The notes beneath the pieces were generated by a model. The model saw only the letters and a program-made list of their open reading frames with translations. It had not been told where the DNA came from and ran no database searches. The translations under genes and the position numbers were made by a program. 47,975 nt of DNA, from IMG/VR virus record IMGVR_UViG_3300026321_000004, positions 1-47,975 of that record; one strand, given 5' to 3'. Numbering within the stretch: the first letter of the stretch is position 1; the number at the start of each line of letters is the position of its first letter. Origin of the DNA: a virus. Below are positions 1 to 47,975 of this stretch, in pieces.

Positions 1-1
1 T

Positions 2-1420
2 GACATTAACTTAAATGCTAATGTTATTACTACTTCTACTACAGATGCTGACTTAATATTCAGAGCAAATGGTACAGGTAAACTTGTCATTGAAGATGGA
101 CAAGAATTAGAATTTGGTACTACAGGTGATGTAGAGTTTGTATTCAATGACTCTGACGCTGTTGTAGACATCAAGCGTGTAGCAGGTACCCCCGACTTGC
201 GTATCGCTGACGATATGAAGCTTCATTTTGGTACTGGTAAGGATTCTTCCATATACTATGATGAGACAACTTCAGATAAGTTACAAGTAGAAGGTGCTGA
301 TTGGAATTATGCAACTGGTGTTACTGCAAACTATGCAGATACAACTGATGCTTCCAACGTATCAACTGCATCTGTAACCTTTGCTGGTGGTATTGGTGTT
401 GCTGCGACTGCATGGATCAAAGATCTTAAGATCGATGACAATACAACATTGGGTACTGCTAATACTGACCTTCTTACAGTTAATGCAACCACAACGTTCC
501 AAAACGGTGTAACATTCAATGGACAAACAACCATTGCTGGTAGCACATCCCAGACTGGTTCTATTGAAATAGACAACCTTAAGTTGGATGGAAATACACT
601 TTCCACTATTAATAGTATACAAGAATTGATTATTGACCCATATCCTGCAGGTGGAGACGCTGATGGTTTGGTCATAATTAAAGGTGACCTTCAAATTGAT
701 GGTACAACAACGACTGTTAACTCTGCTTCAATGAGTGTTAACGATCCTACCATTGAATTGGGTGATCCTACTACACCTGTCACAGTTAAAACTCTTGCTA
801 CTTTTGCAGGTAATGCAACAGTTGCAGTTCAGGTTGATGCTGTAGAACAGTTACAGGCTGGTGATGCAATCACTGGTACTGGTATTCCTGGTGGTACAAC
901 TATTGCTTCTATTAACGTAGGAACAAAAACACTTACATTAAGTGCAGCAATTACTGCTGACCAAGTTGTTGGTGCTACATTAGTTACTGTCAGAGGTGCT
1001 GATGATGCAATGGATCGTGGTGTTAAAGTACACTACAACGATTCAGGAACTAACAAGTTTGGTTTCTTTGGTTATGACCGCACAGGCGGTGGAGATGGAG
1101 CTGGTGCTTGGACATTTATTGAAGAAGCAACAGACACAGGTACTGTTTTCGGTGTAACTGGAAACCGTGGTACTGTCCTTATCGGTGATTTAGAACTCGA
1201 TAATGACCTTGCAGTTGAATTTGGTGGATCTGGAGTTGGTACATTTACCACAAATGGTATCCTTTATGGTAATGGCACAAGTCCATTACAAGTAACAGCA
1301 GCTGCTAATACAGCATCTCCTGGAACTAGCCCTGACGCATCTGATTCTAATCAGATACTAACAGTAACTGGTGCTGGAGTACCTGTATGGACGAACACCA
1401 TAGATGGTGGAACTTTCTAA
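2..1420 (+). CDS. Tail fibre/structural protein, 3' part (5' end outside window)
   Basis: The frame is open from base 2, well upstream of the TTG codon at 197, so the gene begins before the window and only its C-terminal part (about 472 residues) is seen. The protein is rich in Thr, Gly, Asn and Val with very few charged or Cys residues. Short beta-type repeats recur, for example FGTGKDSSIYYDE and GDLELDNDLAVEFGG. A segment around TPVTVKTLATFAGNATVAVQ reads like the beta-rich decoration modules of marine T4-like tail fibres. The C-terminus closes with ILTVTGAGVPVWTNTIDGG, a fibre-type ending. Role as a virion fibre is inferred from composition and from the two giant fibre genes immediately downstream. 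No enzymatic motif is visible. Confidence 0.7.
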   Translation, partial: DINLNANVITTSTTDADLIFRANGTGKLVIEDGQELEFGTTGDVEFVFNDSDAVVDIKRVAGTPDLRIADDMKLHFGTGKDSSIYYDETTSDKLQVEGADWNYATGVTANYADTTDASNVSTASVTFAGGIGVAATAWIKDLKIDDNTTLGTANTDLLTVNATTTFQNGVTFNGQTTIAGSTSQTGSIEIDNLKLDGNTLSTINSIQELIIDPYPAGGDADGLVIIKGDLQIDGTTTTVNSASMSVNDPTIELGDPTTPVTVKTLATFAGNATVAVQVDAVEQLQAGDAITGTGIPGGTTIASINVGTKTLTLSAAITADQVVGATLVTVRGADDAMDRGVKVHYNDSGTNKFGFFGYDRTGGGDGAGAWTFIEEATDTGTVFGVTGNRGTVLIGDLELDNDLAVEFGGSGVGTFTTNGILYGNGTSPLQVTAAANTASPGTSPDASDSNQILTVTGAGVPVWTNTIDGGTF

Positions 1421-1431
1421 ACTTATGAATC

Positions 1432-1638
1432 ATGAACGTACAAATTGTTATTGCTACATTACAAAAGAAAATTTCTGACTTGACACTGACTAATGTGATG
1501 CTGGAAGCTCAAATTTCCGATTTGCAAAGTCAGTTAAATAGTATGAACGACGACCAAACTTCTGAGAATGCTTTAGATGGCAACGAGAATCAAGCTAAAG
1601 AGATCGACGACAGCGGCAGCAGTCCCGACGACTTCTAA
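1432..1638 (+). CDS. Small coiled-coil protein overlapping the fibre gene
   Basis: A 68-residue protein. Residues 5-40 carry hydrophobic heptads (LQKKISDLTLTNVMLEAQIS, then DLQSQLN) predicting a coiled coil, and the last 25 residues are acidic and Ser/Asp rich. The ATG lies 11 bases after the preceding stop. An ATG at 1425 in another frame stops quickly and is not used. The 3' end overlaps the next gene by 62 bases in a different frame, and both frames look genuine because the downstream start is a recognisable fibre N-terminus. A short coiled coil with an acidic tail could be a fibre trimerisation, chaperone or attachment helper. That is a guess from shape and position; the family is not recognised. 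Confidence 0.6.
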   Translation: MNVQIVIATLQKKISDLTLTNVMLEAQISDLQSQLNSMNDDQTSENALDGNENQAKEIDDSGSSPDDF

Positions 1639-4600
1639 TTTAGAAGACGGCGAAGTTGCGCTTAATATACAAGATCGAAAGTTATACGCCAGAAACGGTG
1701 GAAATATAATAGAGGTTGCTAACCAGAAGCCGAACACTGGTGAGGTGGTTACATCCATGCTTTCTACTGACATTACGAATGGTCAGGGAAATACTTGGTA
1801 TGTCGCAACGGTAGGAAGTGATAATACAAATCTCACTAATGGTGGTGCTGGTGGTAAGCATCCAGACACTCCTTTTTTAACTATTACTAAAGCCCTCAGT
1901 GTAGCTACTTCTGGGGATACTATTGTTATTGCTCCAGGTGAATATCAAGAAGCCTTCCCAATGACAGTTGGGGATGGTGTTACATTACGTGGTACTAACT
2001 TACGTTCTACATCTGTTAAACCAACAAGTGTAACTAATGCTAATGATGCATTTATTCTCTCAGGGGATTGTCATGTTTCAGATTTAACTATCAAAGATTT
2101 CTTCTATGATAGTGGTAATGATGACGGATATGCATTCTCTCTTACATCAACATTAAATTCAGATAGAAGTCCATATATTGAAAGAGTTACTGTAACTACT
2201 AAAGGTAGTGTAACTTCTGGTTCTGATCCGTATGGATTTGCACAAGGTGATGCAGGTCGTGGTGCTAAGTTAGATGGAGCTCAAGTAAATGCTGCTTCAC
2301 AACACGCTGCTGTCTTATTCAACGAGTGTACCTTTATTACTCCAAACCAGATTGGTATTAAAGCAACTAATGGTATTCGTGTTGAGTGGTTAAATTCATT
2401 TAATTATTTTGCTTCTGTTGGTATACAAGGTATCCAAGGAGCAACAGGTAAGTTTGGTACTGGTAAAACTCGTTTAAAACTTGGTGGTACTAGTGGTACA
2501 TTTAGTGCAACAGAGGTAGCATATCAATTAGAAGATAGTTTTCAGTCTGGTTCATATACTCGTTCTGGAACCACAGTTACCTTAACAAGAACTGGACATG
2601 GATTATCAACCAATGATTACATCTATGCAGACTTTATCAGTGGTGGTGCTACAGATAACTTCTATCAAGTTACTAAAGTAGATGCTAACGTTGTTACATT
2701 TACTGATTCAGCATCTGGTACAATCACTGCTAACAACGTAACTTACAAGAAGGCGGTTGCTCGTGGTGTACTTGATAGTAATGATGGTACTTATGTTTAT
2801 ATTGCTGGTAAGGGAACTGGAGAATTTGTCACTACAACTAAGCCAGTAAAATCATTAAGTAGATTTGGTGACACGCAGATTGATACTGCACAAAAGAAAT
2901 ATGGAACAGCATCAATATTATTTGACGGTACTGAGGATGCTTTAACTGTACCAACTTCTGATGACTTTGGATTTGGTACTGCAAATTTCTGTTTAGAAGC
3001 ATTCATTAGACCTGCTAGTGTATCAGGTACACAGCATTTATTTGATTTAAGAGATACTAATGCTACAGATACTGCAGGTAAACTCTACTTAAATGGAACA
3101 GCACTTCATTATGGAGTAGGTAATTCATCAACACTTAATGGTGGTACTCTAGCTACTGGTACTTGGTATCATGTTGCTGTTGCAAGAAATGGTGGTACAA
3201 CAAAATTATTCCTTGATGGAACAGAAATTGGAAGTGGTGCAGATACTAATGATTATGGATCTACTAAACCAGTAAGAGTTGGTGCAAATTACGCTGCTAC
3301 TCCTGCTGAAGCATTTAACGGACATATTGATGAAGTAAGAATAAGTAAAGGTGCTGCTCGTTTCACTGCTGCATTCACCCCTACAACAGGTGAGTACACT
3401 TCTGATCTGAATACAGTACTATTGCTTCATGCGAACGGTGACGACGCTACTACGACCTTTACAGATAGCTCTGGTGGTATTAGTGATATTCGTTCTAGTG
3501 GTGGAGATTCTGCTACTTCAGTCATAACTGCTGACTATTCTCAGTTTGGTTGTGAATTACGTTCACTTGCATCCTCTTCTGTATATGGTACTAAAGGTGT
3601 ACAGGCAGATGGTTCTGGTGTAAAACTCTTATTAACTGCTCATAACTTTGCATATGTTGGTGCTGGTGCTGACTATACCAATGACCCCTCACTTGCTGTT
3701 CAGGCAAACGAAGTAGAAGAACTGAATAGTGGTAAAGTATTCTATTCATCAACTGACCAAGGTGGTGATTTCCGTGTTGGTAGTGCATTTACAGTTGATC
3801 AAACTACTGGTAATGTTCAATTCCAAGCAACATCTACTGCTCAGTCTGCTGCAAACATAACTTTAAGTGATGGAACTGGTACTACAAACATATATCCTGC
3901 TTATATTGAGACTGGTAATTTAAGAATTGCAGGTAACAGTTTAACATCTACTACAGGTCAGGTAATTGTTGACCCTGCTGGTAACGAAGACTTTGTTGTT
4001 AACGCTGAAACAATTGTTAAAGAGGCAGTTTACTTTGATGTAAACAAATCTGTTGCTTTCGGTAGTGTTGTACAGGGTACTCTAAACGTTAGTGGATTTG
4101 GAGATGCTACTCTCTTTGGTTCGTCTGAAGCATCCAACTACTCTAAGAGATCTTTTGTTGTATTTAAAAACCAGTTAGGGACTTTAAATTTAACTGGTGC
4201 TGGTACTGGATATGTTGGTGGTCAACAACCAATTGAAGTTACATCTAATCCATTCCAGTTAGCAACTGCTACTTGTACTCTTAATGCTACTGGTACATTA
4301 AAGACCGTTAATTTAACCAATAGAGGAACGAATTATACAATAGCACCTACTGTTGCCTTTAGTTCTGGTACTGGTTCAGGTACTTGTGTTCTAGGAAATG
4401 GTAGTAAAGTTGTTGGAGTAGAAGTTATTGCTGGTGGTTCTGGATTTGTTGCTCCAACTGCTGCTTTTGATGCTCCTCCCCAACAGTCATTTACTGCAAG
4501 TGGAACTAATGTAAGTACTACTGCTAATACTATTACTATATCCAACCATACATTTGAGACTGGTTGGCAGATGACATATGATGCAACTACTCTTGATGGT

Positions 4601-7600
4601 CAAGCAGTTGCAATTGGTGGACTTACAACTGCAACTACTTACTATGCAATTAGAGTAGATGCAAATACGATTAAGGTTGCGACTAATTTAACTAATGCAA
4701 ATAATGGAACTGCAATCAGTTTAACTTCTGTAGGATCTGGAACACAATTGTTCCAAGGTGTAACTGCTACTGCAACAGTTCAGCACTCAGCGGGTGCTAT
4801 AACTGGATTTACAATGACCAATAATGGTACTGGTTATTCTACTAGTGTTGGTCTTACTATTACTGATTCTGCTGGAATTGATCAAAACACTGTAGTTCAA
4901 CTTGGATTTAGTGTAGATAGAGTAGATATTGGTAATGGTGGATCATATACATCTGGAACTGTACCTACAGCAGCATTTACCAATGATACTAATGATACTT
5001 TTGGTAGTGGTGTTGCTGGTACTGTTGTAGTTGGTTTCCCAGTTGAAACTGTAACTTTAACAGGTCAAGGACTTGGATATAGAAACGTACCAACAGTAGA
5101 AGTTGTTGGTGATAATACACAACCAGCTAGTTTTACAGTTACTCTAGATGAATTGACTGGTAGAATATCAGCTGTTGCTGTTGATAGTTTAGGTGCAGGG
5201 TATGAAGCTGCTCCAACGTTAACATTTGCAGGTGGTGCAGGTGCAGGTGCTGTTGTCACAGCAGACATTCAGGCATTGACTGGTAGTATTACTGCTGCTG
5301 GTTCTGGATATACTCCTGGTACCTATTCAAACGTTTCTTGGACTGGTGGTGGTGGTAGTGGTGCTACAGCAACATTTACTGTTCCAGGATTTACAGGAAG
5401 TATTACTGCTGCTGGTAGTGGATATACTGATAATACATATGGGGTTGAATTTAGAAACCCACCTACTACTACATTTGTAATGACTGTCGTTAGTAGACAT
5501 AAACTTGGAATTTCTAGTGTTTCTGGAACATTTACAGTAGGACAAACAGCTACTGGATCTGTTAGTGGCGCAACTGGTACTATAACTTTTGTTGATGCTA
5601 ATTTCCTTTACCTATCTGGCGTATCAGGAACATTTACTGATGCTCAGACAGAAAACGTTACTCAAGGTGCTGCATCTGCTGTTATTGATACATCACAAAC
5701 TGGTATGAACAGATATGCCTTGGGTGGTGTAGAAGCGGGTGGTGTAACCCTTATCGATAATAATACATATAAATTTGATATGAGTGATTCATCCAACTCT
5801 GGTCACCCATTGGTAACTGGTGTTGTAAATGGATTAGTCACTAGAGAAGAAGGAACTCCAGGTACTGCTGGTGCTTATACTGAAGTAGTTGTACAGTCAG
5901 TATCTGGTACAACTCCTACTACCACATATTATTGCCAAACACATGGAACTCAGATGTCTGAGGGTGGTGGTGTATTAACCTTTACTTCTGGTGCTGCAGG
6001 GCAGTCTGGTGTTGGAATGACTGCTGACCTTGTGGTTACTAGTGGTGCAGTTGCTTCTGCAGAGATCACAAACCAAGGAACTAGTGGTAACTATGCAACT
6101 GGTCAAACTTTTTATGTAGATCAGGCTGATATGGGTGGAGCTGGTTCTGGTTTCGCATATCAATTATCTACAAGTAATACAGGCATTGCTACAGTAACAT
6201 CTTTATCACTTACTGGTGAGGACTATTCAATTGGTGATGTTCTTTCAGTAGATGATTCAACTGTTGGTGGAGGTGGTGGATCTGGATTCCAATATACTAT
6301 TACTAATGTTGGTTTCTGTGTTGCATTATCATTAGCAGATGCTGGTTATGCCTTTGAAGAGCAGGATACTTTAATTTTAGGTAATGTTGGTGGTGTTGGT
6401 GTAGCACAGGGTAGTGGACTTACATTCGGTATTGCTACTATTGCTAGTGTTAAAGCTCTTGAATTAGGACAAGACGGTAAATTTACTTTAGGAACTTCTG
6501 TAGCTGACGGTGGTACTGGTCAAGTAATTCATACTCCTGAAGGTGGTATAACTGCAACAAGTTGGTCTATTACGACTAGTGGAACATTCCAAGGTGTTGG
6601 AATTGCTGTTAGTGGTAATGCTTCTGTTACAGGAACTCTTTCAGTTACTAATACTGCAACCTTTAGTTCACAGTTAACTGCAAATGCTGGTATCAATGCT
6701 ACAGGTGGACCAAGTACTATTGATGAAGCAACTGTCAAGATAGCAGATGGTACTGCTGCTGCTCCAACTTTAACAATGAAGAATGCCAGTACAACTGGAT
6801 TCTATAAAGCTGATACAGATAAGTTAGGTATTAGTGCAGCAGGAAATGCAATTGGTTCTCTTAGTGCAGATGGTCTTGATATTACTAAATTTCAAGTTGA
6901 TGCTACTCTCGGCAATGTTGCTCCATTCTTCAAGGTAGATTCTACAAATAATTTAATTAATGTTGGACAAGTAAGTGCATTCCTTAAACTTGATAACGCT
7001 GCTAATTTCACAACTGATGGTACAGATATTAGTGTTCCAATGTCTTGGGATACTAAAGGAGAAGGAAACTTTATATTTAAGGGTGGAACTAATGTAGACT
7101 TCAGTATTACTGATGGTACTACAGAGACATTTAAGATTGATACAGAAAGTGGTGATGCTTTATTCTCAGGTAATCTTGATGCTGGAATTTTACGTCTAAG
7201 AGACAATGTTATTGCTAATAACAGTACAACTTCAACAAGATCGTTTGGTCAAATTTTAGAATTAACAGTTACTGGAACTGGTACTGGATATACTAATGGA
7301 ACTTATACTGGAACTGCTACAACAAGTAGTGGCTCTGGTACTGGATGTACTGTAACCGTTACTGTTGCTGGTGGAGACTTCAGCGCAGTCACAGTCGTAA
7401 CTAAAGGTCAAAACTATGCTGTGGGTGATACAATAACAATCACCGCTGCTGGTGGTGGTGCTGGTAAGACTGTAACCGTCTCTGATATTGATGGTTCTGG
7501 TGTTGTATTGAAACCAGGTGGAGGATTTGATGTTCTTATCGATACTACAGGTGCTCTTGTTGTTCCTGCTGGTACAACAAACCAACGCCCTGTTGCATTA

Positions 7601-8788
7601 GATCGTAGAGTTGGTGGTATTCGTTTCAATACTTCTCAATTACAGTTTGAGGGTTATAACGGAACTGACTTTGTTTCTCTTGGTGGTGTACGTGACGTTG
7701 ACCAAGATACCTACGTTTTAACTGAGGCTTCTCCTGGATCTGATGAAGACGTATTTGAATTCTTTAATACTGGTGTTAATTCATTAAGTATCTCCCAAAC
7801 TAAGTTTACACTTAAGACTGCTAAGACATTTGATATTCAAGGTAAATTGATTATTGATGGAATTACTGCAAATGAGGATCCTATCGAGATACGTAGGGGT
7901 GGTAATGCAATTGCTAAGTTTAGAGATAAGAAAGATTTTGAGATATCTGATGGAGCAAATGCTGGTTTAAGACTTAGAAGAGTTCCTACACAGGGTACTG
8001 TTGCAACTATTGGAAGTGTAACTTCTAATGGAAATGCTTATGGATCATCAGCAACATACACTGCTGTCGCTACTACATCTAACTTTGAAGGTACAGGAGT
8101 TACCGTAACAGTTGCAACGGATGGTAGTGGTGGAGTTACATCTGTAACTCTTGTTGCTGGTGGTGCCAACTATGAAGTTGATGAAGTAATTAAAGTTGCT
8201 GGTAATTTGCTTGGTGGAACTGCAGTAACTGATGATGTCACATTCCCAGTTGCTACTTTATCAAGCACTAAGAATCCTTATTCTAGACTTGATGTAATTG
8301 ATCAAGATTTCATAACCAGAACTGATGGTAAATCATTTATATCTTTGGATGCAAATTCTTCAGAATCTAAATGGAAGATCAACAGAGGATGGGCAACAAA
8401 CACTGAAAGTTATCTAACAGTATTTGATTCAACTGCAACATTCATGGAGTTGGATTCTGCTAGAGTGGAAGGTGGTGAATTAACTTCTTTCGCAACTACT
8501 TCCTTCGTTCAGTTTGATAAGACTGCATATAAGGGTGGTAAAACTCTTATTACTGTTGAAAGTGATGATGGTAAAGTTCAAATGTTAGAAGTTACCACTG
8601 TATGTGGTGCTGCTGGAACTATTGCACATGCCACCATAACTAACTCTATTACCTCTGATAATGATCTTGTGGATGGATCTATTTCTGTTGTTGGTAATAA
8701 CGTAACAATTAGTTTAGCAAAATCATCTGCAGCTACATCATCAACATCCTTCACTGGTAGATTCACAACTACTAAGGTCAAGGTATAA
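1577..8788 (+). CDS. Giant tail fibre with beta-helix, LamG-like and cupredoxin-like modules (2403 aa)
   Basis: The N-terminus MATRIKLKRSTTAAAVPTTS with LEDGEVALN is typical of fibre proteins of marine T4-like phages and fixes the start despite the 62-base overlap. Residues about 74-265 (WYVATVGSDN, then PFLTITKAL, PGEYQEAFPM, LRGTNLRST) are a pectate-lyase-like beta-helix entry. Residues about 325-390 form a small GTTVTLTRTGHGLS module. Residues about 425-605 resemble a LamG/concanavalin-like fold (YGTASILFDG, WYHVAVARNGGTTKLFLDG, GHIDEVRISKGAARF). Residues about 870-1290 hold many GxGY-type beta repeats. Residues about 1380-1465 are cupredoxin-like with H1410, C1453, H1456 and M1460. The C-terminal third has further fibre repeats, including RPVALDRRVGGIRFNTSQ. 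No chaperone or autoprotease motif was recognised. It is probably a trimeric host-recognition or baseplate-attached fibre. Confidence 0.85.
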   Translation: MATRIKLKRSTTAAAVPTTSNLEDGEVALNIQDRKLYARNGGNIIEVANQKPNTGEVVTSMLSTDITNGQGNTWYVATVGSDNTNLTNGGAGGKHPDTPFLTITKALSVATSGDTIVIAPGEYQEAFPMTVGDGVTLRGTNLRSTSVKPTSVTNANDAFILSGDCHVSDLTIKDFFYDSGNDDGYAFSLTSTLNSDRSPYIERVTVTTKGSVTSGSDPYGFAQGDAGRGAKLDGAQVNAASQHAAVLFNECTFITPNQIGIKATNGIRVEWLNSFNYFASVGIQGIQGATGKFGTGKTRLKLGGTSGTFSATEVAYQLEDSFQSGSYTRSGTTVTLTRTGHGLSTNDYIYADFISGGATDNFYQVTKVDANVVTFTDSASGTITANNVTYKKAVARGVLDSNDGTYVYIAGKGTGEFVTTTKPVKSLSRFGDTQIDTAQKKYGTASILFDGTEDALTVPTSDDFGFGTANFCLEAFIRPASVSGTQHLFDLRDTNATDTAGKLYLNGTALHYGVGNSSTLNGGTLATGTWYHVAVARNGGTTKLFLDGTEIGSGADTNDYGSTKPVRVGANYAATPAEAFNGHIDEVRISKGAARFTAAFTPTTGEYTSDLNTVLLLHANGDDATTTFTDSSGGISDIRSSGGDSATSVITADYSQFGCELRSLASSSVYGTKGVQADGSGVKLLLTAHNFAYVGAGADYTNDPSLAVQANEVEELNSGKVFYSSTDQGGDFRVGSAFTVDQTTGNVQFQATSTAQSAANITLSDGTGTTNIYPAYIETGNLRIAGNSLTSTTGQVIVDPAGNEDFVVNAETIVKEAVYFDVNKSVAFGSVVQGTLNVSGFGDATLFGSSEASNYSKRSFVVFKNQLGTLNLTGAGTGYVGGQQPIEVTSNPFQLATATCTLNATGTLKTVNLTNRGTNYTIAPTVAFSSGTGSGTCVLGNGSKVVGVEVIAGGSGFVAPTAAFDAPPQQSFTASGTNVSTTANTITISNHTFETGWQMTYDATTLDGQAVAIGGLTTATTYYAIRVDANTIKVATNLTNANNGTAISLTSVGSGTQLFQGVTATATVQHSAGAITGFTMTNNGTGYSTSVGLTITDSAGIDQNTVVQLGFSVDRVDIGNGGSYTSGTVPTAAFTNDTNDTFGSGVAGTVVVGFPVETVTLTGQGLGYRNVPTVEVVGDNTQPASFTVTLDELTGRISAVAVDSLGAGYEAAPTLTFAGGAGAGAVVTADIQALTGSITAAGSGYTPGTYSNVSWTGGGGSGATATFTVPGFTGSITAAGSGYTDNTYGVEFRNPPTTTFVMTVVSRHKLGISSVSGTFTVGQTATGSVSGATGTITFVDANFLYLSGVSGTFTDAQTENVTQGAASAVIDTSQTGMNRYALGGVEAGGVTLIDNNTYKFDMSDSSNSGHPLVTGVVNGLVTREEGTPGTAGAYTEVVVQSVSGTTPTTTYYCQTHGTQMSEGGGVLTFTSGAAGQSGVGMTADLVVTSGAVASAEITNQGTSGNYATGQTFYVDQADMGGAGSGFAYQLSTSNTGIATVTSLSLTGEDYSIGDVLSVDDSTVGGGGGSGFQYTITNVGFCVALSLADAGYAFEEQDTLILGNVGGVGVAQGSGLTFGIATIASVKALELGQDGKFTLGTSVADGGTGQVIHTPEGGITATSWSITTSGTFQGVGIAVSGNASVTGTLSVTNTATFSSQLTANAGINATGGPSTIDEATVKIADGTAAAPTLTMKNASTTGFYKADTDKLGISAAGNAIGSLSADGLDITKFQVDATLGNVAPFFKVDSTNNLINVGQVSAFLKLDNAANFTTDGTDISVPMSWDTKGEGNFIFKGGTNVDFSITDGTTETFKIDTESGDALFSGNLDAGILRLRDNVIANNSTTSTRSFGQILELTVTGTGTGYTNGTYTGTATTSSGSGTGCTVTVTVAGGDFSAVTVVTKGQNYAVGDTITITAAGGGAGKTVTVSDIDGSGVVLKPGGGFDVLIDTTGALVVPAGTTNQRPVALDRRVGGIRFNTSQLQFEGYNGTDFVSLGGVRDVDQDTYVLTEASPGSDEDVFEFFNTGVNSLSISQTKFTLKTAKTFDIQGKLIIDGITANEDPIEIRRGGNAIAKFRDKKDFEISDGANAGLRLRRVPTQGTVATIGSVTSNGNAYGSSATYTAVATTSNFEGTGVTVTVATDGSGGVTSVTLVAGGANYEVDEVIKVAGNLLGGTAVTDDVTFPVATLSSTKNPYSRLDVIDQDFITRTDGKSFISLDANSSESKWKINRGWATNTESYLTVFDSTATFMELDSARVEGGELTSFATTSFVQFDKTAYKGGKTLITVESDDGKVQMLEVTTVCGAAGTIAHATITNSITSDNDLVDGSISVVGNNVTISLAKSSAATSSTSFTGRFTTTKVKV
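4180..5460 (+). repeat. Tandem GxGY beta repeats within the 2403-aa fibre
   Basis: The encoded segment repeats a pattern of roughly 35-50 residues built around a G-x-G-Y turn followed by xxPTVxFxGGxGxGAxxxA. Examples are LTGAGTGYVGGQ, NNGTGYSTSVGL, GQGLGYRNVPTVEVVG, SLGAGYEAAPTLTFAGG and two copies of GSITAAGSGYT. The copies have drifted, so this is an old protein repeat rather than recent DNA duplication. The same pattern occurs in the 4185-aa fibre and, unexpectedly, in the neck protein gp14. Confidence 0.7.
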
Positions 8789-8791
8789 ATA
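8784..8791 (+). promoter_or_regulatory. Late promoter motif TATAAATA
   Basis: An exact match to the T4 late-promoter -10 sequence TATAAATA. It overlaps the stop codon of the preceding fibre gene (GTA TAA ATA) and ends 21 bases before the next start. T4-like phages use a sliding-clamp-activated sigma (gp55) that reads this motif. Similar motifs precede several other genes in this window. The sequence match is direct; promoter activity is inferred. Confidence 0.6.
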
Positions 8792-8812
8792 AACCTTAGG
8801 TAATATAACGTT

Positions 8813-9346
8813 ATGCCAACCAAGAATTTCTCATCAATTGGAGGATTTGCTGTAGGATCTACAGAGGTCGTTAATACGGCTTTTGAACTTAAGAACATTT
8901 CAGCAATTCATATGGTCAGCGATAATTTCGCTGATGCGACGCATGACAAATATCTTGTTAAGCGAGTAACTGATGCTGCCAATAATACTTTACAGTTGAC
9001 ATTGGACGGTACTACTGCTCTTACAACAAACTCACCTGCTCTGGCTGCTGATAGGGTTTCTTTTATCAAGGCAAGAGTTTTTGGTCAGGAAACTACCAGT
9101 AATCAATATGTTTACGCAACAACATTTGATATTGTAGTAACCACTGCTAACGATGGTACTCCAACAACATCAGCAGTTTATGAAAATATTATTAGAAATA
9201 ATCCTCCTGGACAGGAAGTTTGGAATGTAACTCCAGACGCTTTCCAAATAGGAGGGGCTCCATTTTTCACATTTGAAGTTAAATCAGTGACTACCAATTC
9301 TACTGTTAAATGGATTGGTGTTTTAGATATTACAGTCGTTTCATAA
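8813..9346 (+). CDS. Putative virion structural protein (177 aa)
   Basis: The start MPTKNFSSIGGFAVGSTEVV follows the late promoter motif by 21 bases. The sequence is beta-strand rich, lacks Cys, and contains VSFIKARVFGQETTSNQYVYATTFDIVV followed later by FFTFEVKSVTTNSTVKWIGVLDITVVS at the C-terminus. The even alternation of hydrophobic residues suggests a compact beta-sandwich. It sits alone between two giant fibre genes with short spacers (24 and 15 bases). This suggests a fibre-associated subunit such as a connector, a cap or a part of the fibre base. No named family is recognised, so the structural role rests on context and composition. Confidence 0.6.
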   Translation: MPTKNFSSIGGFAVGSTEVVNTAFELKNISAIHMVSDNFADATHDKYLVKRVTDAANNTLQLTLDGTTALTTNSPALAADRVSFIKARVFGQETTSNQYVYATTFDIVVTTANDGTPTTSAVYENIIRNNPPGQEVWNVTPDAFQIGGAPFFTFEVKSVTTNSTVKWIGVLDITVVS

Positions 9347-9361
9347 CGGTTTAGGGAACTA

Positions 9362-12300
9362 ATGGCTCTTAAGATTAATTCTGACCAGCAGAGAATACAG
9401 GCATCTGGTATTACTCCTACAGGTAATTGGGTAAACTCTACTTATAGTAGGACGGTAACTGGTACTGTAAACATTCTTTCCGTTGCACACGGGTTCATTG
9501 GTAGTGAAAAATTATATATTGACTTCACATCTGGTGGTGAAACAGACGGACAGTATACTGTAACAAAGGTAGACGACGATAATCTTCAATTTACTAGTAC
9601 AAATTTAGGTGTAATTACTGCTGGTAATACATGTTCATATAAGAGAGTACGTTCTTTAAGTATTCAAGGCGATAGCTCCATAGAAATGTCTGTGGGTGTT
9701 GATGCTAATGAGAAAGATGCAATAACATTAAATGTAAATCCTCAAAATAATATTCGTGTTGGTGTTAATACTACTGATCCTCAGTATGAATTAGACGTTG
9801 AGGGTCAGATTAGAACCACTCGTTCTATTATTTCTGATACTGCTCAGGTTGTCAACTTAGATATCCAGACCATTATCAACCCTGCACTGGCTCTTCGTGC
9901 TCCTAATTTAATCAACTACGAAGATACAGACGTAACAAGTGATACTTTTGGTACAACATTCTATCCAACTGCTGATACCCCACCACTAACTGATCAGTCA
10001 AGACGTGTTGCAACTACAGATTTCGTTTATAAAGTTGCTACAAACGATACTGGTGGTCGTGTTTATGTGTCTGCAACTATTGGTAGTGACCTAAATGATG
10101 GTCGTTCAGCTGCAAGACCAGTTAAAACAGTTAAGAAAGCAGCACAGATTGCTTACACTTTACAGAAAGCACAACCAGATCCTAGTGATGAGTACGTTTC
10201 ACTAATCGTATCTGGTGGTGAATACTTTGAAGATAACCCAATTTCACTTCCTAGGAACTGTTCACTAATCGGTGACAACCTTCGTCGTGTAATCATGCGT
10301 CCACAGAACGCTGATCGTCACATGATTAAAGCGTCTAATGAGACGTATGTGTTCGGTGTTGTATTCAGAGACGCACTTCAGAATTCCTCAGACCCACAGA
10401 GTACTGTAATTCATACTTGGAAGTATGCATTCGTCTTTGACGATAAGCAACGTATGTATTATGAGCCAGAATTGGGACAAGTCCCTGCAATACCTGGCGA
10501 TAAGTTCCGTGGTGATAACACATTTAAGATTACCTTTACTAACCATACAGGTAATAATACAACTCTTCAAGTTGGTTACTTTGTACAAGGTGGATCATCA
10601 GGTACATTAGGTACTATTCAAACAGTTAACTTCACTGGTCCTGTTGCATCTCCATACTCTACTGGTAGTGTTGAGATACTTATTACCTCAGGTGTCAATG
10701 ATGTATTCCAGGACGCTGAGAAAATATTCTATGATGCTGTAGCAGCAAATATTGTCACAGACTTACAGAATAGTCCATCTGACAGATTTGACGTTGCTGA
10801 CGCTGAATCATTAAGACCTGAATTGGAGACCATCTCTAACCAGATCTATCAGCATACAGTTAACTCTGAGAGAGAAACAGTTGCGTTCCCCGCAGATGCT
10901 ACTAAGGTTAATATAACCACAGATACTATTACTATTACTGGTCACACCCTTAAGACAGGTGATCAGGTTTATTATCAGAGAGATGAGAACGCTGCTGCGT
11001 TGGGTGGTCTTATTGATAGCACCTTATATTATGTAAGGTCTGTTACTGCTAATAGCATTCAACTTTTTGATACTTGGATAAACGCTACAACAACTACATC
11101 AACTACAGGTAGAAAAGATATAACTGCAGTATCTCCAGATACTAGTCTTCACTTGTTTACTACTGGCGCAGTTATGCCAGAAGGTAATCATATCTTTATT
11201 GATACTCACCAATATGCAACTGGTGATGGCGTAGTATATCGTCAAAGTAAGATGGGTGGAATCACTGGTCTTACAGATGGTACTACTTATTATATCTACA
11301 AAGAAAATAATAATTGGGTAAGATTTGCAGCATCTGCCGCAAATGCTTTACTTAAAGATGCACAAGGAAATGATAATCCTACTACCATTACATTCAGTAC
11401 TACAGGTAGTGGATATCAAAGGTTTGAAGATGCTACTAAGATATTATCAATCAATACAATTGATACATCATTAGCTACACAGCAGACATATAATGGTCCT
11501 ACATTTACCCTTGCTGGTACTTCATACCATGATTATGAAGTAGGGCAAGAAGTTATGCTCTATGGTTTTGTAAGTAGTGCTTTTAACTTCGGTGGTTCTG
11601 TAAACTCATCTTGGTCTTTAGCTGCTAATGGTGAAGTTACAGTTGAATTAAGTACGGTAGATAATGGACTTACTACTGCAATATTCAACAACTGGATTTC
11701 TCTAGGACAGTGTGGTGTTAAGTTTAACTTTAGTGGAGCTGGATCTGAAGCATTAAGTAAGACATATCATATTAGTAATATCTCTTTAGGAGCTGGTGCT
11801 CCATCCTTACCTGGCAACACTGCTTTAGGTATGGGATATGCTAAGTACAATAGTTCTAATACGACTGCTACTTTTGTTCTTAAGGCAGCAAATATCCAGT
11901 CAACAACTAATACTGCAACTGCTAGTGGATCTACAGTTAGTATTTTAGATAACGTTGAAGATCTTAATGGTCGTAAGTATATTACTAATCGTATTGAACG
12001 TGCTGATGGATACTCCTTACAGTTTGTTATAAGAGCATCAATTAGTGTATTTGAAACTACTTTAAATCCAACTGGTAACCAGGCAGTTATTTCTACAAGT
12101 AACTATGTTCTTGCATCATTAAGGAACTCTCCTTACGGATTTACTAAGATTTCTCAGACTGCTCGTTTTAGAGATGGTGCTGAATCCATTAGGAAGAACC
12201 AAGAATTTATTACAGAAGAAGCATACGGATATGTTAAGTCTCATTATGAGAAGTCTTCTACTAGAAGTAGTACTCTTGTAATTGGACCTACTACGTTTAG

Positions 12301-15300
12301 TGCATTAGGTGAAACATTCACCCATCCTATTACTTCATGGAGTACTGCATATAATAAGTTAACTGTTAAAGTTAATACTGGTCATAACTTACATCGTGGT
12401 TTCCAAAACCATGCACATACTTACAATGGTGGTACAGCAAATAATGCTATTACTATCACTCAAGGTAGTGTTAATAAGAACGTAACAGGTGCTACTTATG
12501 ATCCTGTAACAGGTGATCTTGTTCTAACTATCGGAGCGCACTCATATACTACTGCTAATACATTAACCATTGCTAATGGTTCTTTAAGCTTTACATGTTC
12601 CAAAGATAACAATGCTACATCACACACTTATCCAAGAGCAACAGACCCTGCATATGGTGCTACCTTAGCAATTAAGGCAGTAGATGCAGCTGGAACTGTT
12701 ACGGTTAATGTTGGTGTTTCTGCTGGTGTTAAGATTGCTGGTAGTGGAACTGCTGCTATCAATGGCACATGGGCAATTTCTGATATTGTTGATCATAGAA
12801 CTTTTGTTCTAGATCTTGGAGAAACTACTCTTGCTACTGCAACTACTGGAACTGATGGTACTTTTGCAGATATAAGAAAACCATACAGAACTCCAAATAG
12901 TTTCCCAGTTAATAATAAACAGGCAGACGCTGCAGAATTACTTGCTGCTAATGCTGAAATGATTGCTGAGGTAGCTGTTGAGAAGATGGTTGCTGATACT
13001 GGTTATTCTGTACCTACTGGTAACACAGCATGTACTGATGACATTAAAGACTTCTTACAGAAATCACTTTACCACAACCTTAAGTGGGGTGGTAATGATA
13101 GAGTATATGATGCTGCTAACTACTTCCTTAAGGATGTAACTACAAGTAATCAGAGTAAGTATGTTGCTGCATTTAATAATGCTAAAGGATACGCTGCTAA
13201 GGTAATTCGTAACTTACCTATTCTCAGACATCCACACACAACTCATCCTCAAATTTTTGAATCAATAACTTTAGATAGAGCAACTTATGGTACTCTACCT
13301 AACTTAGTACAGGATGCTGGAAATTTAATTAACGTTAATAATAAGTTTATTTCAGAAGAAGCAGTAGAACGTTTTATTTCTTCTTTGACTGATGTTCCTG
13401 TCGATGCAGTATCTGGAAATGATATTACTATCAATGCATTGAATGGAACAACTTCCACAAATACTACCGCACATACATGGGTAGGATTGTCAAGTTATCA
13501 ATTTACTCCAACTGGAGGTTCATACGAACCTTTAACTGGATTCATGACTTTGACCATTGCTGGTCATCCATTCTTAGATGGAGATAGAGTTAAGTTTGCA
13601 CAAGAATCTCTCAAGTTTACTTGTGATGTAGATGGCGATACTGCTATTAAGTCTTATCCTCGTACTACTGACCCATTCTACGATAAGTGGCTTGGTGTAC
13701 AGAAGGTAGATGCTAATAATATTAAAGTCAATGTTGGTAAAGCAAAGACTGATGTTAGTAACCACACATGGTCAAGTGCAACTTCTAATGCAGTAACAAG
13801 AGCAGTCGTTTATAACGATACTGGTTTCACTCAGCATACTGTAACAGGTGCTGCCTACGAACCAATCACAGGTATTCTAACTCTTACCATTCCTGGTCAC
13901 GGATTTACTGCTGGTGAGAAAGTACAGGTCGCACAAGATTCATTGACATTTACATGTTCAATGGATGACAACTTCTCCAAGCACACATACCCTAGATCAA
14001 CAGATCCAGCACTTAATGTTTGGAAGAGTATTTCTCAAGTAACTAACGATACATTCCAAATTAATGTAGGTACTACACCACCTGTAACATACACTCCTAC
14101 GAATGCTGTATATGCCCCTGCAACGGGTCTTATGGAGCTTACCATAGGTAATCATAGCCTTGCAACTCCTACCTCTCATACGGTAACGGGTGCAACTCTT
14201 GAGAATGCTACTGGTATTATGACTGTGACTATTAATGATCACGGTTTCCAAGAAGGAGATAAGATCAACGTTGCTGTTGGTTCTATCACCATGAGTTGTG
14301 ATTATGGTGGAAGTGGAAATGAATCTTATCCAAAGGCAGGTCAATATGCTGATGGTAAGTGGTTAAACATCTGGGATGTTACCGCAAACACATTTAAGTT
14401 TGATTGTACTGGTGGTGTAGCATTAACAGTTAATAATGCTCATACTTTTGTATCTGCAACTGCCAGTGGACTAAAGCATGTTAAAGAGAATATTCAATTA
14501 ACTAACGGTGCGATTACCTTTAAGTGTGCTGCTGATGGTAATTCTACTGAGCACTCTTATCCAAGAGTATCTGTTGATTCACATACTGCTACTACTGGAA
14601 CTACATATAACCCAACCACGGGTATTATGAAGGTTACCACAACCGCTGCTCATGGAATGAGGAACGGTGATTGGGTTAAACTTGCTGAGAATTCTATTAC
14701 ATTCAGTTGTGCATTTGGTGGTGCTTCAGGCCCTGCTGCACAGAAGGCATATCCAAGATCTTCAGATCCTATTGCTGGAAAGTGGCAGAAGGTTAGAAAT
14801 GTAACTGCATCAACATTTGAAATTCAAGTTTTATCTAGTGTCCCTTCAACTAACACAGACACTCATACATTCGTATCTGCCACAACAGGTGGAATTACAC
14901 AGAAACGTGATAAGTCATATCAAACTGCTATTCCTATTGTATCTACAACTGGAACTACAATTACTATTGATGTTGGTATATCATCTAACAATACTGCACA
15001 CGTTTATCAGTCTGCATTAAACAACTCAGTTATTACTGGTGGTAACTACGCACACACATTTGTAAGTGCAGTTTCTAATGGTATTAAGAGATCTACTGCT
15101 TCAAGTATAACCAATTACTTACCTTCTACTGGAACTTATAATTCCACTTCAGGTGCATTGGTATTAACCATTGGATCTAACAATCTTACTGCTCCTACTA
15201 CACACACTGCAACTGCTGGTGCATATAACCCTTCAACGGGTATTATGACTGTCACCATTAATAGTCATGGATTTAAAGCTGGTGATAAAGTTAAGTTTGC

Positions 15301-18300
15301 TGTTGGTGCTATAAGCTTTAGTTGTACTCATGGTGGTGGTGGAACAACTGCATATCCTCGCTCAACAGACCCAATTGCTGATAAGTGGATTAACTGCTTT
15401 AATGTAACCGCAAATACATTTGATGTATTGGTATTGGATACTATTCCTTCAACTAATACAACAACTCATACATATCAGACTGCTGCAGCTGATGCTATTA
15501 GTCATGCAACTTCTACAGTTAGAATTGCAGTAGAATCATTACAGTTGAGTTGTACTCATGGTGGTGGCGGTACTAGTAGCTATCCAAGAGCAACTGATCC
15601 AATTGCAAATCCAAGATTTACAATCCCTAATCATAATCAAGATTGTAAGGATGACTGTTCGGATGTTTTAAGAGCAGTTGCATACAACCTTGTTAATGGT
15701 GGTAACGATGCTGTATACGATCATGCAGGATACTTTGTAGGAACTACACACGTAGATGGAGAAGAATTCCAAGCTCGTGCTGTATTTGAAATTGCAAGTG
15801 AAGTTACTCAACAAGTAATCGCTAATGAAACAGTTAATATTAAAGGTTGGCATGGCATTGAACAGACTAAGGATCTAACAATTACTGTTGATGTTGATGG
15901 TTGTACAACTCCTAAGTCAACAGTTGATACTCTATTCTCTATTGTTGAACAAGCAATCGTTACTGATAGTCTTTCACACGCTACAGACACAGTTGCTTCT
16001 ACTCCAACATGTACTGATGTAGTATCTGCAGTTGATACATTCTTTGGTATACTTACAACTGCACTTGGTACAGATGGTTCATACGGTAACTTGAATGCTG
16101 TAACAAGAACATTCTCACCTGGAGATCAACAATGTCTTGATGACATTCTTCATGTTTTGAGAGCATTCCAGTATGACTTACGTTATGGTGGTAACTCTAA
16201 GACAGTTGAAGCTGCTAACTTATACATCAGCAGTGGTGCAATTTCTCATGTTACTGAAGAAGTTGATTATACTCGTGCAATCTTTGCTTATGCTAAAGAG
16301 TTATCAATTCTAGCAATTAGAAATAATCTTGAAGCTGGTTTCTTCTCTAATATTTCACCAGAATCTAATGGTTCTATTACAGTAGATGCGAGTGCTCCTG
16401 AGTGTGCTAACGTAGTCTCTGCACTTACTACCAATTGGGGTATTCTGGACAATGTATTGTCTAGTGCCACGCTATACAGTGGTACTGTTACAAATCCAGA
16501 TCCGTTAATTGCTGAACAGGATGCTAATAAGTATACCTTCCCACTACTCAATATCTTCTTAGACTTGCCTATTATTGAGGCATCTCCTTACATTCAGAAC
16601 TCTTCACTGATTTCATTCCTTGGTGGTTCTGGTTGTGACATTGACGGTGCGAAGTGTGCTACACCTAACGTACCTCGCCCAGGTCTAAAACTTAATTCAC
16701 AGGGTAATACTGTTGCACAATTCGACCCACAAGGTAAGTCGATGGTTGCAAACGCATTCACCATCATCTGCTTTGGTGGTACTGCATACAACGTCACCAA
16801 TGATGGTTACACCCAGTTGGTTTCTGTGTTCGCTATCTTCTGTCAAGATGGTATTGTATGTCAGTCTGGTGGTTATGCATCTGTTACTAACTCAGCATCT
16901 AACTTCGGTACGTATTCTTTACGTGCAACAGGAATTAGGAACGAACCCTACAGCTTTGATATTGGTGTCATTGATAGTATTACTAATGATCTTGATGGAA
17001 ATGGAGTTGAAACTGGTAGACAGGTCATCCAGGTTAGTGGTACAACATTAACAAACAGACCTACTGAAGATTATATCATAAGAATTGGTGATGTATCACC
17101 TACAGATCCAGCAGTAGAACATATCATTCTTGAGACTGAAATTGTTTCTGGTGCTCCTGGTACTCAGATCGTTGCTAAGATCACGACCAACAGGTCAATG
17201 GACTACACACTAGATGCAAGTCCTAACACTCGTTACAGATATGCTGATGGCAACTTAAGTGGTCTTGTTAATAAAGCAATTAAGTTCCACAGACCATCTG
17301 TTGTTAACTCATCATCACACACTTGGGAATTCTCAGGTTCAGGTAATACCTACGCTGCCCTACCACAGAACGGTGGATTTGGTTTAGGTACTGCATACGA
17401 AGCATCTGAGCAATCCTTCGGTCAGGTTTATACATCAGGTACTAACGAATTTGGTGACTTTAAGGTTGGTAATTTCGTTACTATCTACAACAGAACTGGT
17501 GCTATTAGTTTCGTTGGTACTGTTAGTATCTCTGAACTATCATCCATTAAGATCGTTGGTGGTGACATCACGATTACAGGATTCTCTTCTGATGATAACT
17601 TAGGTGGAACATTCGCATCTGATGCATTACTACCTACACAGGCATCTGTTAAGGATTATATTTCAAACAACTTAGGACCATATCTAAACCAGCCATACTC
17701 AACAAACGCTGTTCCATCTGCTCTTGTTCAGTTAACATCTTCTGGTAAGATTAACATTGACCAGATCCCTGCTCTACGTCCATTCAACATTACTTCTGTA
17801 ACATCACAGGCAGAAAGACTTGCTATTGAAGACGCAAGTGCTGGTGACATTGCAATTGAAACAACTGCTACCGCATTTAGTGTTGCTCCTGCTGGTGTTA
17901 ACACTTCTGCAGAGACCGTTACTATAACAGGTCATGGTACTAACACTGGTGATGGTTTAACATACACTGAAGGTACTACTGCAATCGGTGGTCTTTCAAC
18001 TAACACCAAGTACTTTGTTGTTAAGATTGATGCTGACACTGTTAAACTTGCTACAACATCATCTAATGCAACTAACAACCAGACTATAGATCTTACAGGT
18101 CAGGGTAGTGGTACTCATACATTCACAACTGATGGTACTGCAATCTCCTACATCTTGGAGAATGACTTAGAATCTCAGTTCTTAGCATTTACTCCTAATC
18201 AGAACTATTCATTCGCTAATGGTAGTATCCTAACTGGTAGTTCTACTACTGCTCGTGGTACTGTTCAGTCTTATAACGATGGTCAAATTTACAACTTCGT

Positions 18301-21300
18301 TATTAGTAATGGTGGTGATTCCTACTCTGGAGACTTTGCATTAACAATTAGTGCACCTGATTCAGGTTCTGGTGTACAGGCAGCTGCTACTGCTAACGTA
18401 ACAAGTGGTGTTGTAACTAAGGTTACTATTACTAACGCTGGTTCTGGATACTATAATCAGCCAACTGTAACTCCTCAGGTATCATCTGGTACGACAGCAA
18501 CAATTGCTGCACAGATTGAAGGTAGAGTTAACATTGATATTGCTAACAATATCAAGTTTGATGCTGGTGATTACATCCTTGATGGAGCAGCTGCAAATGA
18601 AGGAACTGGTACTTATGCTCAGTCTGGTACAACTATTACCATCAATGAGAATGGCCATAACCTTTCTAATGCTGCTCTAGCATACCTAGACTTTACTAGT
18701 GGTGGATCTAATGATGGTTTCTATACTATCTCATTAGTTAATGCTAACCAGTACACAGTAACATCTGCTTCTTCAGGAACTAACTCAGGTAATGTTTCTC
18801 GTAAGAGAATCGTTGACCTCACAAGAGTACTCAATACTTCTGCATCTAACGCAGCAAACTGGACACAGTTAACATCAACTAACATTGATGCTTCTAACAT
18901 CGTTGCTGGTGTTGTTGACCCAGAGAGATTAGCAAATAAAGGTACTTCTAACTCTTACACATTCTTACGTGGTGATTCATCATGGGAGTATGCACTACAA
19001 TCGATTAGACCAACTACTCAAGATTGTGTAGTTGTTGGTGGATCCTTAACAGATAGTACATACATTGATAGTATTACAATTACTAATGGTGGTACTAATT
19101 ACACCAACGGTACTTATCAGAACATTCCACTTGAAGGTGGTAACGTTAGTATCAGTGACAATGGTGTTGCAAGAGCAACTTACATCGTTGCAGGTGGTGT
19201 AATTACATCCGCTACTGTAACTGACTCTGGTACTGGATATACTGCTGGATTTAGCGTAACAATTCCAAGTGAACTTGGTGGTGGTTCTGGAGCAATCCTA
19301 GCTGCTGTTAAGGGATCTATCAACAGAGCATTTGGTAACATTGAAATTGACATTAGGAAAGGTGATAACTTAACACCTGCTGCTACTGTTTATGGTAACT
19401 ATGGTGTATTCAAATTCCGTAAGGATGTTGCTAACCAAGCAATTGGTAACCAAGATCAAGGTGGTTTCTTAATTGATAACAATGGTCAGGTTGCTATTGA
19501 CCAAGGTGCTGGTTCTAAACTGAACGCAGACAGACTAGATGGTAACGAAGGTGCGTTCTATCAGAATGCTGGTAACTTAACCGCTGGTACACTTGACCCC
19601 GCACGTCTTGCAAATACCACATATAACATATCCATATCTGGTACTGCCGACACTGCAAACAGAATATTTAACGAGACTGCATCACTAACTTCTAACCCTT
19701 CACCTTCACAGGCTGCAAACGGTATTTCTGCTGCATTAAGAAACAACAGTGCAACTGGTCTAACAGATGGTGGTACCACACACGGTATCATGACCTACAG
19801 ACGAGAAGCAACAGGTTCTGCTGCTATCCAAATTGGTTATACTGATAATGATAACCTTTGGTTAAGAGGTAACACTGGTGGTAATGCTGTATATGGTAAC
19901 TGGTCTAAGATTTGGTCAGGAAATAATGATGGAGCTGCAAGTGGCCTTGATGCTGATAAACTAGATGGATCACAAGGTCTATGGTATCAGTCTGGTTATA
20001 ACGTAGGTAATACTCGTGCAGGATCACATCCAATTGGTGATATGTTCCTCCCTGAGGTTCTTGGTCAAGACAAGATGGTCTTCGAGAACTTCTATGTTAA
20101 CGACAGTGGACTGAAGTATACATTATACATCCCTGACTATCATGCAAGAACTGGTGCCAATGGTAACATTCTTCCAAGTGGTACATACACTATCTACTCT
20201 GATGTTGGTGCAACAAATAATATCGGTTCAATTGTAGTTGACGCTAACGGTGTTACTGAAGCAACTCATACATCTGGTGAGATTTACACATTAGTTACAG
20301 GTACAATAACATTTGTTGGTAACAATACCAACGCAAACATTTACGTCTTTGGTCCTAACCCAGGAACTAAGTGGACTGTATCATCTTCTAACCTTATATC
20401 TGGTGGTTCTTCCACAGTTATTGGTTTAAGGGATGCTGCTGCAGGTGCTAAATTACAAATTGGTAAGGCATCTGTTTCCACAACTCCAACAGTAGACTTC
20501 CGTTCTTCTGGACAGGCTCCTGATTACGACGTACAGTTCATCATTTCTGGTGGTAATACAAACAACGGAAATGGTACTTTAAGAATTAACACAGGTGATG
20601 TTACTGTAAATGGTAACACTATGTGGCACGCGGGTAATGATGGTAGTTCATCTCAGCTCGACGCTCACTACTTAGATGGGTTTACTCAGTCTACTTCTGC
20701 TTCTGCTAACACAATCGCTCGTAGAGACGCTTCTGGACACCTTACAGTTAACGATTTAACTGGTGACCAAGGTATCTTTACTAACACTGGTACTTCAACA
20801 TTAAGTCTTGCTGATGGTAATGGTATTACTCTTGGTAAATCTGGAACTAATGTATTAGCACTTAAAGGTAAGAATCAATCTAGTGAAGGTTATGTTAGAT
20901 TTGGTAGCGACACCAAATACTTTGGTTTTAACAATACTTACTTATACTATGGAACCACTGGTACTAATACCACAATGGTATGGAGAGGTGAGAATGTAGG
21001 TATTGGTAATCAGGCAAATAATCCATCTGCACTACTTCACCTTTACAGTGATAGTTCTGCAACATCTACTGAACTTAGAATTTCTGCAGGATCATCTGGA
21101 ACTAATAATAATGCTGATCCTCAGATCAGATTTACTGGTCAAGCAGATGGCACAAGTGAAGGTTTCTTAATGCGTTATGACAATAGCGTTGGAGACTTCT
21201 ACTTTGATCAGGTATGGACTGGTCTTGGTGATAGTTCTGCTGCTATTCGTTTCAGAGTTGAAACTGATGGAACTCCTAAGGAAGCATTCTACATCAGAGG

Positions 21301-21919
21301 TGATGGTGGAACACAATTCCAGAAGACAGTTAGAAATAGTGGACAAATTCAATCTAGTATCGCAACTGGTACTGCACCAATTTCTGTTAGTTCTACAACT
21401 GTATGTCCTAACTTGAACGCTGATCTACTTGATGGTTATTCAGCACTTAATCTTCCATATTTCCAGTCAACTGTTAACACATGGTTGAATGATGCTGGCG
21501 GTCAACCAAGATTCTACTTCTCTAATAATGCTGATACATACTTCAGATCAGGTTCTGATTACTATTATAGAAATGATGCCAACACAGGTATTGGATCTCT
21601 TAATGATAATGGTTGTTGGACATTCTATTCAGGTAGTGACAGAGTACAATCATCATATGGTTTACAAGTTGACCAACTGAATGGTATTAACTTAAATGCT
21701 TCTGAAGGTTTATCCAGCGGTCAGAAGTCCACAGTTCTAAGAGCAGGTGGAGACAAACTTTGGATTGATACCTACGGAGTATTCAGACGTAATAGAACAA
21801 CTGTTGCTGAGAACATCCAAGTAAATAACGGAGACAACTGTATGAGCGCAGGTCCAATCACTATAAATAATGGTACGACAATTGCGATTAATAACGGTGG
21901 ATCCTGGAGTATTGTTTAA
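9362..21919 (+). CDS. Giant modular tail fibre / adhesin (4185 aa)
   Basis: An AGGGA sequence 4 bases upstream supports the start. Residues about 20-100 contain the small IDFTSGGETDGQYTVTKVDDD module shared with the 2403-aa fibre. Residues about 234-345 are the entry turns of a pectate-lyase-like beta-helix (GRVYVSATIGSDLNDGRSA, PRNCSLIGDNLRRVIMRPQN). A resumption of helix-like sequence (SMVANAFTIICFGGTAYNVT, NDGYTQLVSVFAIFC) appears only at about residue 2450. The region between holds tandem Cys-containing repeats of about 100 residues and three copies of a CxDDxxxxL...GGN module. Residues about 2500-3300 contain GxGY repeats. The last 800 residues carry four LDAxxLDG fibre motifs and a MWHAGNDG motif. 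It is probably one of the longest virion proteins of this phage, contacting the host surface. Confidence 0.85.
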   Translation: MALKINSDQQRIQASGITPTGNWVNSTYSRTVTGTVNILSVAHGFIGSEKLYIDFTSGGETDGQYTVTKVDDDNLQFTSTNLGVITAGNTCSYKRVRSLSIQGDSSIEMSVGVDANEKDAITLNVNPQNNIRVGVNTTDPQYELDVEGQIRTTRSIISDTAQVVNLDIQTIINPALALRAPNLINYEDTDVTSDTFGTTFYPTADTPPLTDQSRRVATTDFVYKVATNDTGGRVYVSATIGSDLNDGRSAARPVKTVKKAAQIAYTLQKAQPDPSDEYVSLIVSGGEYFEDNPISLPRNCSLIGDNLRRVIMRPQNADRHMIKASNETYVFGVVFRDALQNSSDPQSTVIHTWKYAFVFDDKQRMYYEPELGQVPAIPGDKFRGDNTFKITFTNHTGNNTTLQVGYFVQGGSSGTLGTIQTVNFTGPVASPYSTGSVEILITSGVNDVFQDAEKIFYDAVAANIVTDLQNSPSDRFDVADAESLRPELETISNQIYQHTVNSERETVAFPADATKVNITTDTITITGHTLKTGDQVYYQRDENAAALGGLIDSTLYYVRSVTANSIQLFDTWINATTTTSTTGRKDITAVSPDTSLHLFTTGAVMPEGNHIFIDTHQYATGDGVVYRQSKMGGITGLTDGTTYYIYKENNNWVRFAASAANALLKDAQGNDNPTTITFSTTGSGYQRFEDATKILSINTIDTSLATQQTYNGPTFTLAGTSYHDYEVGQEVMLYGFVSSAFNFGGSVNSSWSLAANGEVTVELSTVDNGLTTAIFNNWISLGQCGVKFNFSGAGSEALSKTYHISNISLGAGAPSLPGNTALGMGYAKYNSSNTTATFVLKAANIQSTTNTATASGSTVSILDNVEDLNGRKYITNRIERADGYSLQFVIRASISVFETTLNPTGNQAVISTSNYVLASLRNSPYGFTKISQTARFRDGAESIRKNQEFITEEAYGYVKSHYEKSSTRSSTLVIGPTTFSALGETFTHPITSWSTAYNKLTVKVNTGHNLHRGFQNHAHTYNGGTANNAITITQGSVNKNVTGATYDPVTGDLVLTIGAHSYTTANTLTIANGSLSFTCSKDNNATSHTYPRATDPAYGATLAIKAVDAAGTVTVNVGVSAGVKIAGSGTAAINGTWAISDIVDHRTFVLDLGETTLATATTGTDGTFADIRKPYRTPNSFPVNNKQADAAELLAANAEMIAEVAVEKMVADTGYSVPTGNTACTDDIKDFLQKSLYHNLKWGGNDRVYDAANYFLKDVTTSNQSKYVAAFNNAKGYAAKVIRNLPILRHPHTTHPQIFESITLDRATYGTLPNLVQDAGNLINVNNKFISEEAVERFISSLTDVPVDAVSGNDITINALNGTTSTNTTAHTWVGLSSYQFTPTGGSYEPLTGFMTLTIAGHPFLDGDRVKFAQESLKFTCDVDGDTAIKSYPRTTDPFYDKWLGVQKVDANNIKVNVGKAKTDVSNHTWSSATSNAVTRAVVYNDTGFTQHTVTGAAYEPITGILTLTIPGHGFTAGEKVQVAQDSLTFTCSMDDNFSKHTYPRSTDPALNVWKSISQVTNDTFQINVGTTPPVTYTPTNAVYAPATGLMELTIGNHSLATPTSHTVTGATLENATGIMTVTINDHGFQEGDKINVAVGSITMSCDYGGSGNESYPKAGQYADGKWLNIWDVTANTFKFDCTGGVALTVNNAHTFVSATASGLKHVKENIQLTNGAITFKCAADGNSTEHSYPRVSVDSHTATTGTTYNPTTGIMKVTTTAAHGMRNGDWVKLAENSITFSCAFGGASGPAAQKAYPRSSDPIAGKWQKVRNVTASTFEIQVLSSVPSTNTDTHTFVSATTGGITQKRDKSYQTAIPIVSTTGTTITIDVGISSNNTAHVYQSALNNSVITGGNYAHTFVSAVSNGIKRSTASSITNYLPSTGTYNSTSGALVLTIGSNNLTAPTTHTATAGAYNPSTGIMTVTINSHGFKAGDKVKFAVGAISFSCTHGGGGTTAYPRSTDPIADKWINCFNVTANTFDVLVLDTIPSTNTTTHTYQTAAADAISHATSTVRIAVESLQLSCTHGGGGTSSYPRATDPIANPRFTIPNHNQDCKDDCSDVLRAVAYNLVNGGNDAVYDHAGYFVGTTHVDGEEFQARAVFEIASEVTQQVIANETVNIKGWHGIEQTKDLTITVDVDGCTTPKSTVDTLFSIVEQAIVTDSLSHATDTVASTPTCTDVVSAVDTFFGILTTALGTDGSYGNLNAVTRTFSPGDQQCLDDILHVLRAFQYDLRYGGNSKTVEAANLYISSGAISHVTEEVDYTRAIFAYAKELSILAIRNNLEAGFFSNISPESNGSITVDASAPECANVVSALTTNWGILDNVLSSATLYSGTVTNPDPLIAEQDANKYTFPLLNIFLDLPIIEASPYIQNSSLISFLGGSGCDIDGAKCATPNVPRPGLKLNSQGNTVAQFDPQGKSMVANAFTIICFGGTAYNVTNDGYTQLVSVFAIFCQDGIVCQSGGYASVTNSASNFGTYSLRATGIRNEPYSFDIGVIDSITNDLDGNGVETGRQVIQVSGTTLTNRPTEDYIIRIGDVSPTDPAVEHIILETEIVSGAPGTQIVAKITTNRSMDYTLDASPNTRYRYADGNLSGLVNKAIKFHRPSVVNSSSHTWEFSGSGNTYAALPQNGGFGLGTAYEASEQSFGQVYTSGTNEFGDFKVGNFVTIYNRTGAISFVGTVSISELSSIKIVGGDITITGFSSDDNLGGTFASDALLPTQASVKDYISNNLGPYLNQPYSTNAVPSALVQLTSSGKINIDQIPALRPFNITSVTSQAERLAIEDASAGDIAIETTATAFSVAPAGVNTSAETVTITGHGTNTGDGLTYTEGTTAIGGLSTNTKYFVVKIDADTVKLATTSSNATNNQTIDLTGQGSGTHTFTTDGTAISYILENDLESQFLAFTPNQNYSFANGSILTGSSTTARGTVQSYNDGQIYNFVISNGGDSYSGDFALTISAPDSGSGVQAAATANVTSGVVTKVTITNAGSGYYNQPTVTPQVSSGTTATIAAQIEGRVNIDIANNIKFDAGDYILDGAAANEGTGTYAQSGTTITINENGHNLSNAALAYLDFTSGGSNDGFYTISLVNANQYTVTSASSGTNSGNVSRKRIVDLTRVLNTSASNAANWTQLTSTNIDASNIVAGVVDPERLANKGTSNSYTFLRGDSSWEYALQSIRPTTQDCVVVGGSLTDSTYIDSITITNGGTNYTNGTYQNIPLEGGNVSISDNGVARATYIVAGGVITSATVTDSGTGYTAGFSVTIPSELGGGSGAILAAVKGSINRAFGNIEIDIRKGDNLTPAATVYGNYGVFKFRKDVANQAIGNQDQGGFLIDNNGQVAIDQGAGSKLNADRLDGNEGAFYQNAGNLTAGTLDPARLANTTYNISISGTADTANRIFNETASLTSNPSPSQAANGISAALRNNSATGLTDGGTTHGIMTYRREATGSAAIQIGYTDNDNLWLRGNTGGNAVYGNWSKIWSGNNDGAASGLDADKLDGSQGLWYQSGYNVGNTRAGSHPIGDMFLPEVLGQDKMVFENFYVNDSGLKYTLYIPDYHARTGANGNILPSGTYTIYSDVGATNNIGSIVVDANGVTEATHTSGEIYTLVTGTITFVGNNTNANIYVFGPNPGTKWTVSSSNLISGGSSTVIGLRDAAAGAKLQIGKASVSTTPTVDFRSSGQAPDYDVQFIISGGNTNNGNGTLRINTGDVTVNGNTMWHAGNDGSSSQLDAHYLDGFTQSTSASANTIARRDASGHLTVNDLTGDQGIFTNTGTSTLSLADGNGITLGKSGTNVLALKGKNQSSEGYVRFGSDTKYFGFNNTYLYYGTTGTNTTMVWRGENVGIGNQANNPSALLHLYSDSSATSTELRISAGSSGTNNNADPQIRFTGQADGTSEGFLMRYDNSVGDFYFDQVWTGLGDSSAAIRFRVETDGTPKEAFYIRGDGGTQFQKTVRNSGQIQSSIATGTAPISVSSTTVCPNLNADLLDGYSALNLPYFQSTVNTWLNDAGGQPRFYFSNNADTYFRSGSDYYYRNDANTGIGSLNDNGCWTFYSGSDRVQSSYGLQVDQLNGINLNASEGLSSGQKSTVLRAGGDKLWIDTYGVFRRNRTTVAENIQVNNGDNCMSAGPITINNGTTIAINNGGSWSIV
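12484..15606 (+). repeat. Tandem ~100-residue Cys-containing protein repeats in the giant fibre
   Basis: Units begin near 12484, 13511, 13841, 14180, 14590 and 15206, with shortened units near 14093 and 15122. The consensus is Y-x-P-x-T-G-I-M-T-L-T-I-x-x-H-G-F, a few residues, G-D-x-V-K-x-A-x-x-S-I-x-F-x-C, then YPRSTDPxxxKWxxVxxVTxxTFxIxV. Each full copy keeps one Cys and the YPR(S/A/T)TDP-like segment. The copies differ widely at DNA level, so duplication is not recent. They may stack as beta-domains along the fibre shaft. Confidence 0.75.
19519..21440 (+). repeat. Four LDAxxLDG fibre motifs
   Basis: The motif (L/K)(N/D)A(D/H)xLDG occurs at about 19519, 19945, 20657 and 21413, each followed by an aromatic-rich stretch such as GAFYQNAGN, GLWYQSGYN or ALNLPYFQS. 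Such motifs recur in T4-like distal tail-fibre shafts. They mark the C-terminal, probably host-proximal part of the 4185-aa protein. Confidence 0.6.
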
Positions 21920-21925
21920 AGAATT

Positions 21926-22867
21926 ATGAGTACACTAAGCGTTCATGATTTGCAAGGGTTCTCTACGTATAGTAATAACGTAAGAATACCTAGTGGTCAT
22001 AAATTAAGAATTGAAGGTAATTTGAAACTACCAGAATGGACTACTGCATCTAGACCCTCTGCTGAAACTGGGTTGATCGGATGGAATAGTTCATTGTCTG
22101 TATTTGAAGCTTATAATGGAACTGAATGGGTTCCTGTTGGTGACTCAAAACCAGATGGAAGTTCTGCTGATAAAGCATTCGATAAAGCAATGGATGTTAT
22201 GACTAACCTTTCTAACCCTGCTACGGGTTGGTATTGGGTTAAGATTAATGGGGTTGCTAAGAAACAATGGCTTGATACTTCATATGATGGTGGTGGATGG
22301 ACTATGGTGGCAAGTAATGTAATGAATATTTCTATTCCTGCATTAACTTACGCACAAGCAGCAACATCTTCTGACCATTGGGTAAGTAGTGGTGCTTCAT
22401 GGGGTAGTGGAGATCCTAAACAGTATGCTGCCTGGATGGGTTTGGATGGTTGGCAAGGAATTGCTAGTGGAAATAATAATCAAAGAGAAGTTGTTTTCTA
22501 TGTTGCTGGATCAAGTGTTCCTTTAGGATCTACTGGTTCACACAGTAAGAGGGCAAGATGGAAATGGACAGGTTGGGGTGCTAACTATGATTGGGTAGGA
22601 GAAAACAGTCTTAACGTTGAGTTGGGAGGCACACCTGGTGTTTGGGCATATCATATATCAAATAATTATAACTTTACTACTACCGATAGAGACCAAGACC
22701 AGTATGGCGGCAACTGCGCCAACTTATATAATGCTTCACCATGGTGGTATGGATCATGTTGGTCTGGAAACTTCTGGGGTGGAAATGGATCTGGTTATCA
22801 GAATGCTCCTTTCTGGAATGGTTCTGGTAGTGACTACTTTAACTATGGAGCATATTACGTAAGATAA
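21926..22867 (+). CDS. Adhesin with C-terminal fibrinogen-like domain (313 aa)
   Basis: Residues 35-72 (PEWTTASRPSAETGLIGWNS, then FEAYNGTEWVPVG) form an attachment-type segment also seen in other fibres here. Residues about 95-313 match the layout of a fibrinogen-related (FReD) domain: GWYWVKINGVAKKQW (101-115), GGGWTMVAS (122-130), FTTTDRDQDQYGGNCANLY (250-268, the calcium-loop region) and WWYGSCWSGNF (273-283). The first conserved Cys of the family appears replaced by Trp115. C264 and C278 are present and could pair. FReD domains bind glycans and acetylated sugars in animals; binding to host-surface sugars is inferred here. The gene starts 6 bases after the giant fibre and overlaps the next gene by one base (TAATG). 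Confidence 0.75.
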   Translation: MSTLSVHDLQGFSTYSNNVRIPSGHKLRIEGNLKLPEWTTASRPSAETGLIGWNSSLSVFEAYNGTEWVPVGDSKPDGSSADKAFDKAMDVMTNLSNPATGWYWVKINGVAKKQWLDTSYDGGGWTMVASNVMNISIPALTYAQAATSSDHWVSSGASWGSGDPKQYAAWMGLDGWQGIASGNNNQREVVFYVAGSSVPLGSTGSHSKRARWKWTGWGANYDWVGENSLNVELGGTPGVWAYHISNNYNFTTTDRDQDQYGGNCANLYNASPWWYGSCWSGNFWGGNGSGYQNAPFWNGSGSDYFNYGAYYVR

Positions 22868-23148
22868 TGGCACAAGCACTAGACGAGTTTAGATTAACTT
22901 ACACCAAGTTAAAGTTAGTGAAGAATAAGCGAGTAGCTATTCCTCAAAATAATAATGTATATGCATTTCGATATACCTTTGAATGGTATAACGGTACAAC
23001 TAAGGTAAATAGTGAGAAGCTATTAATACCTGCTGATGAGTACCTACTACCCGATGAGGACTATGACATGGATGTTATCATTGAACAAAAGAAAGGTGCT
23101 GGAGTAACTTTTGCCGATGGGTTTAGTATTGAGGAGGTAGAAGTCTAA
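22867..23148 (+). CDS. Small hypothetical protein (93 aa), fibre cassette
   Basis: The start codon overlaps the preceding stop (TAATG), and the stop overlaps the next start in the same way, so translation is probably coupled through three genes. The sequence is basic at the N-terminus (LKLVKNKRVAIPQ), has a central aromatic strand (YAFRYTFEWYNGTTKVNSEK) and ends acidic (LLPDEDYDMDVIIEQ, FSIEEVEV). No Cys and no membrane segment are seen. The compact strand-rich pattern and location between two adhesins suggest a fibre assembly factor or minor subunit. The family is not recognised. Confidence 0.6.
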   Translation: MAQALDEFRLTYTKLKLVKNKRVAIPQNNNVYAFRYTFEWYNGTTKVNSEKLLIPADEYLLPDEDYDMDVIIEQKKGAGVTFADGFSIEEVEV

Positions 23149-24311
23149 TGGCATCAAGAATTAAGGTTGATGAAGTAACCAATTTAAACCAGAGTGGGGC
23201 AGTTAGTTTTCCTACTGGTGGTGCTAATTTTAATGGTGCTTTAGATGTTACTGGAAATATTGATTTCTCAGGAACCCTATTACAAAACGGACAACCATTT
23301 GTAACTTTACCCACTCAAGATGCTTCTAACCTCGGTAGAGTTTTGAGGTCTGGTGGTACATCTGGTAATGCATATTGGGATGAAGGTAATGAGGGAACTT
23401 CAGAAGGTTCTGCTCAAGCATCATATAAAGCTGGATTTGATATTACTAGAGGATATAGTCAGTGTGGATATCGTGGAGGTAGTTCTTGGAAGAACGTAAA
23501 CAGACTTCAACATTCTACATTCTCTCAGACTAACTTAGGAGACTTGACTACATGGTCAGGTGCTTATATTGACTCTGCACAGAACTCAGCATTTAAGAGT
23601 TTTATATTTGCTACAGGTGATAGTTGGAACGCAACTACTAGTTCAGTATCTACTATCAGTATGGTTACAGAAACTAATACTGGTGCTGGAACTGCAATGT
23701 CATCCTCCAGAAACAGATGTACATGTTTAAAGAAAGACTTTAACATTGCATATGTCCATGGTGGTAATAGTTCTCAAATAACAAGGTATAATTTATCTAC
23801 TGCATCTAGTGCTCAAGCAACAACTCACCCTAATGGTGATCAGAACAACCCTGCAGGTGGACAAGGTGCTACAGTAGGATGGATCAAACAAGGTTCTGGA
23901 CAGAACTTCAATTTTGCTACGGAAACATTCCACAGCTGGGCAGATAACCCAGGTACGGATGGTACTAACAAAACTCTTTCAAGTAGAAATGGTTTCATGT
24001 ACTGGAACACTGGTGGTGGTTATCGTACTGGTAATGATTGGCATGTAAGAGACTCTTACAATGGTGGTCGTAGAGCAAGTGTCAGTAAGAATGGCATAAC
24101 AACTGGTGAGGAAACGATGCATACTGGAAACGAGTATGGATTTATTTGTGGTCAGTATGATGGTAACCAGAATAACAATGGTTATCTATTTACTTACGCA
24201 AGTCACAGTTTCCAAAGAGATAGTCGAATGGATAGTTTAGGTACTAGTGGAAGGGCATCTGGTGCTGCTTCTGAATACGGTACTCTAATGTACGGTTATA
24301 CGGGGATGTAA
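23148..24311 (+). CDS. Tail fibre-like protein (387 aa)
   Basis: The N-terminus MASRIKVDEVTNLNQSGAVS, then PTGGANFNGALDVTGNIDFS, is a typical short fibre-anchor segment of marine T4-like phages. After residue 90 the protein has repeated aromatic/Gly motifs, including ITRGYSQCGYRGGSSWKNVN, KSFIFATGDSWNATTSS, FNFATETFHSW and GFICGQYDGNQNNNGYLF. These resemble blades of a repetitive beta domain such as a propeller, but too few residues are diagnostic to assign one. Three Cys (in QCGYRG, RCTCLKK) fall in this part. The start overlaps the upstream stop by one base and an unrecognised gene follows after 2 bases. A receptor-binding or decorating fibre is the likely role. Confidence 0.7.
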   Translation: MASRIKVDEVTNLNQSGAVSFPTGGANFNGALDVTGNIDFSGTLLQNGQPFVTLPTQDASNLGRVLRSGGTSGNAYWDEGNEGTSEGSAQASYKAGFDITRGYSQCGYRGGSSWKNVNRLQHSTFSQTNLGDLTTWSGAYIDSAQNSAFKSFIFATGDSWNATTSSVSTISMVTETNTGAGTAMSSSRNRCTCLKKDFNIAYVHGGNSSQITRYNLSTASSAQATTHPNGDQNNPAGGQGATVGWIKQGSGQNFNFATETFHSWADNPGTDGTNKTLSSRNGFMYWNTGGGYRTGNDWHVRDSYNGGRRASVSKNGITTGEETMHTGNEYGFICGQYDGNQNNNGYLFTYASHSFQRDSRMDSLGTSGRASGAASEYGTLMYGYTGM

Positions 24312-24313
24312 CA

Positions 24314-25081
24314 ATGTCAGAGACAGTGAAACTAAAGTACTTTATAGGCAGAAGATGTGATGAGATTGACTGGATTAGCACAGCCAATATCATTTGGAAC
24401 ATGTATGGTGTCTGTGTATTTTCTGTAGAAGAGAAATGGGCTAGAGATCTTTATACGCTACCTCGTTCATTTGAAGAGATTAGTGAGGATCTAGGTAGAT
24501 GGGGAACCAAGCACTTCGGTGAAATTCGTGCTGTAGTTAAGGTTACAGATGAAGATCCTCTATCTGAGGATGATATGTATTCATTGGAAGAGAAGGATGG
24601 TAAGACCATTATAGAACTTCCTCAAGAAAGAATTGATGCTGCTATCGAGTTTATGAAGGTATCGGCAAAACTCATTATTGAAGATCAATATGATCGTAAA
24701 TTTTTAACAATCAAGTCAAGAGATTCTAAGTTGGAACAGTTCTTGTGGGAAGCACAGGTACGGGAATCTAACAATCTTGACGGTGAGACACCAGTTATAG
24801 ATAGTATTGTAGCCGCAAAAGGATCCAAAAAGGAAGATGTTGCTGCTGGTATATTAGCTGGTTCCGCAGCATTTAAAGAAAAAGTAGTAGTTCTTTATGC
24901 AGAGATGCTTAAGATCAAGCAAGAATTCACATCTTGTGCTACAATTAAAGAACTGAATGTTCTCTGGCAGAAATATATGGGTATACCTGTACCTAATGAT
25001 CAAGCTAAAGAACTAGATGAGGTACATGAAGAAGGTGGTGTACTAACAATCAACGCAGTTGATCCTGGCCTGAAAGTCTAA
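24314..25081 (+). CDS. Hypothetical protein, mixed alpha/beta (255 aa)
   Basis: The ATG follows the preceding stop by 2 bases (TAACAATG). Residues 1-60 (MSETVKLKYFIGRRCDEIDW, then STANIIWNMYGVCVFSVEEK) look globular. Residues about 105-150 are helical and charged. Residues about 165-230 contain an alternating helical stretch (KGSKKEDVAAGILAGSAAFK, then EKVVVLYAEMLKIKQEFTS). The composition is unlike the Thr/Gly-rich fibres on either side, so it is probably a non-structural or baseplate-internal protein. No catalytic motif or family is recognised. It lies directly upstream of another unrecognised helical protein, suggesting they work together. Confidence 0.65.
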   Translation: MSETVKLKYFIGRRCDEIDWISTANIIWNMYGVCVFSVEEKWARDLYTLPRSFEEISEDLGRWGTKHFGEIRAVVKVTDEDPLSEDDMYSLEEKDGKTIIELPQERIDAAIEFMKVSAKLIIEDQYDRKFLTIKSRDSKLEQFLWEAQVRESNNLDGETPVIDSIVAAKGSKKEDVAAGILAGSAAFKEKVVVLYAEMLKIKQEFTSCATIKELNVLWQKYMGIPVPNDQAKELDEVHEEGGVLTINAVDPGLKV

Positions 25082-25098
25082 CTATTTAATTCTACACT

Positions 25099-25875
25099 AT
25101 GTCAAATTTAATAACGTCAGACCAAGTTGAGGATTGGGTAGAGAACTCAATGCACTATGGGATGACAAGGGAGCAAATCAAGAATTTTGTCATCAATGGT
25201 AATGTAACAGATTTCAAACAACTTCGACAGGTCTTAGTAGAGATCGAAAGTAGAAATCATGAGAGAAAGAAAATTTCATATGACTTGCGAAGAAAGGAAA
25301 TAAAGATCAAACAATTAGAAGCAAAATTAGAAGTAGAAGATGACCCCTTTGAAAGGGAATTTATTGAATTAGATATTGCTGAATACAAATTAGACTGTGG
25401 TAAATTCAAAGTCAATATTCGTCAGTATGATAGTGAACTTCAACCTTTCATTGATTATATTAATAATAATTTCAGTAGTATTGAAGAAATGGAAAAGGCT
25501 GCTGAATATAATGAGGAGACTGAAAGGAAATATTGGATTGCTCGTATGGGTAAGCAAGCTGCCATTGACATCTATGCTACTGGTAGGATAGGTATTGGTA
25601 ATTTGGATTCTATTGCTATGATGCCAGAGGGTGATCAGATATATGCAGTTAATATTGCTATGCAATATGCTGGTCTTCTTAATGCTGGTGTTGCTAAGAT
25701 ACAGAATGAACTAAAACCATACTTAGATAAATTATTATCAGATGGTTCTGCCGCTAGACTTCCAACCTTTGATAGGATTGAGGATAACCTTAATCTTGAA
25801 CTCTTTAATAATTTGACAGGTAATACTAATGAGCAAAAAAGTCTTCAGTCTCCCAATCAACCCAAAGCTGAGTGA
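25099..25875 (+). CDS. Hypothetical protein with long coiled coil (258 aa)
   Basis: Residues about 45-130 form a strongly charged helical region (RNHERKKISYDLRRKEIKIK, then QLEAKLEVEDDPFEREFIEL) predicting a coiled coil. Residues 155-215 are a more hydrophobic globular part (GKQAAIDIYATGRIGIGNLD, then AVNIAMQYAGLLNAGVAKIQ). The C-terminus is polar (NTNEQKSLQSPNQPKAE). The last 47 bases overlap the start of the next gene in a different frame. The protein is unlike the fibres in composition. Its place between an unrecognised gene and the U32-like/methyltransferase gene offers no clear function. An assembly or scaffold role would fit but is not shown by the sequence. Confidence 0.65.
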   Translation: MSNLITSDQVEDWVENSMHYGMTREQIKNFVINGNVTDFKQLRQVLVEIESRNHERKKISYDLRRKEIKIKQLEAKLEVEDDPFEREFIELDIAEYKLDCGKFKVNIRQYDSELQPFIDYINNNFSSIEEMEKAAEYNEETERKYWIARMGKQAAIDIYATGRIGIGNLDSIAMMPEGDQIYAVNIAMQYAGLLNAGVAKIQNELKPYLDKLLSDGSAARLPTFDRIEDNLNLELFNNLTGNTNEQKSLQSPNQPKAE

Positions 25876-27562
25876 AGACTTTGTAGTTAATACATTTCTT
25901 CCATTCTTAAAAGAGTATCGAGAATACATATTAGATCTATACTTCACCTGTAGGATCCCTCCTTTTGATCAGGATGCTATGGGTGATGTTTTTATGCAGC
26001 CTGAAGCTTTAATATCATCTGCATGTTATATCTCCAATCAAAGTAATATACCATTATCTGCTACCTTTAATAATATATGGGTACGACCCGATCAAAAGAA
26101 TTTAGATGATTGGATTGAGAACTTTGCTCCCATTTATAATGTAGGTGCCAGAGTAGTAACTCTTCCCCATACATCATGGGTATCTAGTGGTCAGATCCAA
26201 CAGGCATTTCCAGATCTGTTTATTAAGAATACTATTCTAAGAGAAGTAACTAAAGCAAATGAAATAGTATCATTAGCAGAAGCAGGTTTCCATTATATAA
26301 ATCTTGACCGTGATCTTATGAGAGATCAGGATCAATTACTTGAGATAAGAAAAGCAAAGGATTATTGTGCATACCTAGGCAAACCAGTAATGATCTCTAT
26401 GTTAGTCAATGAGACATGTTGGGGTGGTTGTCCTATCATGCCAGAGCATTATCAATATAATAGTACTAGGGAAGGTAAGGATCCAATATACTTTGCAAGT
26501 CCTATTAGTAGAGTGTCATGTTCCACATGGGATGTACAACACCCTGAGTATGATTTAAAACAAGCAAACTTACCACCATGGAGAGAGGATTGGGTTGAGA
26601 TGCTTGGCTTGGGTATTGATGTATTCAAGTTACATGGTAGAGAAAGTATGATGAGACTTCAAGAGAGTATGGATCTCATCAAAAGGTGGGCAGATGAAGA
26701 AGAATATATGTTCCCTGAGTACAAGAAGTACCAGTCAGAAATGAAGATGAAAGATGCTCCTATTAATATATGGAGGGAGAAGATAAAGACATGTAAGTTT
26801 GATTGTTGGGATTGCAACTACTGTGAGGCAGTTATAGAATCTCATATGAAGAAAGCAGATTTGGAGGTACATCCACAAGTTGAAACTTGTATGGAAGCAT
26901 TTATAAATTCTGGAAAATACATATCTAATCATAAGACATATGATCCTAATGATCCAAATGCTTACTATAATGTACCTGGTTTATCATCACCTAGAGTAAG
27001 GCATTTCTTAAATAACTTGTGTTCCCAGGAAGGTGCGGTCTATCTTGAGGTAGGTGTGTATGCTGGTTCTACATTCTGTGCAGCTATACAGAACAATGAT
27101 ATGGTAGCAGCATATGCAAATGATAATTGGTCACAACCAAACCTTCAACCAGCTAGAGAAGATATTAATTTAGAATTAGAAGACGTTACTGTTAGCACCT
27201 TTGTTAAAAATTTACAGACTAATATAACAACAGATAGTTTGGATTTTGACATTCAAGTTCTTAATGGTGATTCTTCACAGTTAGGGAAGAAGGACTTCAA
27301 GCAGGATGTAAATATAATTTTCTATGATGGAGATAATGCTGAACATAAGATGGTAGAATTCTTCACAAGAATGTTAGACTTCACTGCAAATGTTTTTACT
27401 CTTGTAGTAGATGATGCAAATATAGAAGATAATGTGAGGGTGACTAAAACGTTTGTTGAGAAGATGGGTCTTAAGATTCTTTACGAAAGAGAGTTATTGA
27501 ACGACCAAGAGGATCTTAAAATGTGGTGGAATGGACTATACGTTTTAGTCTTAGCTAAATAG
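25829..27562 (+). CDS. U32-like Cys-rich protein fused to a SAM-methyltransferase-like domain (577 aa)
   Basis: Residues about 60-335 resemble the peptidase-U32/UbiU-like barrel fold. The supporting features are FHYINLDRDLMRDQ, VNETCWGGCPIMPEHYQYN with C197 and C201, SRVSC with C231, and DVFKLHGRESMMRLQES. Residues 322-332 add a dense cluster C-x3-C-x2-C-x2-C (C322, C326, C329, C332), likely an Fe-S or zinc site. Residues about 385-577 look like a class I SAM methyltransferase: YLEVGVYAGST (405-415, glycine-loop motif I), YDGDNAEH (499-506) and VVDDAN (526-531). U32-family proteins take part in hydroxylation and tRNA/quinone modification with Fe-S clusters; that role is family knowledge, not shown here. 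The start overlaps the upstream gene by 47 bases. Substrate is unknown. The U32 call is moderate and the methyltransferase call is somewhat better. Confidence 0.6.
   Translation: MSKKVFSLPINPKLSEDFVVNTFLPFLKEYREYILDLYFTCRIPPFDQDAMGDVFMQPEALISSACYISNQSNIPLSATFNNIWVRPDQKNLDDWIENFAPIYNVGARVVTLPHTSWVSSGQIQQAFPDLFIKNTILREVTKANEIVSLAEAGFHYINLDRDLMRDQDQLLEIRKAKDYCAYLGKPVMISMLVNETCWGGCPIMPEHYQYNSTREGKDPIYFASPISRVSCSTWDVQHPEYDLKQANLPPWREDWVEMLGLGIDVFKLHGRESMMRLQESMDLIKRWADEEEYMFPEYKKYQSEMKMKDAPINIWREKIKTCKFDCWDCNYCEAVIESHMKKADLEVHPQVETCMEAFINSGKYISNHKTYDPNDPNAYYNVPGLSSPRVRHFLNNLCSQEGAVYLEVGVYAGSTFCAAIQNNDMVAAYANDNWSQPNLQPAREDINLELEDVTVSTFVKNLQTNITTDSLDFDIQVLNGDSSQLGKKDFKQDVNIIFYDGDNAEHKMVEFFTRMLDFTANVFTLVVDDANIEDNVRVTKTFVEKMGLKILYERELLNDQEDLKMWWNGLYVLVLAK
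27554..27561 (+). promoter_or_regulatory. Late promoter-like motif GCTAAATA
   Basis: This differs from the T4 late motif TATAAATA at two positions but keeps TAAATA. It overlaps the stop of the U32-like/methyltransferase gene (AAA TAG) and ends 30 bases before the next start. The related forms upstream of gp18 and gp20 share CTAAATA, which supports a variant of the late motif in this phage. Activity is inferred. Confidence 0.4.
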
Positions 27563-27591
27563 AATTGCGGATAATATCAAGATTTTAAAGA

Positions 27592-29343
27592 ATGTCACAG
27601 CTTAACGTAGGTGTTCTTAATGCTACTGGTGGTGTTCAACTCCCTGCCATTGCCACATCTAATTTACCTGGTTCAGGTATTAGTGCTGGATATATGGTAT
27701 ATGATAGCACAGAAGGACAAATAAAAATTTGGGATGGTGTCAAGTGGATGAAGGTCACAGACGCTACCGTTAATGCAACAGGTGGTGATGAGACTTATGA
27801 CATGGGATATTACAGAGTTCATAAGTTTAAAAGTTCTGGATCTTTCAACGTAACTGATACTAGTAGTAATGCAAAGATGGACTTCCTCATCGTCGCTGGA
27901 GGCGGTGGTGGAGGTTGCTCTGATGGTAACTGCAGTAATGGTGGCGGTGGTGCTGGAGGAATTGTATATAAGTCTAACATCCCTCTACCTAAAGGAAATT
28001 ATCCTGTAGTTATTGGATCTGGTGGAGCAGGTTATTATAACCAAGATACTAAAGGAGATACTGGTGGAGATACTACCTTCTTCGGATACACTGCCTTAGG
28101 TGGTGGTGGTGCTGGAGCAGGTGGAAGTAATGATAGTGGTAGAGGTCGTACTGGTGGATGTGGTGGTGGAGGAAGTCACCCATACGGCGGTAACAGAGCT
28201 GCAGGATTGCAACCATCCTCTGCTAGTGGTGGATATGGAAACCAAGGTGGAAACTGTACTCCCTCATCCCCCGATTGGGGTGGTGGTGGCGGTGGAGGCT
28301 GCGGAGAAGATGGAGAAGATGGCCAGAACACTCGTGGTGGACACGGTGGAGATGGAATGCTATTTAATATTGATGGTACTTCTAAATGGTATGGTGGAGG
28401 TGGTGCAGGTGCTAACTGCAACAACCCAAACAATAATGTTCAGCCAGGTGGATTAGGTGGTGGCGGTATTGCTGCTGGAACCATTGTTGGTGGAACAGGT
28501 GGTAATGGATATGGAGGAGGCGGCGGTGGTGCTGGCTATCCAAACAGAAGAGCTGGAGGTGGTGGTAATGGTGTTGTGATTGTTAGATATCCTATATCAA
28601 CTGTAGATGCTACTATTGGTGGATCTTCAGGTAATCCTGCTGTTAGTGCTGCAGCAATTCTTGCTGCCAATCCAGGCGCAGGTGATGGAACATATTGGAT
28701 CAAACCAGCTGCTTATGGCGGTAGTGCTCAAGAGATTTACTGTTGGATGACTGCTGGTGGATGGATGTTAGTAGCATCTAACAATGCAAGTAGTGGTACA
28801 ATACCAGGTGGTAATAGTAGAAGAAGTTCTAGTTATTTCTTAGATAGATCTGGTGCCCTTGGATCTCCTGATCCAAACAACGATTATATTATTGGTGGTA
28901 TGATTAACAACCTTGATTTCCAGAGTGTAAGATCTTTAGGATGGGGTTGGCAGAATGCTGGTGGTAGTAACAGCTGGAGTTCTGCTTTAAATAATCTTGG
29001 AACTTGGGTTCAATGTGAGTGGACACTCGCCACGAGTGGTGCTGACAGATTGATTGAAGTTAATCCTAGAAGTCAAGTTCTTGTCACACATAGTGGTGGT
29101 GGACTAAGTTCAAGTGCTGGTTATTTCTCACTTGATGGTATTAAACAAGACTATACTCAAGGTGGATTTAATGCTAACAGCAACCAAACTTCAGTCGGTG
29201 CTGTTGGTGTAAATGGAAACAGTGGTGACCCTTCAACTGGTTGCTATTGGGGTCATGGATCTTCTGAAGGTAATTATGAAGGTTGGTATGCATCCAACAA
29301 CAATAACGGAGACAGCCGCGGATACACAACATGGGTTAGGTAA
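27592..29343 (+). CDS. Adhesin with glycine-rich and fibrinogen-like regions (583 aa)
   Basis: Residues about 1-65 are a fibre-anchor segment (MSQLNVGVLNATGGVQLPAI, then YMVYDSTEGQIKIWDGVKW) like those in neighbouring adhesins. Residues about 75-340 form a glycine-rich domain that begins with FKSSGSFNVTDTSSNAKMDF followed by LIVAGGGGGG. It continues with many GGGG runs, as in the Gly-rich adhesin domains of T-even-like fibres. Residues about 361-583 resemble a fibrinogen-type C-terminal region: GDGTYWIKP, IYCWM with C384, GGWMLVASNN. The calcium loop and distal Cys pair are less clear than in the 313-aa adhesin. A host-surface adhesin whose poly-glycine loops could vary is the likely role. 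The gene is preceded by a late-like motif. Confidence 0.75.
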   Translation: MSQLNVGVLNATGGVQLPAIATSNLPGSGISAGYMVYDSTEGQIKIWDGVKWMKVTDATVNATGGDETYDMGYYRVHKFKSSGSFNVTDTSSNAKMDFLIVAGGGGGGCSDGNCSNGGGGAGGIVYKSNIPLPKGNYPVVIGSGGAGYYNQDTKGDTGGDTTFFGYTALGGGGAGAGGSNDSGRGRTGGCGGGGSHPYGGNRAAGLQPSSASGGYGNQGGNCTPSSPDWGGGGGGGCGEDGEDGQNTRGGHGGDGMLFNIDGTSKWYGGGGAGANCNNPNNNVQPGGLGGGGIAAGTIVGGTGGNGYGGGGGGAGYPNRRAGGGGNGVVIVRYPISTVDATIGGSSGNPAVSAAAILAANPGAGDGTYWIKPAAYGGSAQEIYCWMTAGGWMLVASNNASSGTIPGGNSRRSSSYFLDRSGALGSPDPNNDYIIGGMINNLDFQSVRSLGWGWQNAGGSNSWSSALNNLGTWVQCEWTLATSGADRLIEVNPRSQVLVTHSGGGLSSSAGYFSLDGIKQDYTQGGFNANSNQTSVGAVGVNGNSGDPSTGCYWGHGSSEGNYEGWYASNNNNGDSRGYTTWVR

Positions 29344-29346
29344 ATT

Positions 29347-29781
29347 ATGAATTATCCAGATAACGGACCATCTATGGATGATGGTTTTGAATACTTTGCA
29401 TTGGTTAATAATGAGACACATATGGTTGAAAATGTGATATGCTGTAGTAGTCTTGAAAAATTCCAAGAACTACAACTAGCTATGGGGCAATTGCCAACTG
29501 GTGAAGCCAGATGGATCCCTGCTAATAAGCGTACTCGTAAACCTTCAAAGGGAAATCATTACTCTGTAGAGAAAGGTGTTTTCTATCCAAGGTCGTTATA
29601 TAAATCTTGGATTCTTAATGAAGAAACTATGTATTGGGAGCCTCCTGTACCAAAACCACAAGAGGAATTTGATCCTGAAACTGGCGTTTTAGTTCTACAA
29701 TGGTTGTGGGACGAAACAAATAAAGAATGGATATCGCAGACATGCGCTAATTGTGAGCCACCAAATTCAGATGAACTCTAA
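29347..29781 (+). CDS. Small hypothetical protein (144 aa) with W-rich C-terminus
   Basis: The start follows the adhesin stop by 3 bases. The sequence begins acidic and aromatic (MNYPDNGPSMDDGFEYFALV). A basic central segment follows (ANKRTRKPSKGNHYSVEKGV). The C-terminus (YWEPPVPKPQEEFDPETGVL, then LQWLWDETNKEWISQTCANC) is Trp rich with a CxxC pair. The W-x-x-P-x-P segment followed by VLQWLWDETNKEW is a pattern I associate with small proteins of marine T4-like phages, of unknown function. It sits between an adhesin and the oxygenase run and overlaps the next gene by 11 bases. A fibre-linked role or a partner of the oxygenases are both possible. Confidence 0.6.
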   Translation: MNYPDNGPSMDDGFEYFALVNNETHMVENVICCSSLEKFQELQLAMGQLPTGEARWIPANKRTRKPSKGNHYSVEKGVFYPRSLYKSWILNEETMYWEPPVPKPQEEFDPETGVLVLQWLWDETNKEWISQTCANCEPPNSDEL

Positions 29782-30355
29782 TTTTATAGAAGAATATCCA
29801 AAATCAATATCAAGTCAAGATTGTTTAAGATTAATACAGCAGTTTGAAATAAGTAGTGATCTTCATGCTCCAGGTGTAACTACCATAGGATATGATGAAG
29901 ACATTAAAAAGGATACTGAGATAACAGTTACTAATAGAATGCTTGGTGATGAGCAGTGGGGTGATGCTATTACTCCAGTTCTTATTGCTCTTAACAAGAA
30001 TATTGAAAAGTATAAAAAGGAATATACTATTGATTCTGGATTAGACGACTTATCTAGATGGGGTCTTGAACCACCAGGAATTAACTTCCAAAGGTTTTTA
30101 CCTGGAGAGGGATATAAAAAATGGCATTGTGAATCTCCCTGCAAAATATCTAGCAAACGTGTTCTAGTATGGATGCTTTATTTGAATACGATAACTGATA
30201 AGGGAGGTACAGACTTTCAGTATCAGGACTTTACATGCAACGCAGAATCTGGTAAGATGGTTATATGGCCACCTTATTGGACACATTTCCATCGGTCACA
30301 AGTAAGTCCATCTTCGGTGAAATATATTATGACTGGTTGGTTCTCGTATGTATAG
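29771..30355 (+). CDS. 2OG-Fe(II) oxygenase-like protein, copy 1 (194 aa)
   Basis: The frame extends upstream to a GTG at 29753. The ATG at 29771 (MNSNFIEEYPKSIS) is preferred because it is a standard start and shortens the overlap with the upstream gene to 11 bases. The C-terminal half has a double-stranded beta-helix oxygenase pattern: FQRFLPGEGYKKWHCE with iron ligands H119 and E121 (H-x-E instead of the commoner H-x-D), VLVWMLYLN, GGTDFQYQ, KMVIWPPYWTHFHRSQ with the distal His at 172 or 174, and K184 as a possible 2OG anchor. Enzymes of this type use Fe(II), 2-oxoglutarate and oxygen to hydroxylate proteins, nucleic acids or small molecules. The substrate is unknown. It is the first of five such genes in a row. 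Confidence 0.7.
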   Translation: MNSNFIEEYPKSISSQDCLRLIQQFEISSDLHAPGVTTIGYDEDIKKDTEITVTNRMLGDEQWGDAITPVLIALNKNIEKYKKEYTIDSGLDDLSRWGLEPPGINFQRFLPGEGYKKWHCESPCKISSKRVLVWMLYLNTITDKGGTDFQYQDFTCNAESGKMVIWPPYWTHFHRSQVSPSSVKYIMTGWFSYV

Positions 30356-30896
30356 GTATCTTTGGTATGATACACAGTTGCCAGAAAGGTTCTGTGATGA
30401 GATTAGAAATGTTCTAGAAGGAAATGAAGGAAGATTAGAAAGTGCCAAAACACTTGGGGATGCAACATCCCATATAAGAGATAGTGATAATTATTGGATA
30501 CCAGATTCACATTGGATTAATTCATTCTGTAGTCATTATATAAATCTTGCGAATAGAGAGAATTTTAAATATGATATCTATCCTGGATATCAGAATAGTG
30601 TTATACAATACTCATTATATAAACAGAATAAATTTTATGGATGGCATACTGATACTGTTCATGATGGTGAAGAGGAAGCACGTAAGTTATCTTTTTCATT
30701 ACAGTTAAGTAATTATGATGAGTATACTGGTGGTGATCTTCAAATGATGGATGAAGAAAATCAAATGTATATTGGACCGAAGACAAAGGGAAGTATAATT
30801 ATTTTCGATTCAAGATTAAGACATAGAGTTAGGAAGGTTACTTCTGGAGAGAGGAGATCACTCGTTGGATGGGTGATGGGGCCAAGATGGAAATAG
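30348..30896 (+). CDS. 2OG-Fe(II) oxygenase, prolyl-4-hydroxylase-like, copy 2 (182 aa)
   Basis: The start overlaps the upstream gene by 8 bases. The sequence fits the prolyl-4-hydroxylase/PKHD-type 2OG-Fe(II) superfamily well. H100 and D102 appear in FYGWHTDT, ARKLSFSLQLSNYDEYTGGD supplies central strands, SIIIFDSRLRHRVRKV holds the distal iron ligand H159, and the 2OG-binding arginine R169 (or R170) sits in ERRSLVGWV. The length matches compact bacterial and phage members. All ligand residues are intact, so activity is likely. Protein hydroxylation is the commonest role in this subgroup, but the target here is unknown. It is the clearest oxygenase of the five. Confidence 0.85.
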   Translation: MYRYLWYDTQLPERFCDEIRNVLEGNEGRLESAKTLGDATSHIRDSDNYWIPDSHWINSFCSHYINLANRENFKYDIYPGYQNSVIQYSLYKQNKFYGWHTDTVHDGEEEARKLSFSLQLSNYDEYTGGDLQMMDEENQMYIGPKTKGSIIIFDSRLRHRVRKVTSGERRSLVGWVMGPRWK

Positions 30897-31468
30897 AATC
30901 AGTATTCCTACATGACCTTGTAGATATTTCTCCATTCGCACATTTGGGTAAAGAACACTACGATCAGTATAAGATTGTTCCCAAGGGTATTGAAATTAAA
31001 TGGAAGAAGACTAGAGGTAATTGGAGCATATCAGATACCACTGAACCCGAACAAGTTCCTGGATCAATATCAGTATACAATCACCCAAGTTATGAGGTTC
31101 TTCATAGAATAGTAAAACAACATTTAGAGAAAGAATATAAAGTTAGATTATATCCAACATATTATTTTGAAAGGATTTATACTAATGGTCAGGAATTATC
31201 TCCACATGTCGATAGACCTGCTTGTGAATGGAGTGTCAGTTTACATATATCAAGTGATATTGACAAACCTTGGCCCATTTATTTTGAGCATAGAAGTGGA
31301 ATAGAACAATATAGTTCTGTACCTGGAGATGCTGTTCTTTATAATGGAACAAAAATTAAACATTGGAGGGAACCATTACACTGTGAACCCAATCAATACT
31401 ACCATCAGTTATTTTTACATTATGTAAATGCAGATGGTCAATACTGCCAACATGCTTTTGATCAATGA
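30869..31468 (+). CDS. 2OG-Fe(II) oxygenase-like protein, copy 3 (199 aa)
   Basis: An AGGAG sequence at about 30852 supports the ATG at 30869, although it is a little far. The ATG at 30887 (MEIESVFLHDL) is an alternative with a 10-base overlap. The oxygenase pattern runs YYFERIYTNGQELSPHVDRP with H113 and D115, ACEWSVSLHISSD, WPIYFEH, VPGDAVLYNGTKIKHWREPL with distal His at 165, then YHQLFLHYVNADGQY. The last part is typical of phage and marine bacterial 2OG-Fe(II) enzymes whose C-terminal strand ends in a QxFLHYV-type segment. The substrate is unknown. The stop overlaps the next ATG (ATGA). Confidence 0.75.
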   Translation: MGDGAKMEIESVFLHDLVDISPFAHLGKEHYDQYKIVPKGIEIKWKKTRGNWSISDTTEPEQVPGSISVYNHPSYEVLHRIVKQHLEKEYKVRLYPTYYFERIYTNGQELSPHVDRPACEWSVSLHISSDIDKPWPIYFEHRSGIEQYSSVPGDAVLYNGTKIKHWREPLHCEPNQYYHQLFLHYVNADGQYCQHAFDQ

Positions 31469-31968
31469 AAATTCTTAAAGAAGTACTTTCTGATAGTACT
31501 CTCAGTACAGTTCAGAAATATATTCATGACAATATGGGATCTTTTAAGTGGTCTTCTAGTGAGATACAATGGAACCCAGGGTTGAGGATAGGTGTTGTTG
31601 GTTCTTGTTTAATACAGGAAACAACCCAAGAGTTAAGAGATTTAATTATTCCTGAGATCAAACCCCTAGTACCAGAGTGTAATGACATTGCTATAAATTA
31701 TCATTTGTGGCAAAGAGGTTCTGGGATATCGGGACACACTGATAAAGACTATGAATGGGGTGCTACTCTTTACTTAAATGAAGAATGGCATTATAATTAT
31801 GGTGGATTGTTCTGTTGGCAACCAAAGGATGAAGAAACGATGAGAGCTATAACACCATTGAGGAATACATTAGTTCTTAATGATGATCAGGAAGTTCATT
31901 TTGTTACTACTATTTCTCCTGAGTGTCCACAGTATAGAGTAACATTACAGATATGGGGTAAGAAATGA
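31465..31968 (+). CDS. 2OG-Fe(II) oxygenase-like protein, copy 4 (167 aa)
   Basis: The start overlaps the upstream stop in an ATGA. Residues 75-167 form a compact oxygenase core: INYHLWQRGSGISGHTDKDY with H91 and D93, ATLYLNEEWHYNYGGLFCW with the usual GGxF turn, TPLRNTLVLNDDQEVHFVTT with distal His at 145, and CPQYRVTLQIWGKK with R158 in the 2OG-binding place. The gene is short but carries every expected ligand. No second domain is present. It forms part of a translationally coupled row with its neighbours, and its substrate cannot be read from sequence. Confidence 0.8.
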   Translation: MKILKEVLSDSTLSTVQKYIHDNMGSFKWSSSEIQWNPGLRIGVVGSCLIQETTQELRDLIIPEIKPLVPECNDIAINYHLWQRGSGISGHTDKDYEWGATLYLNEEWHYNYGGLFCWQPKDEETMRAITPLRNTLVLNDDQEVHFVTTISPECPQYRVTLQIWGKK

Positions 31969-32660
31969 TTGAGTTGAATTCATTATTATTTGAGATCAAT
32001 GATAATTACACAGTAGAAGAACAATATATTGGCAGTCTTAAAAGTAAGGTTGTTACTATAGATAACTTTTTAAAGTATCCAAATGAACTTAAAGCTTTCT
32101 TAGAATCTATTCCTGTACAGAAAACAATATACGAAGGTAAGATGCCCAAGGGATTTTATCCAGGAAGTCAGACTTATATGACATATCACTTTGGGGATAT
32201 TGATGAATGGTTAAGGCATCACATGTATCAGTTCTTTGGATATAGACCACCCTATCTCAATATCTCTTGGCAGACTATTGATGGTAATCAAAAAGTATAT
32301 GCACAATCAAATACTCCACACACAGATCATTTGACTATAGCTGGTAATATATTTTTAAATACTCCAGAGGAAATTGATGGAGAAACTGGAACAGGGTTCT
32401 ACCGATTAAAAGAAACTGGTGAAGAATATGCTGATGGTAAATGTCTGTATAGAAAAGAAAGATATGGATCCCTAAGTCCTGACCTTTCTTTAACTGAGTT
32501 TAATCCTGGTAAGGACAGTGAGAGATATGAATGCTATCACATATCAGAAGCTAAATTTAATAGACTTAATTTATATGAAGGAGGTCTCTTCCATAACATA
32601 TACATTGAGGAAGGATCATTTAGGGATAACCCTAGAAAAACATTATCCGTAATAGGATAA
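31965..32660 (+). CDS. 2OG-Fe(II) oxygenase-fold protein, DUF6445-like, copy 5 (231 aa)
   Basis: The start again overlaps the previous stop in ATGA. This copy is longer and of a different branch. SKVVTIDNFLKYPNELKAFL opens the domain, SNTPHTDHLTIAGNIFLNTP has H119 and D121, TGTGFYRLKETGEEYADGK supplies an inserted loop, LNLYEGGLFHNIYIE has the distal His at 210, and DNPRKTLSVIG places R224 at the end. The arrangement resembles DUF6445-type oxygenase-fold proteins; I base that on recalled layout, not a search. It ends just before a GATAAATA motif, closing the five-gene oxygenase run. Confidence 0.7.
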   Translation: MIELNSLLFEINDNYTVEEQYIGSLKSKVVTIDNFLKYPNELKAFLESIPVQKTIYEGKMPKGFYPGSQTYMTYHFGDIDEWLRHHMYQFFGYRPPYLNISWQTIDGNQKVYAQSNTPHTDHLTIAGNIFLNTPEEIDGETGTGFYRLKETGEEYADGKCLYRKERYGSLSPDLSLTEFNPGKDSERYECYHISEAKFNRLNLYEGGLFHNIYIEEGSFRDNPRKTLSVIG

Positions 32661-32663
32661 ATA
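32656..32663 (+). promoter_or_regulatory. Late promoter motif GATAAATA
   Basis: A one-base variant of the T4 late motif TATAAATA, fitting the NATAAATA form reported for cyanophages. It overlaps the stop of the fifth oxygenase gene (GGA TAA ATA) and ends 21 bases before the next start. That spacing equals the 8784 motif. Confidence 0.5.
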
Positions 32664-32684
32664 GTACACTTATCATTCTAAAAC

Positions 32685-32873
32685 ATGGACGCTGAAAAAA
32701 TGGTGCAAGAGTTCACCGATCAATTGAAAGAGCAGAAAGCAACAGTTGTTGAACTTGAGAAGCAACTCAAATCCCGTAACGAACAGGTGTTGAGATTAGA
32801 AGGTGCAATTGAAGCACTTAACATGACACTTAAGGAGCCTGAAGAAGATGGTGATGAAGTCAAGTCTAGCTAG
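32685..32873 (+). CDS. Small coiled-coil protein (62 aa)
   Basis: A short protein that is almost all amphipathic helix (QEFTDQLKEQKATVVELEKQ, then LKSRNEQVLRLEGAIEALNM) with an acidic tail (EEDGDEVKSS). It recalls the 68-aa coiled-coil gene before the first giant fibre. Both precede a large gene module, have acidic tails and overlap the next gene's start (26 bases here). A trimerisation or attachment helper is possible. There is no family match I can name. The late-type motif upstream supports expression as its own late unit. Confidence 0.65.
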   Translation: MDAEKMVQEFTDQLKEQKATVVELEKQLKSRNEQVLRLEGAIEALNMTLKEPEEDGDEVKSS

Positions 32874-33177
32874 ACAACAAGAGCATATCGATGCTCGCCT
32901 TATTAAAACAGAATTTGATGGAACATTAGACACCTGCCCCTACAAGGTAGGTGATCTTTATGATGAACGGCCAATCATTTCCATTGGGTTCACTGAGAAT
33001 GTTTATGGGAAGTATTACCATATCATTGTAGAGAGAGGTAGGGCACATACTCGAATGAAATTTGAATTTGATCAGAAGCATGATTTAAAATTCAGTAAAC
33101 CAGTTGAGAGAATGATTCCTGCTGCCAGTATGGATGTACAGAAGTATCTTAAAATAGCAGAAACAAATAAGACATAA
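32848..33177 (+). CDS. Small hypothetical protein (109 aa)
   Basis: It overlaps the coiled-coil gene by 26 bases. The start may be the ATG at 32848 or the in-frame ATG at 32854 (MKSSLARQQEHIDARLIKTE). The sequence has a central strand pair (RPIISIGFTENVYGKYYHII, then VERGRAHTRMKFEFDQKHDL) and a short C-terminal helix (SMDVQKYLKIAETNKT), consistent with a small alpha/beta fold. No catalytic motif was recognised. Its stop codon lies inside a late promoter motif that leads the protease gene, so it ends an upstream transcription unit. Function is unknown. Confidence 0.6.
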   Translation: MVMKSSLARQQEHIDARLIKTEFDGTLDTCPYKVGDLYDERPIISIGFTENVYGKYYHIIVERGRAHTRMKFEFDQKHDLKFSKPVERMIPAASMDVQKYLKIAETNKT

Positions 33178-33180
33178 ATA
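33173..33180 (+). promoter_or_regulatory. Late promoter motif CATAAATA
   Basis: A match to the cyanophage late form NATAAATA, one base from T4's TATAAATA. It overlaps the stop of the preceding gene (ACA TAA ATA) and lies 25 bases before the 1705-aa protease gene, with AAGGA between them as a ribosome-binding site. Confidence 0.55.
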
Positions 33181-33205
33181 TATCTGAAGGACTATTGGAT
33201 ACAGA

Positions 33206-36200
33206 ATGAAGCGGGTAGTCGTTAGGGTAAATGACAAATATAGCTTGGATTCAGCATCAGCTGCTATCTTAAGACTATATGGATATCTTACCTACGTAGA
33301 TTCTTATAGAAGTTTTCAGATCATTACTTTTGATTGCCCTCAGAGGTATCAAGATAATCTTCTTGACCAACTTAGAGCTCTGAACGTTGTTAAGAGAGCA
33401 AATTGGGATGAGGAGAAATATTCTTGCGATCCTGTAGTAGAGGGGAACAGTTTAGAAATTTCTACTAGTGGATCAACATCACTAAACACTGTTGGTGAAG
33501 GTGCAGCAACAGCTAATACTAGAAACTTAACTGGAAGTGGTTCAGGTACCATCTATGTAAAGGTACAGAACTTTAGTGGTAATAATTTATACGTATTCTC
33601 TTCTAGTCAGGGTGGAACTTATTCGTTATATACAAATCAAACTGGTTTCCTTCAAGGTGCTACATATACGTTTGATCAATCAGATTCATCAAACACTGGA
33701 CATCCTTTAAAATTCTCTGCCACTCCTGATGGTCCTAATACTACAGGTGGAGCAGAATTTACAAGTGGTGTAACTATTTCTGGTACACCAGGTACGAATG
33801 GTACAACTCAGATAGTTGTTGGTGCGTCCACACCATCTGTCTTATACTATTATTGTGGTGCACATCCTAATATGGGTAGGTACTCAACAGCTAGTCCATC
33901 AAGATTTGGTACGATTAATATACATGACTACTGGCACTTAGACAGAATAACAAAGCAAGACAGGCAATATTTAAACGGAACCTTCAGTTATAATCAATCA
34001 GGTGATGGTGTTGACATCTATGTAATTGATACAGGTGTCCGTGGAGCAAGTAGACCAAGTGGTAACAACGCTGCTCTACATCCAGAACTATATGACCCAG
34101 ACTTTGTATCTGATCTAAACGGTACTTCAGAGCAACAGAACTACAGGGTATATGAGGTAGGTGGATTTACTTCATCCTTCGGTACCAATGAAGATGATAA
34201 CGGACACGGTACTTACTGTGCTGTATTATCTGCTGGTAGGACTGCAGGTATTGCTAGAGATGCAAAGATCTATGCATTGAAAGCATTCAACTCTGGACTG
34301 TCAGGATCTTATACTAATATATTAGCTGCATATCAGGCAGTCATTGATCACAATGATTCTGGTCATGCCAATTATAAAGGTAATACCAGACCTGCTATTC
34401 TTAATTGTTCTTTTGGTCCCACCATACCAAGTGAAACATATCCTTATGTTGAACTGAATGATAGTGGAGATGACAGTGGAACTGACGAAGAAATGTTAGA
34501 TGACATTGAAGGTACAATTGCTACTGCAAATAAGATTATTGTTGTAAGATCTGCTGGTAACGGATTTAAGAATGCTAGTGATGCATTCGCTGGACCTATT
34601 CAAGGTAAGTGTATTGCTGGTACAAGAACTGCTGGATATGATGATAATGCAGTTGGTGGTATTAACAACGTAGATACTAATCAAAATAAGATCGCAGTTG
34701 GTGCTACAGAGTATAATGATAGATGGGCAGACTTCTCTAACTATGGTGCTGGTGTAACTACAGTTGCTCCAGGTGCTAAAATTCTTACCCCTGCATATGA
34801 TTGGACTGCCAATACACCATATACAAGTACTGGTAACTATAGTACTATTAATGGTACATCATTCTCTGCTCCTATAGTAACTGGTATCATGGCAGCATGG
34901 GCAGGAGCTAATGGGTATTCTTTAACTACAAATAATATATGTGGTCTTGCAAAAACTTTAGTTAGAACTTCTGGAAGTACGGGAGACATAACAAAAGCTG
35001 CTGTTGGTGCATATCCTACTAACAGTATTGAAGATAAAAGATTAATTGACAATCCATTTGAAACAACTAATACATCCAATCAACTTATTGTAAAGTTTGA
35101 TCCTGCAGACTCAGCTCATTTTATTGGTAATGTTGGTAAGAAATGCCAGTTAAGAACAAGTGGATCTACTGGTGCATTGACAGTTGGTGGTATTGATATT
35201 GCTGGATTATCACAAAGTGGATGGTTAACTATCCAAGCAGAGAGTGCTGTTAATAATACTATTACTGTATATGCTCTTACTAATGCTACTGCTGGTACTA
35301 CTGGTGGTGGTACTGGAAACTACTTAGCATTAATCGATCCAGAAGCAAAAACTCATGAAAGTATTGATGGTGTTGTAGCTACATCAACAACATTAAGATC
35401 CCAGACAGATATACAAGAAGCTGCTGGTACTGGAACTTATACAAATGTAATTTATTATCCATTAGACACTGGTGTTGATTTCAACTATGCTTCTTCTGGA
35501 TCTACTATCACAACTAAACGTGGTGTATTCTTCCCTTATGTTGATACCAACGTAACATGGCAAACTTCATCTGGAGCATTATCTGGAAGTCCTTATGATA
35601 ATGCTGCTAGTGTTAGTATTGATTTAGGATTGAGTGGTACAACGTTTGCAAACGAACCAACTTTAGAAGCTTATACTCTCAGTGGAGATAGTATTGCTGC
35701 TTCTGGTCTTGCTTTGGATTCTGCTACAGGTATGTTAACTGGTACAGTTACATCTGCTTATCAAGATTCAACATTCAATTTCACTGTAACTGAGAATACT
35801 ACACAGAATGCTCGTGCATATTCTTTCGTAACAACAGGAACTGGTGTTATTGTTACAGTAACTCAGCAACCAAGTAGTACTTCTGTTGAAGCAGGTGCTG
35901 GAACAAATGCTACTTTCGGTCCTGTCTCAGGTATTAGTTCTGATGGATCTACCATCACGTATCAGTGGCAGTACTCTAGTAATGGTGGAGTTGGTTGGTC
36001 TGATGCAGTTAATGATAGCAATTACTCTGGAGTAACTACAAATACGATAACCGTTGATGATAATTTTGCACTGAATAGTTATCAGTTCCGTTGTAAGATG
36101 GATACTGCTACTGCAGTGGTACCTTCTTATACTAATGCTGCTACGTTAACTGTATATCGTACTATAACTATTAACACGCAACCAACAGATCAACAACCAG

Positions 36201-38323
36201 TTGCACCTGCTGCTGCGACCTTTACTACTGGTGGTACCACTCTAGATGGTGCATCTGTTTCTTACCAGTGGGCAAAATCTGAGAATGGAGATGGTGTAAA
36301 TTATAGTAATCTTCCTGGTGAGACTAATACAACTCACAATACTGGTGCTACAACATACGATGCTAGTTATGGAGACTACTACAGATGTTTACTATCCTGT
36401 CCTGGTGCAACCAATGTAACAACTAATGTTGCTAGAAACTTAGTACAGAGAACAATTAGTGTTACTTCACAACCAACAAGTACTACAGGTGCTGTTGGTG
36501 GTACAGAAAGTTTTGGTGTTGCTGGTACTACATCTGATAATGATGCTGGAGATATCACATTCCAGTGGCAGGTATCTATCACAGGTGGTTCTTCATGGTC
36601 TGATGTATCTGAAGGATCTGGTGGTACTACCGCAACTTATACTACACCTACATTAACTACAGCATACGATGCATATCAATATCGCTGTTTGCTTTCATGT
36701 ACAGGTGCAACAACTATACCATCTAATGCTGCTACTTTGCAGGTAGAGACAGTAACAGTTGTAGTATCAACTCACCCAGTTGCTGCTACAGTAGATGAAA
36801 CTGCTACTGCAACGTTTACTTGCTTAGGTGATGTTACTATGACACCTTTCGGTGGCAATGCTGCATCATCATCATTCGAGGTAGATCAATTTGATACTCC
36901 TGCTGGTGGTGGAGGAGGAGGTCTTGAAGCTCAGTCTCATCACGAACCTTCAGTGACATATCAATGGGAGCGTTCAGATGATGCTGGTTCTAACTGGAGT
37001 ACAGTTGCAGGAGCAACTAGTGCATCATATACAACTGCTGCAACAACATATGCTGCGGACAATCAAGATCAATATCGTTGCAAATTAGATGCTACTGGAG
37101 CTGCTGCTTCTGCATATACAAATGCTGCAACTCTAACTGTTGAAAGAACATTCTCAATCACAGCACAACCATCTAACCAGACTGCTAATGAAGGTGGTAC
37201 TGGAACCTTTGCTATAACCACATCTACAAGTAGTGGAAGTGCAACTTATCAGTGGGAAAGATCTGATGATGGTGGTTCAAACTATGCGAGTGTGGGAGGA
37301 GCAACCTCTTCTTCTTATACAACTCCAACATTAGTATTTGCTAATGATGGTAACGATCGTTATCGTTGTGTAGCATCTCTTGTTGGTGCTGCTGCAACTA
37401 TTACTTCTAACTATGCATTACTAACTGTTCTGCGTGTTATTAATATATCAACACAACCTCAAGCACAAGCTGTTATTGAGGGTAACACAGCTACCTTTAG
37501 TATTGTTGCTACAATTACTAGTGATGTAATTACATACCAGTGGCAGAAGTCTGTTGATGGTGGTTCTAGTTTCACTAATATTAATGGAGCAAGTGCTGCA
37601 TCATACACTACACCTGCTACTACATATCCAACAACTCCATCAGAACAGTTCCGTTGTGTTCTTAGTAACCCAGCTGCAACTTCAGTAACTTCTAATGCAG
37701 TAACTCTTACTGTTAATGAATCTGAGTTTGTATCTGGTCCTGCTTCAGTGACACCTGTTATTGATGCTGATACTAATAAAACTCTCTCAAGACAACCAGT
37801 AATTAATACTGCACCATTCGTTCAGGAGTATGCTGGATCAACTCACTTCTCCTCATTCTGGAGAATAAGAAGAGTTAGTGATAACGTAACTGTATATGAT
37901 ACAGCGGGTTCATTTGCTCAAGGAGATACTGGTAATAAGACATCTCTTACTGTACCTGCTGCAACTTTAGACTTTGATGTTGCTTACGCAGTACAGGTTA
38001 AGTTTAGAGATAACAATGGATTGGAAAGTGCATACACTTCTGCTGTAAACTTTACTACTCCTTTTGTTGATCAACCAGAAATTCAAACAATTACACCAGC
38101 ATTCAATCCAACAATTAATGTTGATGCTATTGCATTGAAGACTGGATATCAACATACCTCTAGTGATTGGCAATTTGCACCTGCAGCAACCTTTGCTACT
38201 ATTGTTCACCAATCTCTTGGCAACTCAACTAACTTAACATCGTACACCCTACCAGGTGCTGTTAACCTTAGTGCCAACACTACATATTATGTACGAATAA
38301 GATTTAACGTTAATCCTACCTAA
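33206..38323 (+). CDS. Subtilisin-like serine protease with cupredoxin-like segment and Ig-like repeats (1705 aa)
   Basis: Residues 1-70 look like an I9-type propeptide (MKRVVVRVNDKYSLDSASAA). Residues about 112-225 are cupredoxin-like (YTFDQSDSSNTGHPLKFS, then YYYCGAHPNMG) with candidate copper ligands H166, C217, H220 and M223. Residues about 255-590 are an S8 protease with an intact triad: D275 in IYVIDTGVRG, H334 in DNGHGTYCAVLSA, S552 in NGTSFSAPIVTGIMAAW, plus oxyanion N452 in RSAGNG. Residues about 880-1505 hold six Ig-like repeats and the end looks like fibronectin-III-type sandwiches. No signal peptide or membrane helix is seen. It lies directly upstream of neck gp13, so a virion-bound protease that trims virion or host-surface protein is likely. 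Confidence 0.85.
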   Translation: MKRVVVRVNDKYSLDSASAAILRLYGYLTYVDSYRSFQIITFDCPQRYQDNLLDQLRALNVVKRANWDEEKYSCDPVVEGNSLEISTSGSTSLNTVGEGAATANTRNLTGSGSGTIYVKVQNFSGNNLYVFSSSQGGTYSLYTNQTGFLQGATYTFDQSDSSNTGHPLKFSATPDGPNTTGGAEFTSGVTISGTPGTNGTTQIVVGASTPSVLYYYCGAHPNMGRYSTASPSRFGTINIHDYWHLDRITKQDRQYLNGTFSYNQSGDGVDIYVIDTGVRGASRPSGNNAALHPELYDPDFVSDLNGTSEQQNYRVYEVGGFTSSFGTNEDDNGHGTYCAVLSAGRTAGIARDAKIYALKAFNSGLSGSYTNILAAYQAVIDHNDSGHANYKGNTRPAILNCSFGPTIPSETYPYVELNDSGDDSGTDEEMLDDIEGTIATANKIIVVRSAGNGFKNASDAFAGPIQGKCIAGTRTAGYDDNAVGGINNVDTNQNKIAVGATEYNDRWADFSNYGAGVTTVAPGAKILTPAYDWTANTPYTSTGNYSTINGTSFSAPIVTGIMAAWAGANGYSLTTNNICGLAKTLVRTSGSTGDITKAAVGAYPTNSIEDKRLIDNPFETTNTSNQLIVKFDPADSAHFIGNVGKKCQLRTSGSTGALTVGGIDIAGLSQSGWLTIQAESAVNNTITVYALTNATAGTTGGGTGNYLALIDPEAKTHESIDGVVATSTTLRSQTDIQEAAGTGTYTNVIYYPLDTGVDFNYASSGSTITTKRGVFFPYVDTNVTWQTSSGALSGSPYDNAASVSIDLGLSGTTFANEPTLEAYTLSGDSIAASGLALDSATGMLTGTVTSAYQDSTFNFTVTENTTQNARAYSFVTTGTGVIVTVTQQPSSTSVEAGAGTNATFGPVSGISSDGSTITYQWQYSSNGGVGWSDAVNDSNYSGVTTNTITVDDNFALNSYQFRCKMDTATAVVPSYTNAATLTVYRTITINTQPTDQQPVAPAAATFTTGGTTLDGASVSYQWAKSENGDGVNYSNLPGETNTTHNTGATTYDASYGDYYRCLLSCPGATNVTTNVARNLVQRTISVTSQPTSTTGAVGGTESFGVAGTTSDNDAGDITFQWQVSITGGSSWSDVSEGSGGTTATYTTPTLTTAYDAYQYRCLLSCTGATTIPSNAATLQVETVTVVVSTHPVAATVDETATATFTCLGDVTMTPFGGNAASSSFEVDQFDTPAGGGGGGLEAQSHHEPSVTYQWERSDDAGSNWSTVAGATSASYTTAATTYAADNQDQYRCKLDATGAAASAYTNAATLTVERTFSITAQPSNQTANEGGTGTFAITTSTSSGSATYQWERSDDGGSNYASVGGATSSSYTTPTLVFANDGNDRYRCVASLVGAAATITSNYALLTVLRVINISTQPQAQAVIEGNTATFSIVATITSDVITYQWQKSVDGGSSFTNINGASAASYTTPATTYPTTPSEQFRCVLSNPAATSVTSNAVTLTVNESEFVSGPASVTPVIDADTNKTLSRQPVINTAPFVQEYAGSTHFSSFWRIRRVSDNVTVYDTAGSFAQGDTGNKTSLTVPAATLDFDVAYAVQVKFRDNNGLESAYTSAVNFTTPFVDQPEIQTITPAFNPTINVDAIALKTGYQHTSSDWQFAPAATFATIVHQSLGNSTNLTSYTLPGAVNLSANTTYYVRIRFNVNPT
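35851..37719 (+). repeat. Six Ig-like repeats in the protease protein
   Basis: Units start near 35851, 36168, 36460, 36759, 37156 and 37440. Each begins with an I-x-x-Q-P-like strand, holds a Y-Q-W-(Q/E/A) Trp, and ends with Y-x-(F/Y)-R-C before SNAATLxV. The fourth unit carries an insertion with a GGGGGG run and an Ala/Ser-rich loop (36837-36950). Ig-like repeats of this kind decorate phage virions and bind cell-surface polymers. Confidence 0.7.
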
Positions 38324-38324
38324 C

Positions 38325-39140
38325 ATGGCTTCTCCCTCAACCAGGCAGGGACTTATCGATTATGCATTACGTCAGAACGGTGCTCCTGTATTAGAAATTA
38401 ATATTGAAGATGATCAGATATCTGATCTAGTGGATGACGCTGTTCAATTTTATAATGAGCGTCATATGGATGGATATATTAGAACGCATTTGAAAGTGAA
38501 GTTTACTCAGGCAATGGTTGATGCCATGACTACTGATGAAACTACACAAGTTACTGGTGCAACATCATCAGCTTTAGCAGTTGATTATTTTGAACAGAAT
38601 AATTACATTAAAGTTCCTGAGCACATCACTAGTATCATTAAGGTATTCCCATTTGTATCTAAGAATGTCACAAACTTATTTGATGTTAGATATCAGTGGA
38701 GATTGAATGATCTTTGGGATTTAACTAATACAGAAATCTTGACCTACGAAATGGTCAATAGAAGATTGGAAGATATTTACTTCTTACTGGAAGGACAGAA
38801 ACAAACAAGGTTCCAGATGAGAGGTGACAGACTTTACTTAGATCTTGACTTTAAGACTGATGTTAAAGAGAATGATTTTATTGTTATGGAATGTTATCGT
38901 GCAATAGATCCAGTTAGTACATCTGCTGTGTATAATGATCTATGGTTAAAGAGATACGTAACAGCATTAATCAAAAGACAGTGGGGATCTAATTTAATCA
39001 AATTCCAAGGAGCACAATTACCTGGTGGTATTACAATGAATGGTGAGTTCATTTATAATGAAGGTAAAGAAGCAGTCCAGAAACTTGAGGATGAAATGAT
39101 CCGTAGCTACGAAACACCACCACTTGACATGATTGGCTAA
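38325..39140 (+). CDS. 13: T4 gp13-like neck (head completion) protein
   Basis: The start MASPSTRQGLIDYALRQNGA with PVLEINIEDDQISDLVDDAV and QFYNERHMDG matches T4-like neck protein gp13. These proteins form, with gp14, the ring that closes the filled head and receives the tail. The length (271 aa) is near the T4 protein (309). Other supporting segments are HITSIIKVFPFVSKNVTNLF, DVRYQWRLNDLWDLTNTEIL and the C-terminal EDEMIRSYETPPLDMIG. It is followed by gp14 with a one-base overlap, exactly the T4 order, which strengthens the call. Confidence 0.9.
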   Translation: MASPSTRQGLIDYALRQNGAPVLEINIEDDQISDLVDDAVQFYNERHMDGYIRTHLKVKFTQAMVDAMTTDETTQVTGATSSALAVDYFEQNNYIKVPEHITSIIKVFPFVSKNVTNLFDVRYQWRLNDLWDLTNTEILTYEMVNRRLEDIYFLLEGQKQTRFQMRGDRLYLDLDFKTDVKENDFIVMECYRAIDPVSTSAVYNDLWLKRYVTALIKRQWGSNLIKFQGAQLPGGITMNGEFIYNEGKEAVQKLEDEMIRSYETPPLDMIG

Positions 39141-40477
39141 TGGCAAGAACTACTTATTTTACACACGGCACTAGGAACGAACAGTTTCTCCAGCAGAATC
39201 TGGTGGAGGAATATCTTAAGATGTTCGGGATGGATGTCATCTATTGTCCTAGGGAAATAATGCAGACCGATGGTGTGTTTAATGAGGAGGTCATTGGTGA
39301 GTTTAATGATGCATATATTATAGAAGCATACCTAGAGAACTTTGATGGGTTCCAAGGTGGTGGAGATTTACTTACAAAGTTTGGTGTAGCACAGACTGAT
39401 GAGATAACTATGGTTATATCTCAGCAGAGATTTTCAGATCTTATATCACAATTCCTTTTACTTGACCCAGATTACAAAGCACCTGAGAGACCACAAGAAG
39501 GAGATTTAATATACCTACCATTAACAAGCAATTACTTTGAGATAAAATTTGTAGAACATGAAGAACCTTTCTATCAGATGGGTAAAGGTTACGTATATAA
39601 ACTTAAGGCAGAATTATTTGAGTACAGTGACGAGCAAGGTGATGTCTTTGAGGGTGATGAGGGTCTTGTCGATTATGGTTATACTGTCAAGCATTTCTAT
39701 CTTCCTACAAATGGTGTCACTGCTACAGGAACACCAGTTATTACAAGTGGAGCAATAGATCAAATTTACCTCAGTGCAAATGGATCTAAGTATAATGAAG
39801 CACCTACAGTTACTATCGCTGGAGATGGAACGGGTGCTACTGCTACAGCATACTTGGTGAATATAAGTATTAGTGGAGGATCTCCAACTAGTACTGCAGT
39901 AATCAGAGGTACAGTTAAAGAAGGTGAGATTAGATCCGTTACTATAAGTAATGGTGGATCTGGGTATGATGAAGATAGAGCATCTTTAGTGATCAGTGAT
40001 CCTGATAATCCTGGTAGAGCAGCAAGTTTAAGTCCAACTTTTACTAATGGGGTACTGACTTCAATTAATATTCTTAATGGTGGATCGGGATATAAGAGTG
40101 TTAAGGTTGTTGATATTACTAATGCAGGTAGTGGATACACCTCTGCTACTTCTACATTCTCTGCAGCACCTGTTGGATTAACTGGAAGCTTCCAAGTTCC
40201 TGAGACGGTAACTGGAGGCACTACAGGAGCAACAGCAAACCTTGTAGAATGGGATGCACAAGAAGGTTGGGTTAAACTGAAGTCTCCAACTGCTACCTTC
40301 TCTATAGGAGAAGTAATCATGGGATCAAATTCTGGGGCAACAATTGTCCTAGATAGTAGAGATGAAATGGCAACTGCAGATCCTAAATACTCCGAAGCTG
40401 TTACGTTTGAAACAGCTGGTGATGATATATTAGACTTCAGTGAGACAAACCCATTCGGATTAGCAGGTAACTTGTAA
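39140..40477 (+). CDS. 14: T4 gp14-like neck protein with inserted beta repeats (445 aa)
   Basis: Residues 1-195 (MARTTYFTHGTRNEQFLQQN, then GMDVIYCPREIMQTDGVFNE) and the C-terminal 409-445 (AGDDILDFSETNPFGLAGNL) match the T4-like neck protein gp14. The length is well above the 256 aa of T4 because residues about 196-408 are an insertion of G-S-G-Y beta repeats. The insertion is composed of the same kind of motifs found in the fibres. gp14 joins gp13 in the head-completion ring. The order between gp13 and gp15 confirms the identity. The insertion could project outward from the neck as a decoration; this is inference. Confidence 0.88.
   Translation: MARTTYFTHGTRNEQFLQQNLVEEYLKMFGMDVIYCPREIMQTDGVFNEEVIGEFNDAYIIEAYLENFDGFQGGGDLLTKFGVAQTDEITMVISQQRFSDLISQFLLLDPDYKAPERPQEGDLIYLPLTSNYFEIKFVEHEEPFYQMGKGYVYKLKAELFEYSDEQGDVFEGDEGLVDYGYTVKHFYLPTNGVTATGTPVITSGAIDQIYLSANGSKYNEAPTVTIAGDGTGATATAYLVNISISGGSPTSTAVIRGTVKEGEIRSVTISNGGSGYDEDRASLVISDPDNPGRAASLSPTFTNGVLTSINILNGGSGYKSVKVVDITNAGSGYTSATSTFSAAPVGLTGSFQVPETVTGGTTGATANLVEWDAQEGWVKLKSPTATFSIGEVIMGSNSGATIVLDSRDEMATADPKYSEAVTFETAGDDILDFSETNPFGLAGNL
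39725..40363 (+). repeat. GxGY repeat insertion in gp14
   Basis: Encodes residues 196-408 of gp14. Repeat cores are NGSKYNEAPTVTI, NGGSGYDEDRASLVI, NGGSGYKSVKVVDI and AGSGYTSATSTF, then TGGTTGATANLVEWD. These match the fibre-type repeats at 4180-5460 and in the 4185-aa giant, and split the conserved gp14 N- and C-terminal parts. Confidence 0.75.
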
Positions 40478-41481
40478 TGCTTGGAACATACACATATAAT
40501 AAAATTATTAGAAAGTGCGTCATAGGATTTGGTACACTATTCAATAATATAGAATGCCGTAAGGAAAATAAAGACGGTACAATATACAGTAGGATGAAAG
40601 TGCCTTTGGCATATGGTCCTCGACAGAAATTTTTAGCAAGACTAGAACAACAGGCAGATCTTAACCAGAAGGTTGCTATTACTGTTCCTCGTTTGTCATT
40701 TGAAATGACAGGTATCTCTTATGATAGTTCTAGAAAGCTTGCACCAACTACTCTAACACTCAAGGCAGATACTAATGATGCTGTAAAGAAACAGTTCACT
40801 CCTGTTCCTTATAATCTTGATTTTGAATTGAATATTATATCTAAGACTAATGATGAGGCATTGGAAATTACAGAACAGATAGTTCCTATCTTCCAACCTT
40901 CATATAATATGACTATCAAGTTAGTTGATGGTATGAGTGAGTATAGGGATGTGCCTATCATTTTGAATGGTATTAATTATAGTGATGACTATGAAGGTTC
41001 TTTCGATGATAAGAAAATTACCTTAATTACAATGAACTTTACTGTGAAGTCTTACATCTTTGGTCCTGTTGGAACTGCTGGTCCTATCAAGAAGGCAAAG
41101 GCAGATATCTATACTACTATGCCTTCCACTACAGCTACCAGACAGGTTGCTTATCAGGTTACACCGAAGGCACTTACAGACAAGAATCAGGATGGTACTA
41201 CAGAACTTGCTGGTGCTATCACTGCAAGGAACTTAACTGTTGAGGTTGTTGACTATAGCAACATTCCTACTCAATCTTACATTGAGATTGGTAATGAAGT
41301 ATTCTATGTCAAGAGTAAGACCTCACCAAATAAACTATCTGTACGTAGAGCACAGAATGGAACCACTGCTGCTGCCGCAGCTGCTGGTACTAAGGTAGAT
41401 CTGATTGATGCAGTTGATGATGCACTACTAACTGGTGGTGATGACTTTGGATTTAGTGAGATGACAAGTATCTATGAATAA
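40477..41481 (+). CDS. 15: T4 gp15-like tail completion / sheath stabiliser
   Basis: MLGTYTYNKIIRKCVIGFGT with LFNNIECRKENKDGTIYSRM and KVPLAYGPRQKFLARLEQQ matches T4-like gp15. That protein caps the tail tube and sheath and docks the tail to the neck. The protein is 334 aa against 272 in T4. Residues about 247-310 form an extra module (NIPTQSYIEIGNEVFYVKSK, then NKLSVRRAQNGTTAAAAAAG) like a tail-fibre beta domain, before a conserved end (DDFGFSEMTSIYE). The start overlaps gp14 by one base. The order is as in T4. Confidence 0.88.
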   Translation: MLGTYTYNKIIRKCVIGFGTLFNNIECRKENKDGTIYSRMKVPLAYGPRQKFLARLEQQADLNQKVAITVPRLSFEMTGISYDSSRKLAPTTLTLKADTNDAVKKQFTPVPYNLDFELNIISKTNDEALEITEQIVPIFQPSYNMTIKLVDGMSEYRDVPIILNGINYSDDYEGSFDDKKITLITMNFTVKSYIFGPVGTAGPIKKAKADIYTTMPSTTATRQVAYQVTPKALTDKNQDGTTELAGAITARNLTVEVVDYSNIPTQSYIEIGNEVFYVKSKTSPNKLSVRRAQNGTTAAAAAAGTKVDLIDAVDDALLTGGDDFGFSEMTSIYE

Positions 41482-41899
41482 TGACACAACTGGTTTAGAC
41501 CAAGCCTTTGAGACTGTGGAAGCAGTCGCAACTGAAATTAGCCCACCTGAGGTTAAGAAATCTCAACCCAAGAAGGTTGAGGGTAAGGATGAAGTACAGG
41601 ATGATTATGAATACGCACGAGGAAACCTTTACCTATTGGTGGATAAGGGACAAGAAGCTGTCAACGGTGCTCTTGATTTGGCTATGTCTTCTGATCACCC
41701 TAGAGCATACGAAGTTGCTGGACAACTCATCAAACATGTCGGAGACGTAGCCGACAAGTTAATGGCACTACAGAAGGACAAGAAAAATGTCAAAGAAGAG
41801 AGTGCTAAGAAGGTAGTTAACAACAACTCATTGTTTGTTGGTAGTACTGCTGACCTCCAAAAAATGCTGAAAGAGGCATCTAAGAAAAAGGATAAATAG
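41474..41899 (+). CDS. 16: T4 gp16-like small terminase subunit
   Basis: The central DYEYARGNLYLLVDKGQEAV with NGALDLAMSSDHPRAYEVAG matches the T4-like small terminase core, and the C-terminal NNNSLFVGSTADLQKMLKEA is the other conserved block. The length of 141 is close to the T4 protein (164). gp16 forms the DNA-recognition ring that regulates the large subunit gp17. The start overlaps gp15 by 8 bases. Charged N- and C-terminal tails flank the helical core. The neighbours are unusual because four small genes lie between this gene and gp17. Confidence 0.88.
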   Translation: MNNDTTGLDQAFETVEAVATEISPPEVKKSQPKKVEGKDEVQDDYEYARGNLYLLVDKGQEAVNGALDLAMSSDHPRAYEVAGQLIKHVGDVADKLMALQKDKKNVKEESAKKVVNNNSLFVGSTADLQKMLKEASKKKDK

Positions 41900-41903
41900 T
41901 CAC

Positions 41904-42161
41904 ATGGCATACCAAAGAAACGACGAAAACTGTGATCCCGTAAGTCCACAACCAGGCAGTACAACTGTCAATTGGTTCAGTGGTAATGAAGGATGGTCTA
42001 CCAAGACCTTTAAGAATTGGAACGCAGATTACCAAGCTCGTAATTACGACAATACCACTAGGACACCTGGTACATATCAGGCAAGGAATACTAATAACAC
42101 TACTAGGACTCCTGCTGCGTATCAACGTCATGATAAAGACTGCAACGCTGTATCTGCATAA
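41904..42161 (+). CDS. Small repeat protein of unknown function (85 aa)
   Basis: The start follows gp16 by 4 bases. The sequence is polar, with an N-terminal and a C-terminal Cys (MAYQRNDENC and RHDKDCNAVSA). The middle is duplicated: YQARNYDNTTRTPGT then YQARNTNNTTRTPAA, plus a partial third YQR. The repeat is rich in Asn, Thr and Arg and probably unstructured or a short beta turn. No family is recognised. The stop overlaps the next ATG by one base (ATAATG). Confidence 0.55.
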   Translation: MAYQRNDENCDPVSPQPGSTTVNWFSGNEGWSTKTFKNWNADYQARNYDNTTRTPGTYQARNTNNTTRTPAAYQRHDKDCNAVSA

Positions 42162-42667
42162 TGACAACAAGGATCCCTACAATGTATGGAAGGTACTATG
42201 TTCTCACTACCGTTTGGCGTGGTAGAGAATATGATATCACTGTGTTTAGATCTAAGTTATCAAAACTTCAGAGACCTCAAGCACAGAGGATAGCGGATAG
42301 TGTCTATCCTGGTAGTAGGGTTATCAAGTATCATGAATCAGATCCCACTGAAGGACCAGTTATATTAACAACTGAAGGTCTAGCAGCAATTACTGGTGAG
42401 AGTGGTACAGGTTTAGCAGCAAAAACTAAGAAGTCATCTAGCTGGAAGAAGAAAACTCAATCCAAGAAACCTCTGAAACCAAATCCTTCAGATGGTCATT
42501 GGGAAGCTAGTAGTTCAAAACAATCTTTACCACCTGCAGTTGGTGGGGTATATGGAGAAGAAGCACCTCCAGGAAGAGAGAAACAAGTTAAAGCTTTAAA
42601 GAAAAAAGTAGGCAAGGACAAAGCATACGCATTTGCGTGGGCACAACATAATAAAGGAAAAAAGTGA
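42161..42667 (+). CDS. Hypothetical protein with basic linker and conserved C-terminus (168 aa)
   Basis: The N-terminal 60 residues (MYGRYYVLTTVWRGREYDIT, then RIADSVYPGSRVIKYHES) look like a small folded domain. Residues 85-125 are a lysine-rich linker (TKKSSSWKKKTQSKKPLKPN). The C-terminus (GVYGEEAPPGREKQVKALKK, then AYAFAWAQHNKGKK) recalls a short tail motif I associate with several marine T4-like phage proteins, which may bind nucleic acid or another virion part. No enzymatic residues were recognised. The gene lies between gp16 and gp17, so a packaging or head-linked role is possible, but nothing in the sequence proves it. Confidence 0.6.
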   Translation: MTTRIPTMYGRYYVLTTVWRGREYDITVFRSKLSKLQRPQAQRIADSVYPGSRVIKYHESDPTEGPVILTTEGLAAITGESGTGLAAKTKKSSSWKKKTQSKKPLKPNPSDGHWEASSSKQSLPPAVGGVYGEEAPPGREKQVKALKKKVGKDKAYAFAWAQHNKGKK

Positions 42668-42816
42668 TGTCAAGAGCAACTGAATTAAAATCTGAACTTC
42701 AAGTTCTAGAAGCATTTCGAGATACTGGCCGTGCCAGAATCTTGAGATCCATGCTAGAATACGAACTAAGAAAGGAGGAATTCAGTCATGACCACAATTT
42801 CCGAAGACCGTCTTGA
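42667..42816 (+). CDS. Tiny hypothetical protein (49 aa)
   Basis: The ATG overlaps the last base of the preceding stop (AAG TGATG). The translation starts MSRATELKSELQVLEAFRDT, continues with GRARILRSMLEYELRKEEF and ends HDHNFRRPS. A single charged amphipathic helix is likely. The gene is too short for automated detection at usual cutoffs. Its stop lies 27 bases inside the next reading frame, so the two are overlapped. No family is recognised, but codon pattern and tight coupling support it as real. Confidence 0.5.
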   Translation: MSRATELKSELQVLEAFRDTGRARILRSMLEYELRKEEFSHDHNFRRPS

Positions 42817-42949
42817 TCCAGATTGGATTGATTATGAGGGTGTGATAGGGTATGACCAAATTGAACATAAGTATACTTTACAATTAAACCGTCATATTCA
42901 TTGGTTTAGTAGTAAAGAAGAGGCTGAGGAATACTTAGTAACGCATTAG
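42788..42949 (+). CDS. Tiny hypothetical protein (53 aa) with strong ribosome-binding site
   Basis: A full AAGGAGG sequence at 42772-42778 sits 9 bases before the ATG at 42788, one of the strongest Shine-Dalgarno sites in the window. The translation is MTTISEDRLDPDWIDYEGVI, then YDQIEHKYTLQLNRHIHWFS and SKEEAEEYLVTH. The pattern is a short beta hairpin followed by a helix. The gene ends one base before the gp17 start, so its translation may be coupled to the packaging motor. Function unknown. Confidence 0.55.
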   Translation: MTTISEDRLDPDWIDYEGVIGYDQIEHKYTLQLNRHIHWFSSKEEAEEYLVTH

Positions 42950-42950
42950 T

Positions 42951-44642
42951 ATGGCAACGAATTCTGGAGATTTTTACTTAGGTAATCCCAATCTGAAAAA
43001 GGTTGGGACACAGATTGATTTTACCCCAGAGCAAATACAGGAGTACATCATATGTAAGGATGATCCTGTATATTTTGCTAAGAACTATATCAAGATCATC
43101 TCACTTGATGAGGGTATAGTTCCATTTAAGATGTGGGATTTTCAAGAGGAATTGATTACAAAATTCCATGAGAACAGATTCAATATAGCGAAGCTACCTC
43201 GACAGACTGGTAAGTCCACTACGTGTGTGTCTTACCTTTTGCATTATGTTTTGTTTAATGATAATGTTAATGTAGGTATACTTGCAAACAAGTTATCTAC
43301 TGCTAGAGATCTACTTGGTAGACTTCAACTAGCATATGAACAATTACCTATGTGGTTACAGCAAGGGATAATTGTATACAACAAAGGTTCAATGGAGTTG
43401 GAAAATGGATCAAAGATATTGGCAGCTTCTACATCTGCAAGTGCTGTCCGAGGCATGTCGTTCAATATCATTTTCCTCGACGAGTTCGCCTTTGTCCCAA
43501 ATCATATCGCAGAAGCATTCTTTAGTTCTGTTTACCCTACTATTACTTCTGGTACAAAAACGAAAGTAATAATTATATCAACTCCATATGGTATGAACCA
43601 CTTCTATAAGTTGTGGACTGATGCTCAGAAGAATAGAAATGGATATGTATGGACGGAAGTTCATTGGAGTAAAGTGCCTGGCAGAGATGCCAAGTGGAAA
43701 GAAACTACTATTGCCAATACATCTGAAAGACAGTTCACTCAAGAGTTCGACTGTGAGTTCTTGGGATCTGTTGATACTTTAATTGCTGCATCTAAACTTA
43801 GAAATTTAATATATGATGAACCTGTACAATCAAGTCAAGGGTTAGATGTTTATGAAAGTCCTATTGATGGTCATGATTATATTATTTGTGTTGACGTATC
43901 TCGTGGTCTGGCTCAGGACTATAGTGCGTTTGTGGTCATTGATATATCTAAGGCTCCGTGGGCTTTAGTAGCAAAATATAGAAACCATGATATCCGACCA
44001 ATGTTATTCCCCAACGTTATCTACAACGTTGCTACAAATTATAATAAAGCATATGTTCTGATAGAAGTTAATGATATTGGAGAAGCAGTTGCATCTATGC
44101 TTCATTATGATATTGAATATGATAATGTTTTAATGTGTGCAATGCGTGGTAGAGCAGGTCAAGTAGTTGGTACTGGATTCTCAGGCAATAAAACTCAGAT
44201 GGGAGTTAAGATGTCTAAGACAGTTAAAGCACAAGGATGTTCTAACTTAAAGACTCTTATAGAAGATGATAAGTTACTTGTTAAGGATTACAACATTGTT
44301 GCTGAGCTCACTACCTTCATACAGAATAAACAATCATTTGAAGCAGATGAGGGTCACCATGATGACTTAGTGATGTGTTTAGTTATCTTTGCATGGTTGG
44401 TACAGCAGGAATACTTTAAAGAAATGACGGATCAGGATATCCGTAAGAGAATATATGAAGAACAAAAGAACCAGATAGAGCAAGACATGGCACCATTTGG
44501 TTTTATTCAGGATGGATTGGAAGATGAACAGGTAGTAGACAGTGAAGGAAACATTTGGACCATCGATATGAATGATAAGGATCCAGATAATTGGAAGGTA
44601 GATGAGTATGGCGATAGGAATTTTATGTGGGAGTATCGCTGA
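42951..44642 (+). CDS. 17: T4 gp17-like large terminase (ATPase-nuclease)
   Basis: All terminase hallmarks are visible. The Walker A variant LPRQTGKST spans residues 82-90, and Walker B IIFLDEFAFV (173-182) carries D177 and E178. The coupling motif STPYG is at 210-214. The nuclease centre has D315 in IICVDVSRG, E372 in IEVNDIGEA and D471/D472 in GHHDDLVM. The length is 563 aa against 610 in T4. This motor translocates DNA into the prohead and cuts concatemers. The gene begins one base after a tiny gene with a strong ribosome-binding site. The nuclease residues are intact, so it is expected to be active. Confidence 0.95.
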   Translation: MATNSGDFYLGNPNLKKVGTQIDFTPEQIQEYIICKDDPVYFAKNYIKIISLDEGIVPFKMWDFQEELITKFHENRFNIAKLPRQTGKSTTCVSYLLHYVLFNDNVNVGILANKLSTARDLLGRLQLAYEQLPMWLQQGIIVYNKGSMELENGSKILAASTSASAVRGMSFNIIFLDEFAFVPNHIAEAFFSSVYPTITSGTKTKVIIISTPYGMNHFYKLWTDAQKNRNGYVWTEVHWSKVPGRDAKWKETTIANTSERQFTQEFDCEFLGSVDTLIAASKLRNLIYDEPVQSSQGLDVYESPIDGHDYIICVDVSRGLAQDYSAFVVIDISKAPWALVAKYRNHDIRPMLFPNVIYNVATNYNKAYVLIEVNDIGEAVASMLHYDIEYDNVLMCAMRGRAGQVVGTGFSGNKTQMGVKMSKTVKAQGCSNLKTLIEDDKLLVKDYNIVAELTTFIQNKQSFEADEGHHDDLVMCLVIFAWLVQQEYFKEMTDQDIRKRIYEEQKNQIEQDMAPFGFIQDGLEDEQVVDSEGNIWTIDMNDKDPDNWKVDEYGDRNFMWEYR

Positions 44643-44657
44643 AGAAGGGCCTTTTTC
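44641..44657 (+). terminator. Weak hairpin with T-tract after gp17
   Basis: GAAGAA (44641-44646) can pair with TTTTTC (44652-44657) around a GGGCC loop, with one G-T pair, giving a T-rich hairpin immediately after the gp17 stop. It may act as a factor-independent terminator or attenuator just ahead of the late-like motif for gp18. The stem is short and mostly A-T, so support is limited. Confidence 0.3.
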
Positions 44658-44663
44658 TAAATA
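44656..44663 (+). promoter_or_regulatory. Late promoter-like motif TCTAAATA (gp18)
   Basis: One base different from T4 TATAAATA, 39 bases before gp18, in the only intergenic gap of about 60 bases in this half. Sheath genes need high expression, which suits an own late promoter. AGGAG at 44691-44695 gives the ribosome-binding site. Confidence 0.45.
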
Positions 44664-44702
44664 ATATTAGACAAAAATTGATTTATCATCAGGAGTAAAC
44701 GC

Positions 44703-46688
44703 ATGGCTAGCACGCTCTTATCACCAGGAGTTGAGATCCAGGAAAGGGATCTGACTATCGGGTCGATTGAGACGGTTGAAGTTAACGTTGGTGCAATCGC
44801 AGGTGCTTTTCAGAAAGGACCAGTATTGACACCAGTACGCATATCAAACGAATCTCAACTAATCGAACAATTCGGTGAACCCACCGATGCAAACGCTGAG
44901 ACTTGGTGGACAGCCGCTAGTTTCTTATCATACGGTGGTGTACTTGACGTAGTTAGATGTGCGACAAGTGGACAGTTAAGTGCGTCAGACGATGCAGTAA
45001 CTTCACCTTACACACTATCAATAGCAACAAAGGATATCTACGAAGCAACATATTTTGGTGCTGCTGCTAACCCATTCAAGTGGGCTGCAAGAGATGTAGG
45101 TGCAGAAGCAAATGCTATTCGTGTAGCAGTTATTGATAAAGGTGCAGACGTTACTTTAACTCTTGACGGTGCTCTAGCCACTACTACCGTCGGAACTGCA
45201 ATTGCGAATACTGCTGGAACCAAGTCTGGTTACATCTACGAATGGGATGGTTCTGGAAATAAAGTTTCCATTCTTACTTCTGATACATGGACAACTGCTG
45301 ACATTGTTGAGAACGGTGTTACCGACCTTAACGTTACTACAGTTGGTAGTTGGTATGATGATCAAACTGTCTTCACAGGTTTAAGTTGGAATTCAATTGC
45401 TCCACGCCCAGGCACTTCTCCTTATGTTGCTGCTCGTGGTGGTTCTAATGATGAATTCCACATTGCAGTATGGGATGCAACTGGTGCAATCAGTGGTGCT
45501 CCTAATACTCTTCTTGAGAAGTTCACTTATGTTTCTAAAGCAAACAACGGTAAGACTTCACAAGGTGCAGTTAACTATTACCCACAAGTAGTGCTTGAGA
45601 AATCAGCATATATCTACTGGGGTTCTCACGAAACTGCAGTATATGATCTAAGTGCTAACCAAGCAGCTACTGGTGGTAACATCGCTGGTACAAGTAATGC
45701 TGGTTCAGATAGCACAACTGCATTTGACTTGTTCGGTGCTCCTACTTCATACACCTTCCAGAAAGGTGCTGAAAGTTTAGGTGCAACTTCTGGAGAGATC
45801 CTCATAGGACTTCAAGAGTTTGCAGACACTGAAACAGTTCAGATCGACTATCTTATTGCAGGTCCAGGAGATACTAGCAGTAAGACTAACACTCAAAGTA
45901 TTGCATCCAGCGTCTTAACAATTGCTGCAGGTCGTAAAGACTGTGTTGCTTTTGTTTCTCCTTATAGAGGAGACGTTGTTGGAGTAACAAGTTCTGCTAC
46001 ACAGACAAATAATGTAGTTGACTTCTACTCTACATTAGCATCTACTTCCTTCGGTGTATTTGATAACACTTGGAAGTATGTTTATGACCGCTTTGCTGAT
46101 AAGTACCGTTACATTCCTGTCTGCGGAGACGTTGCAGGATTATGTGCCGCTACTACTGCTAACGGTTTACCTTGGTTCTCACCTGCTGGTTTGAACCGTG
46201 GTGCAATTAGAAATGCTGTTAAACTAGCATATTCACCAACAAAATCTGAAAGAGATAAACTCTACCAGAATAGAATTAACCCAGTTACTTCTCTTCCTGG
46301 TCAGGGCATTCTACTTTTCGGAGACAAAACTGCTCTCGCTTCACCATCTGCATTTGATCGTATCAATGTCCGTCGTCTATTCAACGTGATAGAAAAGACA
46401 ATTGGCAATGCTGCGAAGGGGGTTCTTTTTGAACTTAATGACGAGTTCACTCGTAACAACTTCAAGAATGTTGTCGAACCATATCTTAGAGGCATTCAAG
46501 CCGAAAGAGGTATTACTGACTTCTTGGTAGTTTGTGATGAGTCCAATAACACTGGAGCCGTCATTGACGCTAACGAGTTTAAGGCTGATTTCTACATCAA
46601 GCCAGCACGCTCGATTAACTTTATCACACTTACTTTCGTAGCGACACGCACAGGCGTATCGTTTGAGGAAGTTATTCCCCGCAGATAA
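44703..46688 (+). CDS. 18: T4 gp18-like contractile tail sheath protein
   Basis: The N-terminus MASTLLSPGVEIQERDLTIG with SIETVEVNVGAIAGAFQKGP and the C-terminus FLVVCDESNNTGAVIDANEF, ADFYIKPARSINFITLTFVA, TRTGVSFEEVI are characteristic of T4-like sheath subunits. The length of 661 aa is close to the T4 protein (659). The sheath polymerises around the tube and contracts on infection. The middle (residues about 100-420) is variable, as expected for the exposed sheath domains. It is preceded by AGGAG and a late-like motif, in line with high expression. Confidence 0.93.
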   Translation: MASTLLSPGVEIQERDLTIGSIETVEVNVGAIAGAFQKGPVLTPVRISNESQLIEQFGEPTDANAETWWTAASFLSYGGVLDVVRCATSGQLSASDDAVTSPYTLSIATKDIYEATYFGAAANPFKWAARDVGAEANAIRVAVIDKGADVTLTLDGALATTTVGTAIANTAGTKSGYIYEWDGSGNKVSILTSDTWTTADIVENGVTDLNVTTVGSWYDDQTVFTGLSWNSIAPRPGTSPYVAARGGSNDEFHIAVWDATGAISGAPNTLLEKFTYVSKANNGKTSQGAVNYYPQVVLEKSAYIYWGSHETAVYDLSANQAATGGNIAGTSNAGSDSTTAFDLFGAPTSYTFQKGAESLGATSGEILIGLQEFADTETVQIDYLIAGPGDTSSKTNTQSIASSVLTIAAGRKDCVAFVSPYRGDVVGVTSSATQTNNVVDFYSTLASTSFGVFDNTWKYVYDRFADKYRYIPVCGDVAGLCAATTANGLPWFSPAGLNRGAIRNAVKLAYSPTKSERDKLYQNRINPVTSLPGQGILLFGDKTALASPSAFDRINVRRLFNVIEKTIGNAAKGVLFELNDEFTRNNFKNVVEPYLRGIQAERGITDFLVVCDESNNTGAVIDANEFKADFYIKPARSINFITLTFVATRTGVSFEEVIPRR

Positions 46689-46707
46689 TTAAAGGAGCAC
46701 TCTAACA

Positions 46708-47313
46708 ATGGCACAATCATCAGCCAAAGCACTTGGAATTCTTACGTTCCAAAAAGCAATAAGAGGTGGTGTAAGACCTAACCTCTTCTCAGTAACACAT
46801 CCTTGGAACATTCCTAATGTTGCACCTCCAGAAATAAGTGAGACGGAAGATGCTGTTACTTACATGTGTAAGTCTGCTGCATTGCCAGCAACTAATGTAG
46901 GTACAGTTGAATTGCCTTTCCGTGGACGTGTAATTAAAGTTCCTGGAGATAGAACTTATGAAACTTGGACAGCAACATTCTATCAGGATGATGCATTTGA
47001 GTTACGTTCTGCATATGAAAAGTGGATCGAGGTAACCAATGGAGTGGATGCTAACACTGCAGAATCTAATGTTGCAGATATATTCACTAATATTACTATT
47101 GACCAACTAGATAAGTTTAAGGGTGACAAGTCCAACTTACAAGTTATTCGTAGATATGAATTGATTGCTGCATTCCCAGTAAGTGTTTCTCAAGTATCAC
47201 TTGCTTATGACAACAATGATTCTTACGAAGAGTTTGATGTTGAGTTTGCTTATCAATACCATGTTACCAAAGAAATTGGTAATAACTTGGTAAGTACCTC
47301 TGCTGGTGGCTAA
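46708..47313 (+). CDS. 19: T4 gp19-like tail tube protein
   Basis: AAGGAG at 46692-46697 gives a clear ribosome-binding site. The protein (201 aa, T4 163) contains the tube-fold pattern MCKSAALPATNVGTVELPFR, GRVIKVPGDRTYETWTATFY, ELRSAYEKWIEVTNG and a C-terminal YELIAAFPVSVSQVSLAYDN, then DSYEEFDVEFAYQYHVT. These segments match T4-like tube monomers, which stack as hexameric rings inside the sheath. The gp18-gp19-gp20 order confirms the call. Confidence 0.92.
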   Translation: MAQSSAKALGILTFQKAIRGGVRPNLFSVTHPWNIPNVAPPEISETEDAVTYMCKSAALPATNVGTVELPFRGRVIKVPGDRTYETWTATFYQDDAFELRSAYEKWIEVTNGVDANTAESNVADIFTNITIDQLDKFKGDKSNLQVIRRYELIAAFPVSVSQVSLAYDNNDSYEEFDVEFAYQYHVTKEIGNNLVSTSAGG

Positions 47314-47320
47314 CTAAATA
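47313..47320 (+). promoter_or_regulatory. Late promoter-like motif ACTAAATA (gp20)
   Basis: A TAAATA-containing variant of the late motif, beginning at the last base of the gp19 stop and 23 bases before gp20. It shares CTAAATA with the motifs at 27554 and 44656. Confidence 0.4.
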
Positions 47321-47343
47321 GTAGGTAAGGAACCACAAATATT

Positions 47344-47975
47344 ATGGCAGAGTTATTCGGTTTCTCGTTTAAGAAGAAGCAGGACAAGGAGAGAGCTCCC
47401 TCTCCTATCCAACCTTCAAGCGAGGACGGCGCAACCAGTTATATTGCAGGAGGTTACTATGGTCAATACCTTGACCTAGACGGTAACTTCAAGACCGAAT
47501 TTGATATGGTTAAGAAGTATCGAGAGATGGCGATGCATCCAGAAGTGGATTCAGCCATCGAAGATATTATCCATGAAGCAATAGTTGCAGACTTGAATGA
47601 TAGTCCTGTACAAATTAACCTTGACATGCTTGAGGTTAGTGACGCAGTTAAGACTATGATACGTGATGAGTTTGAATATATTAAAAACTTATTTGGATTT
47701 GATAGCAAAGCCCATGAGATATTCCGTAGATGGTATATCGATGGGCGTTTATATTATCATAAAGTAATTGACCTTGATAGACCTACAGAAGGAATTAAGG
47801 AAGTTAGATATGTTGATCCACATAAGATTAAGAAAGTAAGGCAGATCAATAAACCAAAGACAGCAGATCAATTTATGAAGTATGACTTTGGTAAGTCAGA
47901 AGAATACTTTATATACAATCCTAAAGGTCTGAATAATACATCTGCTAATAGCGGAATTAAGATTGCGAAAGATGC
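47344..47975 (+). CDS. 20: T4 gp20-like portal protein, 5' part (runs off window)
   Basis: The frame is open from the ATG at 47344 to the end of the window, giving about 210 residues of a longer protein. The sequence has the T4-like portal N-terminal pattern: MAELFGFSFKKKQDKERAPS, DMVKKYREMAMHPEVDSAIE, DIIHEAIV, KAHEIFRRWYIDGRLYYHKV and VRYVDPHKIKKVRQI. The portal is the dodecameric vertex through which gp17 packages DNA and to which the neck attaches. Its location after gp19 is the T4 order. The 3' end and stop lie beyond the window. Confidence 0.93.
   Translation, partial: MAELFGFSFKKKQDKERAPSPIQPSSEDGATSYIAGGYYGQYLDLDGNFKTEFDMVKKYREMAMHPEVDSAIEDIIHEAIVADLNDSPVQINLDMLEVSDAVKTMIRDEFEYIKNLFGFDSKAHEIFRRWYIDGRLYYHKVIDLDRPTEGIKEVRYVDPHKIKKVRQINKPKTADQFMKYDFGKSEEYFIYNPKGLNNTSANSGIKIAKD

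Follow-up and report, generated by a model that had tools for sequence, protein, structure and literature searches.

Few extra genes are more frequent in marine phages than those for 2OG-Fe(II) oxygenases, and the locus described here raises the question of what five of them in a row, next to a fibre gene, act upon. The run (positions 29771-32660) was found in a virus of the marine cyanobacterial type (IMGVR_UViG_3300026321_000004), of which the window, i.e. the whole stretch of DNA analysed, comprised 47,975 nucleotides. It consisted of five adjacent, overlapping open reading frames on the plus strand, designated A to E (Table 1). The coordinates, overlaps and residues listed in the initial annotation were all present in the sequence. 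The overlaps were 11 nt between the linker gene and A, 8 nt between A and B, 28 nt between B and C, and 4 nt each between C and D and between D and E. All five overlaps were identical in a sister contig (IMGVR_UViG_3300020470_004206, L013), against which dN/dS was low (A 0.24, B 0.10, C 0.15, D 0.13, E 0.19). Because the overlaps were kept and dN/dS was low, we regard A to E as real genes under purifying selection. As had been proposed, the genes were coupled and placed inside the late structural region. A T4-type late promoter motif (TATAAATA) was not detected near the array, and across the window it was no more frequent than expected by chance; the probable late expression of the array is therefore read from its position.

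Table 1. Features of the fibre, linker and oxygenase locus (positions within the window).
Feature	Description	Length (aa)	Position	Strand	Evidence or remark
glyfib	Gly-rich fibre, 24.5% Gly; proposed substrate	583	27592..29343	+	Pfam; linkage
pre7759	Small linker, phrog_7759, between fibre and array		29347..29781	+	Overlaps A by 11 nt
A	Oxygenase, prolyl-4-hydroxylase-type	194	29771..30355	+	PF13640, profile against PDB, family alignment
B	Oxygenase, PKHD/PiuC-like	182	30348..30896	+	PF13640, NF003974, PDB profile matches
C	Oxygenase, phrog_2954	199	30869..31468	+	AlphaFold2, Foldseek, family alignment
D	Oxygenase	167	31465..31968	+	PF13640, PDB profile matches
E	Oxygenase, DUF6445 (PF20043), phrog_1644	231	31965..32660	+	Pfam, AlphaFold2, Foldseek
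phrog_580	Coiled-coil protein, right border of slot, conserved		32685..32873	+	
phrog_26228	Right border of slot, conserved		32848..33177	+	

The five proteins almost certainly share the 2OG-Fe(II) oxygenase fold, as initially claimed: A, B and D were assigned with Pfam, C and E with AlphaFold2 and Foldseek, and profiles and models did not place three or more of the five outside this fold. The HxD/E...H iron triad was conserved in every one of the five family alignments. A basic residue of the 2OG type followed the distal His in A (K184), B (R169), D (R158) and E (R224), but not in C. The residue sets proposed in the initial annotation were conserved in B, C, D and E; in A, the invariant distal His was H174 rather than H172.

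Protein A scored just above the PF13640 cut-off (27.2 bits, cut-off 27). Positions 9-186 of its profile aligned with bacterial prolyl 4-hydroxylases (P4H; 3itq/5hv0; 7e-14), and these were its nearest solved relatives detectable by sequence. Judged from sequence, A resembles a prolyl 4-hydroxylase across the catalytic domain; we term it P4H-type rather than a P4H. Its predicted ligands were H119, E121 and H174, with K184 for 2OG; in the alignment of 23 sequences, position 121 was E or D, and H174 and K184 were invariant. K184 had been absent from the initial residue list. Protein B matched PF13640 above the cut-off (5.9e-16) and NF003974 under that family's cut-off (6.4e-18). In the PDB, its profile detected 3dkq (5.7e-12) and the PKHD hydroxylase PiuC (3e-8). 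In contrast to bacterial prolyl 4-hydroxylases and PiuC, phage A and B are members of a coupled array. Protein D also narrowly exceeded the PF13640 cut-off (27.5 bits, cut-off 27) and matched PolD (9blq, 2e-5) and PasI (9ei6, 3e-4). The predicted ligands and basic residues were invariant in both families (B: H100, D102, H159 and R169, n = 32 sequences; D: H91, D93, H145 and R158, n = 6 sequences). The proposal that each enzyme comes from a different branch held for C, D and E, but A and B belonged to one broad group (hhalign 97.6%). Profile comparison did not link C to B or D.

Since searches of PDB sequences with the C and E profiles gave nothing usable, these two proteins were assigned by fold. 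All of the best 50 PDB matches of the C model (pLDDT 94.8, pTM 0.90) were 2OG-Fe(II)-type enzymes, and its ligands H113, D115 and H165 were invariant among 61 sequences. A conserved Arg or Lys at the usual 2OG-anchoring place was not found in the viral alignment, in which Q180 and R167 were invariant instead; among the five enzymes, 2OG use appears least sure for C. Protein E matched DUF6445 (1.1e-16), and its model (pLDDT 90.6, pTM 0.90) had the 2OG-Fe(II)-type enzymes ABH2, PolD, LH3 and PHD2 as top Foldseek matches. The only invariant positions of its family (n = 44) were the predicted ligands H119, D121 and H210, R224 at the basic position, and N199. The PHROG label of E, 'minor coat protein', is probably wrong, as both the modelled fold and the invariance of the iron ligands suggest an enzyme. 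DUF6445, of which no mention was found in the literature searched, now has a predicted fold and iron site.

Protein C belongs to a family labelled ferrochelatase in phage genomes. We rejected this label, since the ferrochelatase family PF00762 was matched in none of nine phage records with 'ferrochelatase'-type genes, against 8 of 14 control genomes, and the 50 PDB fold matches listed for C included no ferrochelatase. Conversely, phrog_2954 matched none of the 14 control genomes. A marine phage pairing of 'ferrochelatase plus 2OG-Fe(II) oxygenase' has been published for pelagiphages and seasonal marine phages (PMC9599517, PMC11561400) and named as phrog_2954 and phrog_61 (PMC11561400), which are the C type and the B type of the present array. 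It was read as an oxygenase next to an enzyme of heme metabolism; by fold, the pairing is two oxygenases. The re-assignment of phrog_2954 puts an oxygenase pair in its place and removes a published auxiliary gene, together with inferences on viral heme or iron metabolism. A 2OG gene lay directly upstream of C in 85 of the 92 viral loci that could be tested, and in ACG-2014f C and B were fused. Bacterial relatives of C occurred in two types of neighbourhood with small leader-type, Pro-containing peptides, and some adjoined double-glycine leader peptides; the majority of bacterial C genes had unrelated neighbours.

A run of this kind had been considered unusual, which was not borne out: the cultured phages Syn9, S-RSM4, S-SM1, S-MS29 and P-RSM4 carried runs of 4 to about 9, and uncultivated contigs up to 5-6 in a row. 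In Syn9, S-RSM4 and S-SM1, such runs are masked by database labels that include 'ferrochelatase', 'DNA endonuclease V' and 'minor coat protein'. The six overlapping genes of Syn9 (gp49-gp54) resemble the present array in having A-, E- and C-type members, but differ in order and membership, with a JmjC-type gene first. While gp50-gp54 were annotated as 2OG, endonuclease V, minor coat protein, endonuclease V and ferrochelatase, respectively, gp49-gp53 had 2OG/JmjC Pfam matches (several below cut-off), and gp54, of the C type, had no such match. The label 'DNA endonuclease V', which also appeared near B and D (phrog_274), was rejected: for the Syn9 genes carrying it, all family matches were to 2OG-FeII families, below cut-off, and none was to an endonuclease family. 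In S-RSM4 (genes 144-138) and S-SM1 (genes 049-061), a Gly-rich protein and a linker-like protein preceded the array, which included A and B types (S-RSM4: five oxygenases; S-SM1: about nine, in the order A, B, ... C, C). In contrast to the present locus, D and E were absent and the Gly-rich protein lacked the C-terminal domain, which was a separate gene in S-SM1. The linker family phrog_7759 had weak homologues at the same place in both phages.

What is new is functional evidence that the oxygenase set travels with the Gly-rich fibre gene and the small linker gene. The fibre contained a PF21722 (Gly_rich_2) domain in its middle (Pfam, 7.6e-23) and a fibre-type C-terminal domain. In a scan started from the fibre, all 20 contigs extending past it continued into A-B, and those of sufficient length had four or five oxygenases each, with another 2OG family in place of D in three (L244-L246). 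As these contigs were related to one another (fibre identity 63-100%), some of the linkage is accounted for by vertical descent alone, and several comparison records had been picked for matching C or the fibre. Fibre, linker and A-B-C were still together at 63% fibre identity. P-HM2, one of the closest cultured relatives (gp17 86% identical), had the same flanking genes as the array virus; its slot lacked any oxygenase and was occupied by a 301-aa fibre that has no Gly-rich domain and by an unrelated 148-aa protein. One oxygenase was present in the slot of P-HM1 and of MED4-213, and none of the three genomes contained PF21722. Between the same flanks, the Gly-rich fibre, its linker and the array were jointly present or absent. 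Across 10 cyanophages, 9 of 12 Gly_rich_2 genes had a 2OG gene less than 3 kb away (rotation mean 2.4; 0 of 2000 rotations reached 9). Arrays without a nearby PF21722 gene occurred in S-SM2 and with the ACG-2014f fusion, and in Syn9 the PF21722 gene was about 8 kb from the array. The upstream genes p1417-p1458 were rejected as partners, since they were missing from contigs that carry the array (L242-L246) and present in P-HM2, which has no array. The upstream protein encoded at 25829-27562 had no sequence match in the PDB.

Because viruses exchange the set along with the Gly-rich fibre gene, its putative role is chemical decoration of this fibre. The initial annotation had named the neighbouring fibre as one possible target, and with the comparison of genomes with and without the array this is now the best-supported one. 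We hypothesize that the array serves as a maturation module, expressed late and with translational coupling. A to E would be made together with the fibre and the linker and, as active, probably 2OG-using enzymes, would hydroxylate side chains of the fibre (or linker) before virion assembly, which may alter tip stability or receptor-binding chemistry. Peptide substrates are favoured because the nearest solved relatives of A are bacterial prolyl 4-hydroxylases and bacterial C relatives sit near leader-type, Pro-containing peptides. Classical collagen hydroxylation was not suggested, as the longest run of GXY repeats in the fibre was 18 aa. The multi-step pathway proposed initially was not directly supported: set composition varied (A-B-C-D, A-B-x-C, A-B-C-D-E), a pattern equally compatible with an ordered pathway and with several independent modifications. 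The mechanism as a whole, fibre substrate included, is put forward tentatively, at somewhat below even chances. More doubtful is the generalization that marine T4-like phages exchange Gly-rich fibre cassettes with their own peptide oxygenases, so that the receptor-binding tip is diversified both in sequence and through multi-site hydroxylation; the widespread 'ferrochelatase' would be one such enzyme and kin of bacterial leader-peptide-pathway enzymes. With the array tied to one fibre and a natural pair of genomes with and without it, the role of phage oxygenases becomes directly testable.

Other substrates were weighed against the fibre. The target might instead be a sugar, lipid or natural-product-like molecule, belonging to the host envelope or to the virion, given that PolD and PasI are the nearest solved relatives of D and that carbamoyltransferase, tryptophan-halogenase and glycosyltransferase genes adjoin related oxygenases in P-RSM4, S-MS29, Sf-CH11 and S-SCSM2R. 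We consider this unlikely, as the array comes after a fibre and none of the genes beside it in the window was recognisably carbohydrate- or lipid-active. Less likely again, A to E would be auxiliary metabolic genes whose products work on host metabolites or deplete 2-oxoglutarate, influencing nitrogen sensing and energy during infection, as proposed for phage 2OG oxygenases by Sullivan et al. 2010 (PMC3037559). Several 2OG genes are indeed common in T4-like cyanophages, but draining 2OG would not call for five divergent active sites or for a constant position beside one fibre type, and P-HM2 has the same flanks with no array in the slot.

That order and membership differ widely among phages, and that variable-gene hotspots have been described in cyanophages (PMC3037559), would also fit a slot that accretes oxygenases with unrelated targets. 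The constancy upstream of C, the C-B fusion and the cohesion of fibre, linker and A-B-C in the most divergent contigs argue against such a hotspot, which we hold to be improbable. Least probable was modification or repair of nucleic acids by AlkB- or TET/JBP-like enzymes, in the form of alkylated-DNA repair or base hypermodification. AlkB and ABH2 were the fold matches of C and E with the lowest E-values, and DNA repair has been proposed for the Syn9 homologues (PMC2984593). However, in superpositions the C model fitted P4H, PHD2 and amino-acid hydroxylases (TM 0.59-0.62) more closely than AlkB (0.46-0.52), A and B matched protein-type and PKHD hydroxylases in sequence, and the array lies in the structural region, away from replication genes.

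A large 2OG repertoire is also found in phage S-SCSM1, with 24 2OG-Fe(II) genes (PMC9602691). It includes a relative of D at 37% identity that sits among replication genes, whereas the present D lies in the array by the fibre.

The window is an IMG/VR virus record of 47,975 bases. The five genes A–E lie among T4-like late genes, with gp13–gp19 homologues on the downstream side; genes farther upstream encode baseplate wedge proteins and giant fibres. In a comparison of terminase gp17, the Prochlorococcus phages P-HM2, MED4-213 and P-HM1 were the nearest cultured relatives (85–86% identity). The open reading frames, their overlaps and the residues listed in the initial annotation were all found in the window. 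A sister contig (IMGVR_UViG_3300020470_004206) kept the five genes with identical overlaps of 11, 8, 28, 4 and 4 nt, and dN/dS values of A–E between the two were 0.10–0.24, which shows that all five are real genes. The A-B-C-D block was also kept in more distant contigs (L021–L032, 47–68% identity), unlike E, which was confined to the window and its closest relatives.

All five proteins have a 2OG-Fe(II) oxygenase fold with an iron site, as first noted, with one ligand corrected: the conserved distal histidine in the family alignment of A was H174 instead of H172, and K184 was its invariant basic residue. A, B and D passed the cut-off of Pfam 2OG-FeII_Oxy_3, A and D narrowly. The A profile matched bacterial prolyl 4-hydroxylases (7e-14, across almost the full profile length), the B profile PKHD hydroxylases including PiuC, and the D profile PolD and PasI. 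C had no match in a Pfam search and is called ferrochelatase by PHROGs (phrog_2954); E belongs to DUF6445 (PF20043) and is called minor coat protein. AlphaFold2 models, built from alignments of 61 (C) and 44 (E) relatives from viral contigs, had pLDDT values of 94.8 and 90.6, respectively, and a pTM of 0.90 each. In Foldseek searches of the PDB, the top 50 matches listed for C were all 2OG-Fe(II)-type enzymes, as were the best matches of E. Only two His, Asp, Arg and N199 were invariant among the 44 E sequences. Independent sequence support for E as a predicted oxygenase came from Syn9 gp52, which matched DUF6445 and, weakly over its C-terminal region, 2OG-FeII_Oxy_3 (Pfam), and from the alignment of the E and A family profiles at 83% probability. 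In the C family Q180 and R167 were invariant; since no Arg/Lys was conserved past the distal His, its use of 2OG is only putative. The oxygenase assignment of the phrog_2954 and DUF6445 families is new.

The ferrochelatase family PF00762 matched none of nine phage records with such 'ferrochelatases', versus 8 of 14 control genomes; phrog_2954 matched 0/14 controls. Among 92 distinct viral C genes with sufficient upstream sequence, 85 had a 2OG oxygenase gene directly upstream (B-like in 68), most frequently with an overlap of 28 nt. A single ORF of ACG-2014f labelled ferrochelatase matched C, then B. Papers on pelagiphages and seasonal viruses describe this pairing as a ferrochelatase adjoining a 2OG oxygenase (PMC9599517, PMC11561400); on present evidence it is two oxygenases. 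No published correction of the label was found in the literature searched.

Coordinates of the array, its neighbours and compared loci
Feature	Sequence	Position	Strand	Description
A–E	window	29771–32660	+	five overlapping oxygenase genes
Fibre	window	27592–29343		583 aa, Gly-rich, PF21722 (Gly_rich_2)
Linker	window	29347–29781		phrog_7759
phrog_1458 protein	window	25829–27562		577 aa
Subtilase-domain protein	window	33206–38323		1705 aa, PF00082 and Ig-like repeats
Tryptophan 7-halogenase gene in an oxygenase array	Sf-CH11 (L040)	2741–4297		
Glycosyltransferase locus	S-SCSM2R (L045)	2878–6405		
Peptide cluster	Dyella sp. ASV24 (L229)	449–6453		
Tail-collar locus	Maricaulis MAG contig (L226)	232–4830		

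The array and the Gly-rich fibre were present or absent together. A search seeded with the fibre, not the enzymes, found 21 contigs; one stops inside the fibre and the other 20 all run on into A and B, followed, where long enough, by C plus a fourth or fifth oxygenase. Three of the compared contigs (L244–L246, fibre 63% identical) were without D and had a different 2OG family between B and C. P-HM2, among the closest cultured genomes, allows loci with and without the array to be compared. It shares the left flank (homologues of p1417, p1604, p1409 and p1458) and the right flank (coiled coil, phrog_26228, S8-type fibre, gp13). In its slot the fibre is 301 aa long and lacks the Gly-rich domain; next to it is an unrelated protein of 148 aa, and oxygenases are absent. 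P-HM1 and MED4-213 carry another protein pair and one 2OG gene there, and PF21722 had no match in either. The far more distant S-SM1 and S-RSM4 have the window's order of Gly-rich protein, linker-like protein and oxygenases. Ten cyanophage genomes held 12 Gly_rich_2 genes, of which 9 lay within 3 kb of a 2OG gene, versus a mean of 2.4 in rotated genomes (9 reached in 0/2000), several of the ten having been chosen via C or the fibre and so forming a non-random sample; S-SM2, ACG-2014f and Syn9 are exceptions. This fibre-linked exchange of the array is new.

The linkage strengthens the earlier idea that the neighbouring fibre is the target, a substrate we infer. Roles in nutrient signalling or directed at nucleic acids, or action on an envelope molecule, are possible, and the slot may be a mere hotspot. 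The best supported reading is that the array would be co-expressed with the fibre and would hydroxylate it, or its linker, during assembly.

The C family was also present in bacterial assemblies. In Dyella sp. ASV24, C belonged to a cluster that also encodes a radical SAM protein, an ABC exporter of the C39-peptidase type, a PF13640 oxygenase, DUF6817 and a peptide of 54 aa, which has a double-glycine leader and contains Pro at its end. Two more genomes of the same family (L256, L257) kept leader peptide, radical SAM, exporter, 2OG oxygenase and C; in three others (L258–L260), a longer, more distant C relative adjoined another type of small peptide, Pro-rich at its end. These ribosomal-peptide-like clusters with double-glycine leaders involve two unrelated peptide types. 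Their arrangement is that of a ribosomal-peptide pathway, which suggests that C-type enzymes may work on peptides. Most remaining bacterial C genes had unrelated neighbours.

The five-gene run, initially regarded as unusual, belongs to recurrent arrays hidden by mislabelling, since such genes are carried by Syn9 (gp49–gp54, six overlapping: JmjC-type, A-type, 2OG, DUF6445, 2OG, C-type), S-RSM4 (138–142, five), S-SM1 (051–061, about nine, interrupted), P-RSM4 and S-MS29 (a B-C pair plus a separate run of four), uncultivated contigs (other combinations of 4 to 6) and S-SCSM1 (24 genes of 2OG-Fe(II) type in total; PMC9602691). Several cyanophage genes annotated as 'DNA endonuclease V' or 'DNA endonuclease' fell into 2OG-Fe(II) families by Pfam (Syn9 gp51, gp53) or HMMs built here (S-SM1 053–054, S-RSM4 138–139); this kind of label looks wrong in general. 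Two uncultivated phage contigs (L159, L205) had three DUF6445 genes in direct tandem. In Sf-CH11 the slot upstream of gp13 likewise held an oxygenase array, with a tryptophan 7-halogenase gene inside it. In S-SCSM2R, three glycosyltransferases, including a family 25 member, came after a 427-aa C-type protein, an order that hydroxylation then glycosylation could fit.

Two proteins flanking the array region have P-HM2 homologues: the phrog_1458 protein, with a weak methyltransferase match at its C-terminus and a Cys-containing N-terminal half without assigned fold, and the subtilase-domain protein directly upstream of gp13. The Maricaulis contig, possibly from a phage, is another case of oxygenases adjoining fibre-type genes, with 2OG, C, methyltransferase and 2OG genes opposite three tail-collar-domain proteins.
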